Under the pieces are notes generated by a model. The model was given only the letters and a program-made list of their open reading frames with translations, made no database searches and was not told where the DNA came from. From assembly GCA_030374765.1 (NCBI GenBank), contig JARGXX010000001.1:186001-250000 (forward strand): a stretch of DNA of 64,000 nucleotides, read 5' to 3'. The translations under genes and the position numbers were made by a program. Shown piece after piece: positions 1 through 64,000 of the stretch. This DNA is from Agarophyton chilense (taxonomy: Eukaryota > Rhodophyta > Florideophyceae > Gracilariales > Gracilariaceae). Position 1 is the stretch's first letter, and each line of letters opens with the position of its first letter.

Positions 1-1745
1 AATGTTCTCCGACCTGAGAGGTCTCAATCAGATGAGTCGCTTGCCCATGAGGTGTGTGCCCGGCTGACCCGTCATCGATTGTGGATGCTCCTCCGATGCA
101 GAAGACTGACCGTTTCGGTATACCCTTCTTCCCTTTCAGTATGGAGGCTATAGTTCTCTTCCCCATTCGTAGCGTATTACCTAGCCCCTGCGCAAAGCGC
201 GCCACTACGATGTATCTCACCTTACGGCTTCCTCCAAGTTAACTTCATACCTGAGAGCTTATTAGTTTGTCAATATTATCAGCGTAAATTGACTTTAACC
301 TGGTGGTAGTAAAAACGGTACCGCATCGGAACTCAGTCGCCTGGAGCGAACGTGCGTATTGCACTTCGGTTTATCCTGCTCGTTGACGTTGTTTGAGCAC
401 CTCAGAGTGGGCCTCCTGAATCACCTCATCGGTGGCATAGGTTTCCAAGAATAAATTCACCACCTGTGGGTATGCAGTCAGCATTTCCGTCTGTTCATCA
501 TCCACCGCCATGGAATTGCCCTGTAAGCAGATGTGTAAAGTGTCACCAGCCTGAATTCTAAGGCAAAACTGATCTAAACACATCGCGGCCCATTCTGAAA
601 ACCCATACTGGTCACAAGCTATCTTGAATTTCTGAAGGTAGTGTATGATAGCGATGAGATCCTCTCCCGAATAACAGGAATCCGTCATCTAGAAACTAAG
701 CTTCCGGTGAGGCTTAGTTGTCTTCTGAGAAACCTCTTTGCTCTACTCGGAGTTCTTGTTCTCCAATCTATATTGGTGATAGTTGACCGCCTTTGTAAAA
801 AGGTCGTTCGACCGAACAATCACCTGTACGTCCAGATCGCTGTTGGAGTCTGATTCAGACGTGTTATACCGTTTGGTCTTACCCTTGCGGTTGTTTTTTC
901 CTTTTGCACGACGGGGATTATTCATGTGTTTCCTTGAACCTTTTCGCTTGACATCCGTTGACAAACCGGACTTGGTTTCCGAGCTCGAAGAGTCAGGGTC
1001 AAACCAGTGCCCTCTTTTTTTGGCCCTTTTAATATTCATCTTTTTCTTACCAGATGGGCGTCGGTGTCGCTCCTCTTCCGAGCTCGACAATCCATTATTA
1101 CCACCATCGTGTCCGCCAAGGGTTCCCTGCGCAGCTCTACCAACAGATTTCGCTTGGTAATAATACCCTGGGTCCTCAATCGCCGAAAGTTCTGCCCCTC
1201 TCCGAATTCGGTCGTGCGGCTTTTCAATGGTTTGCAAAATATAAAAATTGGTTTTAGGATTACGGAAAACACCATCAGGTTTTTGAAAAGCGGCTTATGC
1301 CTCCACCTGGACGGTGTTTGCCTTTCCCTCTACTTCGGGTGGGAAAAACCATGAATCCGCAAGGATGGCATCACCAATTGGTCAATTTGTCCTCTTCTAT
1401 CATTGTCGAGGTAATTGATGATGAATGACGGCACAAGGTCTATCACTTCCTGATAGGCTCCATCAACCACAACACGGGTAATGAAATCCATATCCAGACG
1501 GGGACCAGGGGATGTTTCCTTTTGACCAAAGTCATTGGCATGTCGGGCTTCTGTCGAGAGACTTTCTGTCTTTCGTCCTGCCTTATTGACCTGAATGGTT
1601 CTCGGCTTTGGATGAAGTTCTTCCGGCTTGTCCAAGATTGGTTGTGCAAGTCCCTCAGTGAAAGAAAACCACCAACTGGTGCACCAGGCGCCCTAGTAAA
1701 GCGCCTCGGGGCGTTTTTCGATGATTGGTCTGCTGTGGTATACAA
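1..1745 (-). pseudogene. gag remnant of a chromovirus-like retroelement (Element 0), cut by window start
   Basis: Minus-strand frames at 1745-1330, 1237-743, 688-371 and on to position 1 line up in order with the gag of Elements 1 and 2. They show an N-terminal helical region, a basic Ser/Lys-rich linker (KKKMNIKRAKKRGHW, with acidic Ser repeats), then the motif SNDLF..NYHQYRL, matching TNDLF..DYRNYRL of Element 1. A capsid-like stretch follows, with FLETYATDEVIQEA against ILETYATDGVIKDA. The match continues to the left edge (FRCGTVF; RFAQGLGNTLR). Frames change at least four times and stops occur, so it is dead. It is more diverged from Elements 1 and 2 than they are from each other, so it represents an older or sister family. 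The pol genes would lie left of the window. Confidence 0.72.
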
Positions 1746-1850
1746 ATTAGTCAGCAGTTGCTGTTTCAGTGATTACTTCACCAAACGGTACGAATTCAAC
1801 TCCAAATCCTCCCTTTCAATTCCAAACGTGGTTAACACCAATTTCTAAAC

Positions 1851-1860
1851 TGGGAGACCA
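1851..1860 (-). other. Primer-binding site of Element 0
   Basis: Read on the minus strand, TGGTCTCCCA lies three bases inside the proposed LTR end and just upstream of gag. The same TGGTCTCCC core follows the 5' LTR of Element 1, and a one-base variant follows that of Element 2. That is the expected place for a tRNA primer-binding site. The tRNA was not identified. Confidence 0.6.
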
Positions 1861-1863
1861 AAA

Positions 1864-2411
1864 TGTGGTAGAATCTAAAACAGGAGCAAGGGGTGTAAGA
1901 CATGTTGGTCTTAGAAAGCATCGAATGTACTGGACCTAGGAGACGGAAATTGAGGATACCGGTGAGGTATGGCGGCACCGGCCACTGAAGGGTGAAACGG
2001 GAATGGTAGACTCACTGAGACCACGTTGATAGAAGATGATTCATAGCGCACGCGGGTCCGAAAACCCGTAAGGACATTAGGCTTACCTTTACGGTGGACT
2101 GTAGGAACCGGAAGAGGTAAAAGTAGTCTAGTAGGTGCTTGTTTTTACAATAGTCACAGAGATGTTCATGCTTGATGAAGATATATCTCACCAGCCACCC
2201 AACCTACGGTGGTGCCTCTTTCCACATGGCCACGAAAAAGTGCACTTGAGATGCGCCTCTGTATTTTCTTTCTTTTATCTACATAATACTAAATTAGCGA
2301 AAAGCTAAGCTAACTTCTAACTAAACCACTCTAGTACATGGCGCTTGCCGGCAACCATCCAGGTTCCACCACGTGGCATAAATACCTCCTCGGGGTAGCC
2401 CACTGTACTAC
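1864..2411 (-). repeat. Probable 5' LTR of Element 0
   Basis: On the minus strand it begins TGTAGTACAGTGG and ends in CCACA, immediately before the primer-binding site and gag. A clearly related sequence in the same orientation lies at about 29978-30515. Both contain the hairpin CGGGT...ACCCG (2051-2066) and the block CCAACCTACGGTGGTG. Outer ends are set from the TG/CA dinucleotides and the second copy, and no target duplication can be tested because the other end is off the window. Confidence 0.5.
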
Positions 2412-3106
2412 AGTAAACTCGAATGATTTGCATTAGAAGTTTCCATTTGCGGGAACGCCACTTATAGATCGATTCATGGAGAGATCTTCGTCATACATTA
2501 CGAATTTGAAATAAAGAATATAGATCGTATAATATGGCTGCCTTGAAAGTGGAACCAAGCAGGCGCTCTCTAAAATTATACTTTTCTATCGCAGACGCTC
2601 TTGAACTTGAACTATATGATGGATAAGTTTAGCTGGAGCTCATTGCGGCGCTCTGTTATATATCAAACAAGTCCATAGGGTATCAACCCTACAAAAAGGC
2701 TGTAGTATCTAATGCAACATTGAATTCTATTGCGGTAAATCTATTGATGATACATAATATGTCATTCTTAGTGTGAAAACCCAATACTGAATGCCATAGC
2801 AGCAATCGGCAAAACAAACAATAACTCTGTCAGTTGTTGCATGAAATGCAGCATTTAATGTAAAGGACTAAGAAGCTTTTACCCACACTTACTGTGTCAA
2901 TTTAATGGCCTTGAAAGAAACGATAGCGAAATATGTCATGTCATGATGCCAGTTGACATTGAAGGTGTATAAATGAGAGCATTCACCATGCAAGAGATAA
3001 TGCCCCAGTAAATGGAAGTGGTGAACATGCAAACACAAGATCACTTACCTGGACTATTGTTACACGTCATCAATGCATAAAATGCATAAACTGCATAAAC
3101 TATAGC
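2412..3106. other. Non-coding, A+T-rich stretch
   Basis: No convincing reading frame. It ends with a short array of GCATAAA-type units (3075-3103). It may hold the leader or LTR of the old retroelement whose gag starts next to it, but no matching LTR is visible at the other end. Confidence 0.4.
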
Positions 3107-3633
3107 ATGTCGGATGTCGTAGTCATCCGACAACGGACCGAGGTCGCTACAAGTCGACCGAGACCCGACTCCGACAGACCTCAGTACCCGCCTAAAGATC
3201 ATTTTCAGTTAAGGGTCCAGTGCAAACTCCGTCCATTACACCCATTCTCCCGCCATTGTCCTGGCTTTTCTAAAACTTGTATGAGACAAATGTAAAATGG
3301 AACCCAAAAGAGTATTCCAAATCAATAGACCCATGGAAATCGTTTCATGATAAGCTCACTGACTCCAGATTCATTATGGCCATCGCCTTGCTGAGCGGCA
3401 TAATGCCTCAATCCCAGTTGTACGGACGCACCCGATACATTTTCTCTTCGATAGCTAATGAAATGGTTGCTTCCGATGACGGTGTCAAAAAAATCGTCAA
3501 AGCTATCTATAAACCTGATTCATTTTCTGTAGTCAGTGAGATCTACATTAACTTTGTCAGACAACTGCAAGTTAAGCGTGGTACAAATGAATCGTTCGAG
3601 AACTTTGAGTTTTGCTTTGACGCTAAAGCGACC
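3107..3633 (+). pseudogene. 5' half of an old retroelement gag, interrupted by Element 1
   Basis: Two overlapping frames (3107-3295 and 3277-3633) give a gag-like product: WKSFHDKL, a helical stretch, SVVSEIYINFVRQL, KRGTNESFENFE and FDAKAT. The Element 1 LTR starts inside the codons after FDAKAT. After the 3' LTR at 12603 the same gene resumes (NANSGSTKLREGQTAF, VKYEVILSVLRQC). The layout resembles zinc-knuckle-poor gag proteins of copia-like elements, but the assignment rests on general resemblance. A frameshift near 3277 and a stop just after the insertion point show that it was already decaying or decayed later. Confidence 0.55.
3629..3633 (+). repeat. Target-site duplication CGACC, left copy (Element 1)
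   Basis: CGACC directly precedes the 5' LTR and is repeated exactly after the 3' LTR at 12598-12602. Five bases is the usual Ty3/gypsy duplication length. Confidence 0.88.
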
Positions 3634-4079
3634 TGTGAAGGAGCGACGATAACGGTTGAGCCCTGTAAGCCACCCGGCCTTGAGATATCTTACAGGCGAC
3701 ATGTGAACCGGTCGACCTCAGGTGGACTCATGGAGATTATTATTATTTTTAATTAGTGTAATAGCTTAGCATTACAGTGCCAGGGAGATCCCAGCGCCTC
3801 GCCAGTACTATTTTCTTGGCTCGAGTGACGCTTCTCCCTTAGAGTACGGTAGGCACCGTTAGGATACTAAATAACACCCTTTGGTATATTAGTTCCACGC
3901 TTTGGTCTTCGAGCCATCAGTTCCGTAGCTCCAACCTGTAGGACTACGCAGTAAAGGCCAGCACATTGCACCAAGTACTCTGGGAGTGCCGCCGTCAAGG
4001 ATTCGAACCTTAGCACCCGCTCTACCACGCTACCACCGGTCCAGACCCGTACACTGACTTAACCCGTCATTGCGTTACA
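3634..4079 (+). repeat. 5' LTR of Element 1 (446 bp)
   Basis: Starts TGTGAAGGAG and ends GCGTTACA. It aligns along its length with the LTRs at 12060-12597, 36303-36749 and 48993-49433. A TATA-like TATATT sits at 3895-3900, conserved in the other copies. The antisense A-box/B-box pair is described separately. Confidence 0.93.
3999..4027 (-). promoter_or_regulatory. tRNA-like A-box/B-box pair inside the LTR
   Basis: On the minus strand TGGTAGAGCGGG (4027-4016) fits the RNA polymerase III A-box consensus TRGYNNARNNGG at every position, and GGTTCGAATCC (4009-3999) fits the B-box GGTTCGANTCC at every position. The B-box sits in a T-arm-like hairpin (AAGG, loop TTCGAAT, CCTT). Only six bases separate the boxes, against about 30 or more in a real tRNA, so the anticodon arm is missing. 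Whether it drives transcription is unknown. The close spacing argues against a normal type 2 promoter. Confidence 0.6.
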
Positions 4080-4082
4080 TTT

Positions 4083-4098
4083 TGGTCTCCCAACTTAG
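4083..4098 (+). other. Primer-binding site of Element 1
   Basis: TGGTCTCCCAACTTAG lies three bases after the 5' LTR and starts with TGG, the complement of tRNA CCA. It is conserved in Element 2 (36752) and Element 0 (1860). The primer tRNA was not identified. Confidence 0.75.
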
Positions 4099-4204
4099 AA
4101 TTCTCTAGGAATAATTGAACGGACCACTCGAACGAATAATTATTCGGATTCTAACCTTTGGTTTAATTCGCCAACGGACCAGAAGTACAAAAGCCACCGC
4201 CATT

Positions 4205-6542
4205 ATGGATGCAGGAAACACACCCAGCCGACCCGACCATGGGACTCCCCTGGCAGAAACAGCTGCCACTGCAACGCGGACGATGTCGCCTGAACCTTAT
4301 GTTGATAATGTTAGCGACAGTAGGAGCACGAGAAGCCAGCCGCAAGGAGTAGTAACTCCCATCGACGACCCTGAAAGGATTCGCCGAGAACCCACGGTAG
4401 CAGCGCGTTTACGAGAACTTCTCACAAGGGCCACCTCTAGGCCAGGAACACCACAAGGAGAACCCCGTAAGACCGAAGGAATTAGAAAGAGTATTCCCGC
4501 CGGGCTTGCCGACCTTCTCTGGCCCCGTCACCGTGAGCTCTGCTCATCCCATGTGGATTCCATTGTGGACATGCGACTCGCCACGGCGATCGCTGCCCAT
4601 ACGGATTACCTTTTTACGCGAATCGTCCCCAAGGTCATGGAGTCTGAGCTATTCTTAGACTCCCTCATTCAAGCCGTTCAAGGAGCAGTCACCAGCCAGT
4701 CAGGAAACACGGTCCCTAGGACCACTTCACAAGTCAACCATCCGGAGTCCATATGGCAACCCCTTACCGAATCCCTAGAAGCGGAGGCGTTATCCGCCCC
4801 TCGCCGGGAATACCATCAGAAAAACCCAATGGTGGGACAATCTAGGAGCAGAAATATAGCTCTGCGTCTAGATGAGAGACAGGTTGCCCATCAAAAGAAT
4901 CCAAGGGAGGGACAAGCGAAGAGCAGAAGAGAAGCTCCGCGTCTAGAAGAGGGACCGCTTGCCCCAGTCGACGGATCAAATGAGGTACAGCGACCTAAGG
5001 CCTCCATCGGATCTGATACAGAGATCGATCCTTTAGGTCCCTACTCCGCTGGAAAGAAAAGCAGCAACCGCAGGAGAAAGAATAAAAGAAGTAGCGAAAG
5101 AAGAGACCATTCGGAGACGAGTGATTCCGAATCGGCCTCGACCTAAACGACCGACTCGGAAGTGGATGAGGCTGCCGTTCGAGGCCTCAGAACACTGACA
5201 ACGACAAACGACCTTTTCTTTAAGGTTCTAGACTACCGGAATTACCGGCTAGCCGACAGGTCCGCGAAATATTCTGGTTCGGTGGCTCGCAGAGTCACCA
5301 AATGGGCCAAACGGTGCAATTAACCATTAAGGACAAGTTCTCGGGTTCCGATCCAATTGCTGTCCTTATGTTTCTCAGTTTGTTCCGTACGGCCTGCAAT
5401 CAGAGTGGTGTCCACGAGGGCGCCACTCTGTACCTTTTACAATTCTTCCTTACAGGACAGGCGCGTGACCGGGCGGTCTCGAAGATATCTAGCACAACTG
5501 ACCTCGTGGATGCTCAAGACCATGAGCTCCTCAGGTCATACCTTCAGGTTGTTCATTACATCTTGGAAACTTACGCCACGGATGGTGTTATAAAAGATGC
5601 CCGCTAAAAAGTAATATTTTTTAGGCAGAGCTCCAACATGACCGAATCGGCTTTCGCAGACGACCTATGGAAGAAGGCTTTTCGATGTGGAAGGTGTTCT
5701 TCGAAGAACGGCTTAAACGCCACTTCATCAGGGGATTGCTCCCTGCCATTCGGACGCATGTCCGCAATTACCACACGGAAAGCCCGCAATACTCCTTCCA
5801 AATGCTCGTTACTTACGCCGAGGGTTATGGAAAAGCCTATAGGACCTCCAGGCGCAACGCTGATATAGCCAGAGGACACGCAACTCCATTGCGTCAACCC
5901 AACCAAGATTTGGTTAGCTCCACGGAGTCGGACATGGATGTTTCCATCAATTACGCTGAATCGGGAGACGTCCTAGCCGTCAATTTCAGTGCTCCTCCAT
6001 CCGGGCCCCCATCATATACCTCCCAGGGAACGGCAGCGACCACTGGACCACCCACACCCCAGTATTCTCCCTTCCTGCCCCGAAAGGACGTTTTCGTTCG
6101 CTCCCCAAGATCTTGCTTCCCTTACCTGTCAGTTACCCAATCTTGTGACTGTACGAGGTATCTGCCTGAAGACGCACGTAAAACCCTCCTAGCCCTAAGG
6201 GAAGAGAATTAACGGGTGCAGAGATCCGAAAGAATGTATAACAGGTCACAGCAACGAACCACAGGGACCCCTGGAAGCTCACGCTATTCCACGCCTCCGG
6301 ATACTCTGATCAAAACTTCGCAGGTTCACGCCACTGGAAATCCTACGGATGACCCCGTGGAAGAATTTTATTCTCAGGAAGAAACGAAAACCCCATCGAA
6401 AAACTTCTGGAGGATCGATTCGAGGCAAATCCTCCCTCTTCAAGCCCCTGCCTCAACAAATTGGACGGTCATGAGCCAGAGAGCTCCTTACGTCCCAATA
6501 CGAACCACCCACAATAGACCACTCAGGATGATCCACAATTGA
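4205..6542 (+). pseudogene. Element 1 gag
   Basis: The first in-frame ATG is at 4205 (MDAGNTP). The N-terminal third is Pro/Thr/Arg-rich, followed by a helical block near 4480-4700 (LRELC...DSIVDMRLATAIAAHTDY). A basic/acidic linker comes next (SSNRRRKNKRSSERRDH) and a TAA at 5144-5146. In the same frame TNDLFFKVLDYRNYRL continues to about 5320, where a 1-bp deletion relative to Element 2 breaks the frame. The capsid-like part runs 5302-5604, then shifts frame at about 5690 into a 182-codon stretch ending at 6212 and a Pro-rich tail to 6542. No CCHC zinc knuckle is visible. The stop at 5146, the stop at 6212 and the frameshift near 5690 are shared with Element 2. Confidence 0.8.
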
Positions 6543-7372
6543 AACTCAGTAACGACCCCGTCTGTATTCTAAGGAAAGAGAACTATAAAGTTCGAGTAAC
6601 CGTAGGAATCCGTTCCAACAACTCTCGAGTGACCACAGCTGTATTTGACACAGGCGCTGGTCTCAACGTGGTCCATCCTAAGCTGCTCCCACTGGGGTGG
6701 CAAGATTTCGTTCCGGTAAGGAAGACCCCAATGATTACCGATGCATCACGTAGACTAATGGACATTAAAAAGATAGTACCACTTCACCTCCATTTAGGAC
6801 AATTCGAAGTCCGCACGTTGTTTCTCGTATGTCCTAACTTGCGCGCTGAGGCAATCCTAGGGAACACCTTTATCGATCGATACATTTAAGCCATTTATCC
6901 AGGCCTCAAAAAAGTCGCGTTCTACCGCGCACCTTTCATCTGCACAACCGGTCCCGGCCCAGGGCCAGAAGCTAACCGCTAACGAGCGATTGTCTCCGAA
7001 AACACGAAGTCCAATAAGGTTCGCCTGTCAAAGGCCATAACGATACCCCCGATGACCCAAATTGCTGTATCGGTCCATTCCCAGTCTTCAGGTCTCGTAA
7101 CGATTCAGAACCACCCAAAACAGTTCTGAAGCAGCTTACCTTGATGTCCAATGGAGTAATGGACATCCACCCCAACAGGTCCTTTTTGGTCAAAATCAGC
7201 AACTTCCGAGATAAACCAGCGCGGTTACCTAAAGGTACAGTGATTGGTATCACTCTATCCGCACCCGTGGCCATTATAGAGTTCGAAATGGATAACATTG
7301 GGACGCCAATTCCCAACGAGGACGTCGACTCTTGGGAGGAGACCGTCGCCATCGGCGAATAATTCGAATCCT
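6539..7372 (+). pseudogene. Element 1 retropepsin and protease-RT linker
   Basis: The retropepsin active site reads VFDTGAGLNVV (DTG, near 6645-6680). The flap-to-C-terminal region ends AEAILGNTFIDRYI, where ILG-N-FID is the usual second signature. TAA follows at 6887. The linker continues (YPGLKKVAFY) with another TAA near 6980 and a frameshift near 7125, then an open stretch (ASNGV-like MSNGVMDIHPN, RLPKGTVIGI) to 7362. These breaks are the same in Element 2. Protease cleaves Gag-Pol during particle maturation. This copy cannot give a full polyprotein without recoding. Confidence 0.82.
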
Positions 7373-8946
7373 ATGGACCCCAGGTACTTGATCTCCTCAG
7401 GGATTACCAGGCGATGTGTTCAGGTAGATTGGGCACATTCAGAGCCACTACACATCGCATTGACCTCCAGGATGATGCTAGACCACAGTTACAGCACCCA
7501 TACCGTACCGGCCTTAGGGTAAGGAAATTGTCGCCGACCAGATGGACAAGATGCGCAAAGCTCAAGTCATAGAGCCGCCGCCACCAAACTAATCCGAATC
7601 GGCAAGTCCCCTTGTCCTCGCGGCGAAGAAAGATGGCTCCGTCAGGTTCTGTATCGACTACAGGAAGCTGAACGCAGTAACCAAGAGGGGCTCAGACCCG
7701 ATACCCTACATGGATAACTATCTGGATTCCTTAGGAGAAACTGTCGTATTTACCACACTGGACGCTAACTCCGTATACTGGCAAATCCCTTTGGTCGAAG
7801 ATGCGAGAGCGCTGACAACCTTTACCACCAATGAAATTCTGTTCAGATTTACTCGCACGCCCTTTTGTTTGAAGAACGCACCAGCCACTTTCCAACGGGT
7901 AGTGGACACTATACTGTCCAGAGTCAAATGGAAGTTCGCCTTGGTCTATTGGGATGACGTTATAGTCTTCTCACGGACCGTAAAAGAACTCCGTCGCCAC
8001 GTGAAGAAGGGGCTAACAATCCTACAGGACGCTGGAGTAACACTGAAACTCCGTAAGTTCGCTTTCTCTCAGGCCTCAGTGGACTATCTCGGTCACTTCG
8101 GCCTCTCAGGAAAGCTAAAAGTGGCCACACGGACAACGAATGCGATTCGCCAGGCTAAGCCTCCTAGGACTCATACGGAACTACGAATCCTTCGTGGGAT
8201 TGTGCAACCTTTACCGACGGTTTGTCCCAGAGTTTGCCAAGATCTCAGTCCCTCTTAACGCGATGCTGAGGAAGGGAATACTTTCGAAGTTCGAAGCCCT
8301 TACGGACGACCAGTACGAGGCATTTCAGACCCTAAAGGATAAATTTCTGAACCCATCCATGTTGGCATTATCAAAGCCCAATAGGCCTTTCGGCCTGGAC
8401 ACATATGCCTCTGATGTGCAAGTGGGTGATGCACTGCTAGAGGAACAGGGGTCACCGAAGGAATATCGCCCTATTGGCTAATGGAGCAGAACGCTCACCA
8501 GCGCGGAGCGAAACTACAGTACAACCGAAAAGGAATGTATAGCCGTCGTATGGTCCGTATTGACGCTCTGTCCGTACCTCGAGGGAACCAAGTGTACCAG
8601 TAGGAGAGACCAAGATTCACTCCGCTGGTTACTAAATATGACCGATGCTTCGAGTCGCCTGGCTAGGTGGCGCCTCAGGCTGTCAAAATATGACTACGAA
8701 ATAACCCATAGGCCAGGCATCAAGCACCAGGCAGCAGATGCCCTGTCGCGAATCATTGTCGACGGAACTGATGACACTCCATTAGACGACCTACTTCCCA
8801 CCCCCTTTACAGACGATGGACCACAGGACTATATAGAAACAGATGACCTTATGGGTAAGGTGCAATCGGAGGATCCTCAGGTAAAGAAGAACGAAGAATA
8901 CCTATTAGACTGGGAGACAGTACCGCCCATTTTGGCACCACCTTAA
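7373..8946 (+). pseudogene. Element 1 reverse transcriptase and RNase H
   Basis: RT motifs in order: PLVLAAKKDGSVRFCIDYRKLN (7600-7670), TTLDANSVYWQIPL with the first catalytic Asp (7755), FCLKNAPATFQR (7865), VYWDDVIVFS with the catalytic Asp pair (7947) and YLGH (8085). The box is YWDD, where most gypsy RTs have a small or aliphatic second residue. A 1-bp insertion near 8190 shifts the frame into SFVGLCNLYRRFVPEF. RNase H has the Asp in LDTYASD, Glu in TTEKECIAVVW and Asp in DQDSLRWLL, ending QAADALSR (8750). A TAA at 8479 between IG and WSRTL is shared with Element 2. A private TAA closes this frame at 8944. Confidence 0.88.
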
Positions 8947-10180
8947 GCTAAGGCGATAGCCCTGGAGGAAAAAGAACTCCACCCTATAACTATTGAGGAC
9001 CTCCTACATGCGCAGGTCGAGGACTAGTACTACAAGGAAACAGCCCAATTGGTAGGAACTCCAGGATGCCTGTTAGATTACGACCGATTTGGACTACTAT
9101 GTTGCCGCTCACCGCTGGGTGGCGCACTCCAAAGGGTAATACCAATTTCGCTAAGGGCGCGATTCCTACACCTCGCCCATTTCCCCCGCTTGGCTGGTCA
9201 TCCTGGAGGCCGACGAATGTACCAGACCCTAAGGAAGTTCTTCTACTGGCCACTAATGACGCAGGACCTATAGCAAACCGCACGGAACTGTGCATCGTTC
9301 GCACAGATCTGAGGGTCTCGTGCCAACCATCAGGCCAAATTGAAGCCCTTCCCGGCCGCAGGTCCGATGGAATTTGTCGCAATGGATAAAATTGGGCCTT
9401 TGTTTAAGTCGTCCCATGGAAAAGGGTTTGTTTTGGTAATAACCGATAGTTTCACCAAACATACCCGAGCCCTACCCCTAGGAAAGACAACAGCCACGGA
9501 TTTAGCCACGGCGTTCTTGTCCCACTGGGCACATATATATGGCATGTCATTCTACCTACTTACGGATAACGGCAGCCAGTTTGTATCCAAATTCTTCTCG
9601 CATGTCTGTTCTACTTTCGGTATCAAACATGTGACCACCACGGCGTACCACCCGCAAACCAATGGCCAAGGCGAATGCGTCAACCGCACCCTTCTGGACC
9701 GATTAGCACACTACGTTTCGGAGCACCAATTGGACTGGGACGACTACGTTGAGCCACTGGTTTATGCCTACAACATGCAGGTGCACGTTTTCAAGGGGAC
9801 AACGCCTTTCGACTTAACGCTGACGAAAGCGCCGCCGCCGATAGCTGTTGACCTTAAGGAGTCTATCAAATCCCAGGACATAACCGAAGGGATGACTTCT
9901 ACCCGGGCGAAGCGCTACTCGCGCCCACGCATTGACCACATCCTTACATCGGCCGGAACTGTACTAACTAAAGCCCAACGGCGCTACAAGATCAATTTCG
10001 ACGAAGCCGTTTGGAACACACCGACCATTGGGATAGGAGACCGGTTTACCTGGACCGGCCACCGAAGGACAGTGAAGACCTCGAGGACACTACGCGAAAG
10101 CTCTTACCCCACTCTACGAGACCATACAAAGACCTTAAGGCCAATGAACACACCATCACGTTACTCATTGACGGCCTAGA
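8947..10180 (+). pseudogene. Element 1 integrase
   Basis: The zinc-binding domain reads HLAHFPRLAGHPG...NCASF, so the His pair and first Cys are kept but the last Cys is lost (Element 2 keeps NCAWC). The catalytic core keeps Asp in AMDKIGP (9380), Asp in LTDNGSQF (9565) and Glu in GQGECVNRT (9680). This is a complete D,D-35-E triad although the upstream frame is broken by private stops near 9025 and 9270. After the core come the GPY-like region and a shift at about 10011 into the frame that carries the chromodomain. Confidence 0.88.
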
Positions 10181-10850
10181 GGACACCGTATCTATTGACC
10201 GCGTGACACGAGCTCCCAGTTCCTCCAGACCACCAAAGTACCAGCCCCCTGACCCAACGGAAGCACCACGACCTCAGGTCGACTATCAAGTCGCCACACC
10301 CCCTAAGGCAGTTCCCGAGGACTCGACTAGCCCCACGGACACAATGGTCAATGCCAACTACTATGACCCATCGCTCTCAACCGACTCCGATGGATTTGCC
10401 CCTCTGGACCACACTCTCCTTCCGGAGGATGAACATCAACCGGAATATATGATTGAGCTCATCGTCTCCATCGGTCCGGGAGAAGATGGAACTATGCGCA
10501 AGCGCGTCCGTTGGTTCGACTACACACCTGAGGAAGATACTTGGCAAAAGCCTCAAACAATTCCGGCTAATTCTATCGCCCACTATTGGCGCAGAATCAA
10601 GCACTCGGGGCGCCGCCTTCAGAAGGGGACAACCTTTGGTCCGAAAAATTCAACCATTGGTCCCTACAATCCCAAACCGCCTCCCAAACCGCCTCCCAAA
10701 CCGCCTCCCAAACCGCCTCCCAAACCGCCTCCCAAACCGCCTCCCACACCGCCTCCCAAACCGCCTCTAGACATGACAATTCGCTGGAGCACGACGGTTC
10801 GTCGTAGCTCCCGCATCAGGGAACAAGGTCAGCCCTCCGGAGACACCTGA
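10181..10850 (+). pseudogene. Element 1 chromodomain and C-terminal tail
   Basis: Within the 280-codon frame 10011-10850, residues about 145-195 (10442-10590) form a chromodomain: EYMIELIVS, KRVRWFDYTPEEDTW, IPANSIAHYW. Chromodomains at the integrase C-terminus define chromoviruses and direct insertion to methylated-histone chromatin. The fit to the cage aromatics is partial, and Element 2 has the more usual YRVRWFGY. A Pro-Lys repeat follows, then a short basic end. Confidence 0.85.
10671..10766 (+). repeat. Eight 12-bp tandem units coding Pro-Pro-Lys-Pro
   Basis: CCCAAACCGCCT is repeated eight times (the seventh unit is CCCACACCGCCT), downstream of the chromodomain. Element 2 has a single unit at the matching place, so the array expanded in this lineage. 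Long open frames on both strands across it are repeat artefacts. Confidence 0.93.
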
Positions 10851-11022
10851 GGAAGACCCAAGACGCTTTGAAGATTGGACGCCGTCCCGGGGCACGCACG
10901 TTTGAGTTACAAAAACGACCTTGAGAAAGCACAAGCATTAATATATTTGACAACTAAGAGTGGTAAAACAGCTCTCACCATAACCTTAAGGTTTACAGAA
11001 GCGCTCGGAACACCAACAGGAC

Positions 11023-11647
11023 TTATGGGGGCGGCGCAGAAGTAACTCTGTCGTCCTCATTGGAACCTGCAGGAGCAAAACCAGAACTAGGGTCACCCGA
11101 GGAGCCATCTGGACCACCAGAACCGGCCCCAGCGAGCCGAGCATGCTTCTTCGGCGGAGATTCGCCTGAGGCTCTATAGTCTCCATCGAAAGCCTCCCGG
11201 GCACTCAAGTTTCGACCATACCGGGCATCAGAGTCGGCAGTAACCCTCTCGGACATCGCCTGCGCATTCTGCTGCAGGAGATTGACCATGCCGGTCTTCA
11301 GGTCCTGACCCTGTTGGACAACCGCGGCGTAGCGAGCCGAGCGACTCGCCTAGGAGCAAGCATTCCCCAGGACCGTGGTAATGTCCATCGAGGCAGTAAG
11401 AGCAACGGTAGGGCAGAATGACATGACCCACTGCCCGCGGATTCCATCCGATGGTATGGTAATAGCGGTTCCCGGGGCGTTCATAGGCCACTTCGTATCC
11501 CGAGGAGCTCCTCGCTTTGTTGTTCGAAGCCATGGTGCCACTACCCACATGTAGGTCTGCCGGGAAATGGATAAGAAAACCGACGGAAGCGACATAGTCC
11601 GAAGGGAGTACGGCGCAACCGACGGGCTTATAAGGCGGATCCGGCAT
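11023..11647 (-). pseudogene. Antisense accessory frame of Element 1, internally deleted
   Basis: The start ATG at 11647 (MPDPPYKPVG) matches the proposed start in Element 2 (MPKSPYKLAG). The N-terminal 75 codons match it closely (VLPSDYVAS, SSSGYEVAYER). The frame then jumps near 11415 to the C-terminal part, skipping about 1.4 kb present in Element 2. The C-terminal end keeps QNAQAMSERVTAD, a short basic run (PPKKHARL) and the Gly/Pro-rich tail ending VTSAPPP. One stop lies near 11350. Function unknown. It is convergent with pol. Confidence 0.6.
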
Positions 11648-12046
11648 CGCGCGCGACCAATAGAAAAGTACCACGATGGTAAGGCGGAGTGACGGAATCA
11701 ACCCGAACGGACTGAAAGGCATGAAACACGGTGCACGAAGCGTGAAGGGTCGCAAGAGGAAGAACCGAGACTAAGGAAGAAGCCAATGGACCGTCTGGGC
11801 AACGCGACGCCAGGAATACGCCGGCGACGCCCCTATGGCCAGCACTCACGGCGCGTGGGAGTTGGTATTCCTTAGGCAAATTAGTTGCCCTTCGGCGCCA
11901 ATGGTCAGCTCACGCTTTCCGGCATCCCCGCTGGCGATGACGACGCGATGTCCCGTCGCGCCTAATGGTACCGGAAGCAATGAAGTGTTTACGTCCCCTG
12001 GGTTAATCATGAGGCCATCTGGACTTCGCCGTGATGGTCGAATCCT

Positions 12047-12059
12047 AAGGAGGGAGATA
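12047..12059 (+). other. Polypurine tract of Element 1
   Basis: AAGGAGGGAGATA abuts the 3' LTR. Element 2 has AAGGAGGGACATA in the same place. This is the expected plus-strand priming site for reverse transcription. Confidence 0.8.
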
Positions 12060-12597
12060 TGTGAAGGAGCGATAATACCGTTTGAACCCGGTAAGCCACC
12101 GGGCCTTGATGGATCTTGCAGGTGACACGTGTACGGCTCGACCTCACCCGCCGGGCCCTGGATCTTGCACGTGACACGTGAATGGGTCGACCTCAGGTGG
12201 ACTCATGTAGATCATTAATTTATTTTAATTAGTGTAATAGACTAGCATTACAGTGCCAGGGAGATCTCAGTGCCTCGCCAGTACTATTTACTTGGCTCGA
12301 GTGACTCTTCTCCCTTGGAGTACGGTAGGTACCATTAGGATACTTAATAATCCCCTTTGGTATGCCTTTGGTATATTAGTTCCACCCTTTGGTATGCCTT
12401 TGGTATATTAGTTCCACCCTTTGGTCTTCAAGCCATCGTTTCCGTAGGTCCAACCTGTAGGACTACGCAGTAAATGCCGGCCCATTGCACCAAGTACTCT
12501 GGGAGAGCCGCCGTCAAGGATTCGAACCTCAGGAACCGCTCTACCACGCTACCACCGGTCGAGACCCGTACGCTGACCCACCCGTCATTGCGTTACA
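12060..12597 (+). repeat. 3' LTR of Element 1 (538 bp)
   Basis: Same ends as the 5' LTR but 92 bp longer, through two internal tandem duplications. One lies around 12105-12205 (the GATCTTGCA.GTGACACGTG block occurs twice) and one at 12350-12425 (the TTTGGTATGCCTTTGGTATA block occurs twice). The antisense A/B boxes are at 12518-12546 (B-box perfect, A-box last base changed). Confidence 0.92.
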
Positions 12598-12602
12598 CGA
12601 CC
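12598..12602 (+). repeat. Target-site duplication CGACC, right copy (Element 1)
   Basis: Exact repeat of 3629-3633. Confidence 0.88.
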
Positions 12603-14610
12603 AAGTGAAATGCCAATTCAGGATCAACAAAGCTTCGCGAAGGTCAGACAGCATTCATAATCCTTGCAAACTCGGCTGTTGGACACGGACAACGAGTTTC
12701 TTTTGGGCTGCTGCATCTACTGATTGGTCAGTCGCTTTCAAATCCAACACGACAGACTACCTGAACACAGTGAAGTATGAAGTGATACTGTCAGTGCTAC
12801 GGCAATGCCATGAAGTATCCAACGTGTCAAATTAATCAACTGACATAGAATCCATAGCGGGCAGCTCAGGTAACCTCTTGCTTCGCTTAAACAACCGCAC
12901 CGGTAAGCCCCAGAGCAACGACAGAAATCGCAACCGAAGCATTTCTCCGAAAACTAAAATTTTCTGATGACCTATTTTGACGATTCGGACATTGTAAGCC
13001 TATTCACTAAACCCCTAACCTCCTCCTTTCACATCAAGAGCCTTGAAGCCCCAGCCTCAGCTAAACTCTCAACGCCAAACGACCCCTATCTCAGCTCTTT
13101 CAGTGCACGCAATGGTAAGAATGCTGTATCGTTCAACATGAGCGTCATTGATGGCGTGACAGCATCAATCAGTCGAAATTCAATCCCAAAGAGACGAGGT
13201 CCTCTTGATGAAGATGGAGCTCTCTACTGCGCCATCGGCGAAGTAGAAGTAAAACTGCTTTCTCATCAATTTGGTGCGCGCTCTAGAGACCAGCTCAACG
13301 CAATTCCCAATGCGCTCGGTGGCCACGATCGTTGGCAGTATGGAACTGTCTAGCATGCGTCTGCAACCCGTGGCATCCTTGAAATGATTATCCTGACAGG
13401 AAACCTGGAATCTGGCTCCCGTGTGGACATTCACCAGTTTGTCCTAGAAAAATCCAGTCGGTGGGTTATCGGGAAAAATGTCACACGCAAAGGTAACATT
13501 GTGCAAACAGAGAAAAATGCCCTATGCTTCGATCACCGAAATGGCTAAGATTTGCTATCGGTCATTGGCACTAACTTGTTCTCACACATTCCGGTTGAAA
13601 GGTTCACACTCCCTCAAAAGTAATTTGGCTCCCGTATTTGCGGCATTTCAACGGTTACCCTCCAGAAATCTCCCAGGTCGGACATCAAGGCGGCTATCGA
13701 CAGAGTCAACAAACAAGTCTGTGGAAACGAGTGCTATATGGATTTGAAGCCTCTTTATCACATAAATGGACTTTTAGATCCTTTTTTTTGGAGGTCTGCC
13801 GCTCTAATCGTTGACAGCAGTCATGCGTGCCATTTCACTGCTTTCCGCCAGCCGATAATAAGATCTCCGTCAGCGGCCTATCCAAGTCGTTCAACGACAG
13901 AATGTGCATTGAACAAATGCACTTGGACCAGTTATGCATACTTCAATACGTGGACTTCATGAACTGATTGTTCACGGTCTTCGTCGTCTTCATCACCGCT
14001 CTCTACGAAGTGGTTATCGCCTTCAAATCCAGTTGTGACTCGCCATTTTGGTATCTCAGTGCCCTGCGTGGCGACCAGGCTTTTGTGATCGCTGCATTGC
14101 TGTATCTCAATATAAAGACATCGGCATTTAGCTGAACCCTTATGAACCGCGCAGACATACCGAACGTGACCTCAAAAGCAAACAAATGATCATTAGGATC
14201 ATTTTCTTTCGTCTCAAGTAGTCAGTCGCCGTAAACAAATTCTTTCCTGTGCTCGCTGCAAATAGAGCAGTCGCCACGTGTAACGAGGTGTACACAAATG
14301 ACACCATGTTCGCATATAAACTAGCCATAGGCTTCTCGAAGCCAAACCGGATCCTAAAATCAAAAGCAGCCTCAGCGGCACCACTTGCAGTTATAGATAC
14401 TGTAAAAACCTTTCAACAAAATGAGATGGACAAACGCGGTCATTGCTCGAACGCCAAAACGATCGCACAGATCAATCAAAAACAAACACAGTTACAGTGA
14501 CAAGCGAGCAAGGCAAGCAGATCACGGCAGTATTAGAAGACTTACGCCCTGCATTACCCGAAGATATCTTTCCAAAGCTCGTGCAGGATGCCCTCGACAA
14601 GATCGGCGAT
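12603..14610 (+). pseudogene. 3' half of the old retroelement: gag end, protease-like region and decayed remainder
   Basis: Removing Element 1 rejoins the gag frame (FDAKAT, then NANSGSTKLREGQTAF). The gag tail reads VKYEVILSVLRQC. At 12967-13353 a 128-codon frame holds DGALYCAIGEVEVKLL, which resembles a retropepsin active-site strand with the usual Asp-Ser/Thr-Gly weakened to Asp-Gly-Ala. After stops, RWVIGKNVTRKGNI near 13460 looks like the second protease signature. Beyond 13550 only scattered open stretches remain (for example ALPEDIFPKLVQDAL near 14560), with many stops. No RT or integrase motif was recognised here. Confidence 0.45.
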
Positions 14611-14666
14611 GAGCTATAAGACATTCAATCATCCCATAGATAACCGATCGCCGATAAGCAAGAAGA

Positions 14667-14738
14667 CACTCAATAATCCTTAATTTAGCAGCTCGCCGAA
14701 AACACTCAACAATCCTTAATTTAGCAGCGCGACGAAGA
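14667..14738 (+). repeat. Two 36-bp tandem units
   Basis: CACTCAAYAATCCTTAATTT begins each unit, at 14667 and 14703, with GCAGCKCG and GAA following. A weaker third unit precedes them. Nothing suggests a function. Confidence 0.75.
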
Positions 14739-14760
14739 CACACAACTGTCCGACAAAAAC

Positions 14761-15219
14761 GATGCGTGTTGGACCGAAGATGACTAAAGCAACTCTCCTA
14801 TCACTGGCATTCGAGTTTAAGACTAATAGTCACTTGAACATATGTACTATCCCGCTTTCGTTCACTGAGGGAATGATGATGACTGCATAAACTTGCACAT
14901 TGATGAAAGCGGAAAGGAAGTCCTCAATATTGCAGAAGATCGGTGTAAATTTTCTTATACTAATCAGCGAGCATTCTCCGCCAGCTCAAGATCCGTCTGG
15001 AGAACTTTGCATGTTGAAAGTCAAGCCAAAACCGTTCTGCACTCCATGCTACTGCAATTTGGAAACAAACTCTTCATTAAGCATCATGTGAAGGGTTTTG
15101 ATCATTTTCTGATCGTTTCTGCAAACACGGAATAAAAAGAAACGTTTCTCAAGACGTCCCGACCTATATCCTTTTTACATGTCTCCCCAAACTTAAATAT
15201 CGTAAGCGGCCACACCATG
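14761..15219. other. No recognised gene
   Basis: Two overlapping frames of 63 and 80 codons near 14893-15135 start here but match nothing I know. The sequence separates the old retroelement remnant from the Tc1-type copy. Confidence 0.3.
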
Positions 15220-16344
15220 TAAAGTCTGTTTCCGAAACATATCCCTCGCGCAAATTTTCCAAAAATCAATGTTTTGGCTAAAGTAAAACTAACAAAATCA
15301 GTGTGAAAAAATTTAAAGTAAAAATACTGTTTCAAAAACATAACCTTTCTTGCATCCTTTTTATTCTAACGCGAGTTCAGTAGTTTTTTTTGCTCCTTTT
15401 ACTCTGTATAACACTTATACAAAGCTTTGCATTGATTCTATAAAAGAATTGATAGCATTACAGTCAATCTTTTCCCAGCAATCTTTGATACAATTTTTTA
15501 AATCAAAAACTGTATCAAATTGCCTTCCATGCCCATAAACCATTCGGGCCAACATTCCCCAAATGTTTTCGATAGGGTTGAGGTCAGGAGAGCGTGCAGG
15601 CCATTCCGTAACAGACATATTTAGACTATTTAACCACTGTTTCATAGAATTAGACCTAGGCACAGGTGCATTATCTTACTGAAAAATTAATTCTTCTCCG
15701 TGCATATAGTATGCAAAAGGTAGAAGATAGTTTTCTAGAACCTCGGCATACTTCTCAGAGTTCATATTAGTGTCAACAAAAACCATATCAGTTGCTCCGT
15801 TCGTAGAGATTCCAGCCAAAACTATTACTAATGCGCCTCCAGAATGCCTGGTCACAAATTCTTTCTTTTCTTTTCGTAGATCATGCCAATAAAGTTTATA
15901 GCAATCTGGACCATCAAGGTTGAACTTTTTTTCGTCGGAAGAGATAAAATTATTCCATTCCGTTTTCCAATATGCCTTTTGAGGACACCATTCAACACGA
16001 TTATTCTTGTGATTATCTTTTTAAAAAAAATCCTCATTTTTGTGTACTTGAACAAATTTTGATGTTTACCTACACGCCATATAGTAGATCTTGATAGAAA
16101 TGATTTTATATATTTGACAATTTTTACGCAAGATGAAGTGTTACGGCATAGTTCTCGCTTAATTCCACGTTTATCGGCCGGGTATAGTGACGTAGGACGG
16201 CCGGTTGAACGCTTTGTTCCTTATGTAGCGGGGTTTTTGATGAAGTTGCTGATTGTTTTTGGACTGCGCTTGAGTTTTCGGGCTATAACTGCTGGAAGCA
16301 TACCCTGACCTACTAATTCCATGATTTGCTCAAAACAGCTGTTA
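15220..16344 (-). mobile_element. Tc1/mariner transposon copy B, truncated, with dead transposase
   Basis: Right-end terminal repeat copies lie at 15222-15245 (AAGTCTGTTTCCGAAAC) and about 105 bp inward at 15328 (ACTGTTTCAAAAACAT), the paired-repeat layout of Tc1 elements. The minus-strand transposase keeps SDEKKFNLDG (first Asp), DNAPVP (second Asp, just after an in-frame TAA) and SPDLNPIENIWG (Glu), with 34 residues between the last two. Homology to copy A stops at 16344, inside the N-terminal helix-turn-helix codons, so the other terminal repeat is missing. It ends next to the Spondin pseudogene. Confidence 0.87.
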
Positions 16345-16395
16345 ACATCATCCTCTTCCGTACCACGAGATCAGTTTCGTCTATTCGACCCAACC

Positions 16396-17066
16396 ATGAT
16401 TCGTCAACTCACAACCCTCGTACTCTCCCTTGCCCTCGCCCAAGCTGCGACGGCCACGAGGAAAATGTGTAGCGATGAAGATGACTACATCTTTAACTTC
16501 AACAACTTACTAACACCGGCAAGATTTGGCGACAGTATCCAAAAGATGGGACTTGTCTTCTCCCCGCTGGCTGGCGCCTCCAACTCGAACCGCGTGTTTC
16601 TTCTCGCGGTCAAAGGCTTAGCTTCACCCCGAGTTGAGCAGATCGCCGAAACCGGTCAGAATTATTGTTTTTTACTCTCGCCGAGGGTCTTGTTGGAAAT
16701 GGTGTGAAATCCGTCGACGTGGCCATGGGACCAACTATGCCCGGTAAGTACACCGCCCTTCGATTTACCGGTGAGTCCGAAAATCCGTTCGTTACAGTAG
16801 TTAGCATGATTGCTCCATCGCCCAACTGGTTGGTGCAGATCAGCAACATCAAGTTAGTGCGAGTGGGTAATTCCATTAAAAAGAGAGTTCGTAGATTGAT
16901 TACGTAGGATGCTGGTACCGATGATGGTGGTGAATTCACAAGTCTGATTGATGCCTCTCTCCACTTGCCAGCAGAGCCCCTAAACAATATTGCTCCTCTA
17001 GTGGCGGATGAAACAAATGCCTTTGACTGGCGTTCCATAGGTACATACTTCATCACACGGGTTGAC
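16396..17066 (+). pseudogene. Secreted Spondin_N-domain protein, frameshifted
   Basis: ATG at 16396 opens with a signal peptide (MIRQLTTLVLSLALAQAATA). Then come Spondin_N landmarks in order: FSPLAGASNSN, VEQIAETGQN (frame break at a T run near 16668), ENPFVTVVSMIAPSPNW with the typical SMIAPSPDW signature, VQISNIKL, then DAGTDDGGEFTS and PAEPLNNI. The codon before DAGTDDG is TAG, where the family normally has Trp, so it is probably TGG changed to TAG. Two lesions and no downstream anchor make it a pseudogene. Spondin_N proteins are secreted matrix or surface proteins. The domain call is confident from the motif order, and the role in this organism is unknown. Confidence 0.82.
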
Positions 17067-17643
17067 TAACTATATTCACCATTGTCTTCCAACCTCTGTC
17101 TTCTATAAATGCAGAAGAAGGAGGAAAAAAAGCTCATTCAGCGGAAAACGAGAACGTTTTGACTTACGTTTGGCCTCCGTTGTCAAGCGCGGGATTCTCA
17201 CAGCGGAGAAGGAACGTCAATTTGGGGCTGCTAACCATAAAAAAGAGCATGAAACACGACGACGTGAGACTGCTGCAGAGCTGCTTGCTGATTCTTTTCA
17301 GGAGCAGCGGAAGGACGCTCAGGAACAGTCTTAAAGCGAGCGCACACAATTCTGGAAGTATCAGCAAAAGCTTACTGCCGTTTTTTCACGAAAGATCGAG
17401 ACTTTGCTTGCACAGCAAGAAAAGATGTGCCTGTAGTTGGAACTAGATGCTAGAGTTATAAGCAATACGTTGCGCTCCATGTGGGGCGCTGTAGTGGATT
17501 TGATGGCGTCTGCGAATGAGTCGCCTGTAGACCATCGTAGATTTATGGTAACACCCGCGTTTGAACCTGAACAAGCTGCGTCTGAGAAAAATTACATGCA
17601 GCATGTCGTGCATGACAGAGCACTGCCGTCGACGAAGCCTTAA
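17062..17643 (+). pseudogene. Remnant of a basic coiled-coil protein
   Basis: One reading frame continues across two stops (17332-17334 and about 17434). It has a Lys/Arg-rich start (KCRRRRKKSS), a charged helical run (KERQFGAANHKKEHETRRRE, ELLADSFQEQRKDAQEQ), then QFWKYQQKLTAVFSRKIETL and DARVISNTLRSMWGAVVDLM. The charge pattern and length suggest a real but dead protein. I do not recognise the family. Confidence 0.4.
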
Positions 17644-17931
17644 CGCAACGTTAGAGACGATTGCAATGATTTAGCTGCTGGAAACTGATGACGCGTCCTT
17701 TGTACCAACTTCATAGATTTCCTCTGTCCATACACCATTCTCTGTTCTCTGCTACCGAGAAATCTGACGAGAATCACAGCCCTGCGCTTATCAACAGCTT
17801 TGATGATGACGGACGAGCGAAATGAGCTTTACATCAGTGTTGGTTGCAAAGCTTTTCTTTTCACAGCTACAAAACGTAAGAGCTCCTTCTGTGCATTTGA
17901 ACATATCACTTCAGCACTGAATGATGTTGTC

Positions 17932-19830
17932 TCAGATTTGCAATTTATGAAACGACGCCGAAGATTGTTCCTTCCATAGACTATAGTATTCACCACCATG
18001 GAGTCGCTCGCAAAGGTTTGCCAGATGGACGTTCGCTCGCGACTTGGAAAGGGCGGAAAGGCCCTCCATGAATTTGCCCAGATGAAAATCGAAACTCGTC
18101 TCAATCTTTGCAAGAGTTGCTGGATACGACCGTTCCTTCAAATGACTCTGCACGACGTCATTGTCCTCGCAAACCCGCACCAGAGTCTCAAAGCTATCAG
18201 TATGCGACGTGAAAGAGATGCAAATTTCACCGAGTGCCCATGACCCTCGTTCGGCAATGAGCATTGTGCGACCCACATGCCCAAGGAAATGTGCGTGGTG
18301 CACCATGATTGCATCAGTAGTCTGTGCCTTGCGCATCGCGTTTTCAAACTGCATCTTGTTGGGTTCAATCACATAAGCAACGGCATAATACAGAATTTTT
18401 CTGAAGAAGGGCAGCATACTATTCCGCAGCGCGAACAAGCGAACAAGCGCTGTAGCCACCTTCCTTAACGAACTTCTGGCCGGCATGTGTACGTTCCAAC
18501 AGCGGTTGAGCTCGCGCTTCACGTACTTGAAAAGACAAGTAGTGGAACAAAAAATGATACATTAGCACCTCCTTCTTAGACACAACTAGGTTAAGAAACC
18601 GCTACAATCGATTATGCAACTCAAACGTCTCATATCCAGAGATCAACTCGCGCTTGTCGGTCTTACACGTATGCAACCTCATCGGTGAGATGATCGTACG
18701 CAAGCACGCAAGTTACGTCATCCGCGAACTCATCGTTGCGATTCCCGGCGGCGCGAAAGCAAATGTCCAGCAGCAATGCCAGATGACTCCGCGATACATT
18801 GGCACGTGCCTTTCTCAACTCGACGTGCTTTACGTCGAGAGCCACAAAATCGGATGCCCCGCACAGAAAGAAGGCGCGTGAAGTGCGCAATCTGTCGCGC
18901 TGACCCACCGACTGTGAGAGAGGTTGCATAAAATGAGCGGCTACACGCAGGTACCCACGCGCGACGAAGGTAGAGATGTGGCGCCGGGTGGTTGCGGCTC
19001 ATAAATAGCGGGCAATCGCAGTGAGTGTGTCTATGGCGTCGAGTGGGAGCGGTGTTATGTCAACATGACGTCCTCCCAGAAGATTGTGGTACATGCAGGT
19101 TCACAGAATGGTGTTGGCGAACTCGGAAAAAAAAGTGGGATAACATGTATCGATTGGTGGCGAAGAGTTGCTTCCAGCTCTTGGCTGTGCTCGCGTGCAC
19201 GTATGGTATATAGTCGAAGATGAAGAATTGGTTGTGTGGATTGTATATGGGACAGTGCAGCACCCAGACTTCGACGTGATAGAATACCGGCAGGACACCG
19301 CTGTGCCGCAGTAGGGATAACAAGGCACAGTACTTGGATGTGCAGAGGTGGTCGTATGCTGGCTTGTAGAACTGCCGAGCGCTTTTCCACCGTGTGCGTC
19401 GGTGAGGTAGGCGGCTACACTCTCCTGCAGTTACATGCAGCTCAGAGGTAGCTGTACTTAAGAGAAGGGGGTCTTTCAAGACTACTTATGGCTTAAGGCG
19501 GCGGTCAGTAAGCGCAGCAAGAGTTTACGACACTCATCTAACAATGTTCCCAACGCCATGGCAACGCTCTAGCGCACATGGCCCATGTCGCAGTGCAGGA
19601 GTCGAAAGCGCTCTACAAAAGCGTGGACGCGGACGTGTTGCATTGAGAAGGGAAGCAACATGTTGAGCAGAGACGAGACGTTCCGCAAGCACGACGGCCG
19701 CGAGCTGTGGTCTATTGGAAAAGGCGCCCACCCATTCGCGCGCGAGACGAACTCCCACGAACGAGGTGCACGCGTCGTGAAAGGGGGGCGCGAGCGGCGC
19801 TATGAGCGCGGGGCGGGGTTGGCGCACTTG
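17932..19830 (-). pseudogene. Gamma-tubulin complex component (GCP2-type), multiply frameshifted
   Basis: Minus-strand pieces follow the GCP2 order. Near 19300, VEVWVLHCPIYNPHNQFFIF matches the ILE-W...I.DPY.EF block. Next FFSEFANTIL matches the family helix after it. Near 18860, RAFFLCGASDFVALDVKHVE and LLLDICFRAAGNRNDEFADD match YFL...GDF and LLE.ALR.....DPF.D. Near 18640, SGYETFELHN and VVSKKEVLMYHFLFHYL match the PLS..I..KAL.KYQ.LFR stretch. At 18522-17932, LRNSMLPFFRKILYYAVAYV, IEPN and HHAHFLGHV match the C-terminal domain. At least five frame changes are needed, so the gene is dead. GCPs nucleate microtubules. The stretch is G+C-rich compared with the flanking DNA. Confidence 0.78.
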
Positions 19831-20260
19831 GGAGTTACGAAGTCGGAAGATAGGGGTGGCGCGTGCCTAGGAGGACGACGCGGGTCTTGGCGGCGGCGCG
19901 TTGTTCTTAGGCTGCATGGTGGCACCGCCCATTTTGCAGCGCAGGGGGCGGGGGACGGTGCGTGCGTTGGCACTCGGGGAAAAGGTCATCGCTACTAAAG
20001 GGAAGCAAATGGATGACCATTCAAGGACGAATGAAGATTGTGAATATTTAGCAAGCCGAAGCATGTTCTCGCGCCGACGTTGCGTTTTCCAGGAGGCTCC
20101 GATTGCACTACACTTGTGCCTGGTCTGCTCCAGCGTCCGAGCCATGCAGAACAAGAACTGCGCCATATGCACTTCAATTACATTCATAGTAACACAATTA
20201 GATCCATCTGCCCTCTGAATACCCTCACAATTCTTAAAAACTTTCTTCTAGGGAACTCGA
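19831..20260. other. Flank of the GCP pseudogene, no recognised gene
   Basis: The G+C-rich part up to about 19990 may be the decayed 5' end of the GCP gene. Open frames on both strands here look compositional. Nothing else is recognised. Confidence 0.3.
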
Positions 20261-20599
20261 TTGATAGCCAATGATATTTTGGTACAACGACCTAAGTCTA
20301 TCCAAAAATTGCCATTACAGACTACACCAGAAGACCTCCAAATAGATCATCAACACTACCTTCACGAGACGATAGTTATGATGCTTCAAATAATTAGGGC
20401 TGCTGAATACGGAGACTGGGAGAAAATATCTCTGAAAGAAGTGTTCAGAACTGCGACGGAACTTGAAAAGGAAAAAACCCATCAGTCGATACCCTGTAGC
20501 GTGTCGGGAAAGGGTTACACGCATCATGCAGGAGTACTCCACACGCATAAAAAACTAGGTGAATTTGGAAGAGATGGTCAAGACCCTGATCTATATTAA
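20261..20599 (+). CDS. Hypothetical protein fragment, 112 codons
   Basis: Acidic-to-neutral product with plausible helices (LHETIVMMLQIIRAAEYGDW, LKEVFRTATELEKEK). A TTG rather than an ATG begins the open stretch, and no close family is recognised. The frame resumes briefly after the stop (NPYFFEEIHDKEQYNLRHN), which suggests a decayed gene. Low confidence that it is coding at all. Confidence 0.2.
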   Translation: MIANDILVQRPKSIQKLPLQTTPEDLQIDHQHYLHETIVMMLQIIRAAEYGDWEKISLKEVFRTATELEKEKTHQSIPCSVSGKGYTHHAGVLHTHKKLGEFGRDGQDPDLY

Positions 20600-22568
20600 A
20601 ATCCATATTTCTTTGAAGAAATACACGACAAAGAGCAATATAATTTACGCCATAATCCACCTGCCGTAATTGAAAGTGAAACTGGTAGCAATGTTTAAGA
20701 AGAAAACATATCCAGCGCCCGTAGGAGAAAACAATCTTAATATGAAACGAATGAGTCGATTTTTATGCAAGCCATAGAGTACCAGCAAGTACTGTTGCAG
20801 GAGACCAAGAGAAAAATGACAAGAAAGCCAAGCTGAGGACAACCATGGAATGGTAAGTCGTAAATATATTAACGATTGCATCAAGTTTTCTACAACATAG
20901 GAAAGCAATGAATATCTCTGTTTTTTCGGTGATTGTCTCTATTGTAATATCCTGGGGACTTTGAAGTTTGTCTTGCGGTAGGTAGCAGATTTCATGGTCC
21001 TCGCATTTCATCCATGAATTTGACAGAAAAATACAGGCAATGTTCAAATACATAATTACATCTTCGAGATATAATTTTACCCAAGTCTTAAGAACGCAAA
21101 ACATATGCTTCAATATTTCAAACCCTCAGTTGACAGGCTTTCGCGTTCCCGACGCTATTTTATCCCAAGTTCTCAGAACGAGGTTTGCTGCTAACACCTA
21201 CTTACAGGAGCTCTTCAACATATTGACGTATAGAGTAAAGATAAAGCCCTGCATTACATACTGTTGAACCTTAACACCGGCAGGCAGTAGATTTAGTACC
21301 TGTGGTCCAAGCTATTTTCCCCCGTCAACCATGTTCTCCAGAGATCTGCTCAGATAAATATTTGAATAATCAAAAATCCCAGGACACTCATTGCAAGTAT
21401 ACATAAACCTTTGGACTGCATCGACAACCACAAACAGAATCATGCTTGACAAGCCATTAAAACAGCCATTCTCGTACTACCGGTCTTCAGAGCACATTCC
21501 CCATGCTCTACATGTGCCATCCAATTTGGCCACGAAACACCGAAGCCCATGTATCTCTTTAAAGCATTGCATCATTGAAGCTAGGTCCAATTCTGCTTGG
21601 GGCATATGCACATTGTCCCTGAAGTACCAGAGATGTCACAAAACCTGAGCAATACGTCAGGGATTTAGAAAGGATCACTGTCTTACGATCATGTTAGGGA
21701 AAGTGCTTTATCAAAACAACTCTGTTTCGCGAACGTCAATCGAGCATTTTACTCAGCATATGGTAGGAATAATGTTTTGTTAGCATTGAAAGTACCTGAG
21801 AGATTTCTTCTTTATTATTTTGGAGAGACCTGTCCTAGGTCAAAATATCGTCCATGGTATGCAAGAGAAAGGCCACAAAGGTGTTGTAGCTCCAACGTGA
21901 GGCGTCTCAAAAGGCTGCGCAGGGGTCAACGATGCAGAGCCCAACATGTATGTAGACCTTAAAGGTTGCACTCCATAAAGACGTTGAGTGTACAATACTA
22001 AACTCTCATTCCAAACTATATTCAAACCCACGTCGCACAAATATCTTTTCGACATTACATTTTTTCAACAAAATCACAACCTGCAGTGCAAGACTTCAAG
22101 GTTTTTGAAAGCCTAATTTCCACAAAGTCATTTCACAACCCATATCTAACAATTCAAAAACTCACACAATACTGTTTTTCTGGCAAAAGATGTAAGGGCG
22201 GCTTTCATTCTCATACCTAAATGTAGTCCCTTTTCCTTGACTTCTTCGGATTTTAACACTGTTCTTGTAGCTACATGGGATGTGTGCAAAAAGAAAATAG
22301 CCGTAAAGGTATACAAAATATGATTTGTACATAATCTACATACAGCTCAAACTCTATAGAACGTGACGGTAGTGTTGAATTATAAGCTCGTCTAAAATCT
22401 AAAGAATTTCAGTTATTTCGTAGGATTTTTTAGTCCGCTATTGTACAAATCAACACGAACTATTGAAAAACATTGTTTTATGTATTTTTAATGAAAACAC
22501 TTACAGACGTTCTTGTACAGATATTCGGATATGATTTTGACGACGACGAAAACAGATATCCTTGTGCT
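20600..22568. other. Intergenic, no supported gene
   Basis: Short frames on both strands (for example 20763-21113 minus and 21391-21648 plus) have no recognisable motif. The last 500 bases before PRP18 are A+T-rich and hold its 3' flank. Confidence 0.35.
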
Positions 22569-23486
22569 TTAAAGTGCAGGGATGTTTCGTTCTGCAACTG
22601 TTATGAGTCGTTTGACAGCTTGGATGTACTTCCTAGTTTGCTCGTCATTCATAACGTGAGCTATTTTATCTTCTCCAATCTTTTCTCTTGCTGCACGGGC
22701 ATGTATTCCAACCATAGTAGCTCCCATAGGCCATGGAGCATTTCCTATTGCAAGTCGTTCTAGATAGAGACTATTTGCTCTTGTGTAATTCTTCGATTCT
22801 ATAGCTTCAAAGATATCTTCGAGAGCATTTAAAATGATTCGTTCTAGCTTTTGCTTTCTTAAAAGTTTTTTTAGTGGTCTCAACCACTTTTTAGTTTGCT
22901 CATACATTTTTTGCATTGTTTTACGCTTGCCTTTGGTCTTTCCATCTGCTTCCAAGTCACTTATTTCTGCTTCCCAAGCACTCATTAGGCTGTTAATGTT
23001 TTTTATGACGTAATCTTTTTTCGGAAGGTCCTTGTCGTTTGGAATACTCTGGAGCGGAAGAATTTCGTTTTTGGCTAACTTCATATCCTGATCTAGGACC
23101 TCCTCTTCGACAGCAGTTTGTTGCACTGTTTGAGAATTGTCTATCCTGGCAGGATTGTCAAGAACTGCTTTTTCTTCAGTGAAATGCGTACGATGACCAG
23201 TGCCTGGGTTTCGCTCATCGCTAGTCTTGGCAATTTCATTGGGAAAAATGGTTGAGACGTCTTCCTGCTTCAGAACGAAGTCATCTTTTTCCTTCCCGGG
23301 AATGCTAATCTTCCTTCGTTTTGTGATTGTTTCAGATTTTGGGGGTTCATCAGGTGAGTGTGAACTTGGACACTTTACATATTCTTCTTCCAATTCAAAT
23401 TTTGATTTCCATTTCTCAATGGTTTCCTGAGAACGAGACTTTCTTTTCTTTTCTATTTCTTTCCTTAAACCAGATAGTGGATCCAT
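22569..23486 (-). CDS. PRP18: Pre-mRNA-splicing factor PRP18, intact, single exon
   Basis: From ATG at 23486 (MDPLSGLRKEIEKKRKS) to TAA at 22569, 305 residues. The N-terminus has the short basic splicing-factor motif typical of PRP18/PRP4. An acidic low-complexity middle follows, then at about residues 165-215 the helical lead-in (INSLMSAWEAEI, YEQTKKWLRPLKKLL). The Prp18 domain ends in the highly conserved loop block (YLERLAIGNAPWPMGATMVG) and IHARAAREKI, AHVMNDEQTRKYIQAVKRL. PRP18 acts with Slu7 in the second catalytic step of splicing, docking the 3' splice site in the spliceosome. The length is near the family norm. I chose the ATG because the upstream TTG adds only three residues. It is the only clearly live cellular gene in the window. 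Confidence 0.95.
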   Translation of the reverse strand: MDPLSGLRKEIEKKRKSRSQETIEKWKSKFELEEEYVKCPSSHSPDEPPKSETITKRRKISIPGKEKDDFVLKQEDVSTIFPNEIAKTSDERNPGTGHRTHFTEEKAVLDNPARIDNSQTVQQTAVEEEVLDQDMKLAKNEILPLQSIPNDKDLPKKDYVIKNINSLMSAWEAEISDLEADGKTKGKRKTMQKMYEQTKKWLRPLKKLLRKQKLERIILNALEDIFEAIESKNYTRANSLYLERLAIGNAPWPMGATMVGIHARAAREKIGEDKIAHVMNDEQTRKYIQAVKRLITVAERNIPAL

Positions 23487-23632
23487 TAACTTCAAACAAT
23501 TGTAAGTATTTTGGAGAGGTGAACAAGAAGGAAGGAAGTGTGGGGTAGAGCGCTGAAAATTTTAAAACGGAAGTGTCACACTATGGAAGGGCTAGTTCTT
23601 GTCTCTACCAAGAATTTTATTAGACAGCCAGG

Positions 23633-23857
23633 TTGGGGACATTAATTTTAAGAATCAGATATGACTCCGACAGATATGTGATTCTTGGAAAAATCTTACG
23701 CTGTCTGTCAGCGAAAAATGTTGTCAACAAATTTGTGCATGAAATAGGCCCAACGGACAAAGTGGGATGTTTTCTAAGCTCGGTATATCTCAGCGAAGAA
23801 GTTACCCTGTATGCCTTTTCCAAGTGGATGGAGACGATAAACTATGCTTTGCTTTGA
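23633..23857 (+). CDS. Hypothetical small protein, 74 codons
   Basis: Starts at a TTG-type position after an ATG-led 20-codon stretch (23583-23643) in another frame. It has a regular hydrophobic pattern (YVILGKILRCLSAKNVVNKF, VGCFLSSVYLSEEVTLYAF). It is divergent from PRP18. It could be a short gene broken by one frameshift, and the family is not recognised. Confidence 0.25.
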   Translation: MGTLILRIRYDSDRYVILGKILRCLSAKNVVNKFVHEIGPTDKVGCFLSSVYLSEEVTLYAFSKWMETINYALL

Positions 23858-24508
23858 AATGAGTGTTTTTATGTATGCTGTCGTGCTCTGGGTGTAACCC
23901 GTTGCTAGTGAAATGTGTTTCCGTCATGTCCGAGAGCGGGGTTGAAAACCCTGCAGTCGGCCCTCGTGTCAGAACCACCTACTGAATATGATCGGTTTTC
24001 GCTGTACGTCCTCTGTCCAGGAACGGGGTTAAAAGCCCCACATACGGATATTTGATTGACCAGCCCCACGACACTACGATGAGGAATTTTTCTCACCGAA
24101 TTCTTTTGGTGCAGCTTGGTGAGTCCGTTCCGAATCACCCTAGAGTTTCTTACCGCTGTCCAGCCTCTCGGCAAACCTTACTGTATGTGTGTGCTCAGCG
24201 ACTCTGAGTCCCCTTTTTTGTTGCTCTCACAAACTTCTTCGGAACCCGCTAACATCTCCGTCTCCATCGCTTTTTCAGTTTCCCTTGCACTTTCCGCGAA
24301 CTAACGCACTTTGTCCTGGCCAACGACCAACAGCAACTTCAAAAGCGAGTTGTCAGTGTGAACCTTCTATTCTTTTTCCATCTAACCGTAAACCCTAACA
24401 CAATGATCTGAACTTGAAACATCATGGCGAAGACTACAGTACCCTTTGATATCTTTCATACATTCCCATGGATCCAGTAACGCACCCCTGTTCTTCGAAC
24501 TTGAAAGA
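23858..24508. other. Intergenic, no supported gene
   Basis: Holds two similar short blocks, GCGGGGTTGAAAACCCTG (23936) and ACGGGGTTAAAAGCCCCA (24014), each able to fold into a small hairpin. No gene is visible. Confidence 0.35.
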
Positions 24509-25576
24509 TTATGAAGAACTGCTCCCTTGTTCACTTGTGCCCGAAGCAAAGTTACAAATGATGCTTACAATTGGGTTCCGAGGAGTGTTCATATAGCATG
24601 GTGACGTCAAAGTATAACTGAATTCTTCACTACCGCCCTTTGCATGATTCATGACGACAAAAACTGAATGTTTTATATTTCGAGCTTGTTGGGCAGTACC
24701 ATTCTGACTAGTAAGCCTTGTATGCGCTTGACCAAGTCTGTTGTTCCTAGCGTAAGAGTTCATGATCGAAATCGTCAACATACATCAGAACTGCCTTCAA
24801 GGTCTGTGCTCCATAGAAAACCTCTACTTTCATCGCAGGGCTGCTGACTAAGCTTGCAACCCGTGCGGCTAAAAATCTATTAAACAATTCTTGAGGGGTT
24901 TTCTTTTTGTTCGCTTTGAATTGCTCTTCTGAATATGGTGATTCAGTGTCATTCTTTTACAGAACAATGATCCTAGCTTGAACATCCATACGGAGCTCAT
25001 ACGTATTCTCCACGATTTCGAAATTTATCAAACTAGTTCAAACGGATAGTACTGTGCGAATAATTTCTTCCTCATCTCAGTCATTGTGTTTCAGATGAAA
25101 ATGGCCTGTGAAATGGTCAAAAAACCGTTTGTACTCTTAATATTACTGTGCAGTTAAGTTACAGATACGCTAACATTCAGAACGTCAAAAGGTGTTTTGA
25201 AGCGATATTGAAGTCGAGTATCCCGTACTCAAAAACCTCCCAAAACTTAGAATCATTCCCACTTTTTCAATTCCCCTTCTCCAGCGCTGCTAATATTTAG
25301 TTGGTTCATTTCAGGCAACATGCACAGAATGACACCTGAAACCATTTCATTCTATCGAGAAATTTCTTTTTCCCTCGCTAAAAGAACTGTAAACCTCTTC
25401 AATGTTTTAACTCCAGTTTGGTCCTCCGCGAGTTTTTTGAATTTTCCTTTCCCAACTGAACTGTCCAAATATCCAAAGTATGCTCGATGATATAGGTCAT
25501 TGTGGTTAGCCTGTATTTCGTTGTCTATAATGCAGCTATGATGGCGGGAATTTGCCCGCCTTTTTGAAAATTTCAA
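24509..25576 (-). pseudogene. Fossil copia-type integrase
   Basis: Near 25500-25352, NDLYHRAYFGYLDSSVGKGK and TGVKTLKRFTVLLAREKEIS line up with the copia integrase core entry (L.H.D..GPL..S.G and the later Lys-rich strand). Near 24700, HTRLTSQNGTAQQARN and NHAKGGSEEFS match the PQQNG.AER and H..A....FW block around the catalytic Glu. The Asp/Glu positions are partly lost, and the distance between the blocks is larger than normal, so an insertion or misjoin is likely. No RT was found beside it. Confidence 0.5.
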
Positions 25577-26511
25577 ATAAGGATCACTAAGACAAAATAT
25601 TTCATGGGTGTTTCACTGCTTCCCTAAGAAGCATGAAAAACCCTTCAAGGCCATCAATTGCATCAAGTATGGTTAGATATCCAACACATTTTGTTCCTCT
25701 TACTTAACTTGAAATAAAAATTTCTGCAGCCTTTTTCTTCTATAGAAAAATAAAACATTTTACCGCCAGTAGATATTTGGACATAGATTGAAATTGATAT
25801 AAAATTCAACGCATGTATGTACTTCAAGATAATATTTATTACTGTACGAATTTGGACTCACAGCGAACTACTTCTTTGCCACTCATATAACCCCAAAATA
25901 CTGAAACACATAAAAAAAAATACATAGCTCTTTTCAATGTTAAAAGGTAGATTCATGAACCATTAAAAAACTCAAACGTTTTAACTTATTTCTGCGCTGT
26001 ATGCATGGCTTTGTAAATGGAGCTTGATAATTGAACAATCCCCAATTCTTTTAGTCTTAGCTTAACTACTATATATATATGCCATCACTAAACCTATATC
26101 GATTTACGCCTTTTTGAACCCATTTATATTTCATAAATGGTAATTAAATACTATACCACCGTACTTAAAAAGTTGGACCGACTTCATGAAACATTTAATG
26201 TTCATACCACCTTTTGTTTTTTTGTAAAAGCACTGTTTTATGTGCCATTTAATCTTCTGTAGAAAAATTGCACGCCATAAACTCACAATTTGCCTTATTT
26301 AAATTATCATAAGAATAGCAGTGACACATACCCGAACACTCACTAGGTTCCCTTCCAAGCCTATGGAAAGACAGTTTTATGCCGTGGACTGGTAAAGAGA
26401 AGGACATAGCAGGCCATTCAAATTCGAGAAGGCTGCCGCAATGGCTCTTTATTACGAGCATATCCAAGCCTGGAACTCTATAAGCAGTAGTTCGCTGTAA
26501 AAGACATTTTA
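25577..26511. other. A+T-rich intergenic DNA
   Basis: Long A/T runs and no supported frame. The 72-codon minus frame at 26249-26467 matches nothing known. Confidence 0.4.
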
Positions 26512-26616
26512 CAACATCTATATCATGCAGATTGTTGCATGCAGTACCTCATTCGCTGGTACGGTTATGGTCCCGAGGCCAACCAACATGAGCCCGTTGA
26601 GCACCCACCACGTTAA
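26512..26616 (+). pseudogene. Fossil chromodomain
   Basis: One frame reads QYLIRWYGYGPEANQHEPVE then a TAA at 26614, the core of a chromovirus chromodomain (YLVRW.GYGPE...WEP). The first half of the domain is lost. It marks a third or fourth dead chromovirus on the plus strand. The adjoining 26620-27110 may hold its LTR, but no partner LTR was found. Confidence 0.6.
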
Positions 26617-27699
26617 ATAGTGGTCTTTAATCACCATCGAATGCGTACAGGGATCCCCGCGACGATTTCTAACAACCGGGTAAAAAACTGGAATTTCTTT
26701 GATGAAAGAGAAAGAGAACAGAGTACTTTATCTGCTTTGGAATCTGCGAAAGGGCTAAAGTGAGGCGCACAAATCAACTCGGGATCTCTTCTATTGAAGC
26801 GGTATATGCAAGGTAGTTCGTATAAGCAGAATGATCTGATCTGATGAACCGGATCGTGTACGAGTGTAACAGACGTATAAGCGGAAGCACCGAGCAGCTT
26901 TTAAAAGACTGAGTGGTCGCCTATCGCCACTCATGCTCAGAAATGTGTTAGGGGTATAGATGGCTAGGAAGCCAGGCTGGAAACCTGTAGTTATAATCGC
27001 TGATCTCCGCGGGTGACGAGGACCAAAGGCTTAAATAAATTACCGAGATCTGCCGAGGGTAACGACCGAGATAGAATACTTAGGTGAGCTAAGGCTCAGG
27101 ACATATTGTAATCCCACCCAATTCTAAAGAAATTTTTATTCAATTTCTGAAACTGTACAAGTTGTTTTTCCACGTGGCCTGTGCGTTTGTTTTGTCATCC
27201 ATACCTCCATGGGGGCTTTCTATGTATCCAAATGTTCATAACTCCAGCCTTTGAACCCGTTCATGGGGTTGCAAAAGAGCCACGTGCCCAGGAAGCCAAA
27301 AAAGACTGTGTCTAGATCGCCATCTATTGGGTACGCCATCCCTGGTGGCCCGCACAGTTTCGCAATCATACTACCATACCGCACGGAGAAGTCGGAAACC
27401 ACACTCCATCGCAAGGTTGCACTCCCCTTTCGGGATCCTTGCTCCCTTACAGGATGGAGTCGCTACCGCCCTGTTTATGGCCTTCAAGACGGTCAATCAA
27501 TAACCAACCGTTCTCAGGGACTTCATCAATGGGAACGTTATTTTTTAGTCCACCTTGCCAGAAAATTGAGAAATATAGTTTGCAAAAATGGTAGACGGTT
27601 TCCCTGAAGGCCGACAGTCAATGTTGAGAGCATCTCGGGGACACATCGACTGCCAATATAACTTCTGATATCAAACTCTCGGGGAAACTGGCAGATCAC
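26617..27699. other. Intergenic, unassigned frame
   Basis: A 118-codon plus frame at 27251-27607 and a 64-codon minus frame over the same bases cannot be told apart by any motif. No gene is claimed. Confidence 0.3.
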
Positions 27700-28400
27700 G
27701 TTTGTCTGAAGAGCCGAGGCGACATTTCATGTCGCTCTTTCGCTTTGAATAGCACCGAAACCCGCTCACCCACACATCGACCCTTGCACAGCCTACACTA
27801 CCATGAATCTTTTGACCCCGCGCTCTGGCGCGGCTGCAAGGTCTTTAAAAACCTTTATTCAATCACCTGCGAGGCTACCTTCGCTTTGGTGTACCCGCTA
27901 AAGCTGCTCCTTCCCACCGGAACGCTCACCGTTTTACTGGCGTATGTTCCGCTGTTACACGCGTCCTTGCGTCGTGACTGACCACGCTAACTAGCAGGCT
28001 CACCGACTCACCCGTCCACCCCTTGCTGCCACGAGTGCAATCTCAGCCTCACTCTCTACACCCGTTAGCGCGACTGGGCGTGCATCAAGCAACCCACCAC
28101 AGGAGCCGCACGAGTTCCGCTGTGGCCATAAACTTGCGCGTCCAATAAAATCCCCTCCGTCTAACCGTGCACTGGCCCGCCCGTTGACGAGGTACCGGGT
28201 GCCCAGCCTTTCCTGCCCTCGGCTGTTAGAGCCCCAAAACACTAACTGGCCCGCCGATATATCCTCCGGTCTCCTCGCTACCGCTGCATTCGTTTCCCAC
28301 CTCGAATGAAGTCTGTTGACATGCGCGACCGACAGCCTCCCCGCCCTTTTCGGTGGTTTCCTGCCCACGATCTGGTCTGAAAGCGCACCCTTCCTCTCCC
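27700..28400. other. G+C-rich island, probable decayed host gene
   Basis: Base composition rises sharply against both flanks. Plus-strand frames give hydrophobic stretches (FALVYPLKLLLPTGTLTVLL) and the minus strand gives a 123-codon basic frame (28000-28368). Neither matches a family I know. The composition resembles that of the GCP2 pseudogene, so a dead host gene is plausible. Confidence 0.3.
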
Positions 28401-29632
28401 ATGACTCTGAGTGACGGTTGGTATAGTGGTATTTATCCTATTTTTATCGCCGTAGGCTGCTTTTGGTATCCCTGCTGCAGATAATTTTTTGACCCTGTTG
28501 TTTTTTAAGCTGCTTCGGCAGCTTCCGCAAAGAACAAAGCCCTCCTACCGTCTCTTTTGTTGTTACTGGGCGCCAGCTATGTCTGTTTTCGAGATACAAA
28601 TTGTAGAAGCACGTACTAGGAAAATATTTATAGAAGTGTCTAGCTATATGACGTCTCTTTACGGCATTACGGCGAAACTTCTTATCTCGTAGCGCTAGCT
28701 GACAGTACTGACCGAAGTGCTAGATTATCTTGTTTCCATCTTAACATATCCTACATTACTCTCTAGCTCCTCCAAGCGTATTCTGGACGAGAGCTTAAAA
28801 TGTTTCGCCAGACATATGTCATGATGAATTTAGATATCTTTCTCACAAAAGCGATTAAATATAATTTCGGTCCATAAAGGCTTCTGTATTCAAAGATAAA
28901 GTTGATACTTTATACCGGTGGAACGTGGTCCAAAGAAACATCTGCTGTTTGTGTTTTCTTAGCAGATGCAAACTCGTAGACTTCTCTCTGCTTAAAATTT
29001 TCGATGAATAATATTTGTGAATCTAATTAAATAGTGAGGCTTCTACTTCAGTCGCGGCGAACCCAGGAATAGAATTATGCTGTTAACGTTCCACATTTTT
29101 CATGGCCAAACCCCCTTAGAGACGAGCAGGAAGTGATTTGGAGAGTTAGTTTTATTCTAATTCACACTGGTATGCAGAAAGAAAAGAAAAAGGCATAAAC
29201 AGAGACATCCCATATCTTTTTTTAGGGATAGCCAAAAAAAAGGGAAATATCGTATGTTTTTGTTTTGAGACCAAAAGAGATGAAAATCTTTTGGTCGATT
29301 GTTTTAAAGAATCAGGTGCACAGATACAGCAACTTGGATTCGAGTCGCACCAAGATCATAATTTTATTTCTTTACGTTACCGCTATAAGCTCCATGCAAA
29401 TCAGGATTTAGTTTACAAGATGGGCCAAAGTCCTTAGAAAGACGGAAGGAGTTGTCGAATACGAACTGACTTTAGCATTCGATTATTAGAATCACAAACT
29501 CCGTTCGTATAACAAATAGCAAAGTAAGAAATCGACTAAATAACTTTTTATTCTAAACTCAACGGGGCGGACCGCCGTGTTCCAGTCCATCTCTTTACGT
29601 CTCTGAATCTTTAAAAATCCAAGCTACAATTA
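28401..29632. other. A+T-rich intergenic DNA
   Basis: Only short frames. No motif or repeat was recognised. Confidence 0.35.
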
Positions 29633-29977
29633 ATGCTCTTTTTCCTTCGATGTGAACTGTATCCAGTAAACTTGCCGGAAACACAGGAAAGCAAAAAACA
29701 ACAAAATCAAGAGGTTAAGTCCCCAGAACTATGTATGGTGCAATTCTTGGAACCATATCGAAAGGAAGACATTCCGATATTCCAAAAAAGATTCAAAAAT
29801 AGCCACGGAGCCTCTCCAGATCTGCACAAATTAGTCAGGTTGGAAGGCCAATCTAGACCGGTGCAACAAGCGGAGATTATAAACCAGAAGTCAATTTTTG
29901 ACAGGTTAGTTGGTTTCCGTGTAAAGGGACAATCCTACGAGGAGGTCGAGCTCAGGCGAAAAGAGCTGTTGTATTAA
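29633..29977 (+). CDS. Open frame of unknown function next to an LTR-like repeat
   Basis: About 114 codons with ordinary protein composition (FLEPYRKEDIPIFQKRF, SPDLHKLVRLEGQSRPVQQA, DRLVGFRVKGQSYEEVELR). A decayed relative is visible at 56299-56420, where GGAGCCTCTCCAGA and CCGGTG(C)AACAAGC survive and HGASPDL becomes DGASPDL before stops. The frame is therefore part of a dispersed repeat rather than a unique gene. It could be a piece of a retroelement polyprotein or an exon captured by one. Family not recognised. Confidence 0.35.
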   Translation: MLFFLRCELYPVNLPETQESKKQQNQEVKSPELCMVQFLEPYRKEDIPIFQKRFKNSHGASPDLHKLVRLEGQSRPVQQAEIINQKSIFDRLVGFRVKGQSYEEVELRRKELLY

Positions 29978-30515
29978 CCAAAAAGGTAGCGGGGGTGTAA
30001 GACCTGTCGGTTCTACAGAGTGCGCACCGAACTCGACCTAGGAAGCGGAGATTGAAGTTACGTTTAACGTGTGGCAGCACGAGCCCCTGAAGGGTGCCAC
30101 AGGAACGGCGGGCGTATTGACATAACGTTGGGAGACGGTGATGCACAACGCACGCGGGTCCAAAAACCCGTAAGGACAATAGAATTGTCTCCATGGTCGA
30201 CTGTAGAAACCAACAGGGCTAGAATTAGTCTAGTAGGTGCTGAAATTTGCAATAGTGACCGGCGTGGCCATGCTTGGCGAAGACCTATGTTGCACCAGCC
30301 ATCCAACCTACGGTGGTGTTTCTCGCCACGTGTTTCCGGGAGGTGCACTTTAGAGACGCTTCCTTATCTACTTAATCGTATCTATCTAATATTAAAATAG
30401 CGAAAAGCTAAACTTATGGCTATCTAAACCACTGTAATCTACGGTGCATGCTGGCAACCATTTAAATCCAACACGTGTCATGATTACCTCCTTGGTGTAG
30501 CTCACTATACTACAA
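29978..30515 (-). repeat. Second copy of the Element 0-type LTR
   Basis: Aligns along most of its length with 1864-2411, sharing GGGTGTAAGAC, the hairpin CGGGTCCAAAAACCCG (30154), CTAGTAGGTGCT, CCAACCTACGGTGGTG, AATAGCGAAAAGCTAA and the CACTATACTACA end. No gag lies beside it, so it is a solo or degraded LTR. The left boundary is approximate. Confidence 0.55.
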
Positions 30516-30845
30516 GAGCCATCGCCCGCGGGTAAGGGCAGGGCGGCAATGATTGACAGCCACCGTAATGAATAGGCTTCAACCCGATAAAGCGACATGC
30601 ACGAACGAAAAGGAAAAGTAGTACATGCAACCGTGGTAAGAATATTCTTGGGGATGTGGTGTGGGGAAGGCGACACTTAATGACAAAGCTTAACCTCCGA
30701 AGATAGAAGTAACACGCGCAAGCTGGAAAGACCTAAAGCCAAAAACCGTGGTTGGGAATTTTTATGAGGATTCAGAGGTGGTCCCAGAGCCCATTAGAAA
30801 TTCAACATATTGTACTCAGCTTCTTGCTTTACTAAAATTTCTTCA
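30516..30845. other. Intergenic, weak repeat similarity
   Basis: Around 30600-30640, AAAAGTAGTACATGCAACCG resembles 56775-56795, so the repeated unit of this family seems to reach beyond the LTR end I propose. Confidence 0.3.
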
Positions 30846-32144
30846 TACAGTGCGTTTCGAAATTATATCCATTGTGAAGAACTGCGTCGAAAAGTCATTC
30901 CATGTAATGTAGAGCATAATTCACACCAAAACAAAACCCCCCAAGTCAAAACCACTGTTTCGAAAGTATATCCTTTATACAATCGTTAGCTCAATTATGG
31001 CTCGTGAGCGGCCTCTGACACATTTTGAACAGCTGCAAATCATGGAACTAGCTGGTCAGGGTATGATTCTAGCATATAAATCGCGAAAACTAAAGCTCAA
31101 CCCAAAAATAATCAGCGACTTTATGAAAACCCCCGCTTTGTACGGAATAAAGCGTTCAACCGGCCGTTCTACGTCACTATCTTCGGCCGATAAGCGTGAA
31201 ACTAAGCGAGAACTGTGTCATAACACTTCATCCTGCGACAACAGTGTTCGAAATCTAAATTTGGCTCTATCGAGCTCTAGTTAATGGCCTGAAGTTGACC
31301 ATCAAAACTTATTCAAGCACAGAAAGTGAGGAATCGTTTTCTAAAAAGAGATGATCAGAAGAAAAATCGTGCGGAGTGGTGTGCTAATAAAACCTACGGA
31401 AAACCTGATTTGATTCACATTATCGTTTCTGACGAAAAAGAAGTTCAACCTTTATAGTCCATATTGCTATAAAAAGGCATGATCTACGACAAGAAAAAAA
31501 AGAATTTGTAGTGATGCATTCAGGAAGGGCATCAGCCATGGTTTGGACTGGGGTCTCTACGGAAGGAGCAACTGATATGGCTTTTGCTGAAACAAATATG
31601 GACTCTGGGAAGTATGCCGAGGTTCTTGAAAACGATCTGCTACCTTTTGCATACTGCATGCACGGAGAAGAATTCATTTATCAGCAAGATAGTGCACCTG
31701 TGCCTAAGTCTAATTCTATTGAACAGTTGTGAAATAGTGCAGATATGTCGGTTATGGAATGGCCTGCGTGCTCTTCTGACCTCAAGCCTATCGAAAACAG
31801 TTGGGGAATGTTACTCCAAATGGTTTCTGTGGAAGGAAACCCATTTGATACAGTTTTTCATTTGAAAAATTGCATCAAATATTGCTGGGGAAATATTGAC
31901 AGAAACGCTATCAACTCTTTAATAGAATGAATGCCGAAGCGTTGTATAAGCGTTATACAGGCTTAAACAGCTAAAATTAACTACTAAACTCGCGTAAGCG
32001 TAAAATAAATGCAACGAAGGTTATGATTTTGAAACAGTATTTTTACTTCATTTTTTTCACGCTTCTTTTGTTCATTTTACTATAGCGAAAACGTCGGTTT
32101 TCGGAATTTTTTGGGGGGTGGTATGATTTTGAAACAGTCTTTAT
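30846..32144 (+). mobile_element. Tc1/mariner transposon copy A, both ends present, transposase dead
   Basis: TA dinucleotides bound about 1.3 kb. Each end has two repeat copies: left CAGTGCGTTTCGAAATTATA (30848) and CACTGTTTCGAAAGTATA (30951); right, inverted, ACTGTTTCAAAATCAT at 32020 and 32125. This is the IR/DR layout of Tc1-type elements. Transposase ATG at 30997 (MARERPLTHFEQLQIMEL). Frames are lost after 31281 and resume at 31500-31930. The catalytic residues are Asp in SDEKE, Asp in QQDSAP and Glu in KPIENSWG, spaced 34 apart (DD34E). A stop sits between the last two. It is more decayed than copy B in the N-terminal half. Confidence 0.9.
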
Positions 32145-32239
32145 ATAAGAAATTATCAACCCAACAAGGCTACGCTCACCTACTCTGGTGCATACACGCC
32201 CGGAAAATTGACCTCATATGCGGCCAAAATTTCTCTTAA

Positions 32240-32581
32240 AAAGTAACTGAATTTCATTCAAGATATGAATATTCAAAATTAGAGCGGAGAGGAAGAAAAC
32301 AGAAATTAAAACCATACATCTTTATCGATGACGAAAAGGCTGGGGAATCTAGTCAAGCAGAGCTTCAGTACTCTTCTGTAAGACAATACACTTTTGCAGT
32401 AGCAAACTTATGTAGTCGCAGAAGAAAACAACAACCAAATATTTCTGGCCTCAACCGATCCAAAAAAAGCATGTCGAAAGAAAACATCTCTTTCGGTCAT
32501 CTAGTAATGCATACTTCAGGAATTGAGGCCATCAAAAAAGAGTGTTCAGCAATATGTTTTTCAGGTATGCAGAGATTTTAG
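32240..32581 (+). pseudogene. Open frame resembling tyrosine-recombinase/Ndc10-type DNA-binding proteins
   Basis: No ATG, but about 113 sense codons: EYSKLERRGRKQKLKPYIF, ELQYSSVRQYTFAVANLCS, RRRKQQPNISG and HTSGIEAIKKECSAICFSG. The pattern of a serine/tyrosine-rich SSVRQYT..V..L helix, then a basic run, is what I recall from the N-terminal domains of Crypton and Ndc10/GCR1-type proteins. That is recall only. It is not adjacent to the Crypton-like insertion in Element 2. Confidence 0.3.
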
Positions 32582-35029
32582 ATTGCATTCATTGGTCAAT
32601 TACAAGGATATAAAAAATGGCCTCACATGAGGCCAATTAGCATCACATGAGGCCATTGCTCGTATAGACAGCAGGTCAACCGTGCAACATATGTCCTAGT
32701 GAAACCCTAATCGAGGCCACGTCCCTAGGACGCGTGTAAATCACGCGTTTGTGGCCAACCGAGTGGGCAATGACGCTCAACTACTATCTGTACTACTCAT
32801 AATAAACGCAAAGACTAAAAACGACAGAATTCGTTGGTAAATACCGTCATGGGGTTAAAAATTCATACGTACCTCGTCATGTTTGAATCAGGTATCCAAG
32901 ATGACACGCACCACATCTGAACACATCGACATAAGTGTATGCTGGTCACCATTTCAATCTCCCAGTAGTGGGATCTAATTTCAATATGCGGATAAAAACT
33001 CGTTCAGAAGCCTACGCTCTCCTGTTTGCGTTCTATTCAATACAATGGTTAGCAATGTGCTGGCGAGGATATTCAACTTTCTATATATACTCGTTGATTA
33101 CATTCTAAAAAACTTCGGTCGGTCCCGTGCCCCATGGGAAAACAACATAAATACTGCCAAAAACAAACCACAGTCGTACTTCTTCGGATTCCGTTTCGTT
33201 TCTCATCAAATAATTGGGATTGCAACTGCAAAGTATGCTTTAATCGTGGACGCACTTCGCGTTCCCTTGGAATATTCTCCGCCGAAGGCATGGCTTCCGT
33301 ACCAGATGCTGGTTTGCTTCTAACCGACTACTTACGCATCATTTCTCCGGTTTGCGTCGTTGTTTAATAAGAATGCGGTGTAAAAAAAGCGCTTTTATTA
33401 AGTTATACAAACGGAAACGGGATAAGTCCGGGTGAAATTCTAGTTCTGGTAATCGAATAGTGGGGTCGGTGCAACCGCATAGCGTTTTCGGTTTAAAAGA
33501 CTATTTTTCGCAGCAGCAAGTCAACAGCTTCTATTCATGCAGCTTTAGGATTTCATGGTTGTCAATAACTTTGCTAGGCACCTGTTGAATATCCCATGTC
33601 ATAGGGTTTCCTCTCCCACTTTTGGCTATACCACACCAAACTTAAGATTAGATACCTCGAACGTCTGGCAGGCCTGAAAGAAATACATGAGAAAAGTATT
33701 CCCAATGCGGGCTGAAAGACAGTGTGTTGGAACTGATCGCTCACTTGTGATTAATTTTTCTTGATGCGCTCGATCGCGCGAACCATCTTCTTGGAAATAA
33801 TCCGCTCTGAACAGCGAGCACATTGCCGGCTCGGGTATATGGTCTCGTACTGAAATGAGGACATCAAACGCATTCTTATAACATACTGAAGCACTTAGTG
33901 TGTTCCTGTACAACGATGTTTTTCGCATCCCGAAGCCTGTTAAAGTGATTATATCGATGTACATCTATTTATTTAGTAGAACTGTTCTTATCTTTTCAAG
34001 CATACTTATTCCATGCTCTGCACCATTGCTATATCCACATCGACTATCCGGAAAGCTGATTCGGGTTTTACAAGGCTCAGTAGCAGTACCGACCGTGGTA
34101 TGTCCTGTTACGGGTTCCCGTTGCCGTTCGTTTTTTGGACTTTCGCATTCCTGCTCATAGATAAAAAAACGCCCAAATGATGCCGAGGATCCTAGACTAC
34201 AGCAACTAGGTTGACTGGGCCTCGGTCTCTCTTGAAAAAGATGGAAAGGCAAGCGGTGGCCGGAAACAGAACCTCTGTTCAGGACGCTGAACTTCGCTCG
34301 CGGGTTATTTCTTCCCTCCACCCCTGACAGAGACATCAGCTATCCCCAAAAAGCTATCAAGCTTCTCTATGCTCAACAATACATCCCAAGGGGCATCTTA
34401 GTGGTTTTTGTGATGCATATAAGTATAATCACTCCAAAGGCTGCAAAAAATCGATGCTCGATAGTGAACCCAATGATGGGATCGATTAAGCCAAGGCGAT
34501 GGATAACCAAAACAGAGAAGCACTAGGCACCCTTTGGAACTACTGCCTGGCGTATGCGCACCTAAACAGATCTGCGTGGTCTGCTCCCGCCGCTACAGCT
34601 GTTGGTGAACCTTCGACACCATCGCTAAGAATTCTTAACCGTGTTGTATCCATTTCAGTAAAGGCGAGTGCCTCCCCAACAAGTCTCTTCAGAGATCATC
34701 TTGTTCTTTCGAGCGGTGGGACCTGGGATTAAAGTTGTAAGTCGTATCTTTGTGGAGAGGTGCGCGAAATTGACTTCCGCTTTTTATAAAATCCTTCCAA
34801 GTGTTACCCACTCCCACTTGTGAAAATGGAGCTGATATCGAACGGAGAATGTATCTTAGCGACGAAGTAGTGTTTCCAGCTCCTGGGTACTGCAGCGATA
34901 GAATCCAATAATTCCATGTAATTTACGAATCTTTCTTTCTTTCTTCATTTTCATTTCTTCTTCTTTCTCTCCACCGAGGTGGTTTAACTATCCCAATCAG
35001 GTGGTGGAGATTGTCGAGGAAATAATTTT
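32582..35029. other. Intergenic with unassigned frames
   Basis: Frames at 33045-33323 (plus, 92 codons), 33626-33964 and 33965-34336 (minus) and 34499-34732 (plus) show no motif I can name. Part of it should be the 3' end and LTR of the minus-strand chromovirus marked by the chromodomain at 35.1 kb. Confidence 0.3.
34926..34972 (-). other. Polypurine run, possible polypurine tract of a fossil chromovirus
   Basis: On the minus strand a roughly 47-base purine-rich run (GGTGGAGAGAAAGAAGAAG then GAAAGAAAG units) lies just downstream of the fossil chromodomain, where a polypurine tract would be. A simple microsatellite is equally possible. Confidence 0.3.
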
Positions 35030-35216
35030 CATCGCTCGGAGGTGACCAGGAATCTTTTTTGAACGCGGGAAAGGAGATATCGGATAATCTGCCTCGGACT
35101 CGAAGCCATAACCGTACAAATAGACAGGGTACTGAACGTTACAATCGCAGAAGTATTTGTTTCTCAAAATGTGACCGAAAACAGACTCCAGCTCGTAGAA
35201 TTCCGGGCTTGGCCGT
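35030..35216 (-). pseudogene. Fossil chromodomain, minus strand
   Basis: One open frame reads FYELESVFGHILRNKYF, VQYPVYLYGYGFESEADY, matching the EVE.IL.HR.R...F and VQYLV.W.GYG.E...W layout of chromovirus chromodomains, with the core Trp replaced by Leu. It marks another dead chromovirus in minus orientation. Confidence 0.55.
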
Positions 35217-36302
35217 GCTTATACCGCAGCACTTTTTTGAGAATATTTCGATGGTTTGGTAGGCCTATGAGGTTTAGTTTTTCATCAGTCCTTGCTTTCA
35301 TACTTCATTTAAAAAAACCAGGGAGTCATAGACATCGGTGTTGTGATTGATTTTACCGTTGTGTGGCATCTTTCCGCGATACAGTCACGCGATACTCTTG
35401 GAATTGAGAGAATGAGCTGGAGTCGTTCCCATGTAGCACACTCCTAATTCTGGGCACGATAAACCTCCGACACACCGTATGAATGAGTTACTGTTCTTAA
35501 GAGCATGGACCTATCTCGGTATGGCTGGTAGGTCTTCGCTAGTTTGCATAGCCGTTGTCATCTCGACGGTGATGAGTTGGACCTTAACACCTGTTGTGCC
35601 CCGGTGTGTCGTGAAATACTGATTCAACTTCTTTTGGAGTCGATTGGTAAATCTCTGAAATAGTTTGGTGTACTGTCACGTGCACGTGTCAACATATGAC
35701 TGAGAGAAATTCGCGCAGTTCCATGGTACACCTACCATGAGGTATTTCGCGACGACATTGCCCGCGACTTCGAGTGCTTTGGCGATACGTAATTGCATAA
35801 AGCGCATTATTTAGACATACCTTTTCAACCCAAGTAGCGTGATGGAGGTTGGGGTCGATCTACATGGGAAGCGTTTTGGTTACAACGGACTTCTTTAGCC
35901 ATCGCTATTGCACTCAGAAACGAATTGATTGATTCTGTATTCGGCGGGTGAACAATTTAAATGCATCGATTTGTACTCACGGTCATTCTCGAGACCAAGA
36001 CACTTGGAACGAGTTCGCAACTGCGCTGTTCGCCTGCATTGTTTTGCAGCTTGTTGGGTTGACCCTCTTCGTTCGAAGCATTATGGTGCCCGGGCTTTCC
36101 TTTCGTACCTCACGGGGCTAGAACTTCGATAGAAGGTGCTCTGGGAAACCCTTGAAGGCCTCTCCTTCTAAAAGCAGCGTAGATTTCCAACCTTGAACCA
36201 CCTCCAGGTCATCATCAAATGGACTGGCCGGTTCTTTATTGAGAGTTTGAACTTCGTACCGGCCAGAGTTTTCTCATCACTGCATGGGTGCTCTTCAGAG
36301 TC
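35217..36302. other. Decayed, possibly chromovirus integrase region
   Basis: By position the minus strand should carry the integrase of the fossil above. Scattered open stretches occur but no HHCC or D,D-35-E motif is recognisable. Confidence 0.25.
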
Positions 36303-36749
36303 CGTGAAGAAGCAATAATACCGGTTGAACCCGGTAAGTCATCGGGCCCTGAAGGATCTTGCAGGTGACACGTGTACGGGTCGACCTCAGGTGGACTCAT
36401 GTAGATTATTGTTTTATTTTAATTAGTGTAATAGATTAATGCTACAGTACCACGGGGATCTCAGCGCCTCGCCAGAACTATTTACTTGGCTGGAGTGACG
36501 CTTCTCCCTTAGAGTAAGGTAGGCACCGTTAGGATACTAAATAACCCCCTTTGGTATATTAGTTCCACCCTTTTATCTTCAAGCCATCATTTACGTAGCT
36601 CCAACGTGTAGGACTACGCAGTAAACGCCATCCCATTGCACCAAGTACTCTGGGAGTGCCACCGTAAAGAATTCGAACCTTAGGACCCGCTCTACCATGC
36701 TACCACCGGTCGAGACCCGTACGCTGACTTAACCCTTCATTGCGTTGCA
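36303..36749 (+). repeat. 5' LTR of Element 2
   Basis: Begins CGTGAAGAAG and ends GCGTTGCA. Antisense A-box/B-box at 36697-36669 (A-box perfect, B-box one mismatch). Confidence 0.92.
36669..36697 (-). promoter_or_regulatory. tRNA-like A-box/B-box pair, Element 2 5' LTR
   Basis: TGGTAGAGCGGG and GGTTCGAATTC on the minus strand, again six bases apart. Confidence 0.5.
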
Positions 36750-36751
36750 TT

Positions 36752-36767
36752 TGGGTCTCCCGACTTA
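36752..36767 (+). other. Primer-binding site of Element 2
   Basis: TGGGTCTCCCGACTTA follows the LTR by two bases. It differs from Element 1 by an extra G and one substitution. Confidence 0.65.
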
Positions 36768-36952
36768 GAAACATCAAGGAATAGTTGAACGGACCACTGG
36801 AACGAAGAATTATCCGGATTCTAACCTTTGGTTTAATTCCCCAACGGACCAGAAGTACAGAAGCAACCGCCATTACGAATGCAGGAAACACACCCAACCG
36901 ACCCGACCATAGCACTCCTACGACAGAACGGAGTGCGACTACAACGCCGGCG

Positions 36953-37977
36953 ATGTCGCCTGACCGTCAGGTTAATACCGCAAGCGACCGCAGGAGCACA
37001 ACGAGCCATCCGCAAGAAGTACTGACCCCACTGGATAACCCTGAAAGGATTCGTCGAGAACCCACGGGGGTAGCGCGTTTACGAGAACCCCTCACCAGGG
37101 CCACCTCTAGGCCAGGGACACCTCAAGGTGAAACCCCCCAGACCGAAGGAATTCGAGAAAACCTGCCCGCAGGTCTTGCCGACCCTCTCTGGCCCCGTCT
37201 CCGTGAGCTCTTCTCAACCCACCTGGATTCCATTATGGACGTGCGACTCGCTACGGCGATCGCTGACCATACGGATTTTATGATCGCGCAAATCATCCCT
37301 AAGGTATTGGAGTCTGACTTATTCATGGACTCCCTTCTACAGGCCTTTCAAGAATCAGTCACCAGACCGGCAGGCAATTTGGTCCCTAGGACCACCCCAC
37401 AAGAAATTAACCATCCGGTCTCCATATGGCAACCCCCTACCGAACCCCCAGGAGCGGCGGAATTATCCGCCCCTCGCCGGGAATACCATCAGGAAAACCA
37501 CGTGGTGGGCCAATCTAGGAGCAGAAGAGAGGCTCCGCGTCTAGATGAAAGACAGGTTGCCCATCAAGAGAATCCAAGGGAGGGACAAGCGAAGAGCAGA
37601 AGAGAAGCTCCGCGTCTAGAAGAGGGACCGCTTGCCCCAATCGACGGATTAAATGAGGTACAGCGACCTCAGGGCTCCATCGGATCTGATACAGAGATCG
37701 ATCCTTTAGGTCCCTACTCCGCTGGAAAGAAAAGCAGCAACCGCAGGAGAAAGAATAAAAGAAGTAACGAAAGAAGAGACCATTCGGAGACGAGTGATTC
37801 CGAATCGGCCTCGACCTAAACGACCGACTCGGAAGTGGATGAGGCTGCCGTTCGAGGCCTCAGACCACTGACAACGACAAACGACCTTTTCTTTAAGGTT
37901 CTAGACTACCGGAATTACCGGCTAGCCGACAGGTCCGCGAAATATTCTGGTTCGGTGGCTCGCAGAGTCACCAAATG
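36953..37977 (+). pseudogene. Element 2 gag, N-terminal half
   Basis: The Element 1 start ATG is ACG here. The next in-frame ATG is at 36953 (MSPDRQ). Same Pro/Arg-rich head, helical block and basic linker (SSNRRRKNKRSNERRD) as Element 1, with the identical TAA at 37817-37819. The frame continues through TNDLFFKVLDYRNYRL to KWAK, where the 2.9-kb insertion interrupts it. Confidence 0.82.
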
Positions 37978-38058
37978 TTTTATTACCGAGCGAATGCGTA
38001 GGTAATTTTTTTTTCCGAGTGAAACAATCCAAGACGCCTCTACATGGTCGGTTTGAAA

Positions 38059-38212
38059 CTTATCTCCACCTCCTCGCGGTGCCGGCCGGGCAGTATTAAC
38101 TGGCTAACGGAGAAAGTCAAGGAGTGATCCTTGGTGGGTGTGAAATCATATGCTATTAAGCAGATGTTTTCAGTTGCGACTTCTGACGCTAATAAGCGAA
38201 AGGATTCAAATT
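38059..38212 (+). repeat. Direct repeat, copy 1, inside the Crypton-like insertion
   Basis: About 154 bp (CTTATCTCCACCTCC ... GGATTCAAATT), repeated at 38504-38658 with roughly one difference in ten bases. Confidence 0.85.
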
Positions 38213-38503
38213 AGTGGGAAAGGTGGGACTGCAAGTGTGATGTGGGGAATACCCCACGAACACGACCAGTTTTCGAGACTATATTGATGACTAAGGTATG
38301 AAAGACTGCGAGTGTGATGAGGACGAAACTATATGCCTCGGGCACAACCGGAATTGATTAGGCGTCATGTAGAATCTACAATCTTAAATAATGTCACCTT
38401 TCTCACATTTCCGTCGCTGTGAGGCCCGAGAAGGTTTTTTAAGCTGTAAGGGTGAGTTGCCGAGGGGGATTAATTAGTCAAGAAAATATGGGCCGGATTG
38501 AAT

Positions 38504-38658
38504 CTTATCTCCACCTCCTTTGCGGTGCCGGCCGGGCAGTATTAACTGTCTAATGGAGAAAGTCAAGGAGTGATCCTTGGTGGGTGTGAAATCAGATGCT
38601 ATTAAGCAGATGTTTTCAAACACGATTTCTGACGGTATTAAGCGAAAGAATTCAAATT
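38504..38658 (+). repeat. Direct repeat, copy 2, inside the Crypton-like insertion
   Basis: Partner of 38059-38212, 445 bp downstream. It contains the codons at the start of the 38577 frame, so the first copy may be a duplicated gene start or promoter. Confidence 0.85.
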
Positions 38659-39098
38659 TTGCAGTTCTGGACAGGATTTTGGAATTTTCTGAATATTCTG
38701 GCTGGGCTGTGGAGAAGAATTTTATCTTCTCTGTGTGGGTGAGTCCTGAGAGAGGTAAAAGAAGTCGTTGGTGCTGTCTGTTTGTGTCTTGCTGTCTGTG
38801 TGTGTTGTTGCGGGTTGATTGGAGAACTCTCTCAGGACTGTTTTTCTCCTTCAATCTACATAGATACTACACGTGGACAACTGGACACGACAGACAGCTG
38901 TACGAAGCTCGGCGTTGGACAAATCTCCAAAGCAAGCGAGAGGCAGCAAGTCTTGCTAAAATAGTAGACTGTATCATTGGATCGTTTGGGATCATGAGAG
39001 CCCGGCGTGAATTGGCAGTTGAAGTCGCTCTACGGCGTTTGGCAGCCGTCATTATGGCGGAGAAGTCAGGCAACTGGGATGCTGCTCGCGAGCTATAG
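38577..39098 (+). pseudogene. N-terminal frame of the Crypton-like element
   Basis: 174 codons starting VGVKSDAIKQMF. The later part is helical and basic (YEARRWTNLQSKREAASL, RARRELAVEVALRRLAAVIM). Inside it 38739-38863 begins GTGAGT and ends TACATAG, so it could be a 125-nt intron, and it holds a perfect inverted repeat TCCTGAGAGAG/CTCTCTCAGGA (38744, 38827). The frame runs on past the stop at 39098 (ERYRRRLHTSAKLRREL). Confidence 0.4.
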
Positions 39099-39348
39099 GA
39101 GGATGACAACGAGCTAGTCCCGGAGAGATATCGACGAAGGCTGCATACATCTGCAAAATTACGTCGTGAACTCGCGGGGCGCTCCCAAAAAGATGAGTCT
39201 GTCCCGGGTGGCGGGGAGACGAATTAGGGAGTTCATTTAATAAAACAACAACAACAGCAACTCGGGGGATTTGGAGTAATGGACAGGCGGGACTTGCTTC
39301 CCCTACAGTGGGCGATCCCAGGTGGATCTGGGCATGTGCAAAAAACAA

Positions 39349-40478
39349 GCTAGTATGAATAGTCGACTAAGGCAGCGTTACGCAAAGTGGCGCATGCTGG
39401 ACACGGTTACTCGAAGACTTGTAGCAGGGCTTAATATCATAAATGCCGGGCATGTCTTCTCTCTAGAGCCTCAAGGTTAGGAGAGAAACGCGGTTCAGCG
39501 GTTAGCGACCACCTTCTTGCGAGACATCGGGGAGGCAGCGTGCCGCCGAAATTATTTCGTTGAGGCGGCTGCCGTCGTTAGGATGAAGGCATATTTTGTT
39601 ATGGTGAAAAGCACTCCTGGGGGCTTATCAACCCTGATCTGGTGTCATTGCCGGTCGAAGGACTGGCGGCGTCTGTGGACGTCTTGACATTATTGCCAGA
39701 AGATATTCGGGTCGCTTATGAGTCGCGAGAATCACAAGCGGAACCGAAGCGGGAAAGGGAGGCCCTCTGGAACCCCTTCTTTGGGGTTCAAGGAGAAGCA
39801 TAGAAAAAGCTTATTGAAAAGCTGGAGGGAGTGGGGATAATATCGTTACAAAGGGAACAAGCAGAAGTAACGAAGGGAGTTTTTGCGGTCCCAGAGAAGG
39901 TCGATGGTTATCTCCCTCCGGGGGATCTGTTGGGACTTGGAATTGACGATATTATGGTACTCGATCTGTCAACGAAAAGGCCGCACTATGGAAGCATGAT
40001 ATTTCTATTTCAAAGCGCGGCCGAAACGAGGCAGTAACAATACGGCCATAGATTATGGCAGTATTGTTGTCTCGATTGATAGAAAAGAAAAAGGGTATTA
40101 AGGGAACATAAGCTTTTTAAAATGCCTCCAGCACGATTTAGGGAGCATCTTCGGCGTGCCGCTGCGCGACTTTCGATAACACAAAGTGTTACCCTTCACA
40201 TGCTGCGGTTTGGCGGTGCCACAACCGATAAACTTTATGGTCGCCTCACCGACCATGAAATAAAGAACAGAGGTCGTTGGGCGTCAGATAAGAATCTTAA
40301 ACTCTACATACAGCCCCACAAGTTGTATGGGTTCATGAAAACATTGACAGACGCCCAGCGACTTCAGTTCGAGGCGGCTATTGCCAGAGCAGCAACGTTA
40401 TTCAACGTTACGCCACCCGCTTGGGTTGGGGGTCGGGAGAACGTGCAAGCACTAGAGGAGGCTAGGAGCAGAAATTAA
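39349..40478 (+). pseudogene. Tyrosine recombinase of the Crypton-like element
   Basis: Broken pieces (RLRQRYAKWRMLDTVTRRL, then the 69-codon frame 39831-40037) lead to the intact C-terminal 119 codons at 40122-40478. There HMLRFGGATTDKL supplies the His-x-x-Arg pair, RGRWASDKNLKLYIQ supplies the second basic/Trp position and the nucleophile Tyr. These are the C-terminal landmarks of the tyrosine-recombinase fold that cuts and rejoins DNA through a 3'-phosphotyrosine. The first Arg, upstream, was not located with confidence. Confidence 0.65.
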
Positions 40479-40861
40479 GGGAGGCTCCAGGACTTAGTGA
40501 TTTCTCGGTGGGTCAATTTCAGTTTTGGACGGAAAATTGATCAGAATCTAAAAAGTTCTGTATAAAATCAATAATTTCTGAAAAACTCTGATTTTCGGAC
40601 CTCATCGGGACTTCTTGGGTCCTGGGGTAGTATGGCGTGGAGATGGGTTTTGACGGAGGATGGGTTAAACCGGCTAAGGCTAGCTAGACTTAGGCGCTCG
40701 CATGGGCTTCGCGTGGAATTACAATTATAAATGCTTTACAATAAATCCTTAGAAATGTTGTTGTTTCAAATAGTATTCCTTTTGTTTAAACGCGAGCAGT
40801 GAGCGAGTGTAGTTCTATTAGCATACGAACGTAGAGAGCGGGCTAGATTGTTGCAAGTAGG

Positions 40862-42098
40862 AAATGGGCCAAACGGATGCAATTAACCATTAAGGACAAG
40901 TTCTCGGGTTCCGATCCAATTGCTGTCCTTATGTTTCTCAGTTTGTTCCGTACGGCCTGCGATCAGAGTGGTGTCCACGAGGGCGCCACTCTGTACCTTT
41001 TACAATTCTTCCTTACAGGACAGGCGCGTGACCGAGTGGTCTCGAAGATATCTAGCACAACTGACCTCGTGGATGCTCAAGACCATGAGCTCCTCAGGTC
41101 ATACCTTCAGGTTGTTCATTACATCTTGGAAACTTACGCCACGGATGGTGTTATAAAAGATGCCCGCCAAAAAGTAATATTTTTTAGGCAGAGCTCCAAC
41201 ATGACCGAATCGGCTTTCGCAGACGACCTATGGAAGAAGGCTTTTCGATGTGGAAGGTGTTCTTCGAAGGACGGCTTAAACGCCACTTCATCAGGGGATT
41301 GCTCCCTGCCATTCGGACGCATGTCCGCAATTACCACACGGAAAGCCCGCGATACTCCTTCCGAATGCTCGTCACTTACGCCGAGGGTTATGGAAAAGCC
41401 TATAGGACCTCCAGGCGCAACGCTGATATAGCCAGAGGACACGCAACTTCATTGCGTAAACCCACCCAAGCCCATTTGGTTAGCTCCACGGAGTCGGACA
41501 TGGATGCTTCAATCCATTACGCTGAATCGGGAGACGTCCTAGCCGTCAATTTCAGTGCTCCTCCATCCGGGCCCCCATCATATACCTCCCAGGGAACGGC
41601 AGCGACCACTGGACCACCCACACCCCAGTATTCTCCATTCCTGCCCCGAAAGGATGTTTTCGTTCGATCCCCCAGATCTTGCTTCCCTTACCTGTCAGTG
41701 ACCCAATCTTGTGACTGTACGAGGTATCTGCCTGAAGACGCACGTAAAACCCTCCTAGCCCTAAGGGAAGAGAATTAACGGGTGCGGAGATCCGAATGAA
41801 TGTATAACAGGTCACAGCAACGAACCACAGGGACCCCTGGAAGCTCACGCTATTCCACGCCTCCGGATACTCTGATCAAAACTTCGCAGGTTCACGCCAC
41901 TGGAAATCCTACGGATGACCCCGTGGAAGAATTTTATCCTCAGGAAGAAACGAAAACCCCATCGAAAAACTTCTGAAGGATCGATTCGAGGCAAATCCTC
42001 CCTCTTTAAGCCCCTGCCTCAACCAATTGGACGGTCATGAGCCAGAGAGCTCCTTACGTCCCAATACGAACCACCCACAATAGACCACTCAGGATGAT
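40862..42098 (+). pseudogene. Element 2 gag, C-terminal half
   Basis: Resumes in the pre-insertion frame (GQTDAINH-type junction, then QLTIKDKFSGSDPIAVLMFL), with ILETYATDGVIKDARQKV. The frameshift near 41250, the stop at 41776 and the Pro-rich tail are as in Element 1. It has extra private stops near 41973 and 42008. Confidence 0.82.
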
Positions 42099-42104
42099 CC
42101 ACAA

Positions 42105-42949
42105 TTGAAACTCAGTAACGACCCCGTCTGTATTCTAAGGAAAGAGAACTATAAAGTTCGAGTAACCGTAGGAATCCGTTCCAACAACTCTCGAGTGACC
42201 ACAGCTGTATTTGACACAGGCGCTGGTCTCAACGTGGTCCATCCTAAGCTGCTCCCACTGGGGTGGCAAGATTTCGTTCCGGTAAGGAAGACCCCAATGA
42301 TTACCGATGCATCACGTAGACTAATGGACATTAAAAAGATAGTACCACTTCACCTCCAATTAGGACAATTCAAAGTCCGCACGTTGTTTCTCGTATGTCC
42401 TAACTTGCGCGCTGAGGCAATCCTAGGGACCACCTTTATCGATCGATACATTTAAGCCATTTATCCAGGCCTCAAAAAAGTCGCGTTCTACCGCGCACCT
42501 TTCATCTGCACAACCGGTCCCGGCCCAGGGCCAGAAGCTAACCGCTAACGAGCGATTGTCTCCGAAAACACGAAGTCCAATAAGGTTCGCCTGTCAAAGG
42601 CCATAACGATACCCCCGATGACCCAAATTGCTGTATCGGTCCATTCCCAGTCTTCAGGTCTCGTAACGATTCAGAACCACCCAAAACGGTTCTGAAGCAG
42701 CTTACCTTGATGTCCAATGGAGTAATGGACATCCACCCCAACAGGTCCTTTTTGGTCAAAATCAGCAACTTCCGAGATAAACCAGCGCGGTTACCTAAAG
42801 GTACAGTGATTGGTATCACTCTATCCGCACCCGTGGCCATTATAGAGTTCGAAATGGATAACATTGGGACGCCAACTCCCGACGAGGACGTCGACTCTTG
42901 GGAGGGGACTGTCGCCATCGGCGAAGAATTCGAATCCTATGGGCCCTAG
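42105..42949 (+). pseudogene. Element 2 retropepsin and linker
   Basis: Active site VFDTGAGLNVV and C-terminal AEAILGTTFIDRYI, then the same TAA as Element 1 at 42453. The linker has the same TAA and frameshift, then is open at 42707-42949 (RLPKGTVIGITLS). Confidence 0.83.
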
Positions 42950-44125
42950 GTACTTGATCTCCTCAGGGATTACCAGGCGATGTGGTCAGGTAGATTGGGC
43001 ACAATCAGAGCCACTACACATCGCATTGACCTCCAGGATGATGCTAGACCACAGTTACAGCACCCATACCGTACCGGCCTTAAAGGTAGGGAAATTGTCG
43101 CCGACCAGATGGACAAGATGCGCAAAGCTCAAGTCATAGAGCCGCCGCCACCAAACTAATCCGAATCGGCAAGTCTCCTTGTCCTCGCGGCGAAGAAAGA
43201 CGGCTCCGTCAGGTTCTGTATCGACTACAGGAAGCTGAACGCAGTAACCAAGAGGGGCTCATACCCGATACCCCACATGGACAACTATCTGGATTCCTTA
43301 GGAGAAACTGTCGTATTTAACACACTGGACGCTAACTCCGTATACTGGCAAATCCCTTTGGTCGAAGATGCGAAAGCGCTGACAACCTTTACCACCAATG
43401 AAATTCTGTTCAGATTTACTCGCACGCCCTTTTGTTTGAAGAACGCACCAGCCACTTTCCAACGGGTAATGGACATTATACTGTCCAGAGTCAAATGGAA
43501 GTTCGCCTTGGTCTATTGGGATGACGTTATAATCTTCTCACGGACCGTAAAGGAACTCCTTCGCCACGTGAAGAAGGTGCTAACAATCCTACAGGACGCT
43601 GGAGTAACACTGAAATTCCGTAAGTTTGCTTTCTCCCAGGCCTCAGTGGACTATCTCGGTCACGTCGGCCTCCCAGAAAAGCTAAAAGTGGCCACACGGA
43701 CAACGAATGCGATTCGCCAGGCTAAGCCTCCTAGGACCCATACGGAACTACGATCCTTCGTGGGCTTGTGCAACCTTTACCGACGGTTTGTCCCAGAGTT
43801 TGCCAAGATCTCAGTCCCTCTTAACGCGATGCTGAAGAAGCGAATACTTTCGAAGTTCGAAGCACTTACGGACGACCAGTACGAGGCATTTCAGACCCTA
43901 AAGGATAAATTTCTGAACCCATCCATGTTGGCATTATCAAAGCCCAATAGGCCTTTCGGCCTGGACACATATGCCTCTGATGTGCAAGTGGGTTGTGCAC
44001 TGCTAGAGGAACAGGAGTCACCGAAGGAATATCGCCCTATTGGCTAATGGAGCAGAACGCTCACCAGCGCGGAGCGAAACTACAGTACAACCGAAAAGGA
44101 ATGTATAGCCGTCGTATGGTCCGTA
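42950..44125 (+). pseudogene. Element 2 reverse transcriptase
   Basis: Open for 257 codons at 43277-44047: NTLDANSVYWQIPL, FCLKNAPATFQRVM, VYWDDVIIFS, YLGHVGLPEK, SFVGLCNLYRRFVPEF. Upstream KKDGSVRFCIDYRKLN lies after a TAA (43157) shared with Element 1. The start of RNase H (GLDTYASDVQ) is in frame, then the shared TAA at 44045. All visible RT catalytic residues are kept. Confidence 0.88.
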
Positions 44126-45619
44126 TTGACGCTCTGTCCGTACCTCGAGGTTACCAAGTGTACCAGTAGGATAGACCAAGATTCACTCCGCTGGTTACTA
44201 AATATGACCGATGCTTCGAGTCGCCTGGCTAGGTGGCGCCTCAGGCTGTCAGAATATGACTACGGAATAACCTATAGGCCAGGCATCAAGCACCAGGCAG
44301 CAGATGCCCTGTCGCGAATCATTGTCGACGGAACTGATGACACTCCATTAGACGACCTACTTCCCACCCCCTTTACAGACGATGGACCACAGGACTATAT
44401 AGAAACAGATGACCTTATGGGTAAGGTGCAATCGGAGGATCCTCAGGTAAAGAAGAACGAAGAATACCTATTGGACTGGGAGACAGTACCGCCCGATTCG
44501 GCACCACCCCAAGCTAAGGCGATAGACCTGGAGGAAAAAGAACTCCTCCCTATGACTATTGAGGACCTCCTACATGCGCAGGTCGAGGACGAGTACTGCA
44601 ATGAAACAGCCCAATTGGTAGGAACTCCAGGATGCCTATTAGACTATGACCGATTTGGAATACTATGTTGCCGCTCACCGCTGGGTGGCGCACTCCAACG
44701 GGTAATACCAATTTCGCTAAGGGCGCGATTCCTACACCTCGCCCATTTCCCCCGCTTGGCTGGCCATCCTGGAGGCCGACGAATGTACCAGACTCTAAGG
44801 AAGTTATTCTACTGGCCTCTAATGGCGCAAGACCTATGGCAAACCGCACGGAACTGTGCATGGTGCGCACAGATCCGAGGGTCTCGCGCGAACCATCAGG
44901 CCAAAGTGAAGCTATTCCCTGCCGCAGGTTCAATGGAATTTGCCGCAATGGGTATACTTGGGCCTTTGCCTAAGTCGTCTCATGGGAAATGGTTTGTTTT
45001 GGATATAACCGATAGGTTTACCAAACTTACCCGGGCCCTACCCCTAGAAAAGACAACGGCCACGAATGTCGCCACGGCCTTCTTGTCCCACTGGGTTTAT
45101 CCATATGGAATGCCACTGTACCTCCTTATGGATAACGACATCCAGTTTGTATCCAAATTCTTCTCGCATGTCTGTGCTACCTTAGGTATCAAACATGTGA
45201 CCACCACGGCGTACCACCCCCAAACCAATGGCCAAGCCGAACGTTTCAACCGCACCCTTCTGGACAGATTGGCGCACTCCATTTCGGAGCACCAATTGGA
45301 CTGGGACGAGTACGTTCAGCCACTGGTTTATGCCTACAACACACAGGTGCACGCTTCCACAGGGACAACGACTTTCGACTTAACGCTAGCGAGAGCGCCG
45401 CCGCCGATAGCTGTTGACCTTCAGGAGTCTATCCTACCCCAGGAAATAACCGAAGAAATGACTCCTACCCAGGCGAAGCGCTACTCGCGCCGACGCATTG
45501 ACCGCATTCTCCAATCGGCCAGAACTGTACTAACCAAAGCCCAACGGCGCTACAAGATCAATTTCGACAAAGCCGTTGTAACACACCAATCTTTGGGAAA
45601 GGAGACCTCGTTTACCTAA
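44126..45619 (+). pseudogene. Element 2 RNase H (part), integrase: 497 uninterrupted codons
   Basis: Holds the RNase H end (DQDSLRWLL, QAADALSR), the integrase zinc finger complete (HLAHFPRLAGHPG ... NCAWCAQ), and the core with Asp in LMDNDIQF and Glu in AERFNRT. The first core Asp is replaced by Gly (AAMGILGPL, near 44948), so strand transfer should be abolished even though the frame is open. After 45619 the frame shifts and the GPY-like and linker part continue to the chromodomain. Confidence 0.88.
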
Positions 45620-45753
45620 ACCGGCCACCGAAGGACAGTGAGGAACTAGAGGACACTACGCGGAAGCTCTTACCGCGCTCTACGGAACCATACAAAGTCC
45701 TTCAGGCCAATTAACAAACCATCACGTTAGTCATTGACGGCCTACAGAACACC

Positions 45754-46269
45754 GTGTCTATTGACCGCGTGACAAGAGCTCCCAGTTCCTCCGCACCACG
45801 AACGCCCCAGCTTCCTGGCCCAACGGAAGCACCACGTCCTCACTTCGACACTCAAGTCTCCAGACCCCATAAGGCAGTTCCCGAGCACTCGACTAGCCCC
45901 ACCGACACGATGGTCAAGGCCAACTACTATGACCCATCGCTCCCAACCGACGTTGATGAATTCGCCCCTCTGGACCACACTTTCCTTCTGGAGGATGAAC
46001 ACCAACCGGAATATGTGATTGAGCGCATCATCTCCGCCGGTATGGGAGAAGACGGAACTATGCGCTATCGCGTCCGTTGGTTCGGCTACACACCTGAAGA
46101 AGATACTTGGCAAGAGCCTCAAACCATTCCTGCTAATTTTATCGCCCGCTATTGGAGCAGAGTCAGCCACTCGGAGCGCGGCCTTCAGGAGGGGGCACCC
46201 ATTAGTCCGAATAATCCAATCATTGGCCCGAATAATCCCAAACCGCCTCCCGACACGACGGTTCGTTGA
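45754..46269 (+). pseudogene. Element 2 chromodomain tail
   Basis: 172 codons ending in TGA. The chromodomain at about 46010-46160 reads EYVIERIISA, YRVRWFGYTPEEDTW, IPANFIARYW. It is cleaner than the Element 1 copy. It is frame-shifted relative to the integrase, a break not seen in the same form in Element 1. Confidence 0.86.
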
Positions 46270-46496
46270 AGCTCCCGCATCAGGGAACAAATTCAGTCCT
46301 TCGGAGACACCTGAGGTAGAACCGGGACGCTCTCAAGATGGGATGCCGTCCAGGGGCACGCACATTTGAGATACAAGAAAGACATTGAGAAAGCACAAGC
46401 ACTACTTTATTTAACTTACTCCAGTATCTAACAGAGGCCTAACAGCCCTCAGTATGACCTCAAGGTTCGCGGAAGCGCTTCAAACACCAACAGGAC

Positions 46497-48581
46497 TCAC
46501 TGGGGCGGCGCAGGAGTAACTCCTTCGTCCTCATTGGAACCTGCAGGCACAAAACCGGGATTAGGGTCACCCGAGGAGCCAACTGGATCACCCGAACCGG
46601 CCCCAGCGAGCCGAGCACGCTTATTCGGCGGGGGATCCTCCTGAGGAGCTATTGTCACCATCGGAAACCTCCCTGTCACTCAAATTGAGACCATATGGGG
46701 CACCCAAGTCGGCAGTAACCTTTTGGGACATCGCCTGCGCATTCTGCTGCAGGATATTGACCATGGCGGTCTTCAGGTCCTGACCCTGATGGACAACCGC
46801 AGCGTAGCGAGCCGAGCGACGTGCCCAGGAGCAGACTTTCCTCAGGTGTTTCGCAATGTTCATCGAGGCCGTGATACCAACTGTACGGCAGACATGACGG
46901 AGATCCGCGGCGGCAGCCGTGACCGAAGCAGGAAAGTGGGACCAACGGAGAGGACGGAGCGATGCCGACGCCCCCAGTGAACGTCTGAGAAAGTGCCTCG
47001 CCTAAAGGACTTTCGGTTTCGACGGTAACCTCGCCAATAAAAATAGTCACTTGGGCGACGGGCGCTTCATACGAGAGCTCATCCTGAGGAGCAGCGCCTG
47101 GAGGAGCTGAAGGAGGAGAAGCGGTCGGCGATACAACGGCGGACTCAACCGGAGGATTAACGCCCTCTACGGGTAAGACGAAGGGATCTTCACCAAAGGA
47201 TTTTCCGTCAGACATGCCAGCAAGAACGAACGGCGCGGCTTCCACATCAGGCTCGAAGCAAAGAGGATCGAAACGAATGGCATTAGGATAATAGTCGGGC
47301 ACATGACGCCTCAAATTGTTCGATGGTTGATTCCTCAAGGGCTTGACGAGATAGGCACGGGCGTCGTCCTGACTCTGCGAATGCAGCGGAATCGGCGTGA
47401 ATGAGTAGGTATCCCAGTCATACCAAAAGAATCCCGGGAGTCTGGGCACACTTCACCTGTAGAACATGATCCAAAAAGGCCTCGGTCTCCTCGACGTCGA
47501 ACAGAATCCCACGGACGATGTGTTGTACGCACAGATTCCTTAAGAAACGGATCATGATGTCCAGGAGTAAGATTAGGCGACCTTGAGGACCAGGTACGTT
47601 CTCATCATACCACACCCTCCATTCCTCCGAACGGACAAAACCCCGGATTCCATATTTCGTGGTATCCAGAAAGGCCATTAGGGACATCACGCCGAAGTCG
47701 ACGAAAAGCACCTGCCAGGACAGCCAGGACCTTCGGTCATGGTCAGCGCCCATGAGGTGGGACAAGTAGTACGCCACCACGGACGGCGTGGGAACCAGAA
47801 GGAGCGGCGAGAAACGCCAATACACGGCCAATTGGTTCTCATCCTCATGGGGCAGGGAAAGGTACAACGGAATGCATTTGTCGGCGCTCATGTCGTGGAA
47901 CTCCACTTGGTGCCAACAAAAGAAGAACCCAAAGGATTGCCGCAGATGACCATCAGAATCGTGCATCTCGTTCCAATAGACCCGGTTTTACATCCAAAAT
48001 AAGTGGTCGAACGGTGGCCGAAAGCACATAAGCGCCAAGATGTTGTGAACAGCCGGAGGAAAGCGCGCATGAGGTGAGATGAAGTCCGTGTATAGGTCCG
48101 AAAGGAGTTTTTTCACCCAGAACTGGTAGTCGGCTTCTTCCTCGCAGCGGACGTACGGCATATCCGCTTGGACGAGTGTGCGACATCTCGTCGCAGAGCG
48201 CGGATCCACAGGACAATGCAACCATTGGTTATACCACGAGATGCTGTGCGCGTTCTTGTTGCGCCTCTGGAAGTCTGGTATCTTGGCAAACCTTCGGGCG
48301 TCGAGATACATGTGGCAAAACCTTTGGTATTCTTCCACTGAAGACGGCAGAACGGCATGACGCACTTCCCGCGGGTTTCTTCCGATTGTATGGTCATGGC
48401 GGTCCCCCAGACGCTCGTAGGCCACTTGGTATCCCGAGGAGCTCCCCACTGGGTTGTTTGAGGTCATGGTACCGCTGGTCACAGGGCAGTCCGCCGGAAA
48501 ATAAATGGGAGAGCCGGTGGAGGCGACATAGTCCGAAGGAAGTACGGCGTATCCGGCGAGCTTATAAGGTGATTTCGGCAT
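46497..48581 (-). pseudogene. Antisense accessory frame of Element 2, about 695 codons, unknown protein
   Basis: Convergent with pol, between the chromodomain stop and the polypurine tract. ATG at 48581 (MPKSPYKLAG). Long open runs are 48746-47988, then past one TAA in the same frame to 47418, then a one-base shift to 47449-46676 and a further shift into the C-terminal frame. The composition is protein-like: SISWYNQWLHCPVDP, ADYQFWVKKLLSDLYTDF, RFPPAVHNILALMCF, FFFCWHQVEFHDMS, an acidic Pro-rich stretch, a helical Gln-rich stretch (VNILQQNAQAMSQKVTAD), a basic run (PPNKRARL) and a Gly/Pro tail. No domain recognised. The N- and C-terminal translations are conserved in Element 1. This copy is broken. 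Confidence 0.65.
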
Positions 48582-48979
48582 CGCGCGCAACCAATAGAAA
48601 GATACCACGAGGAAAAGACGAAGTAACGGAGTTGACCCGAACGGACTGACAGGCGTGAACCACGGTGGACGAAGCGCGGAGGGTCGCCAAGGGAAGAACG
48701 GAGACGAAAAGAGAACCCAATGGACCGTCTCGGCCACGCGATGCAAGGGATACGCCGGCGATGTACCTATGGCCAGCGCTCACGGCTCGTGAAAGTTTCA
48801 ATCCTTAGGCAAATTAATTGCCTTTCTGCGCCAATGGTCGGCTCACGCATCCAAACATCCCCGCAGGCGGTGACGACGCGACGTACCGCCGCACCCAACG
48901 GTACCGGGAGCAATCAAGAAAACGCGTCCCCTGGAGCAGATATGAAACCATCTGGACTTTGCCGTGACGATCGAATCCT

Positions 48980-48992
48980 AAGGAGGGACATA
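48980..48992 (+). other. Polypurine tract of Element 2
   Basis: AAGGAGGGACATA abuts the 3' LTR. Confidence 0.78.
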
Positions 48993-49433
48993 TGTGAAGG
49001 AGGGATAATACCGGTTGAACCCGGTAAGCCACCGGACCGTGAAAGATCTTGCAGGTGACACGTGTACGGGTCGATTTCAGGTGGACTCATGTAGATTATT
49101 ATTTTGTTTGAATTAGTGTAATAGATTAATGCTACAGTACCACGGAGATCTCAGCGCCTCGCCAGTACTATTTACTTCGCTGGAGTGACGCTTCTCCCTT
49201 AGAGTAAGGTAGGCACCGTTAGGATACTAAATAACCCCCTTTGGTATATTAGTTCCACCCTTTGGTCTTCAAACCATCATTTCCGTAGCTCCAACGTGTA
49301 GGACTACGCAGTAAACGCCAGCTTATTTCACCAAATACTCTGGGAGTGCCGCCGTCAAGGAATCGAACCTTAGGACCCGCTCTACCACGCTACCACCGGT
49401 CGAGACCCGTACGCTGACTTAACCTGCGTTACA
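48993..49433 (+). repeat. 3' LTR of Element 2 (441 bp)
   Basis: Starts TGTGAAGGAGGG and ends TGCGTTACA, with a small deletion just before the end. Antisense A/B boxes at 49387-49359 (TGGTAGAGCGGG and GGTTCGATTCC, both within consensus). Confidence 0.92.
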
Positions 49434-50329
49434 GTTTCAACTCTACCGTTGAGAGTATCCCCGATTGCATGGGAAGTAAGTCGTCTTCCAGAGGCATCAG
49501 AATTGGCTGTAGTGCGCTAATATTACGAGGGGAGTCAATAGATAGTTTACTTGGTCTACTGATATCGATTATATTTGTCAAGAGAACCATACTTCATGGT
49601 AGTTATGACTTGGGAAAGCTGTAGTCACCTCTCAATGAAAGCTGATGCCCTATTCAGCTTCCTGAGACGTATCGGGAAGTGGACCAAAAGAGACACCAAA
49701 CCAACCGGGAAAGACAACGTGGGGTGCTTTGAGAGAATAAAGGTCATTCTCGCCATAGCTTGACAACGTCTGTGAGTCTACGAGTTTCTGAGTGGTATGT
49801 GGCGAAAAAAGAGGCCTTATATGTTGTCAAAATCCGTAGCAACTGAGTTGCGGCGAGGGAAATCATCCACTCACGTTGGTTGTGATTCAAATGCTACAAC
49901 CTGCAAGGACCGTGTCGGAGTGATAAAAATGCGGTCAAAGAAGATCCGCTAATGAGCGTCGGCCATTTCCACGTTGATGATTTCCTCTCGGACAGCGATT
50001 AACTTATAGGATCAATCCAAAATAGCTGAGCCTTTGTTACGTTTTTTCTCATCAGGGTTCCAGTACTCTATAGGGATGAAATATAATTCACCGATTTCAT
50101 AGGGAGTACCGTACGGCGTTGGCGAAAACCCGTATGACGTTTATAACCTGCTTGGGAATGTGAAAAACAATGAGCATGAATAATACTAGTCCGCATCTCC
50201 TTCCAATTTTGGCGGAAATATTTCTCTGAATGGAAACTATTTTGAGCAAGCTACAGTTCCAACGCAGCGACTGATGAAGGCCAGAATGAGACCCATTCAA
50301 GTCCAGTTAAGCCCGACATAAGACTTATC
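49434..50329. other. Decayed flank of the minus-strand gypsy fossil
   Basis: It should hold the post-integrase and 3' LTR region of the fossil below. No chromodomain or LTR is recognisable. A 62-codon plus frame at 49575 is probably chance. Confidence 0.3.
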
Positions 50330-51183
50330 TGCGCATTGATTGCACCGTTAGAGCGTCTGTAAACAGATCCCAATGTTTGGCGTTATCAGCCAAGTAAGAA
50401 GGGAAAGAGTCGAGTAGCGTTCGGTTAAAATGTTCCACTTTATTTTTACACTGTGGGTGGCTGGTCGTTATGAAAACATTCGTGATATAAATTATCCGAT
50501 ATATGTGCTAGAGAAATCTCGATGAAAACAGCCTTTCGTTGTCCGATACAAAAGTGAACGGTGGGCCCTAAAAAAATTCCGAGTTTGAAACAAAAGCTTT
50601 AACAACCCTGGAAGCAAATACCATCTGCTCAGGTACGATCCTAACAATTTTGGAGAAACGTTCTATCCTAACCGGTTACAACCTATATCTTGGTAAGGGA
50701 ATTAGCAGCTGCAATGAATATCGAGGGCATCAAAGTAGAGAAGAGCATGTTCCGGGATAAGCATTACCTTCGTTGAATGTGTGCGTAGTTTGACGCAATC
50801 CACAATACATTCGGTGCAAAACGTCATTGGTGTGTAGCAATTAACAGCCATTCCTATCCAGTCAAAATCCATTTTCAAAGTGCAGTATTGCGTCTCCCTA
50901 CCACAGTGTCCATCAATTTTCTGAAAATACGATAGATGCAAAAGTTTCTACTGTAGAGCATGCAGCACCAAAAACTTGTGCCGATGACTGTAAAGTCTTG
51001 ACGATCTGTCAAATACCAATAAATCCCAATGAGAGCGTAGAACAGCCGGTAAGTCGAGAGCGTACTACCGTAGAGATATAGTAAGCTTGTCGTTTTGTCA
51101 TGAACTACTTTGGAGAGTGTATTCTCAAAGCTACCCGGTTGGTGCTCTGAAACTCGATCAGAACTTCTCCGTTTTCGGATCAT
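50330..51183 (-). pseudogene. Old gypsy fossil (Element 3): RNase H end and integrase
   Basis: The integrase zinc finger is clear at 50941-50790: HLSYFQKIDGHCG ... FCTECIVDC, matching HLAHFPRLAGHPG ... NCAWCAQ of Element 2 residue for residue in spacing. YFDALDI gives the first core Asp. Further on (about 50590-50330) FTFVSDNERLFSSRF carries the second Asp and HPQCKNKVEHFNRTLLD the catalytic Glu. At 51183-51050 STYRLFYALIGIYWYLTDRQ resembles the RNase H strand. Stops and shifts abound, and it is much older than Elements 1 and 2. Confidence 0.72.
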
Positions 51184-52439
51184 CGTAAAATTGCGTTCAC
51201 TCTCGAGATTTTTGGGCCCTTCCTGTAAATAATTTCAAAATCATATTTTCTTAAGCGAAGGTCCCGAAGTATTGAGCGGTCTGGGGGTTCCGAGACTGCC
51301 ATAAGCCATTAAAAAAGAGAATTACCCCTGTCAATGATGTTATACCAATGATATTGAGCCGAAGAGTCATAAAAGGCCGTATCTTTGGAATTCATGTTCT
51401 CGTGTTATACTGAATTGATATGCTCTTGCAACTGAGGCTTATAGTGGGTGGAGCCATACATGGGCAGATTAAAATTGCGCAGTTGCAACGGTCTACTGTT
51501 AGTACTGTAGTTGAGTTGTGACTGACCAGTTTTGTCTGGCTGTTCGGATTTCGGTTTCACAGATTCTGGAGGAAGGTATCAGCCCTCTTCAACAACAAAG
51601 CGCAGGAGAGGGCAAGGAAGGAGCAGCACTATAGTCGAGTAGTAAAATCAAGAGTTTACCCATATCGAACCCCACTTTATAGAGTAACATAAAGGGAGAA
51701 TATTTCTCCAACATGGAGTTGTTGCGATCGTAAATAATAAACGAACGTGGCCAATGTTTCTTGGGTGATACTTCTCATTTCAGTATTTCTTGAAAGAGCA
51801 GACCATCTAACTGGTTGTCGCTAGAGTCTCCCTTGTCCATGGCCAATGGTATTCCAGATATCGGTAAGAATAGAATTAGTGCTGATACGACATCCTCTTC
51901 TTATGATGTTCAAAGTGGCCATCTCGTCGGTCATAAAGGGTTCCATTCTTATTGTTGCGCTTTGCACGAAAACGATTTCAAAGAATGCGCCATATCTGAA
52001 AATCTAGCAATAGTCCGTTGGTGGACTCGTAAGGATTCTAAAAACGAAGCGTAATCCACTTCTAGTCGCGGCATCCTTCGAAAAGCGAAAAGACTTAACT
52101 GGATCTTTGTCTACTATGACCTTTCTAAGACGGATAATATGATACAAAAACTTGATCGTTTCAGCTAGGAACTCGCATATCTTCAGCTCTTAAGTAATTC
52201 CGGTATGCAGTATCATGGTCATAATATCCATAACATGGAAAGATAGTCTCACAGAGTATCTGGTAGTACGGTAACATCGTTTTGGAAGATGAGGCATGGA
52301 AAAAATCTGAACCTGGACCGTAGGATTTTGACACCACTCTTTACGATAGCGGAAGAATTGTTCAAACAAAAACAAAGTTTGAAACAGTACAATCCCTATG
52401 TGACGGACAAAAGAAGTCTTATTATGATGTTAAGAACTG
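51184..52439. other. Decayed RT-RNase H interval of Element 3
   Basis: By position it is the fossil RT palm and RNase H region on the minus strand, too degraded to read. The plus frame at 51815-52054 is taken as a shadow. Confidence 0.3.
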
Positions 52440-52938
52440 ATGAAATTTGACGGCATCTTCAATTGGCGTCCAAAGCCGAATAACAGTAGCAGTGCTGAGT
52501 GCGTCGATGTATTCATCCATGCTTGAGATCGGATACACGTCCTTGACGTTTACGTCATTAAACCGGCTTTAGTTGATACAGAGATGCAGCGACTCATCGA
52601 ATTTGGGAACTAAGACCACTTTTAATACCCAAGGCCAATGTAACGGTACTATGATTTCAGCTCAGAGCAACTTCTCCACTTGAACCTGTTCTTCTTTTTA
52701 ACAAGCCTCGGGGTCTTTCGTGAAAGAGTGTTTAGAAACCAGGTGCGGTATTCGGCAATACGTCTATCAGAGGATCGGTTTTATACAGCTCCTGAAAGGA
52801 GCTGTCTAATATTCTGGTAATCTCCCGTTTCATGTCACGGAGACGTTTGCGGAAGGACTCCGGTGCGTAAACGAGGTTAAGTTCTTCGAGGTCTTTGGAG
52901 GGACCTATACGGTTATAATTCGACAGAACCGGCCTCAC
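52440..52938 (-). pseudogene. Element 3 reverse transcriptase, N-terminal part
   Basis: Near 52620-52480 one frame reads VLVPKFDESLHLCIN then a TAA, then SRFNDVNVKDVYPISSMDEY and IDALSTATVIRLWTP. This matches the KKDGS.RFCIDYRKLN, YPIP.MD.Y.DSL and TLDAN motifs of the other elements in order. The catalytic Asp of the TLDAN strand is gone. Confidence 0.68.
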
Positions 52939-54622
52939 ATCATCTCCAGCAGGTGTGGATTCCTCTTCTCAAATTGAAGAAGATCAAGAAAATCAGCATT
53001 AGGCTTTCTGATTGTGACGGTCGCGGTTAGTTGAAGAATTCAAGAACGAATGGATTGGCTTTTCACTAGTAACCTGGGCATGGGTGCAAGATTGGAAATC
53101 AAAATGTGGAACGGTTTTTATTGCTCGATCCGAGAAATATCTTTCGCCACCAACTTTATACATATCAAAATCGAATGCAAGAGGCATATCAACCCATTTG
53201 CAACGTTGATGGGAATTGACGCGCACCCACACTATAGATACAAGCTTTATTTGTATTGAGGTAGCCATTCAGAGCTTTGTGAACCCCCGATAGTGAATGG
53301 GGGTTCATGCCTGGGAGGTAGTGGTACGCTCTTTTCTGAGGCCCGATATAGCGGAATGTGTACAATTGGAAACGACGATTCGTCTTCTATTTCCATACGC
53401 TTGAAGCAAGGCCTTATCTAATCGATGAATTAATCGCAAAAATTGCATCCCAGAGCGGCAATAGAAGCCAGTTTCCAAAAATTTAAAATACTAATTATGA
53501 CCAAGAAAGAGCCTAAACAAATGACAGGGTCGATAATCCAAAAAGTTCCCAACAAGATTTTTCGCTTCAGTGACGTCCGCTTTCATAAAAACAGGATCTG
53601 ATATAACAGAGGCAGGTTGAAAAATGACTCTAGAAAGAAGATGAGTCTAAAGAATATATCCAAAAAAAGAAAATGTGTATAAACTGGGTAAATCAGCCAG
53701 CGTCAGTATGCACCATGTAGTTCAGCTGGACCAATACTCTCAATCTACTCTTTGAACAGTCGTTTCAATTATACTTCCATTGTCAAGGTAGGATAAAAAA
53801 GCGTTCAGAATCCCTCTCTACGGCAGTATGTTTTTCTATAAAGGTTCTGTCCGGAAAGAATGGCTAAAACGTCTTGGACGTGCACGGCGTCACTGTCGGG
53901 AAAGCCTCTCTTAGACGTGAGACTACTTTAATCAGTTTCTTCGATTCTGATACACCGGAGACAAGGTCTGACAGTTTTGAATCTCCTGCAAGGGGCGCTT
54001 TTGGTAGTTTTCTCTACTCAAAAGAGAGGTGTCAGTAATACTTCGAGCAGGTATAATCAAAGCGTTTCGCTGCTTCGTGTTTGGGATACTAAGAAGAAAC
54101 CCTGTCCGCTTTTGGAGATATGAATAGATGGTAAAGATTTGCTTCTCATGAACAAATAGTTGCCCTAAATCAGAGATTAATGGGGATTATTAATTAAAAG
54201 TAAAGATAGAGCCTGGGGAAATGTGACAGTGTTCATCATACATATAGTAGAATACTTCAGGGCGCTTGGGACGGGAATCAAAATGATCATCCGTCATCTT
54301 TACCATAGTACCCATATTCTTTGATCATGGTCGACAGTATCGCGTACTAGAGTTATCGTACGGAAATCAGTGTTCGTAGACATGGCTTGCATTTGAATAG
54401 AACAGGGATTTCTGCTAAACAGTGTCATCGGAGGCATCCGTCCTCAAAGGGGGAAATATATCGTCATAACAGGGGGGAAATCGGTGTTGGTCAATTGCAC
54501 ATGGTATTTTTTACTTATGCACTTTTCAATCTCGACTATTGATAAGAATGAAGAGGTTACATCTATCATCAATGCCTTCTTGGAGCAGAAAATTTGACAG
54601 TACCTACCAACTCAAGCATATC
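52939..54622. other. Decayed gag-protease interval of Element 3
   Basis: No protease active site or gag motif can be read. The 89-codon minus frame at 52999-53268 is not assignable. Confidence 0.3.
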
Positions 54623-55488
54623 TTATTTCTCCTGCATGGTTTGCACTAACTTCGAGTATGTTGGCTGTCTTCCTTTTGGTCCTCCCGATATCAAAACTAC
54701 TTTATACTGAATGTGGGATCCATTACTTGGATCTAAATTCTGTGCAGCGCTCTTCAGCGTAGTAAGAAATACGGCAGCAGTATAAAGCCGTTTTTGGCGT
54801 ATCGAGAACTCTTTTACCGTATCTCCAGACTTCTGGTGCATAAAATGAAGAGCGAGAATAGCGGCTTGAATAACATGATTAGTGATGTAGAACCCTAGGA
54901 TGTAAACTACCGTGTTGGGAAAGCATGAAACCTTTCCTTCGCAGGCTCGCGATGAACCTCCCACAGAGATGTACTGAGTATGGGCGAGGCCGCGAAGATT
55001 TTATGGTATTGCAATAAAGAGTTGGTTCTCATTCATACGAAATTCGTAGACTTCCCCTGCAAAGCATACAAAAGAATTGTAACCCAGATTAAGATCTTCT
55101 GCAGAACGAGAGTGGATTCGAAGGGAAAACTGCATTCGCTACGTATGTTCCCTTACGTGTAACATTATACGGCCGAATTCTTTCGTCCTATCTGTGCATC
55201 GCAGTGTCCGATCAATGAGGAGTCTTCCAACCAATTAAAACGATAAGATATTAGTAATTGGCACAAGCGGTTGGCTCGGTTCAAGTCTTTCCAACAAGTG
55301 AGCTTCACTCCATTGCTACGGTGAAAAAGCACCCCTTGGACGGAGAACGACCGTTTCCAACTGTAGAAGAGTGTACTTTGCATATCTTTACACAAGAACT
55401 CTGACGATGTAGTCATATTTAAACGGGGAGGGCTCGGTGACGACAATGAGGCAATCGAGAAGTCGGAATCAGAGAGGACGTCTTTCAT
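54623..55488 (-). pseudogene. Element 3 gag fragments
   Basis: The 113-codon frame 54964-54623 (ITNHVIQAAILALHFMHQKS, DTVKEFSIRQKRLYTAAVFL) corresponds to the Element 1 capsid-like ATDGVIKDARQKV...FFRQSS..TESAF block. A second frame at 55488-55165 starts with a Ser/Pro-rich acidic run (DSDFSIASLSSPSPP) like the linker that precedes it in Elements 1 and 2. Confidence 0.5.
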
Positions 55489-56279
55489 ACGCTTTGAGCG
55501 GTGATTATTTTGTTCTCGTTCTTCTGTCGGTGCAGGAGAAAATTGACTTCTTCAAGACCCAATGAACCCCCAAAGTAGTTTTTTTTCAATCTCGGTAGAT
55601 ATAAAAAGAAAACCACCTAGAGAGGTTTGAACGCTCCACCCGTAAGCTCCAGGTTCACATAAACATCCAAAAAATCGGTCGCCATACGTCTGTGAGAGAG
55701 GCAGGTCTTCGATCAAATTCTACAAAGGAGAGGTATCAAACCTAGCCTGGTGGACTGAAAACTCCTCAAAAAAAAGAACTGTGAGAATCGCGCATGACAT
55801 TAAACGTTTACAGGTCCACTTCGTTATCAATATGGATTCCTCTCTCCATGGTGGTCTCTGAATGGGTAAAACCCAATAAATACAAATCATTACTCGCTTC
55901 TCATCCAGTTCTGGGATGATCCTTCAAAGCCTTGGGCTGTTGTATTTGCCTTCTCCAAGAGGCCAGCTTCCCCCTTTACTGCTTATAATAAACCCTGTGT
56001 GTAGTGGCAAAACAGGGTCCTTTTTGAGTTTGGACGCCAGTTTCGGTGGTCACAGCGTGTAGGGTGTGGCTCCGCGTTGTTGTGAGGGCAGCATCCGATG
56101 GTCGTCGTGACAATGCGCAGTAGGTCCACCGTTGTTCGGGTTTCTTCTAATAGTCAAAGACGTAGAAATAAACCAAGTGATTTGGAAACGAATCCCCGAA
56201 GAGACTATCTTTAATATCGGGAGACTACTTTGTAGTGCGGTGCCGGGAGGCAGAATGACATGGAGATGTGTTGTTCTTT
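55489..56279. other. Decayed 5' region of Element 3
   Basis: No gene or repeat recognised. Confidence 0.3.
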
Positions 56280-57000
56280 ATTTTAAGATTGTAGGATGGT
56301 GATGGAGCCTCTCCAGACCTGTATGAATGAGTCGGAGTGTAAGCCTGATGCAGGCCGGTGCGACAAGCAAGGAGTTAAAATATGAAGCGACTTGGTCGAC
56401 AGAGTAACTGGTTCTCATGTGTAGGAACGCTCTTTTAATGGGACGGAGTGTGGCTAAAGAGATGTAGCGTACGCCACCAACTACACTTTGAATAGCACCC
56501 AAAGTAGACACAATCATTGTAGGTAGCGTTCCAACCCGAGACACAGTAGACACCTACGATCAGTATTTAGGACTGCTCTAAGTTACATCTCAGTAACCGA
56601 AGGCATCGAACCCACTACACTACAACTTTGCTATTTCGTTAACGCCAACCACTGCGGCTTCATCACAAGAGGTCTATCGGTGAGGAAGGCCAGCGAACCG
56701 GTAAGGCTTGCAAGCCAACGCAGTAATAAGAGGCAATACCTTTACAGGGACGAAAACGTGCGAAAATGACAAGTAGTACATGCGACGGGACATAATTCTC
56801 TTATAGACGCGGGTTGATAGGTCTTCTGTGTATGATGCAGCATAACATCTAAAGAGAGAATTACAACCCAAAAATGGAAAAGACTCAGTCCAAAAAATAG
56901 CAGCCGGAAAGGTTTACTCAAGCTCAGGGCGAGGTCACAAGGCCTATACGCAGTTGTAGGTCTCGTAATGCGTACAGTGTTCCAGAATTTCTGGAGCACA
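56280..57000. repeat. Third copy of the 29.8-30.6 kb repeat family
   Basis: 56299-56420 matches 29808-29930 at roughly two bases in three. CCCACTACACTACA (56615) matches the LTR end CTCACTATACTACA (30500). AAGTAGTACATGC (56778) matches 30620. The middle is shorter than in the 30-kb copy. Lying upstream of the Element 3 gag, it could be that element's 5' LTR region. Confidence 0.4.
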
Positions 57001-57584
57001 CGTTTATCGAGTGCAAGCAGGATCTGCACTCTGTATTTCACCGCTGGCTTCGAAAGCCATAATGGTGCATTAAAGAAAATAATGTAATTGTTATATTTTT
57101 ATTGGTTATTGTGCTGCTTTAAACGCTGTTAACAGCGATTAGAGTAACCTAGAAGCACATAATAGTAGCTATTGAGTATTGATGCGTTTTAGCTCCGTTT
57201 TGAAGGTTCTCGGTCTCCATAAAAAGGGCTCTGATATCTTCTAGTTCTCTCTTGGACGACTTCAACAATCGCGACCCTAAAACATTATTTTAATTTGGCT
57301 TCCAGCCCTTCAACTTTATCAATAGGTGAGGCGTTTACCGCCTGAGGTCCAGTGAGGCGATTGCCGTTGGAAGCACCCCCTGTCGGCCCACCGCACCGGT
57401 TGAAGCACTCTCGGCGTGGACGGGAGAAAGTCTGCGTGTACCAATTATACTGGGTCTGTCTAGAAAGCCCCCAAAGAGTGAAAAGCCTGTGACGTTCGTA
57501 AAGACTTGGGGGCGATCTGGGATTTAGTACTAAACGAGAAGCTGCCGCATCCCAGTGCGCAGCATGAGTGGACAAAATATGGCC
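57001..57584. other. Intergenic with one unassigned frame
   Basis: A 96-codon minus frame at 57285-57575 is locally G+C-richer and ends in a charged helix (DKVEGLEAKL). The frame continues past a TAA with ESSKRELEDIRALF-type sequence. Not recognised. Confidence 0.3.
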
Positions 57585-57700
57585 GTAATTTGGCCGTACT
57601 TAGACCTTAATTTTATTTAAATTTTCCGGCTAAAAACAGGCCAAAAAATGGCCTGAAATATGCCTTTTAACGTATGCCAAAATATGGCCGACTATTGTAG
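57585..57700. repeat. Cluster of short GGCC-containing motifs
   Basis: ATGGCC, TTGGCC, AGGCC, ATGGCC, ATGCC, ATGCC and ATGGCC occur within about 110 bases, spaced by A/T runs (for example AAAATATGGCCG twice). It resembles the subterminal transposase-binding repeats of CACTA elements and lies about 1 kb left of the divergent CACTA-type gene pair. Confidence 0.4.
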
Positions 57701-58633
57701 GACGAACACTGCACCAACTATGGACGAGAATTAGAACACGTCAGCATACCTCATGAGTCCGAGATCATACGCAAAAAGGGCGTAATAGGACTATATTGAG
57801 CCGAAACACGGCTGGAAAATTGGGTGAACCAAGTCCATTCTCAGTTCCGATCTGGTTCGAAATAAGAACCCTTCTCCACAATCAAGACAAATGATTGTTG
57901 GATATGGACGCTTGTTTCTTTCAGTTTCGGGCAGATAGAACACCGAATTGTGACCTTATCAGGTCCATTAACTCTCCAATACAACACATATTTCACACCA
58001 TTTAGGTTCTAGTTCTGGACATAGTTTACTCGTAAAATCCACCGAGAGGGGCCTTCTCGAGTCCCACTTCTTATGAAGATGATAGTCTCCAAGCTCTCCC
58101 ATACAAAGATGGAATTTCCCTCACTTAGACTTACTTAGACGAAAAAACTACTTTGTATGATCAAAACTGTATCGCATCTAGAACTCACACTTGATGCAAG
58201 TCAAGCAATGAACAACTACAACCATTTCGTACACCAAGAACCGCCTCATCCAGATTTCAAATCGTACCGTTCGCCCAATCTATGGTGATACATACGAACT
58301 TCATGGTAACACAAAGTTAATCGGGAGTCCTGACACATTGAAATCAAAAGAACGATAGTTGGTTAGTCTGGTGAGGCATATGAGGTTTTAATCATGGTTG
58401 CAAACGGGAGGAACTCACTGTACGTAATCCGTGGTTGGCGATAGCACCATAAACGTTATGTTGAATATGCTTCGCAATAGAGTAATTTTGAACATGATAT
58501 CGTTTGCGAAAGGTTAGGGACCTGGAGCAGTTAGAGGTGTTAGCCAGGAGAGCCCGCATAAATCAATGAAGGCGAGTGTACTTACAATAGGAAACATGTC
58601 ATTAGCAACACGACAGGACTATCACAAAGTCTC
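57701..58633. other. Intergenic, left flank of the 463-residue gene
   Basis: No supported gene. A CACTG at 57713 was considered as a terminal-repeat end, but its partner would be off the window. Confidence 0.3.
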
Positions 58634-60025
58634 TCACGGCTTCATGGAGCGAGGGGCGCGGAATCGAGAAACAGCTGCCTTCGAATTTCTAATACGAGAG
58701 CTCTGACGTGCTTCTCTGTGGCGTGCAACCCAAGTTTCCTCTGCCCCGTGAAGCACAGTTGAGTCAGACTCATCTTCAGATGTTTCGCTTTCATGTAGCT
58801 TCTGCATGGTCCTGGATTTGGAGATGCCTTTTCTGCATGCCCTTCCCTTCACTCCTTTCCGTGTAGTCTTACGCTGCCGCTGCTGTTTTTGTGGCGCTTG
58901 AGAGTGATACTCATCATGTTGGTCTTTGTTGTCATCATCGAATTCACCCGAATTGTTGGACAATGTGGAAATTTGGTTGAAGGGGCGCTTGTTCGAGGCC
59001 CTCTCGGTCACAGCAGCCTGCAACTGGTTACTGTTCTGCTCGTTGCGATAGGGCTCACCGCTCTGATTGTGAATACTATGTTGATCGGGTTGCGGAGGAT
59101 GGCCACTAATGTCTCTTGGATAGCACCTAGTAGACGAACCGGCGTTACTAATTGAATGCAGTGCAGAGTGGCCGTGGCGTTGAAGTACTTGATCGTCATC
59201 TGGAAGAGGTCCAACTTGTGCAGACCTGTCATTGCCCCTTGCAGTGCGCTTTCGCGAACGTTGATTCTGGTTTCGTCGTTGAGTTTGGCTAGAGCGGCAT
59301 CTCCCACCGTCAGACCTGTAATTCATTCGCATCGCACCACCTTGCACATGCTCCCCTGACCGGACATGCATAGAGAGAACACGAGACACAACGGGAGACA
59401 CAACGGGAGACACAACGGGCTTGGGGCCGTTCTGCTCAGGTGCATGTGCACTCAAGTCGTTCTGGATTCCGCCAAGATCAGTGCACAATAAACGTCTCCT
59501 GGCTGCCTTTTTCGAAGCTTCGATCAAAGCCTTCTTATCGCGTTGCATGGATTCCTTGATAAACTCCGTCGCCAGCCAGCAGTTCTGAGCCGCTCCGAGA
59601 ACTGGAAATGCATCCACAATCTTCCGCTTGAGATGCGTCAGTTGAGTGGCATACTCGATTTTCACAGAAGTGAATGTCCTTTCTCCGCGCCTTAATGACA
59701 TCCTCTGATACAGAAACTGCCTGATGACGTCCTTTACTGCGTTTGCCATCTCTGCATACACAGGATAGTTTTCATTCGATGGAGCCGAAGTTCCCATCTG
59801 CTCCCGGTACAGACGGTTAAAAACTAAGCGCGCTGAAAGAACGGTGCCGGTGGGAACGCCAGGCCTATCTGATACCTTCATTCTCCGTTTATAGGCCGCT
59901 GTTGGAATGCCGATAGTGTTTGGGAGAACTATATGACCCCCCGACCGGCTGTCGATGATGCTTTCCTGCTGCATCGACGACTGATTGTAATCTGCAGTGA
60001 CTGGGTTAATAACTCGAGACCCCAT
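58634..60025 (-). CDS. Basic, low-complexity protein of 463 residues, possible transposon partner gene
   Basis: ATG at 60025 (MGSRVINPVTADYNQ), TGA stop. Residues 1-175 look folded (TGTVLSARLVFNRLYREQM, YAEMANAVKDVIRQFLYQRM, AAQNCWLATEFIKESMQRD). The rest is rich in Gln, Asn, Arg and Ser, with a PVVS triple repeat and a basic run typical of nuclear localisation (RKTTRKGVKGRACRKG). It is divergent from the TNP2-type transposase, with 638 bp between the starts. CACTA elements often carry a second DNA-binding gene beside the transposase, so it may play that part. I do not recognise the family, and a host gene is possible. Confidence 0.7.
   Translation of the reverse strand: MGSRVINPVTADYNQSSMQQESIIDSRSGGHIVLPNTIGIPTAAYKRRMKVSDRPGVPTGTVLSARLVFNRLYREQMGTSAPSNENYPVYAEMANAVKDVIRQFLYQRMSLRRGERTFTSVKIEYATQLTHLKRKIVDAFPVLGAAQNCWLATEFIKESMQRDKKALIEASKKAARRRLLCTDLGGIQNDLSAHAPEQNGPKPVVSPVVSPVVSRVLSMHVRSGEHVQGGAMRMNYRSDGGRCRSSQTQRRNQNQRSRKRTARGNDRSAQVGPLPDDDQVLQRHGHSALHSISNAGSSTRCYPRDISGHPPQPDQHSIHNQSGEPYRNEQNSNQLQAAVTERASNKRPFNQISTLSNNSGEFDDDNKDQHDEYHSQAPQKQQRQRKTTRKGVKGRACRKGISKSRTMQKLHESETSEDESDSTVLHGAEETWVARHREARQSSRIRNSKAAVSRFRAPRSMKP
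59385..59420 (-). repeat. Three 12-bp units within the 463-residue gene
   Basis: GACACAACGGGA three times (last base C in the third), coding the Pro-Val-Val-Ser repeats. Confidence 0.92.
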
Positions 60026-60663
60026 GATGCATGAACAAACCTAAGTCATTGAAAACGCAGAGCAAACGAAATATATGCATGAAAGTTAGCAGAAGATGAA
60101 GCACTCTCATCAATGTAAACGTGAACTAGGCAGTACTTACAATGCGTTAACCGTACGTTGGTACGCTGCCGTCGCTTTCGTTCGAAGAAGTCGAAAGAAC
60201 GAATACGGTACGCGGTGCACGGGAACGGAAATGAACGAGATGGGGAATTGGATGTGGACCGGAGCGACGGGAAAGAGACAGAAGGGATGAAATGGAGCCT
60301 GGAAGGGGAAGACTCGGGAGGTGAAGCTCGACGAAATGTTTGAGGGGGAACTTATATGGAAGTCGCATCGAAAGAAAACAAGCGGACTTCAAACGAAAGC
60401 GCCAGCAAGCTTTCGGGTGAACCTTCTCCATTTGCCAAAAAGTTGGTCACAAAATGCCCTTTCTACATTCGGCCACAAATTTGATAAACTTTGACCCTTG
60501 AACCTGCCCGGAGAGGTAGAGGGAGCTAGGACTATACGCCGGATCTGCGTTAGCCATCAATATTCAAATTCTGAACTCCATGATAACGCGGCTACCTCGT
60601 TTTAGCATCATCGTTCAATACTGAGTTCCTCCTTCTCAAAATATCCTTCTCTGCAGCTCCAGA
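60026..60663. other. Shared divergent promoter region
   Basis: Lies between the two divergent starts. Near 60434 TTGCCAAAAAGTTGGTCACA and TTCGGCCACAAA recall the GGCC motifs at 57.6 kb. Open frames on both strands here look like chance. Confidence 0.4.
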
Positions 60664-63600
60664 ATGAACATGTCCACGTCCTTCTTTCAATCTAGAAAGC
60701 GTAAGGGGAGATGGCAAATGCGTGGCAAACGATGGGAACCCCCAGCACCCGTCTCTCAAGAAAGCTCCGAACAATATACAAGGCTTCCCGAGCAAGCCCC
60801 TTGCAGAAAAAGAAGGTGCAGATGGGAGCTCGAGCCCGAGCAGAAATTGCTGAATGATGAGCAATCTATTTCTCCACTTCAAACGCAGAAAGATTTGAGC
60901 GAAATGGAGGAGAGCTCCGATGTGAGGGGATTTGATCTTGGTAGAGAGGAGGATTCACCCCTTCATGTGCCCATCGTGAATCCTCAAAACAGTTTCCATA
61001 ATCTTCCCGTGGATGCGAAAAATGAGGATGCGCAACTTTCGTTGTTGCAACATGGCGCTATCAGTCCTTTGGATGCGTATGCTTTCGATATAGACAGACA
61101 GAGCTCTGCCTTCTATGAATCCGATGATGGCCAAATGTCCGGAAGTGCCGAAGATTCTGACCCTCAACAGGCTTCCCAACTTTCCCTTTCCTCAGATGCC
61201 ATTGCTGGTTTAGAAACGAGGAATACAGGTGTACAAAGCGCTGATGAGTTCAGAAGGCTTGGAGCCTTTCTCTATACTGCTGAACTATCAGGTATATCTC
61301 AGAGAACATTAGAAAAGCTTCTCACTGTTGCCCCAATCAACGCCATGGTTTCATACCGTACAATGCTTTCGTTCGCTGTTCGCAACTCCCTCGCGACGGA
61401 ATCATATGTGCAGATGTGCAGGGAGGGTCATACTGCTTCCGCCGGCAGGCTGAGAAACACAGTTAAATGTCCTGCCTGTGAAAATACTATCAAAGGAATT
61501 GGAAGTGCAAAGTTCTGGTACTTGAGACCGACAGTTGCAATCAAGGCACTATGCCGAGTTCGTGACTCGTTCCAAGAACTTATTGAAGGATGCAAGCGAG
61601 CCAAAGATGCTTGCATGGAATCAATAAATGTTGCCGAGGACCAAGATTTCCATCATGGTAATATGTTTCAAAGAAAATTCTCCAGCTGCATGCAGCAGTG
61701 GGATGAAGAATCAGATGTGCTGCATTTGTTTCTCACATTCTCCACAGATGGTTTTGAGTGCGCAAAGAACAGAAAGGGGCAACCAATATCTTCTTGGCCC
61801 CTCGTTTGCACAGTGTTGAACTTCAGCGTAGAGGAACGATCGAGAGCAAATAACACCCTCATCCTCGCCGTTGTACCTGGCTCTCATATATCCCAGTACT
61901 TTGACACATTCATGTCTGAAATTGTGAAAGACTTTCGCCAGCTACAGAAAGGTGTCCAGGTTGTCTGCCATGATAAGCGTATCCGACTTGTCCGAGCACA
62001 CGTCCTTTTCTTCACGGCTGACTGGCCTGCAGCTTCAAAACTGCTGGGGTACGTTGGACACACCGGTACAGTGTTTTGTAGATTCTGCCTCAAGCAAAAG
62101 ACGTACATACCCGAGTGTAACAGCTCTTACGTTGTTCCTCATATTTCATCTGGCCTTGTGAAAGCTGTGTTGGAAAAGAGGAGAGGGCGTAAAATTGTCT
62201 ACAAAGTTGGGGACATTATCAACATCGAATGCGGCTCGGCTCGCCACGAATGCGATATCATTTCCACGTGGGGCAAGCTCAAACGACTCGGCGATGATGC
62301 TGCTGCCGGAATGAATGAAATTGCACGAAAAACCGGCATCAAACGCGATTCTTGTTTTCGAAAGCTTTCGATGGACTTCAAGTACTCTTTTCCATACGAC
62401 GTGATGCATCTGGTACTCTTGGGCTGGAGTAAACATTTGCTGAAGCTTCTCTGCGGATTTCACGCTCGCCATGAGAAGATGGAAACGACTCCGAGCTACT
62501 GTATACCAAGGAACACACTCCACAAGATAGATAGTAACATGGATCGATGTTCAGGAGGAATTCCTGTTTCATGGGGGAGGCCACCGTTGGCTCTCCGTGA
62601 CATAGAAAGATATAAGGCCGAGGACTTCAAACGTCAGTTAGAAATATACCTCGTTCCATTTCTGCATCGTGAAGGAGTTGAGGGGAAAATATTAACTATA
62701 TGTAGGCTGACGTCGAGGCTGATATCAATATGCTTCCAATATCAGTGTGTGGATGGTAAAGTTGAAGAGTTAAAGAATGTTGTGGAGGAGCTGTACGCAA
62801 GGTTCGTCGATTTGTTCTACAGAAAACCTTCAGATGCGTACTGCTTCACACCTACAACTCATGCAGTATTGCACCTTCCAGACCTTTTGAAACAGTGTGG
62901 TCCTCTTCCAACGACATCTCAGTTTCTTATCGAGCGACTTCTTGGGGACATGGGAAGGCGAATGACCTCCAAGACAAATGTATACTCTCACTTGTTCCAT
63001 AAGAACCATAGACTATTCGCCCTTCGGATTATGAACAATGGACTTGCTCCGCGAGTCGTCGAAGAGAAAACTCTGAGACTCACGAGCGAAACAAGTGATC
63101 AGGACTCTGAATCATCAGGCGAAGGGAAAAGTACACGTTATACCAGTACAGGCGTCGAGTGTCATGGAACTGGAATCGAGAGCGAGGTATGCGGAGAAAA
63201 AAGAAGTTCTATATCAAGGTTCATGAGGCAGAACGTCTCCAATGGCGTCCAAAGCTATAGAATCACTTCTCTCAAACAGTACCAGTGGGCTACAATCTTC
63301 AAAAGTAATCAACAATTTTCCATTGAAACCAAGGAGTGGTACACGAAACGATGCAAGTCCACACGTGGAGCGCGTCAAAAGCATTGCATCGCGGGAGAGT
63401 TTTTGAGGGTTGACGAAGCACAGATCGATGCTGATTCTCATTCTGGAGTATCCCATACGACATCACTTCGAAAGACGAGAGATCTGTACTATGGTGAGGT
63501 ACAACGGATATTCGAGGCCTGCATCGAAATAAATAGACAAGATGGGAAGCGAGTGCTCATGTTAGCTCTTTTTCAGATCAAGTGGCAGTATGGGTGTGTG

Positions 63601-63798
63601 CATGAGGAACAACTAGATCTTGTGTACACGAGGGATAGAAGGCGTTCGGAGGTTTCCATTGAGACAAGTGAATGTATTCAACGCCTTGTCGGAGTACTTG
63701 ACATATCTGGAAGGCGATATTTTGTTGACAAGTTTAGAAACAAGAGAATAAGCCGCGGTGACCTCCAAATTCCGGGCGCCCTTGCCGTGCGGGTATAG
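60664..63798 (+). CDS. TNP2/CACTA-type DDE transposase, 1044 residues, intact
   Basis: One uninterrupted frame, ATG 60664 to TAG. Residues 1-190 are acidic and disordered after a basic start (SRKRKGRWQMRGKRW). A helical domain precedes a CPAC pair near residue 269. The TNP2 core follows: Asp362 in FSTDGFECAKNRKGQPISSW, a WPLVCTVLNF..EERS strand, Asp453 in FFTADWPAASKLLGYVGHTG with CRFC close behind, the conserved YDVMHLVLLGWSKHLLKLL near 580, and Glu757 in QFLIERLLGDMGRRM. The C-terminal part (LYYGEVQRIFEACI, near 950) is the usual TNP2 tail. Length and motif order fit CACTA/EnSpm transposases, which cut and paste through CACT(A/G) ends. An intact frame suggests recent activity or domestication. 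Confidence 0.9.
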   Translation: MNMSTSFFQSRKRKGRWQMRGKRWEPPAPVSQESSEQYTRLPEQAPCRKRRCRWELEPEQKLLNDEQSISPLQTQKDLSEMEESSDVRGFDLGREEDSPLHVPIVNPQNSFHNLPVDAKNEDAQLSLLQHGAISPLDAYAFDIDRQSSAFYESDDGQMSGSAEDSDPQQASQLSLSSDAIAGLETRNTGVQSADEFRRLGAFLYTAELSGISQRTLEKLLTVAPINAMVSYRTMLSFAVRNSLATESYVQMCREGHTASAGRLRNTVKCPACENTIKGIGSAKFWYLRPTVAIKALCRVRDSFQELIEGCKRAKDACMESINVAEDQDFHHGNMFQRKFSSCMQQWDEESDVLHLFLTFSTDGFECAKNRKGQPISSWPLVCTVLNFSVEERSRANNTLILAVVPGSHISQYFDTFMSEIVKDFRQLQKGVQVVCHDKRIRLVRAHVLFFTADWPAASKLLGYVGHTGTVFCRFCLKQKTYIPECNSSYVVPHISSGLVKAVLEKRRGRKIVYKVGDIINIECGSARHECDIISTWGKLKRLGDDAAAGMNEIARKTGIKRDSCFRKLSMDFKYSFPYDVMHLVLLGWSKHLLKLLCGFHARHEKMETTPSYCIPRNTLHKIDSNMDRCSGGIPVSWGRPPLALRDIERYKAEDFKRQLEIYLVPFLHREGVEGKILTICRLTSRLISICFQYQCVDGKVEELKNVVEELYARFVDLFYRKPSDAYCFTPTTHAVLHLPDLLKQCGPLPTTSQFLIERLLGDMGRRMTSKTNVYSHLFHKNHRLFALRIMNNGLAPRVVEEKTLRLTSETSDQDSESSGEGKSTRYTSTGVECHGTGIESEVCGEKRSSISRFMRQNVSNGVQSYRITSLKQYQWATIFKSNQQFSIETKEWYTKRCKSTRGARQKHCIAGEFLRVDEAQIDADSHSGVSHTTSLRKTRDLYYGEVQRIFEACIEINRQDGKRVLMLALFQIKWQYGCVHEEQLDLVYTRDRRRSEVSIETSECIQRLVGVLDISGRRYFVDKFRNKRISRGDLQIPGALAVRV

Positions 63799-64000
63799 TG
63801 GACGACGTTCTTTCGTTCTCGAAGCATGGATCGCAAATGACGAAGACGCCATCTGTGTTAGCGCATAATGTGTTAAGATCGGGATGTGTATAGACGTAGG
63901 GTAGCAAATTATCTATCACCGCTTTCTCCGTGTATTTCAGTTGCCCAAGGACATAAGTGACTGTATGTATCCTTGAACCCGCACCCGTCGCACCGTGGCC
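63799..64000. other. 3' flank of the transposase, window end
   Basis: Only short chance frames. No CACTA terminal repeat is visible, so the right end of the element, if there is one, is off the window. Confidence 0.4.

What the first reader, a model, noticed from the sequence alone, without database searches (positions are those of the whole stretch)
46497..48581. Chromovirus carrying a long antisense accessory gene between chromodomain and polypurine tract
Seen: a minus-strand frame of about 695 codons, convergent with pol and inside the element boundaries. The counterpart in Element 1 (11023-11647) has the same start region (VLPSDYVAS, SSSGY.VAYER) and the same C-terminal tail (QNAQAMS..VTAD, basic run, Gly/Pro end) despite a large deletion. 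The composition is protein-like and I know no domain for it. Known: some plant gypsy/copia lineages have antisense or extra ORFs after pol, but chromoviruses normally have none. Inference: a captured gene expressed from the opposite strand, possibly regulatory or Gag-assisting.
Basis: partly seen in the sequence, partly recalled or inferred. Interest (0 to 1): 0.82.

Follow-up and report, generated by a model that had tools for sequence, protein, structure and literature searches.

The report
Conserved antisense gene in seaweed retrotransposons
A family of jumping genes in a red seaweed carries an extra gene written backwards near one end; the gene is damaged in this copy, but it has been kept by selection and recurs in related jumping genes of the same seaweed, with a relative in another seaweed genus, so it probably helps the jumping genes.

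Summary
The genome, almost certainly the red alga Agarophyton chilense, has at least 60 copies at 70% identity or more, one open for 748 codons. In 26 non-redundant sequences, shared variants fall on codon positions 1/2/3 as 108/67/192, private variants are flat (267/272/226), and the stretch before the ATG shows no bias. dN/dS falls from 0.73 to 0.31 with distance. This is purifying selection on the antisense frame.

Several other chromodomain families of this genome carry a homologous gene at the same place and strand. Of 118 scored places, 61 have no stop and a frame of 590 codons or more. Gracilariopsis chorda has a 617-aa relative annotated as hypothetical (44% identity). No Pfam or PDB relative was found.

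Antisense genes between pol and the 3' LTR are known in plant Retand/Grande and fungal Boty elements. Here they form a protein family without TRP28 in red algal chromodomain elements. The function, a nuclear accessory regulator made from its own antisense transcript, is inferred.

The parts
36304..36749 (+). 5' LTR of Element 2
   Evidence: direct repeat with the 3' LTR, 93% identity over 431 nt; outer ends placed by eye
43160..44047 (+). pol piece: reverse transcriptase (PF00078) and start of RNase H
44048..45619 (+). pol piece: RNase H end, integrase zinc-binding and core domains
46012..46161 (+). chromodomain (PF00385)
46406..46411 (-). AATAAA on the antisense strand, beginning 86 nt after the antisense stop; candidate poly(A) signal of the antisense gene
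   Evidence: read; AATAAA at offsets 64-92 after the gene end in 24 of 30 fetched loci; identical in 18 of 24 non-redundant copies, more conserved than 94% of spacer 6-mers
46497..48581 (-). antisense accessory gene, broken in this copy (one in-frame stop at 47988-47990, three frameshifts)
   Evidence: selection in the family
48582..48992 (-). interval between antisense start codon and 3' LTR; would have to hold the antisense promoter if this is not in the LTR
   Evidence: interval aligned; no TATA-like block in the matching 460 nt of one other copy, L009; the window itself was not scanned
48980..48992 (+). purine-rich stretch before the 3' LTR (candidate polypurine tract)
   Evidence: read by eye
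48993..49433 (+). 3' LTR of Element 2
   Evidence: ends placed by eye
11032..11427 (-). Element 1: C-terminal remnant of the antisense gene (residues 551-682)
11411..11650 (-). Element 1: N-terminal remnant of the antisense gene (residues 1-80)

Best explanation
It is a protein-coding accessory gene that belongs to the retrotransposon. It is encoded on the strand opposite to gag-pol, between the chromodomain and the 3' LTR. In the window's family it has been kept by purifying selection, and homologous antisense genes sit at the same place in several other chromodomain-bearing families of this red algal genome (shown by sequence). Because the genomic RNA carries only its complement, it can be translated only from a separate antisense transcript made from integrated or extrachromosomal DNA. 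That transcript would start near or in the 3' LTR and end at the antisense AATAAA, short of the pol stop (inferred from anatomy). The protein has a conserved aromatic-rich core, a proline-rich linker, a C-terminal part modelled as helices at low confidence and, in the window family, a basic PPKKRAR-like tail. Most likely it enters the nucleus and regulates the element in trans, at transcription, RNA handling or integration (inferred, by analogy with antisense proteins of Grande and HTLV-1). I put the conserved antisense coding gene at about 0.95 and the nuclear regulatory role at about 0.4; the number below is for the whole statement.
For: Selection in the window's family: shared variants by codon position 108/67/192 against flat private variants 267/272/226, contingency P about 4e-14; no significant bias before the ATG (14/18/8, P 0.15). 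Shared variants synonymous:non-synonymous 183:184 against 233:785 for private ones. dN/dS median 0.49 over 325 pairs in the antisense frame against 0.57-1.19 in the other five, falling to 0.31 at larger distances. Position: integrase end and chromodomain beside the gene in 25 of 25 non-redundant loci. Other families: homologues in antisense in L043-L047 and 118 and 138 scored places of their kind. The chromodomains from a capped list of 150 that lie within 3 kb 3' of such a gene (27 genes of 316 have one) are on the opposite strand in 27 of 27. Homology of the two gene types: profile-profile E 1.9e-5 over 141 columns; rerun score 50.0 against at most 27.9 in 30 column-shuffled controls; direct protein match E 1.8e-6 with the 652 type, only in the antisense frame. 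Another genus: Gracilariopsis chorda P0014, profile E 2.3e-198. Antisense AATAAA. Basic tail: a K/R-rich cluster in 8 of 8 alignment rows that cover it, with substitutions in some.
Against: No RNA or protein evidence exists here. Both structure models failed (mean pLDDT 32.7 and 27.8), so the fold and any biochemical role are unknown. Family B (L043-L045; open frames over the chromodomain of 1307-1425 codons) keeps only a C-terminal part of the gene with a shared frame change, so the gene may be dispensable there or supplied in trans. One chromodomain element, L041, shows no homologue in the 4 kb read. Within the type C subfamilies recent copies show no clear frame-specific constraint. Seven sequences picked by DNA, the window's own among them, give only 0.66 against 0.78-0.92. 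The chromodomain piece used beside the integrase control shows no third-position excess (35/21/32). The basic tail was not seen by eye in the type C proteins, so nuclear import by it is not general. The genomic place of the Gracilariopsis protein was not seen.
Confidence: 0.55

Rival explanations
1. The antisense gene encodes a structural or Gag-assisting protein of the particle (capsid helper, RNA packaging or envelope-like protein) rather than a regulator.
For: A pattern search found no CCHC zinc knuckle in any of six frames of either window element, so the usual Gag nucleic-acid part was not recognised.
Against: A particle protein made from a separate antisense mRNA would not be coupled to gag-pol output; no Gag, envelope or capsid family matches. 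The missing knuckle may only reflect decayed copies.
Confidence: 0.2
2. The antisense transcript itself is the functional product: it pairs with the genomic RNA and limits copy number through small RNAs, and the frame is kept for reasons linked to it.
For: Antisense RNA would be fully complementary to the genomic RNA; a dsRNA role is proposed for such elements (PMC7264820, passages).
Against: It does not predict the excess of third-position changes, the low stop count, or protein similarity at 23-40% identity without blastn similarity between families. It could act in addition.
Confidence: 0.12
3. The antisense gene began as an independent mobile or viral gene inserted next to pol, and it now persists as a passenger with its own function.
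For: No cellular source found; several families share it at the same site; an unknown viral origin is proposed for Retand antisense genes (PMC11963269, Discussion).
Against: The type C alignment found no relative in viral contigs or prokaryotic genome contigs; the family A alignment could not be scanned. Whether copies of the gene exist outside elements was not examined systematically. This rival says where the gene came from, not what it does.
Confidence: 0.1
4. Not a gene: an open frame left open by composition, or a shadow of coding on the other strand.
For: Some opposite-strand frames of type C are long (298-411 codons), and the frame sharing the wobble position also scores in comparisons.
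Against: In family A the three opposite-strand frames have 7 to 34 stops per sequence. The antisense frame scores highest in 9 of 10 family pairs, the tenth having no match, and is the only one matching in the three pairs between family A and type C that match. The coding signal starts near the ATG.
Confidence: 0.03

Closest known systems
Antisense additional ORFs (aORF-3R) of plant elements such as Grande, RIRE2 and Retand (Retand ones mostly with TRP28 domain, PF04195)
   Same: Gene between pol and 3' LTR, antisense to gag-pol, conserved in most copies and across species, role not known (PMC7264820, section 5 and passages; PMC11963269, passages and Discussion).
   Different: Retand is described there as a non-chromovirus lineage; the proteins here do not match PF04195; the host is a red alga.
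Boty-like elements of Botrytis cinerea with the antisense gene brtn
   Same: Antisense additional gene in an LTR element outside plants (named in PMC7264820 section 5; the brtn paper's title seen in the reference list of PMC8365987).
   Different: No sequence of brtn was available to compare; whether Boty has a chromodomain was not established from the passages seen.
HTLV-1 HBZ and related antisense retroviral genes
   Same: Antisense gene of an LTR element with a nuclear protein (passage in PMC11963269); its place at the 3' end is recalled.
   Different: The proteins here match no Pfam bZIP or other model; that HBZ is a bZIP protein is recalled.
Chromoviruses (chromodomain Ty3/gypsy elements)
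   Same: RT, RNase H, integrase and chromodomain in the window element.
   Different: The word 'antisense' does not occur in the two chromovirus papers searched by term, PMC2864245 and PMC3605345.

Membership tests
Chromovirus (Ty3/gypsy with chromodomain) | reverse transcriptase, RNase H and integrase | tested here: met
   PF00078, PF17917/PF17919, PF17921, PF00665
Chromovirus (Ty3/gypsy with chromodomain) | chromodomain at the integrase end | tested here: met
   PF00385, 32.7 bits against a cut-off of 25.1
Chromovirus (Ty3/gypsy with chromodomain) | long terminal repeats | tested here: met
   431 nt at 93%
Chromovirus (Ty3/gypsy with chromodomain) | place in the chromovirus clade of the RT tree | not tested
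   no tree was made
Antisense additional ORF between pol and 3' LTR (aORF-3R) | position and strand | tested here: met
Antisense additional ORF between pol and 3' LTR (aORF-3R) | present and conserved in most copies | tested here: inconclusive
   25 of 25 non-redundant loci have integrase end and chromodomain beside it, but the loci were found by the gene, so element copies lacking it were not sampled
Antisense additional ORF between pol and 3' LTR (aORF-3R) | antisense transcript | not testable with these tools
   no RNA data
Retand TRP28 antisense protein (PF04195) | match to Transposase_28 | tested here: not met
   no PF04195 match in P0001 (to E 10), in four L046/L047 frames (to E 1) or in members of A4 and A5 (to E 1); one place in the genome below cut-off, 20.2 against 26.2 bits, on contig C115
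Boty brtn | sequence similarity to brtn | not tested
   no brtn sequence at hand
HTLV HBZ-like antisense bZIP protein | bZIP domain (recalled as the defining feature) | tested here: not met
   no Pfam family in P0001 to E 10; no bZIP model listed for A4 or A5 members to E 1

The most novel reading that the evidence does not exclude
Chromodomain retrotransposons of red algae hold a lineage-wide antisense gene family, with no relative found outside them, that arose independently of the plant Retand and retroviral antisense genes. The slot antisense to the genomic RNA just before the 3' LTR would then have been filled convergently by trans-acting nuclear regulators several times. A protein readable only from integrated or extrachromosomal DNA could sense and control copy number or direct where the chromodomain integrase goes.
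Probability: 0.3. Interest if true: 0.8.

Novelty: new variant of a known kind. Interest (0 to 1): 0.6.

Why it matters
What antisense genes do in LTR retrotransposons is called unknown in the two papers seen in part (PMC7264820, PMC11963269). A second family, without the TRP28 domain, in a different branch of life and in chromodomain elements, with many open copies in one small genome, gives an independent test case and an argument that this gene position is useful to the element. It also suggests that some proteins annotated as hypothetical in gracilariacean algae (for example Gracilariopsis chorda BWQ96_03215) may be retrotransposon genes.

Tried and rejected
Structure: two AlphaFold2 jobs, on A1 (26 rows) and A4 (15 rows), gave mean pLDDT 32.7 and 27.8, so no fold search was run. 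Solved structures by sequence: only chance-level hits or none. Pfam: no family for the antisense window pieces, P0001 or the L046/L047 frames, and only single weak matches (E 0.035 to 0.26, one member each) among members of A4 and A5. Viral and prokaryotic contigs: 93 and 25 pattern matches for A5, none a relative. Recent type C copies are too young to show selection. A TATA-like search upstream of the ATG found none in L009. ARAGORN found no tRNA in the window, so the tRNA-like look of the LTR was not pursued. Rejected: chance frame, sense-strand gene, single capture in one copy.

Bias noted: the 30 loci used for the selection test are the best 30 by protein score of 60 scored of 1595 candidates. 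Such picking could favour synonymous differences. Private variants of the same copies show no such lean, and a small DNA-picked set (L001-L007) leans the same way more weakly. One search split the frame one codon early: its 'before the ATG' part is the first 65 of the 66 codons before the ATG. In one search only 46 of 138 rows were entered, some because a chromodomain had been seen nearby; one search repeats it with all 138 and gives the same number of partners, 20.

Full report
What was checked. The finding claims a long minus-strand frame at 46497-48581 inside a chromodomain-bearing LTR element. In the window the element has LTRs near 36304-36749 and 48993-49433 (ends by eye), 93% identical over 431 aligned nt. 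Its pol pieces match reverse transcriptase, RNase H and integrase, and a chromodomain follows. The minus-strand stretch runs from an ATG at 48581 to a TGA ending at 46497, but it is not one open frame. Against an open copy from elsewhere in the genome it aligns in four pieces over three frames, with one in-frame stop. Element 1 keeps residues 1-80 and 551-682 only.

Genome and copies. The window is G000:C1:186001-250000 of a 79.8 Mb assembly. An NCBI protein of Agarophyton chilense (P0006) matches one place at 100% over residues 41-312, the next best by score being 77%, so this is almost certainly that red alga. A protein search with the open copy P0001 (748 codons, of which 66 precede the ATG) scored 60 of 1595 candidates, all matching at 70-100% identity, two of them without a stop in the match. 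A search with a distant relative, P0013 (47% identical to P0001), scored 150 of 499 candidates and all matched. These are lower bounds.

Selection. Thirty-one sequences were registered to the open copy, and 26 kept after dropping those 97% or more identical to one kept. Dead copies gather neutral private changes, while changes shared by three or more copies mostly arose in the propagating lineage. From the ATG to the end, shared variant columns number 108, 67 and 192 at codon positions 1, 2 and 3, and private ones 267, 272 and 226 (contingency P about 4e-14). In the 65 codons tested before the ATG the shared counts are 14, 18 and 8 (P 0.15), so the signal begins near the ATG. In the same loci, registered to the window, the integrase end gives 21, 23 and 42 (P 0.009), the chromodomain piece 35, 21 and 32, the spacer 15, 18 and 18, the interval from ATG to LTR 19, 36 and 27, and the LTR 20, 14 and 22. 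The chromodomain piece thus fails as a positive control, perhaps because part of it lies outside the domain. Registered to the frameshifted window copy, the antisense stretch itself gives mixed phases, 103, 133 and 134.

Synonymous to non-synonymous counts are 183:184 for shared and 233:785 for private variants in the antisense frame (Fisher P about 6e-21). Pairwise dN/dS has a median of 0.49 over 325 pairs against 0.57-1.19 in the other five frames. By distance it falls from 0.73 near dS 0.1 (29 pairs; one closer pair gives 1.00) to 0.31 near dS 0.5 (4 pairs). The frame at 0.57 shares its wobble position with the antisense frame and carries 23 to 34 stops per sequence. Against: seven sequences picked by DNA, the window's own among them, give 0.66 against 0.78-0.92, the same direction but weak, as expected for young neutral differences.

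Place in the element. In 25 of 25 non-redundant loci (of 30 fetched) the integrase end and the chromodomain lie beside the gene; 24 also carry the ATG-to-LTR interval and 23 the LTR, at 70% coverage or more (counts less the window row). An AATAAA on the antisense strand follows the gene at offsets 64-92 in 24 of 30 loci, and it is more conserved than 94% of the spacer's 6-mers (18 of 24). The copies share ancestry, so this is suggestive only.

Other families. I fetched about 4 kb downstream of eight of the 150 listed chromodomains, all with open frames of 1227 codons or more. L043-L045 (family B, 96.5-98% identical over 2.2-2.3 kb) carry in antisense a homologue of the C-terminal half, E 4e-17 to 1e-18 to the open copy, with a frame change at the same spot in all three. 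L046 and L047 carry antisense frames similar to each other (40% and 34% identity in their two parts) with no blastn similarity. L048 has decayed antisense pieces 3.3-3.9 kb downstream. L041 has none, and L042 continues into a 1149-codon frame on the sense strand and was set aside. Genome searches with the L046 and L047 proteins scored 118 and 138 places. Of the 118, 87 have no stop in the match and 61 have no stop and a frame of at least 590 codons. The list of 150 chromodomains (of 1935 candidates) offers a partner within 3 kb on the 3' side for 5 of 118, 20 of 138 and 2 of 60 genes. In all 27 cases it is on the opposite strand, and none lies on the 5' side in the latter two sets, where that was looked at. 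The low numbers fit the capped list, but genes without a chromodomain are not excluded. Sense frames next to four type C genes also hold a chromodomain, two of them below the Pfam cut-off.

One family. Aligning 15 stop-free type C rows gave conserved blocks (A4). Profile comparison of family A with type C gives E 4e-5 and, with the relatives P0014-P0017 added, E 1.9e-5 over 141 columns. With only two type C sequences it was not significant (E 0.053 and 0.31). Thirty column-shuffled controls reach at most 27.9 against 50.0, and the reversed profile gives 18.6. Direct comparison of family A with three of four type C subfamilies gives E 1.8e-6 to 1.4e-4, only between antisense frames; the fourth (611 type) gives none.

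Beyond this species. The closest full-length relative is P0014, annotated as hypothetical protein BWQ96_03215 of Gracilariopsis chorda (617 aa, 44% identity, 94% coverage, E 2.3e-198); P0015-P0017 come from unnamed records. Where P0014 lies in its genome was not seen. The type C alignment found no relatives among viral or prokaryotic contigs; the family A alignment could not be scanned.

How it may work. The genomic RNA contains only the complement of this gene, so the protein needs its own transcript from DNA (inference from strand). In the window family the C-terminus ends in a basic PPKKRAR-like cluster, seen with variations in 8 of 8 alignment rows covering it; that such a cluster can act as a nuclear import signal is recalled. 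No fold was obtained. By analogy with Grande, whose antisense protein is nuclear and has its own promoter, and with HTLV-1 HBZ (PMC7264820 and PMC11963269, passages), I favour a nuclear accessory regulator. A Gag helper or an RNA-level role are the main rivals.

What is known. [quoted passage not shown] Retand ones mostly encode TRP28 (PMC11963269, passages and Discussion). The proteins here fail the TRP28 test. In ten searches of the held library no listed title or abstract start describes antisense genes in red algal or chromodomain elements. Only listings were seen for most of these papers and most subscription papers are not held, so this is not proof of priority. I rate it a new variant of a known kind.

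Noticed in passing
window 38047-38116 (+), in a nested insertion about 37977-40862: Match to the drz-agam-1 HDV-like ribozyme family just above the gathering score (37.2 against 37 bits), inside an insertion that interrupts Element 2; it may mark the 5' end of a non-LTR element (recalled association).
   Followed up: no
window 60664-63798 (+): 1044-codon open frame with a Transposase_21 (tnp2) match, E 7.7e-10; that tnp2 belongs to CACTA-type transposons is recalled.
   Followed up: no
window 58634-60025 (-): 463-codon open frame with no Pfam match, next to the tnp2 frame.
   Followed up: no
window 15307-16329 and 31035-32057: Inverted copies, 75-84% complementary in three stretches of 121-459 nt, about 15-16.5 kb apart.
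   Followed up: no
window 33755-33850 (+): Weak remnant of the type C antisense protein, E 2.7e-4 in a custom profile search.
   Followed up: no
L043-L045: Family with long open frames over the chromodomain (1307-1425 codons) whose antisense gene keeps only a C-terminal part, with a frame change at the same place in all three copies; loss in progress, or a frameshift of use, is open.
   Followed up: partly
window LTRs, about 49300-49400 (-): The LTR looks tRNA-like by eye (B-box-like stretch), but ARAGORN reports no tRNA.
   Followed up: partly
Gracilariopsis chorda BWQ96_03215 (P0014): A protein annotated as hypothetical is a full-length relative of the retrotransposon antisense gene, so host gene sets may contain more of these.
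   Followed up: no
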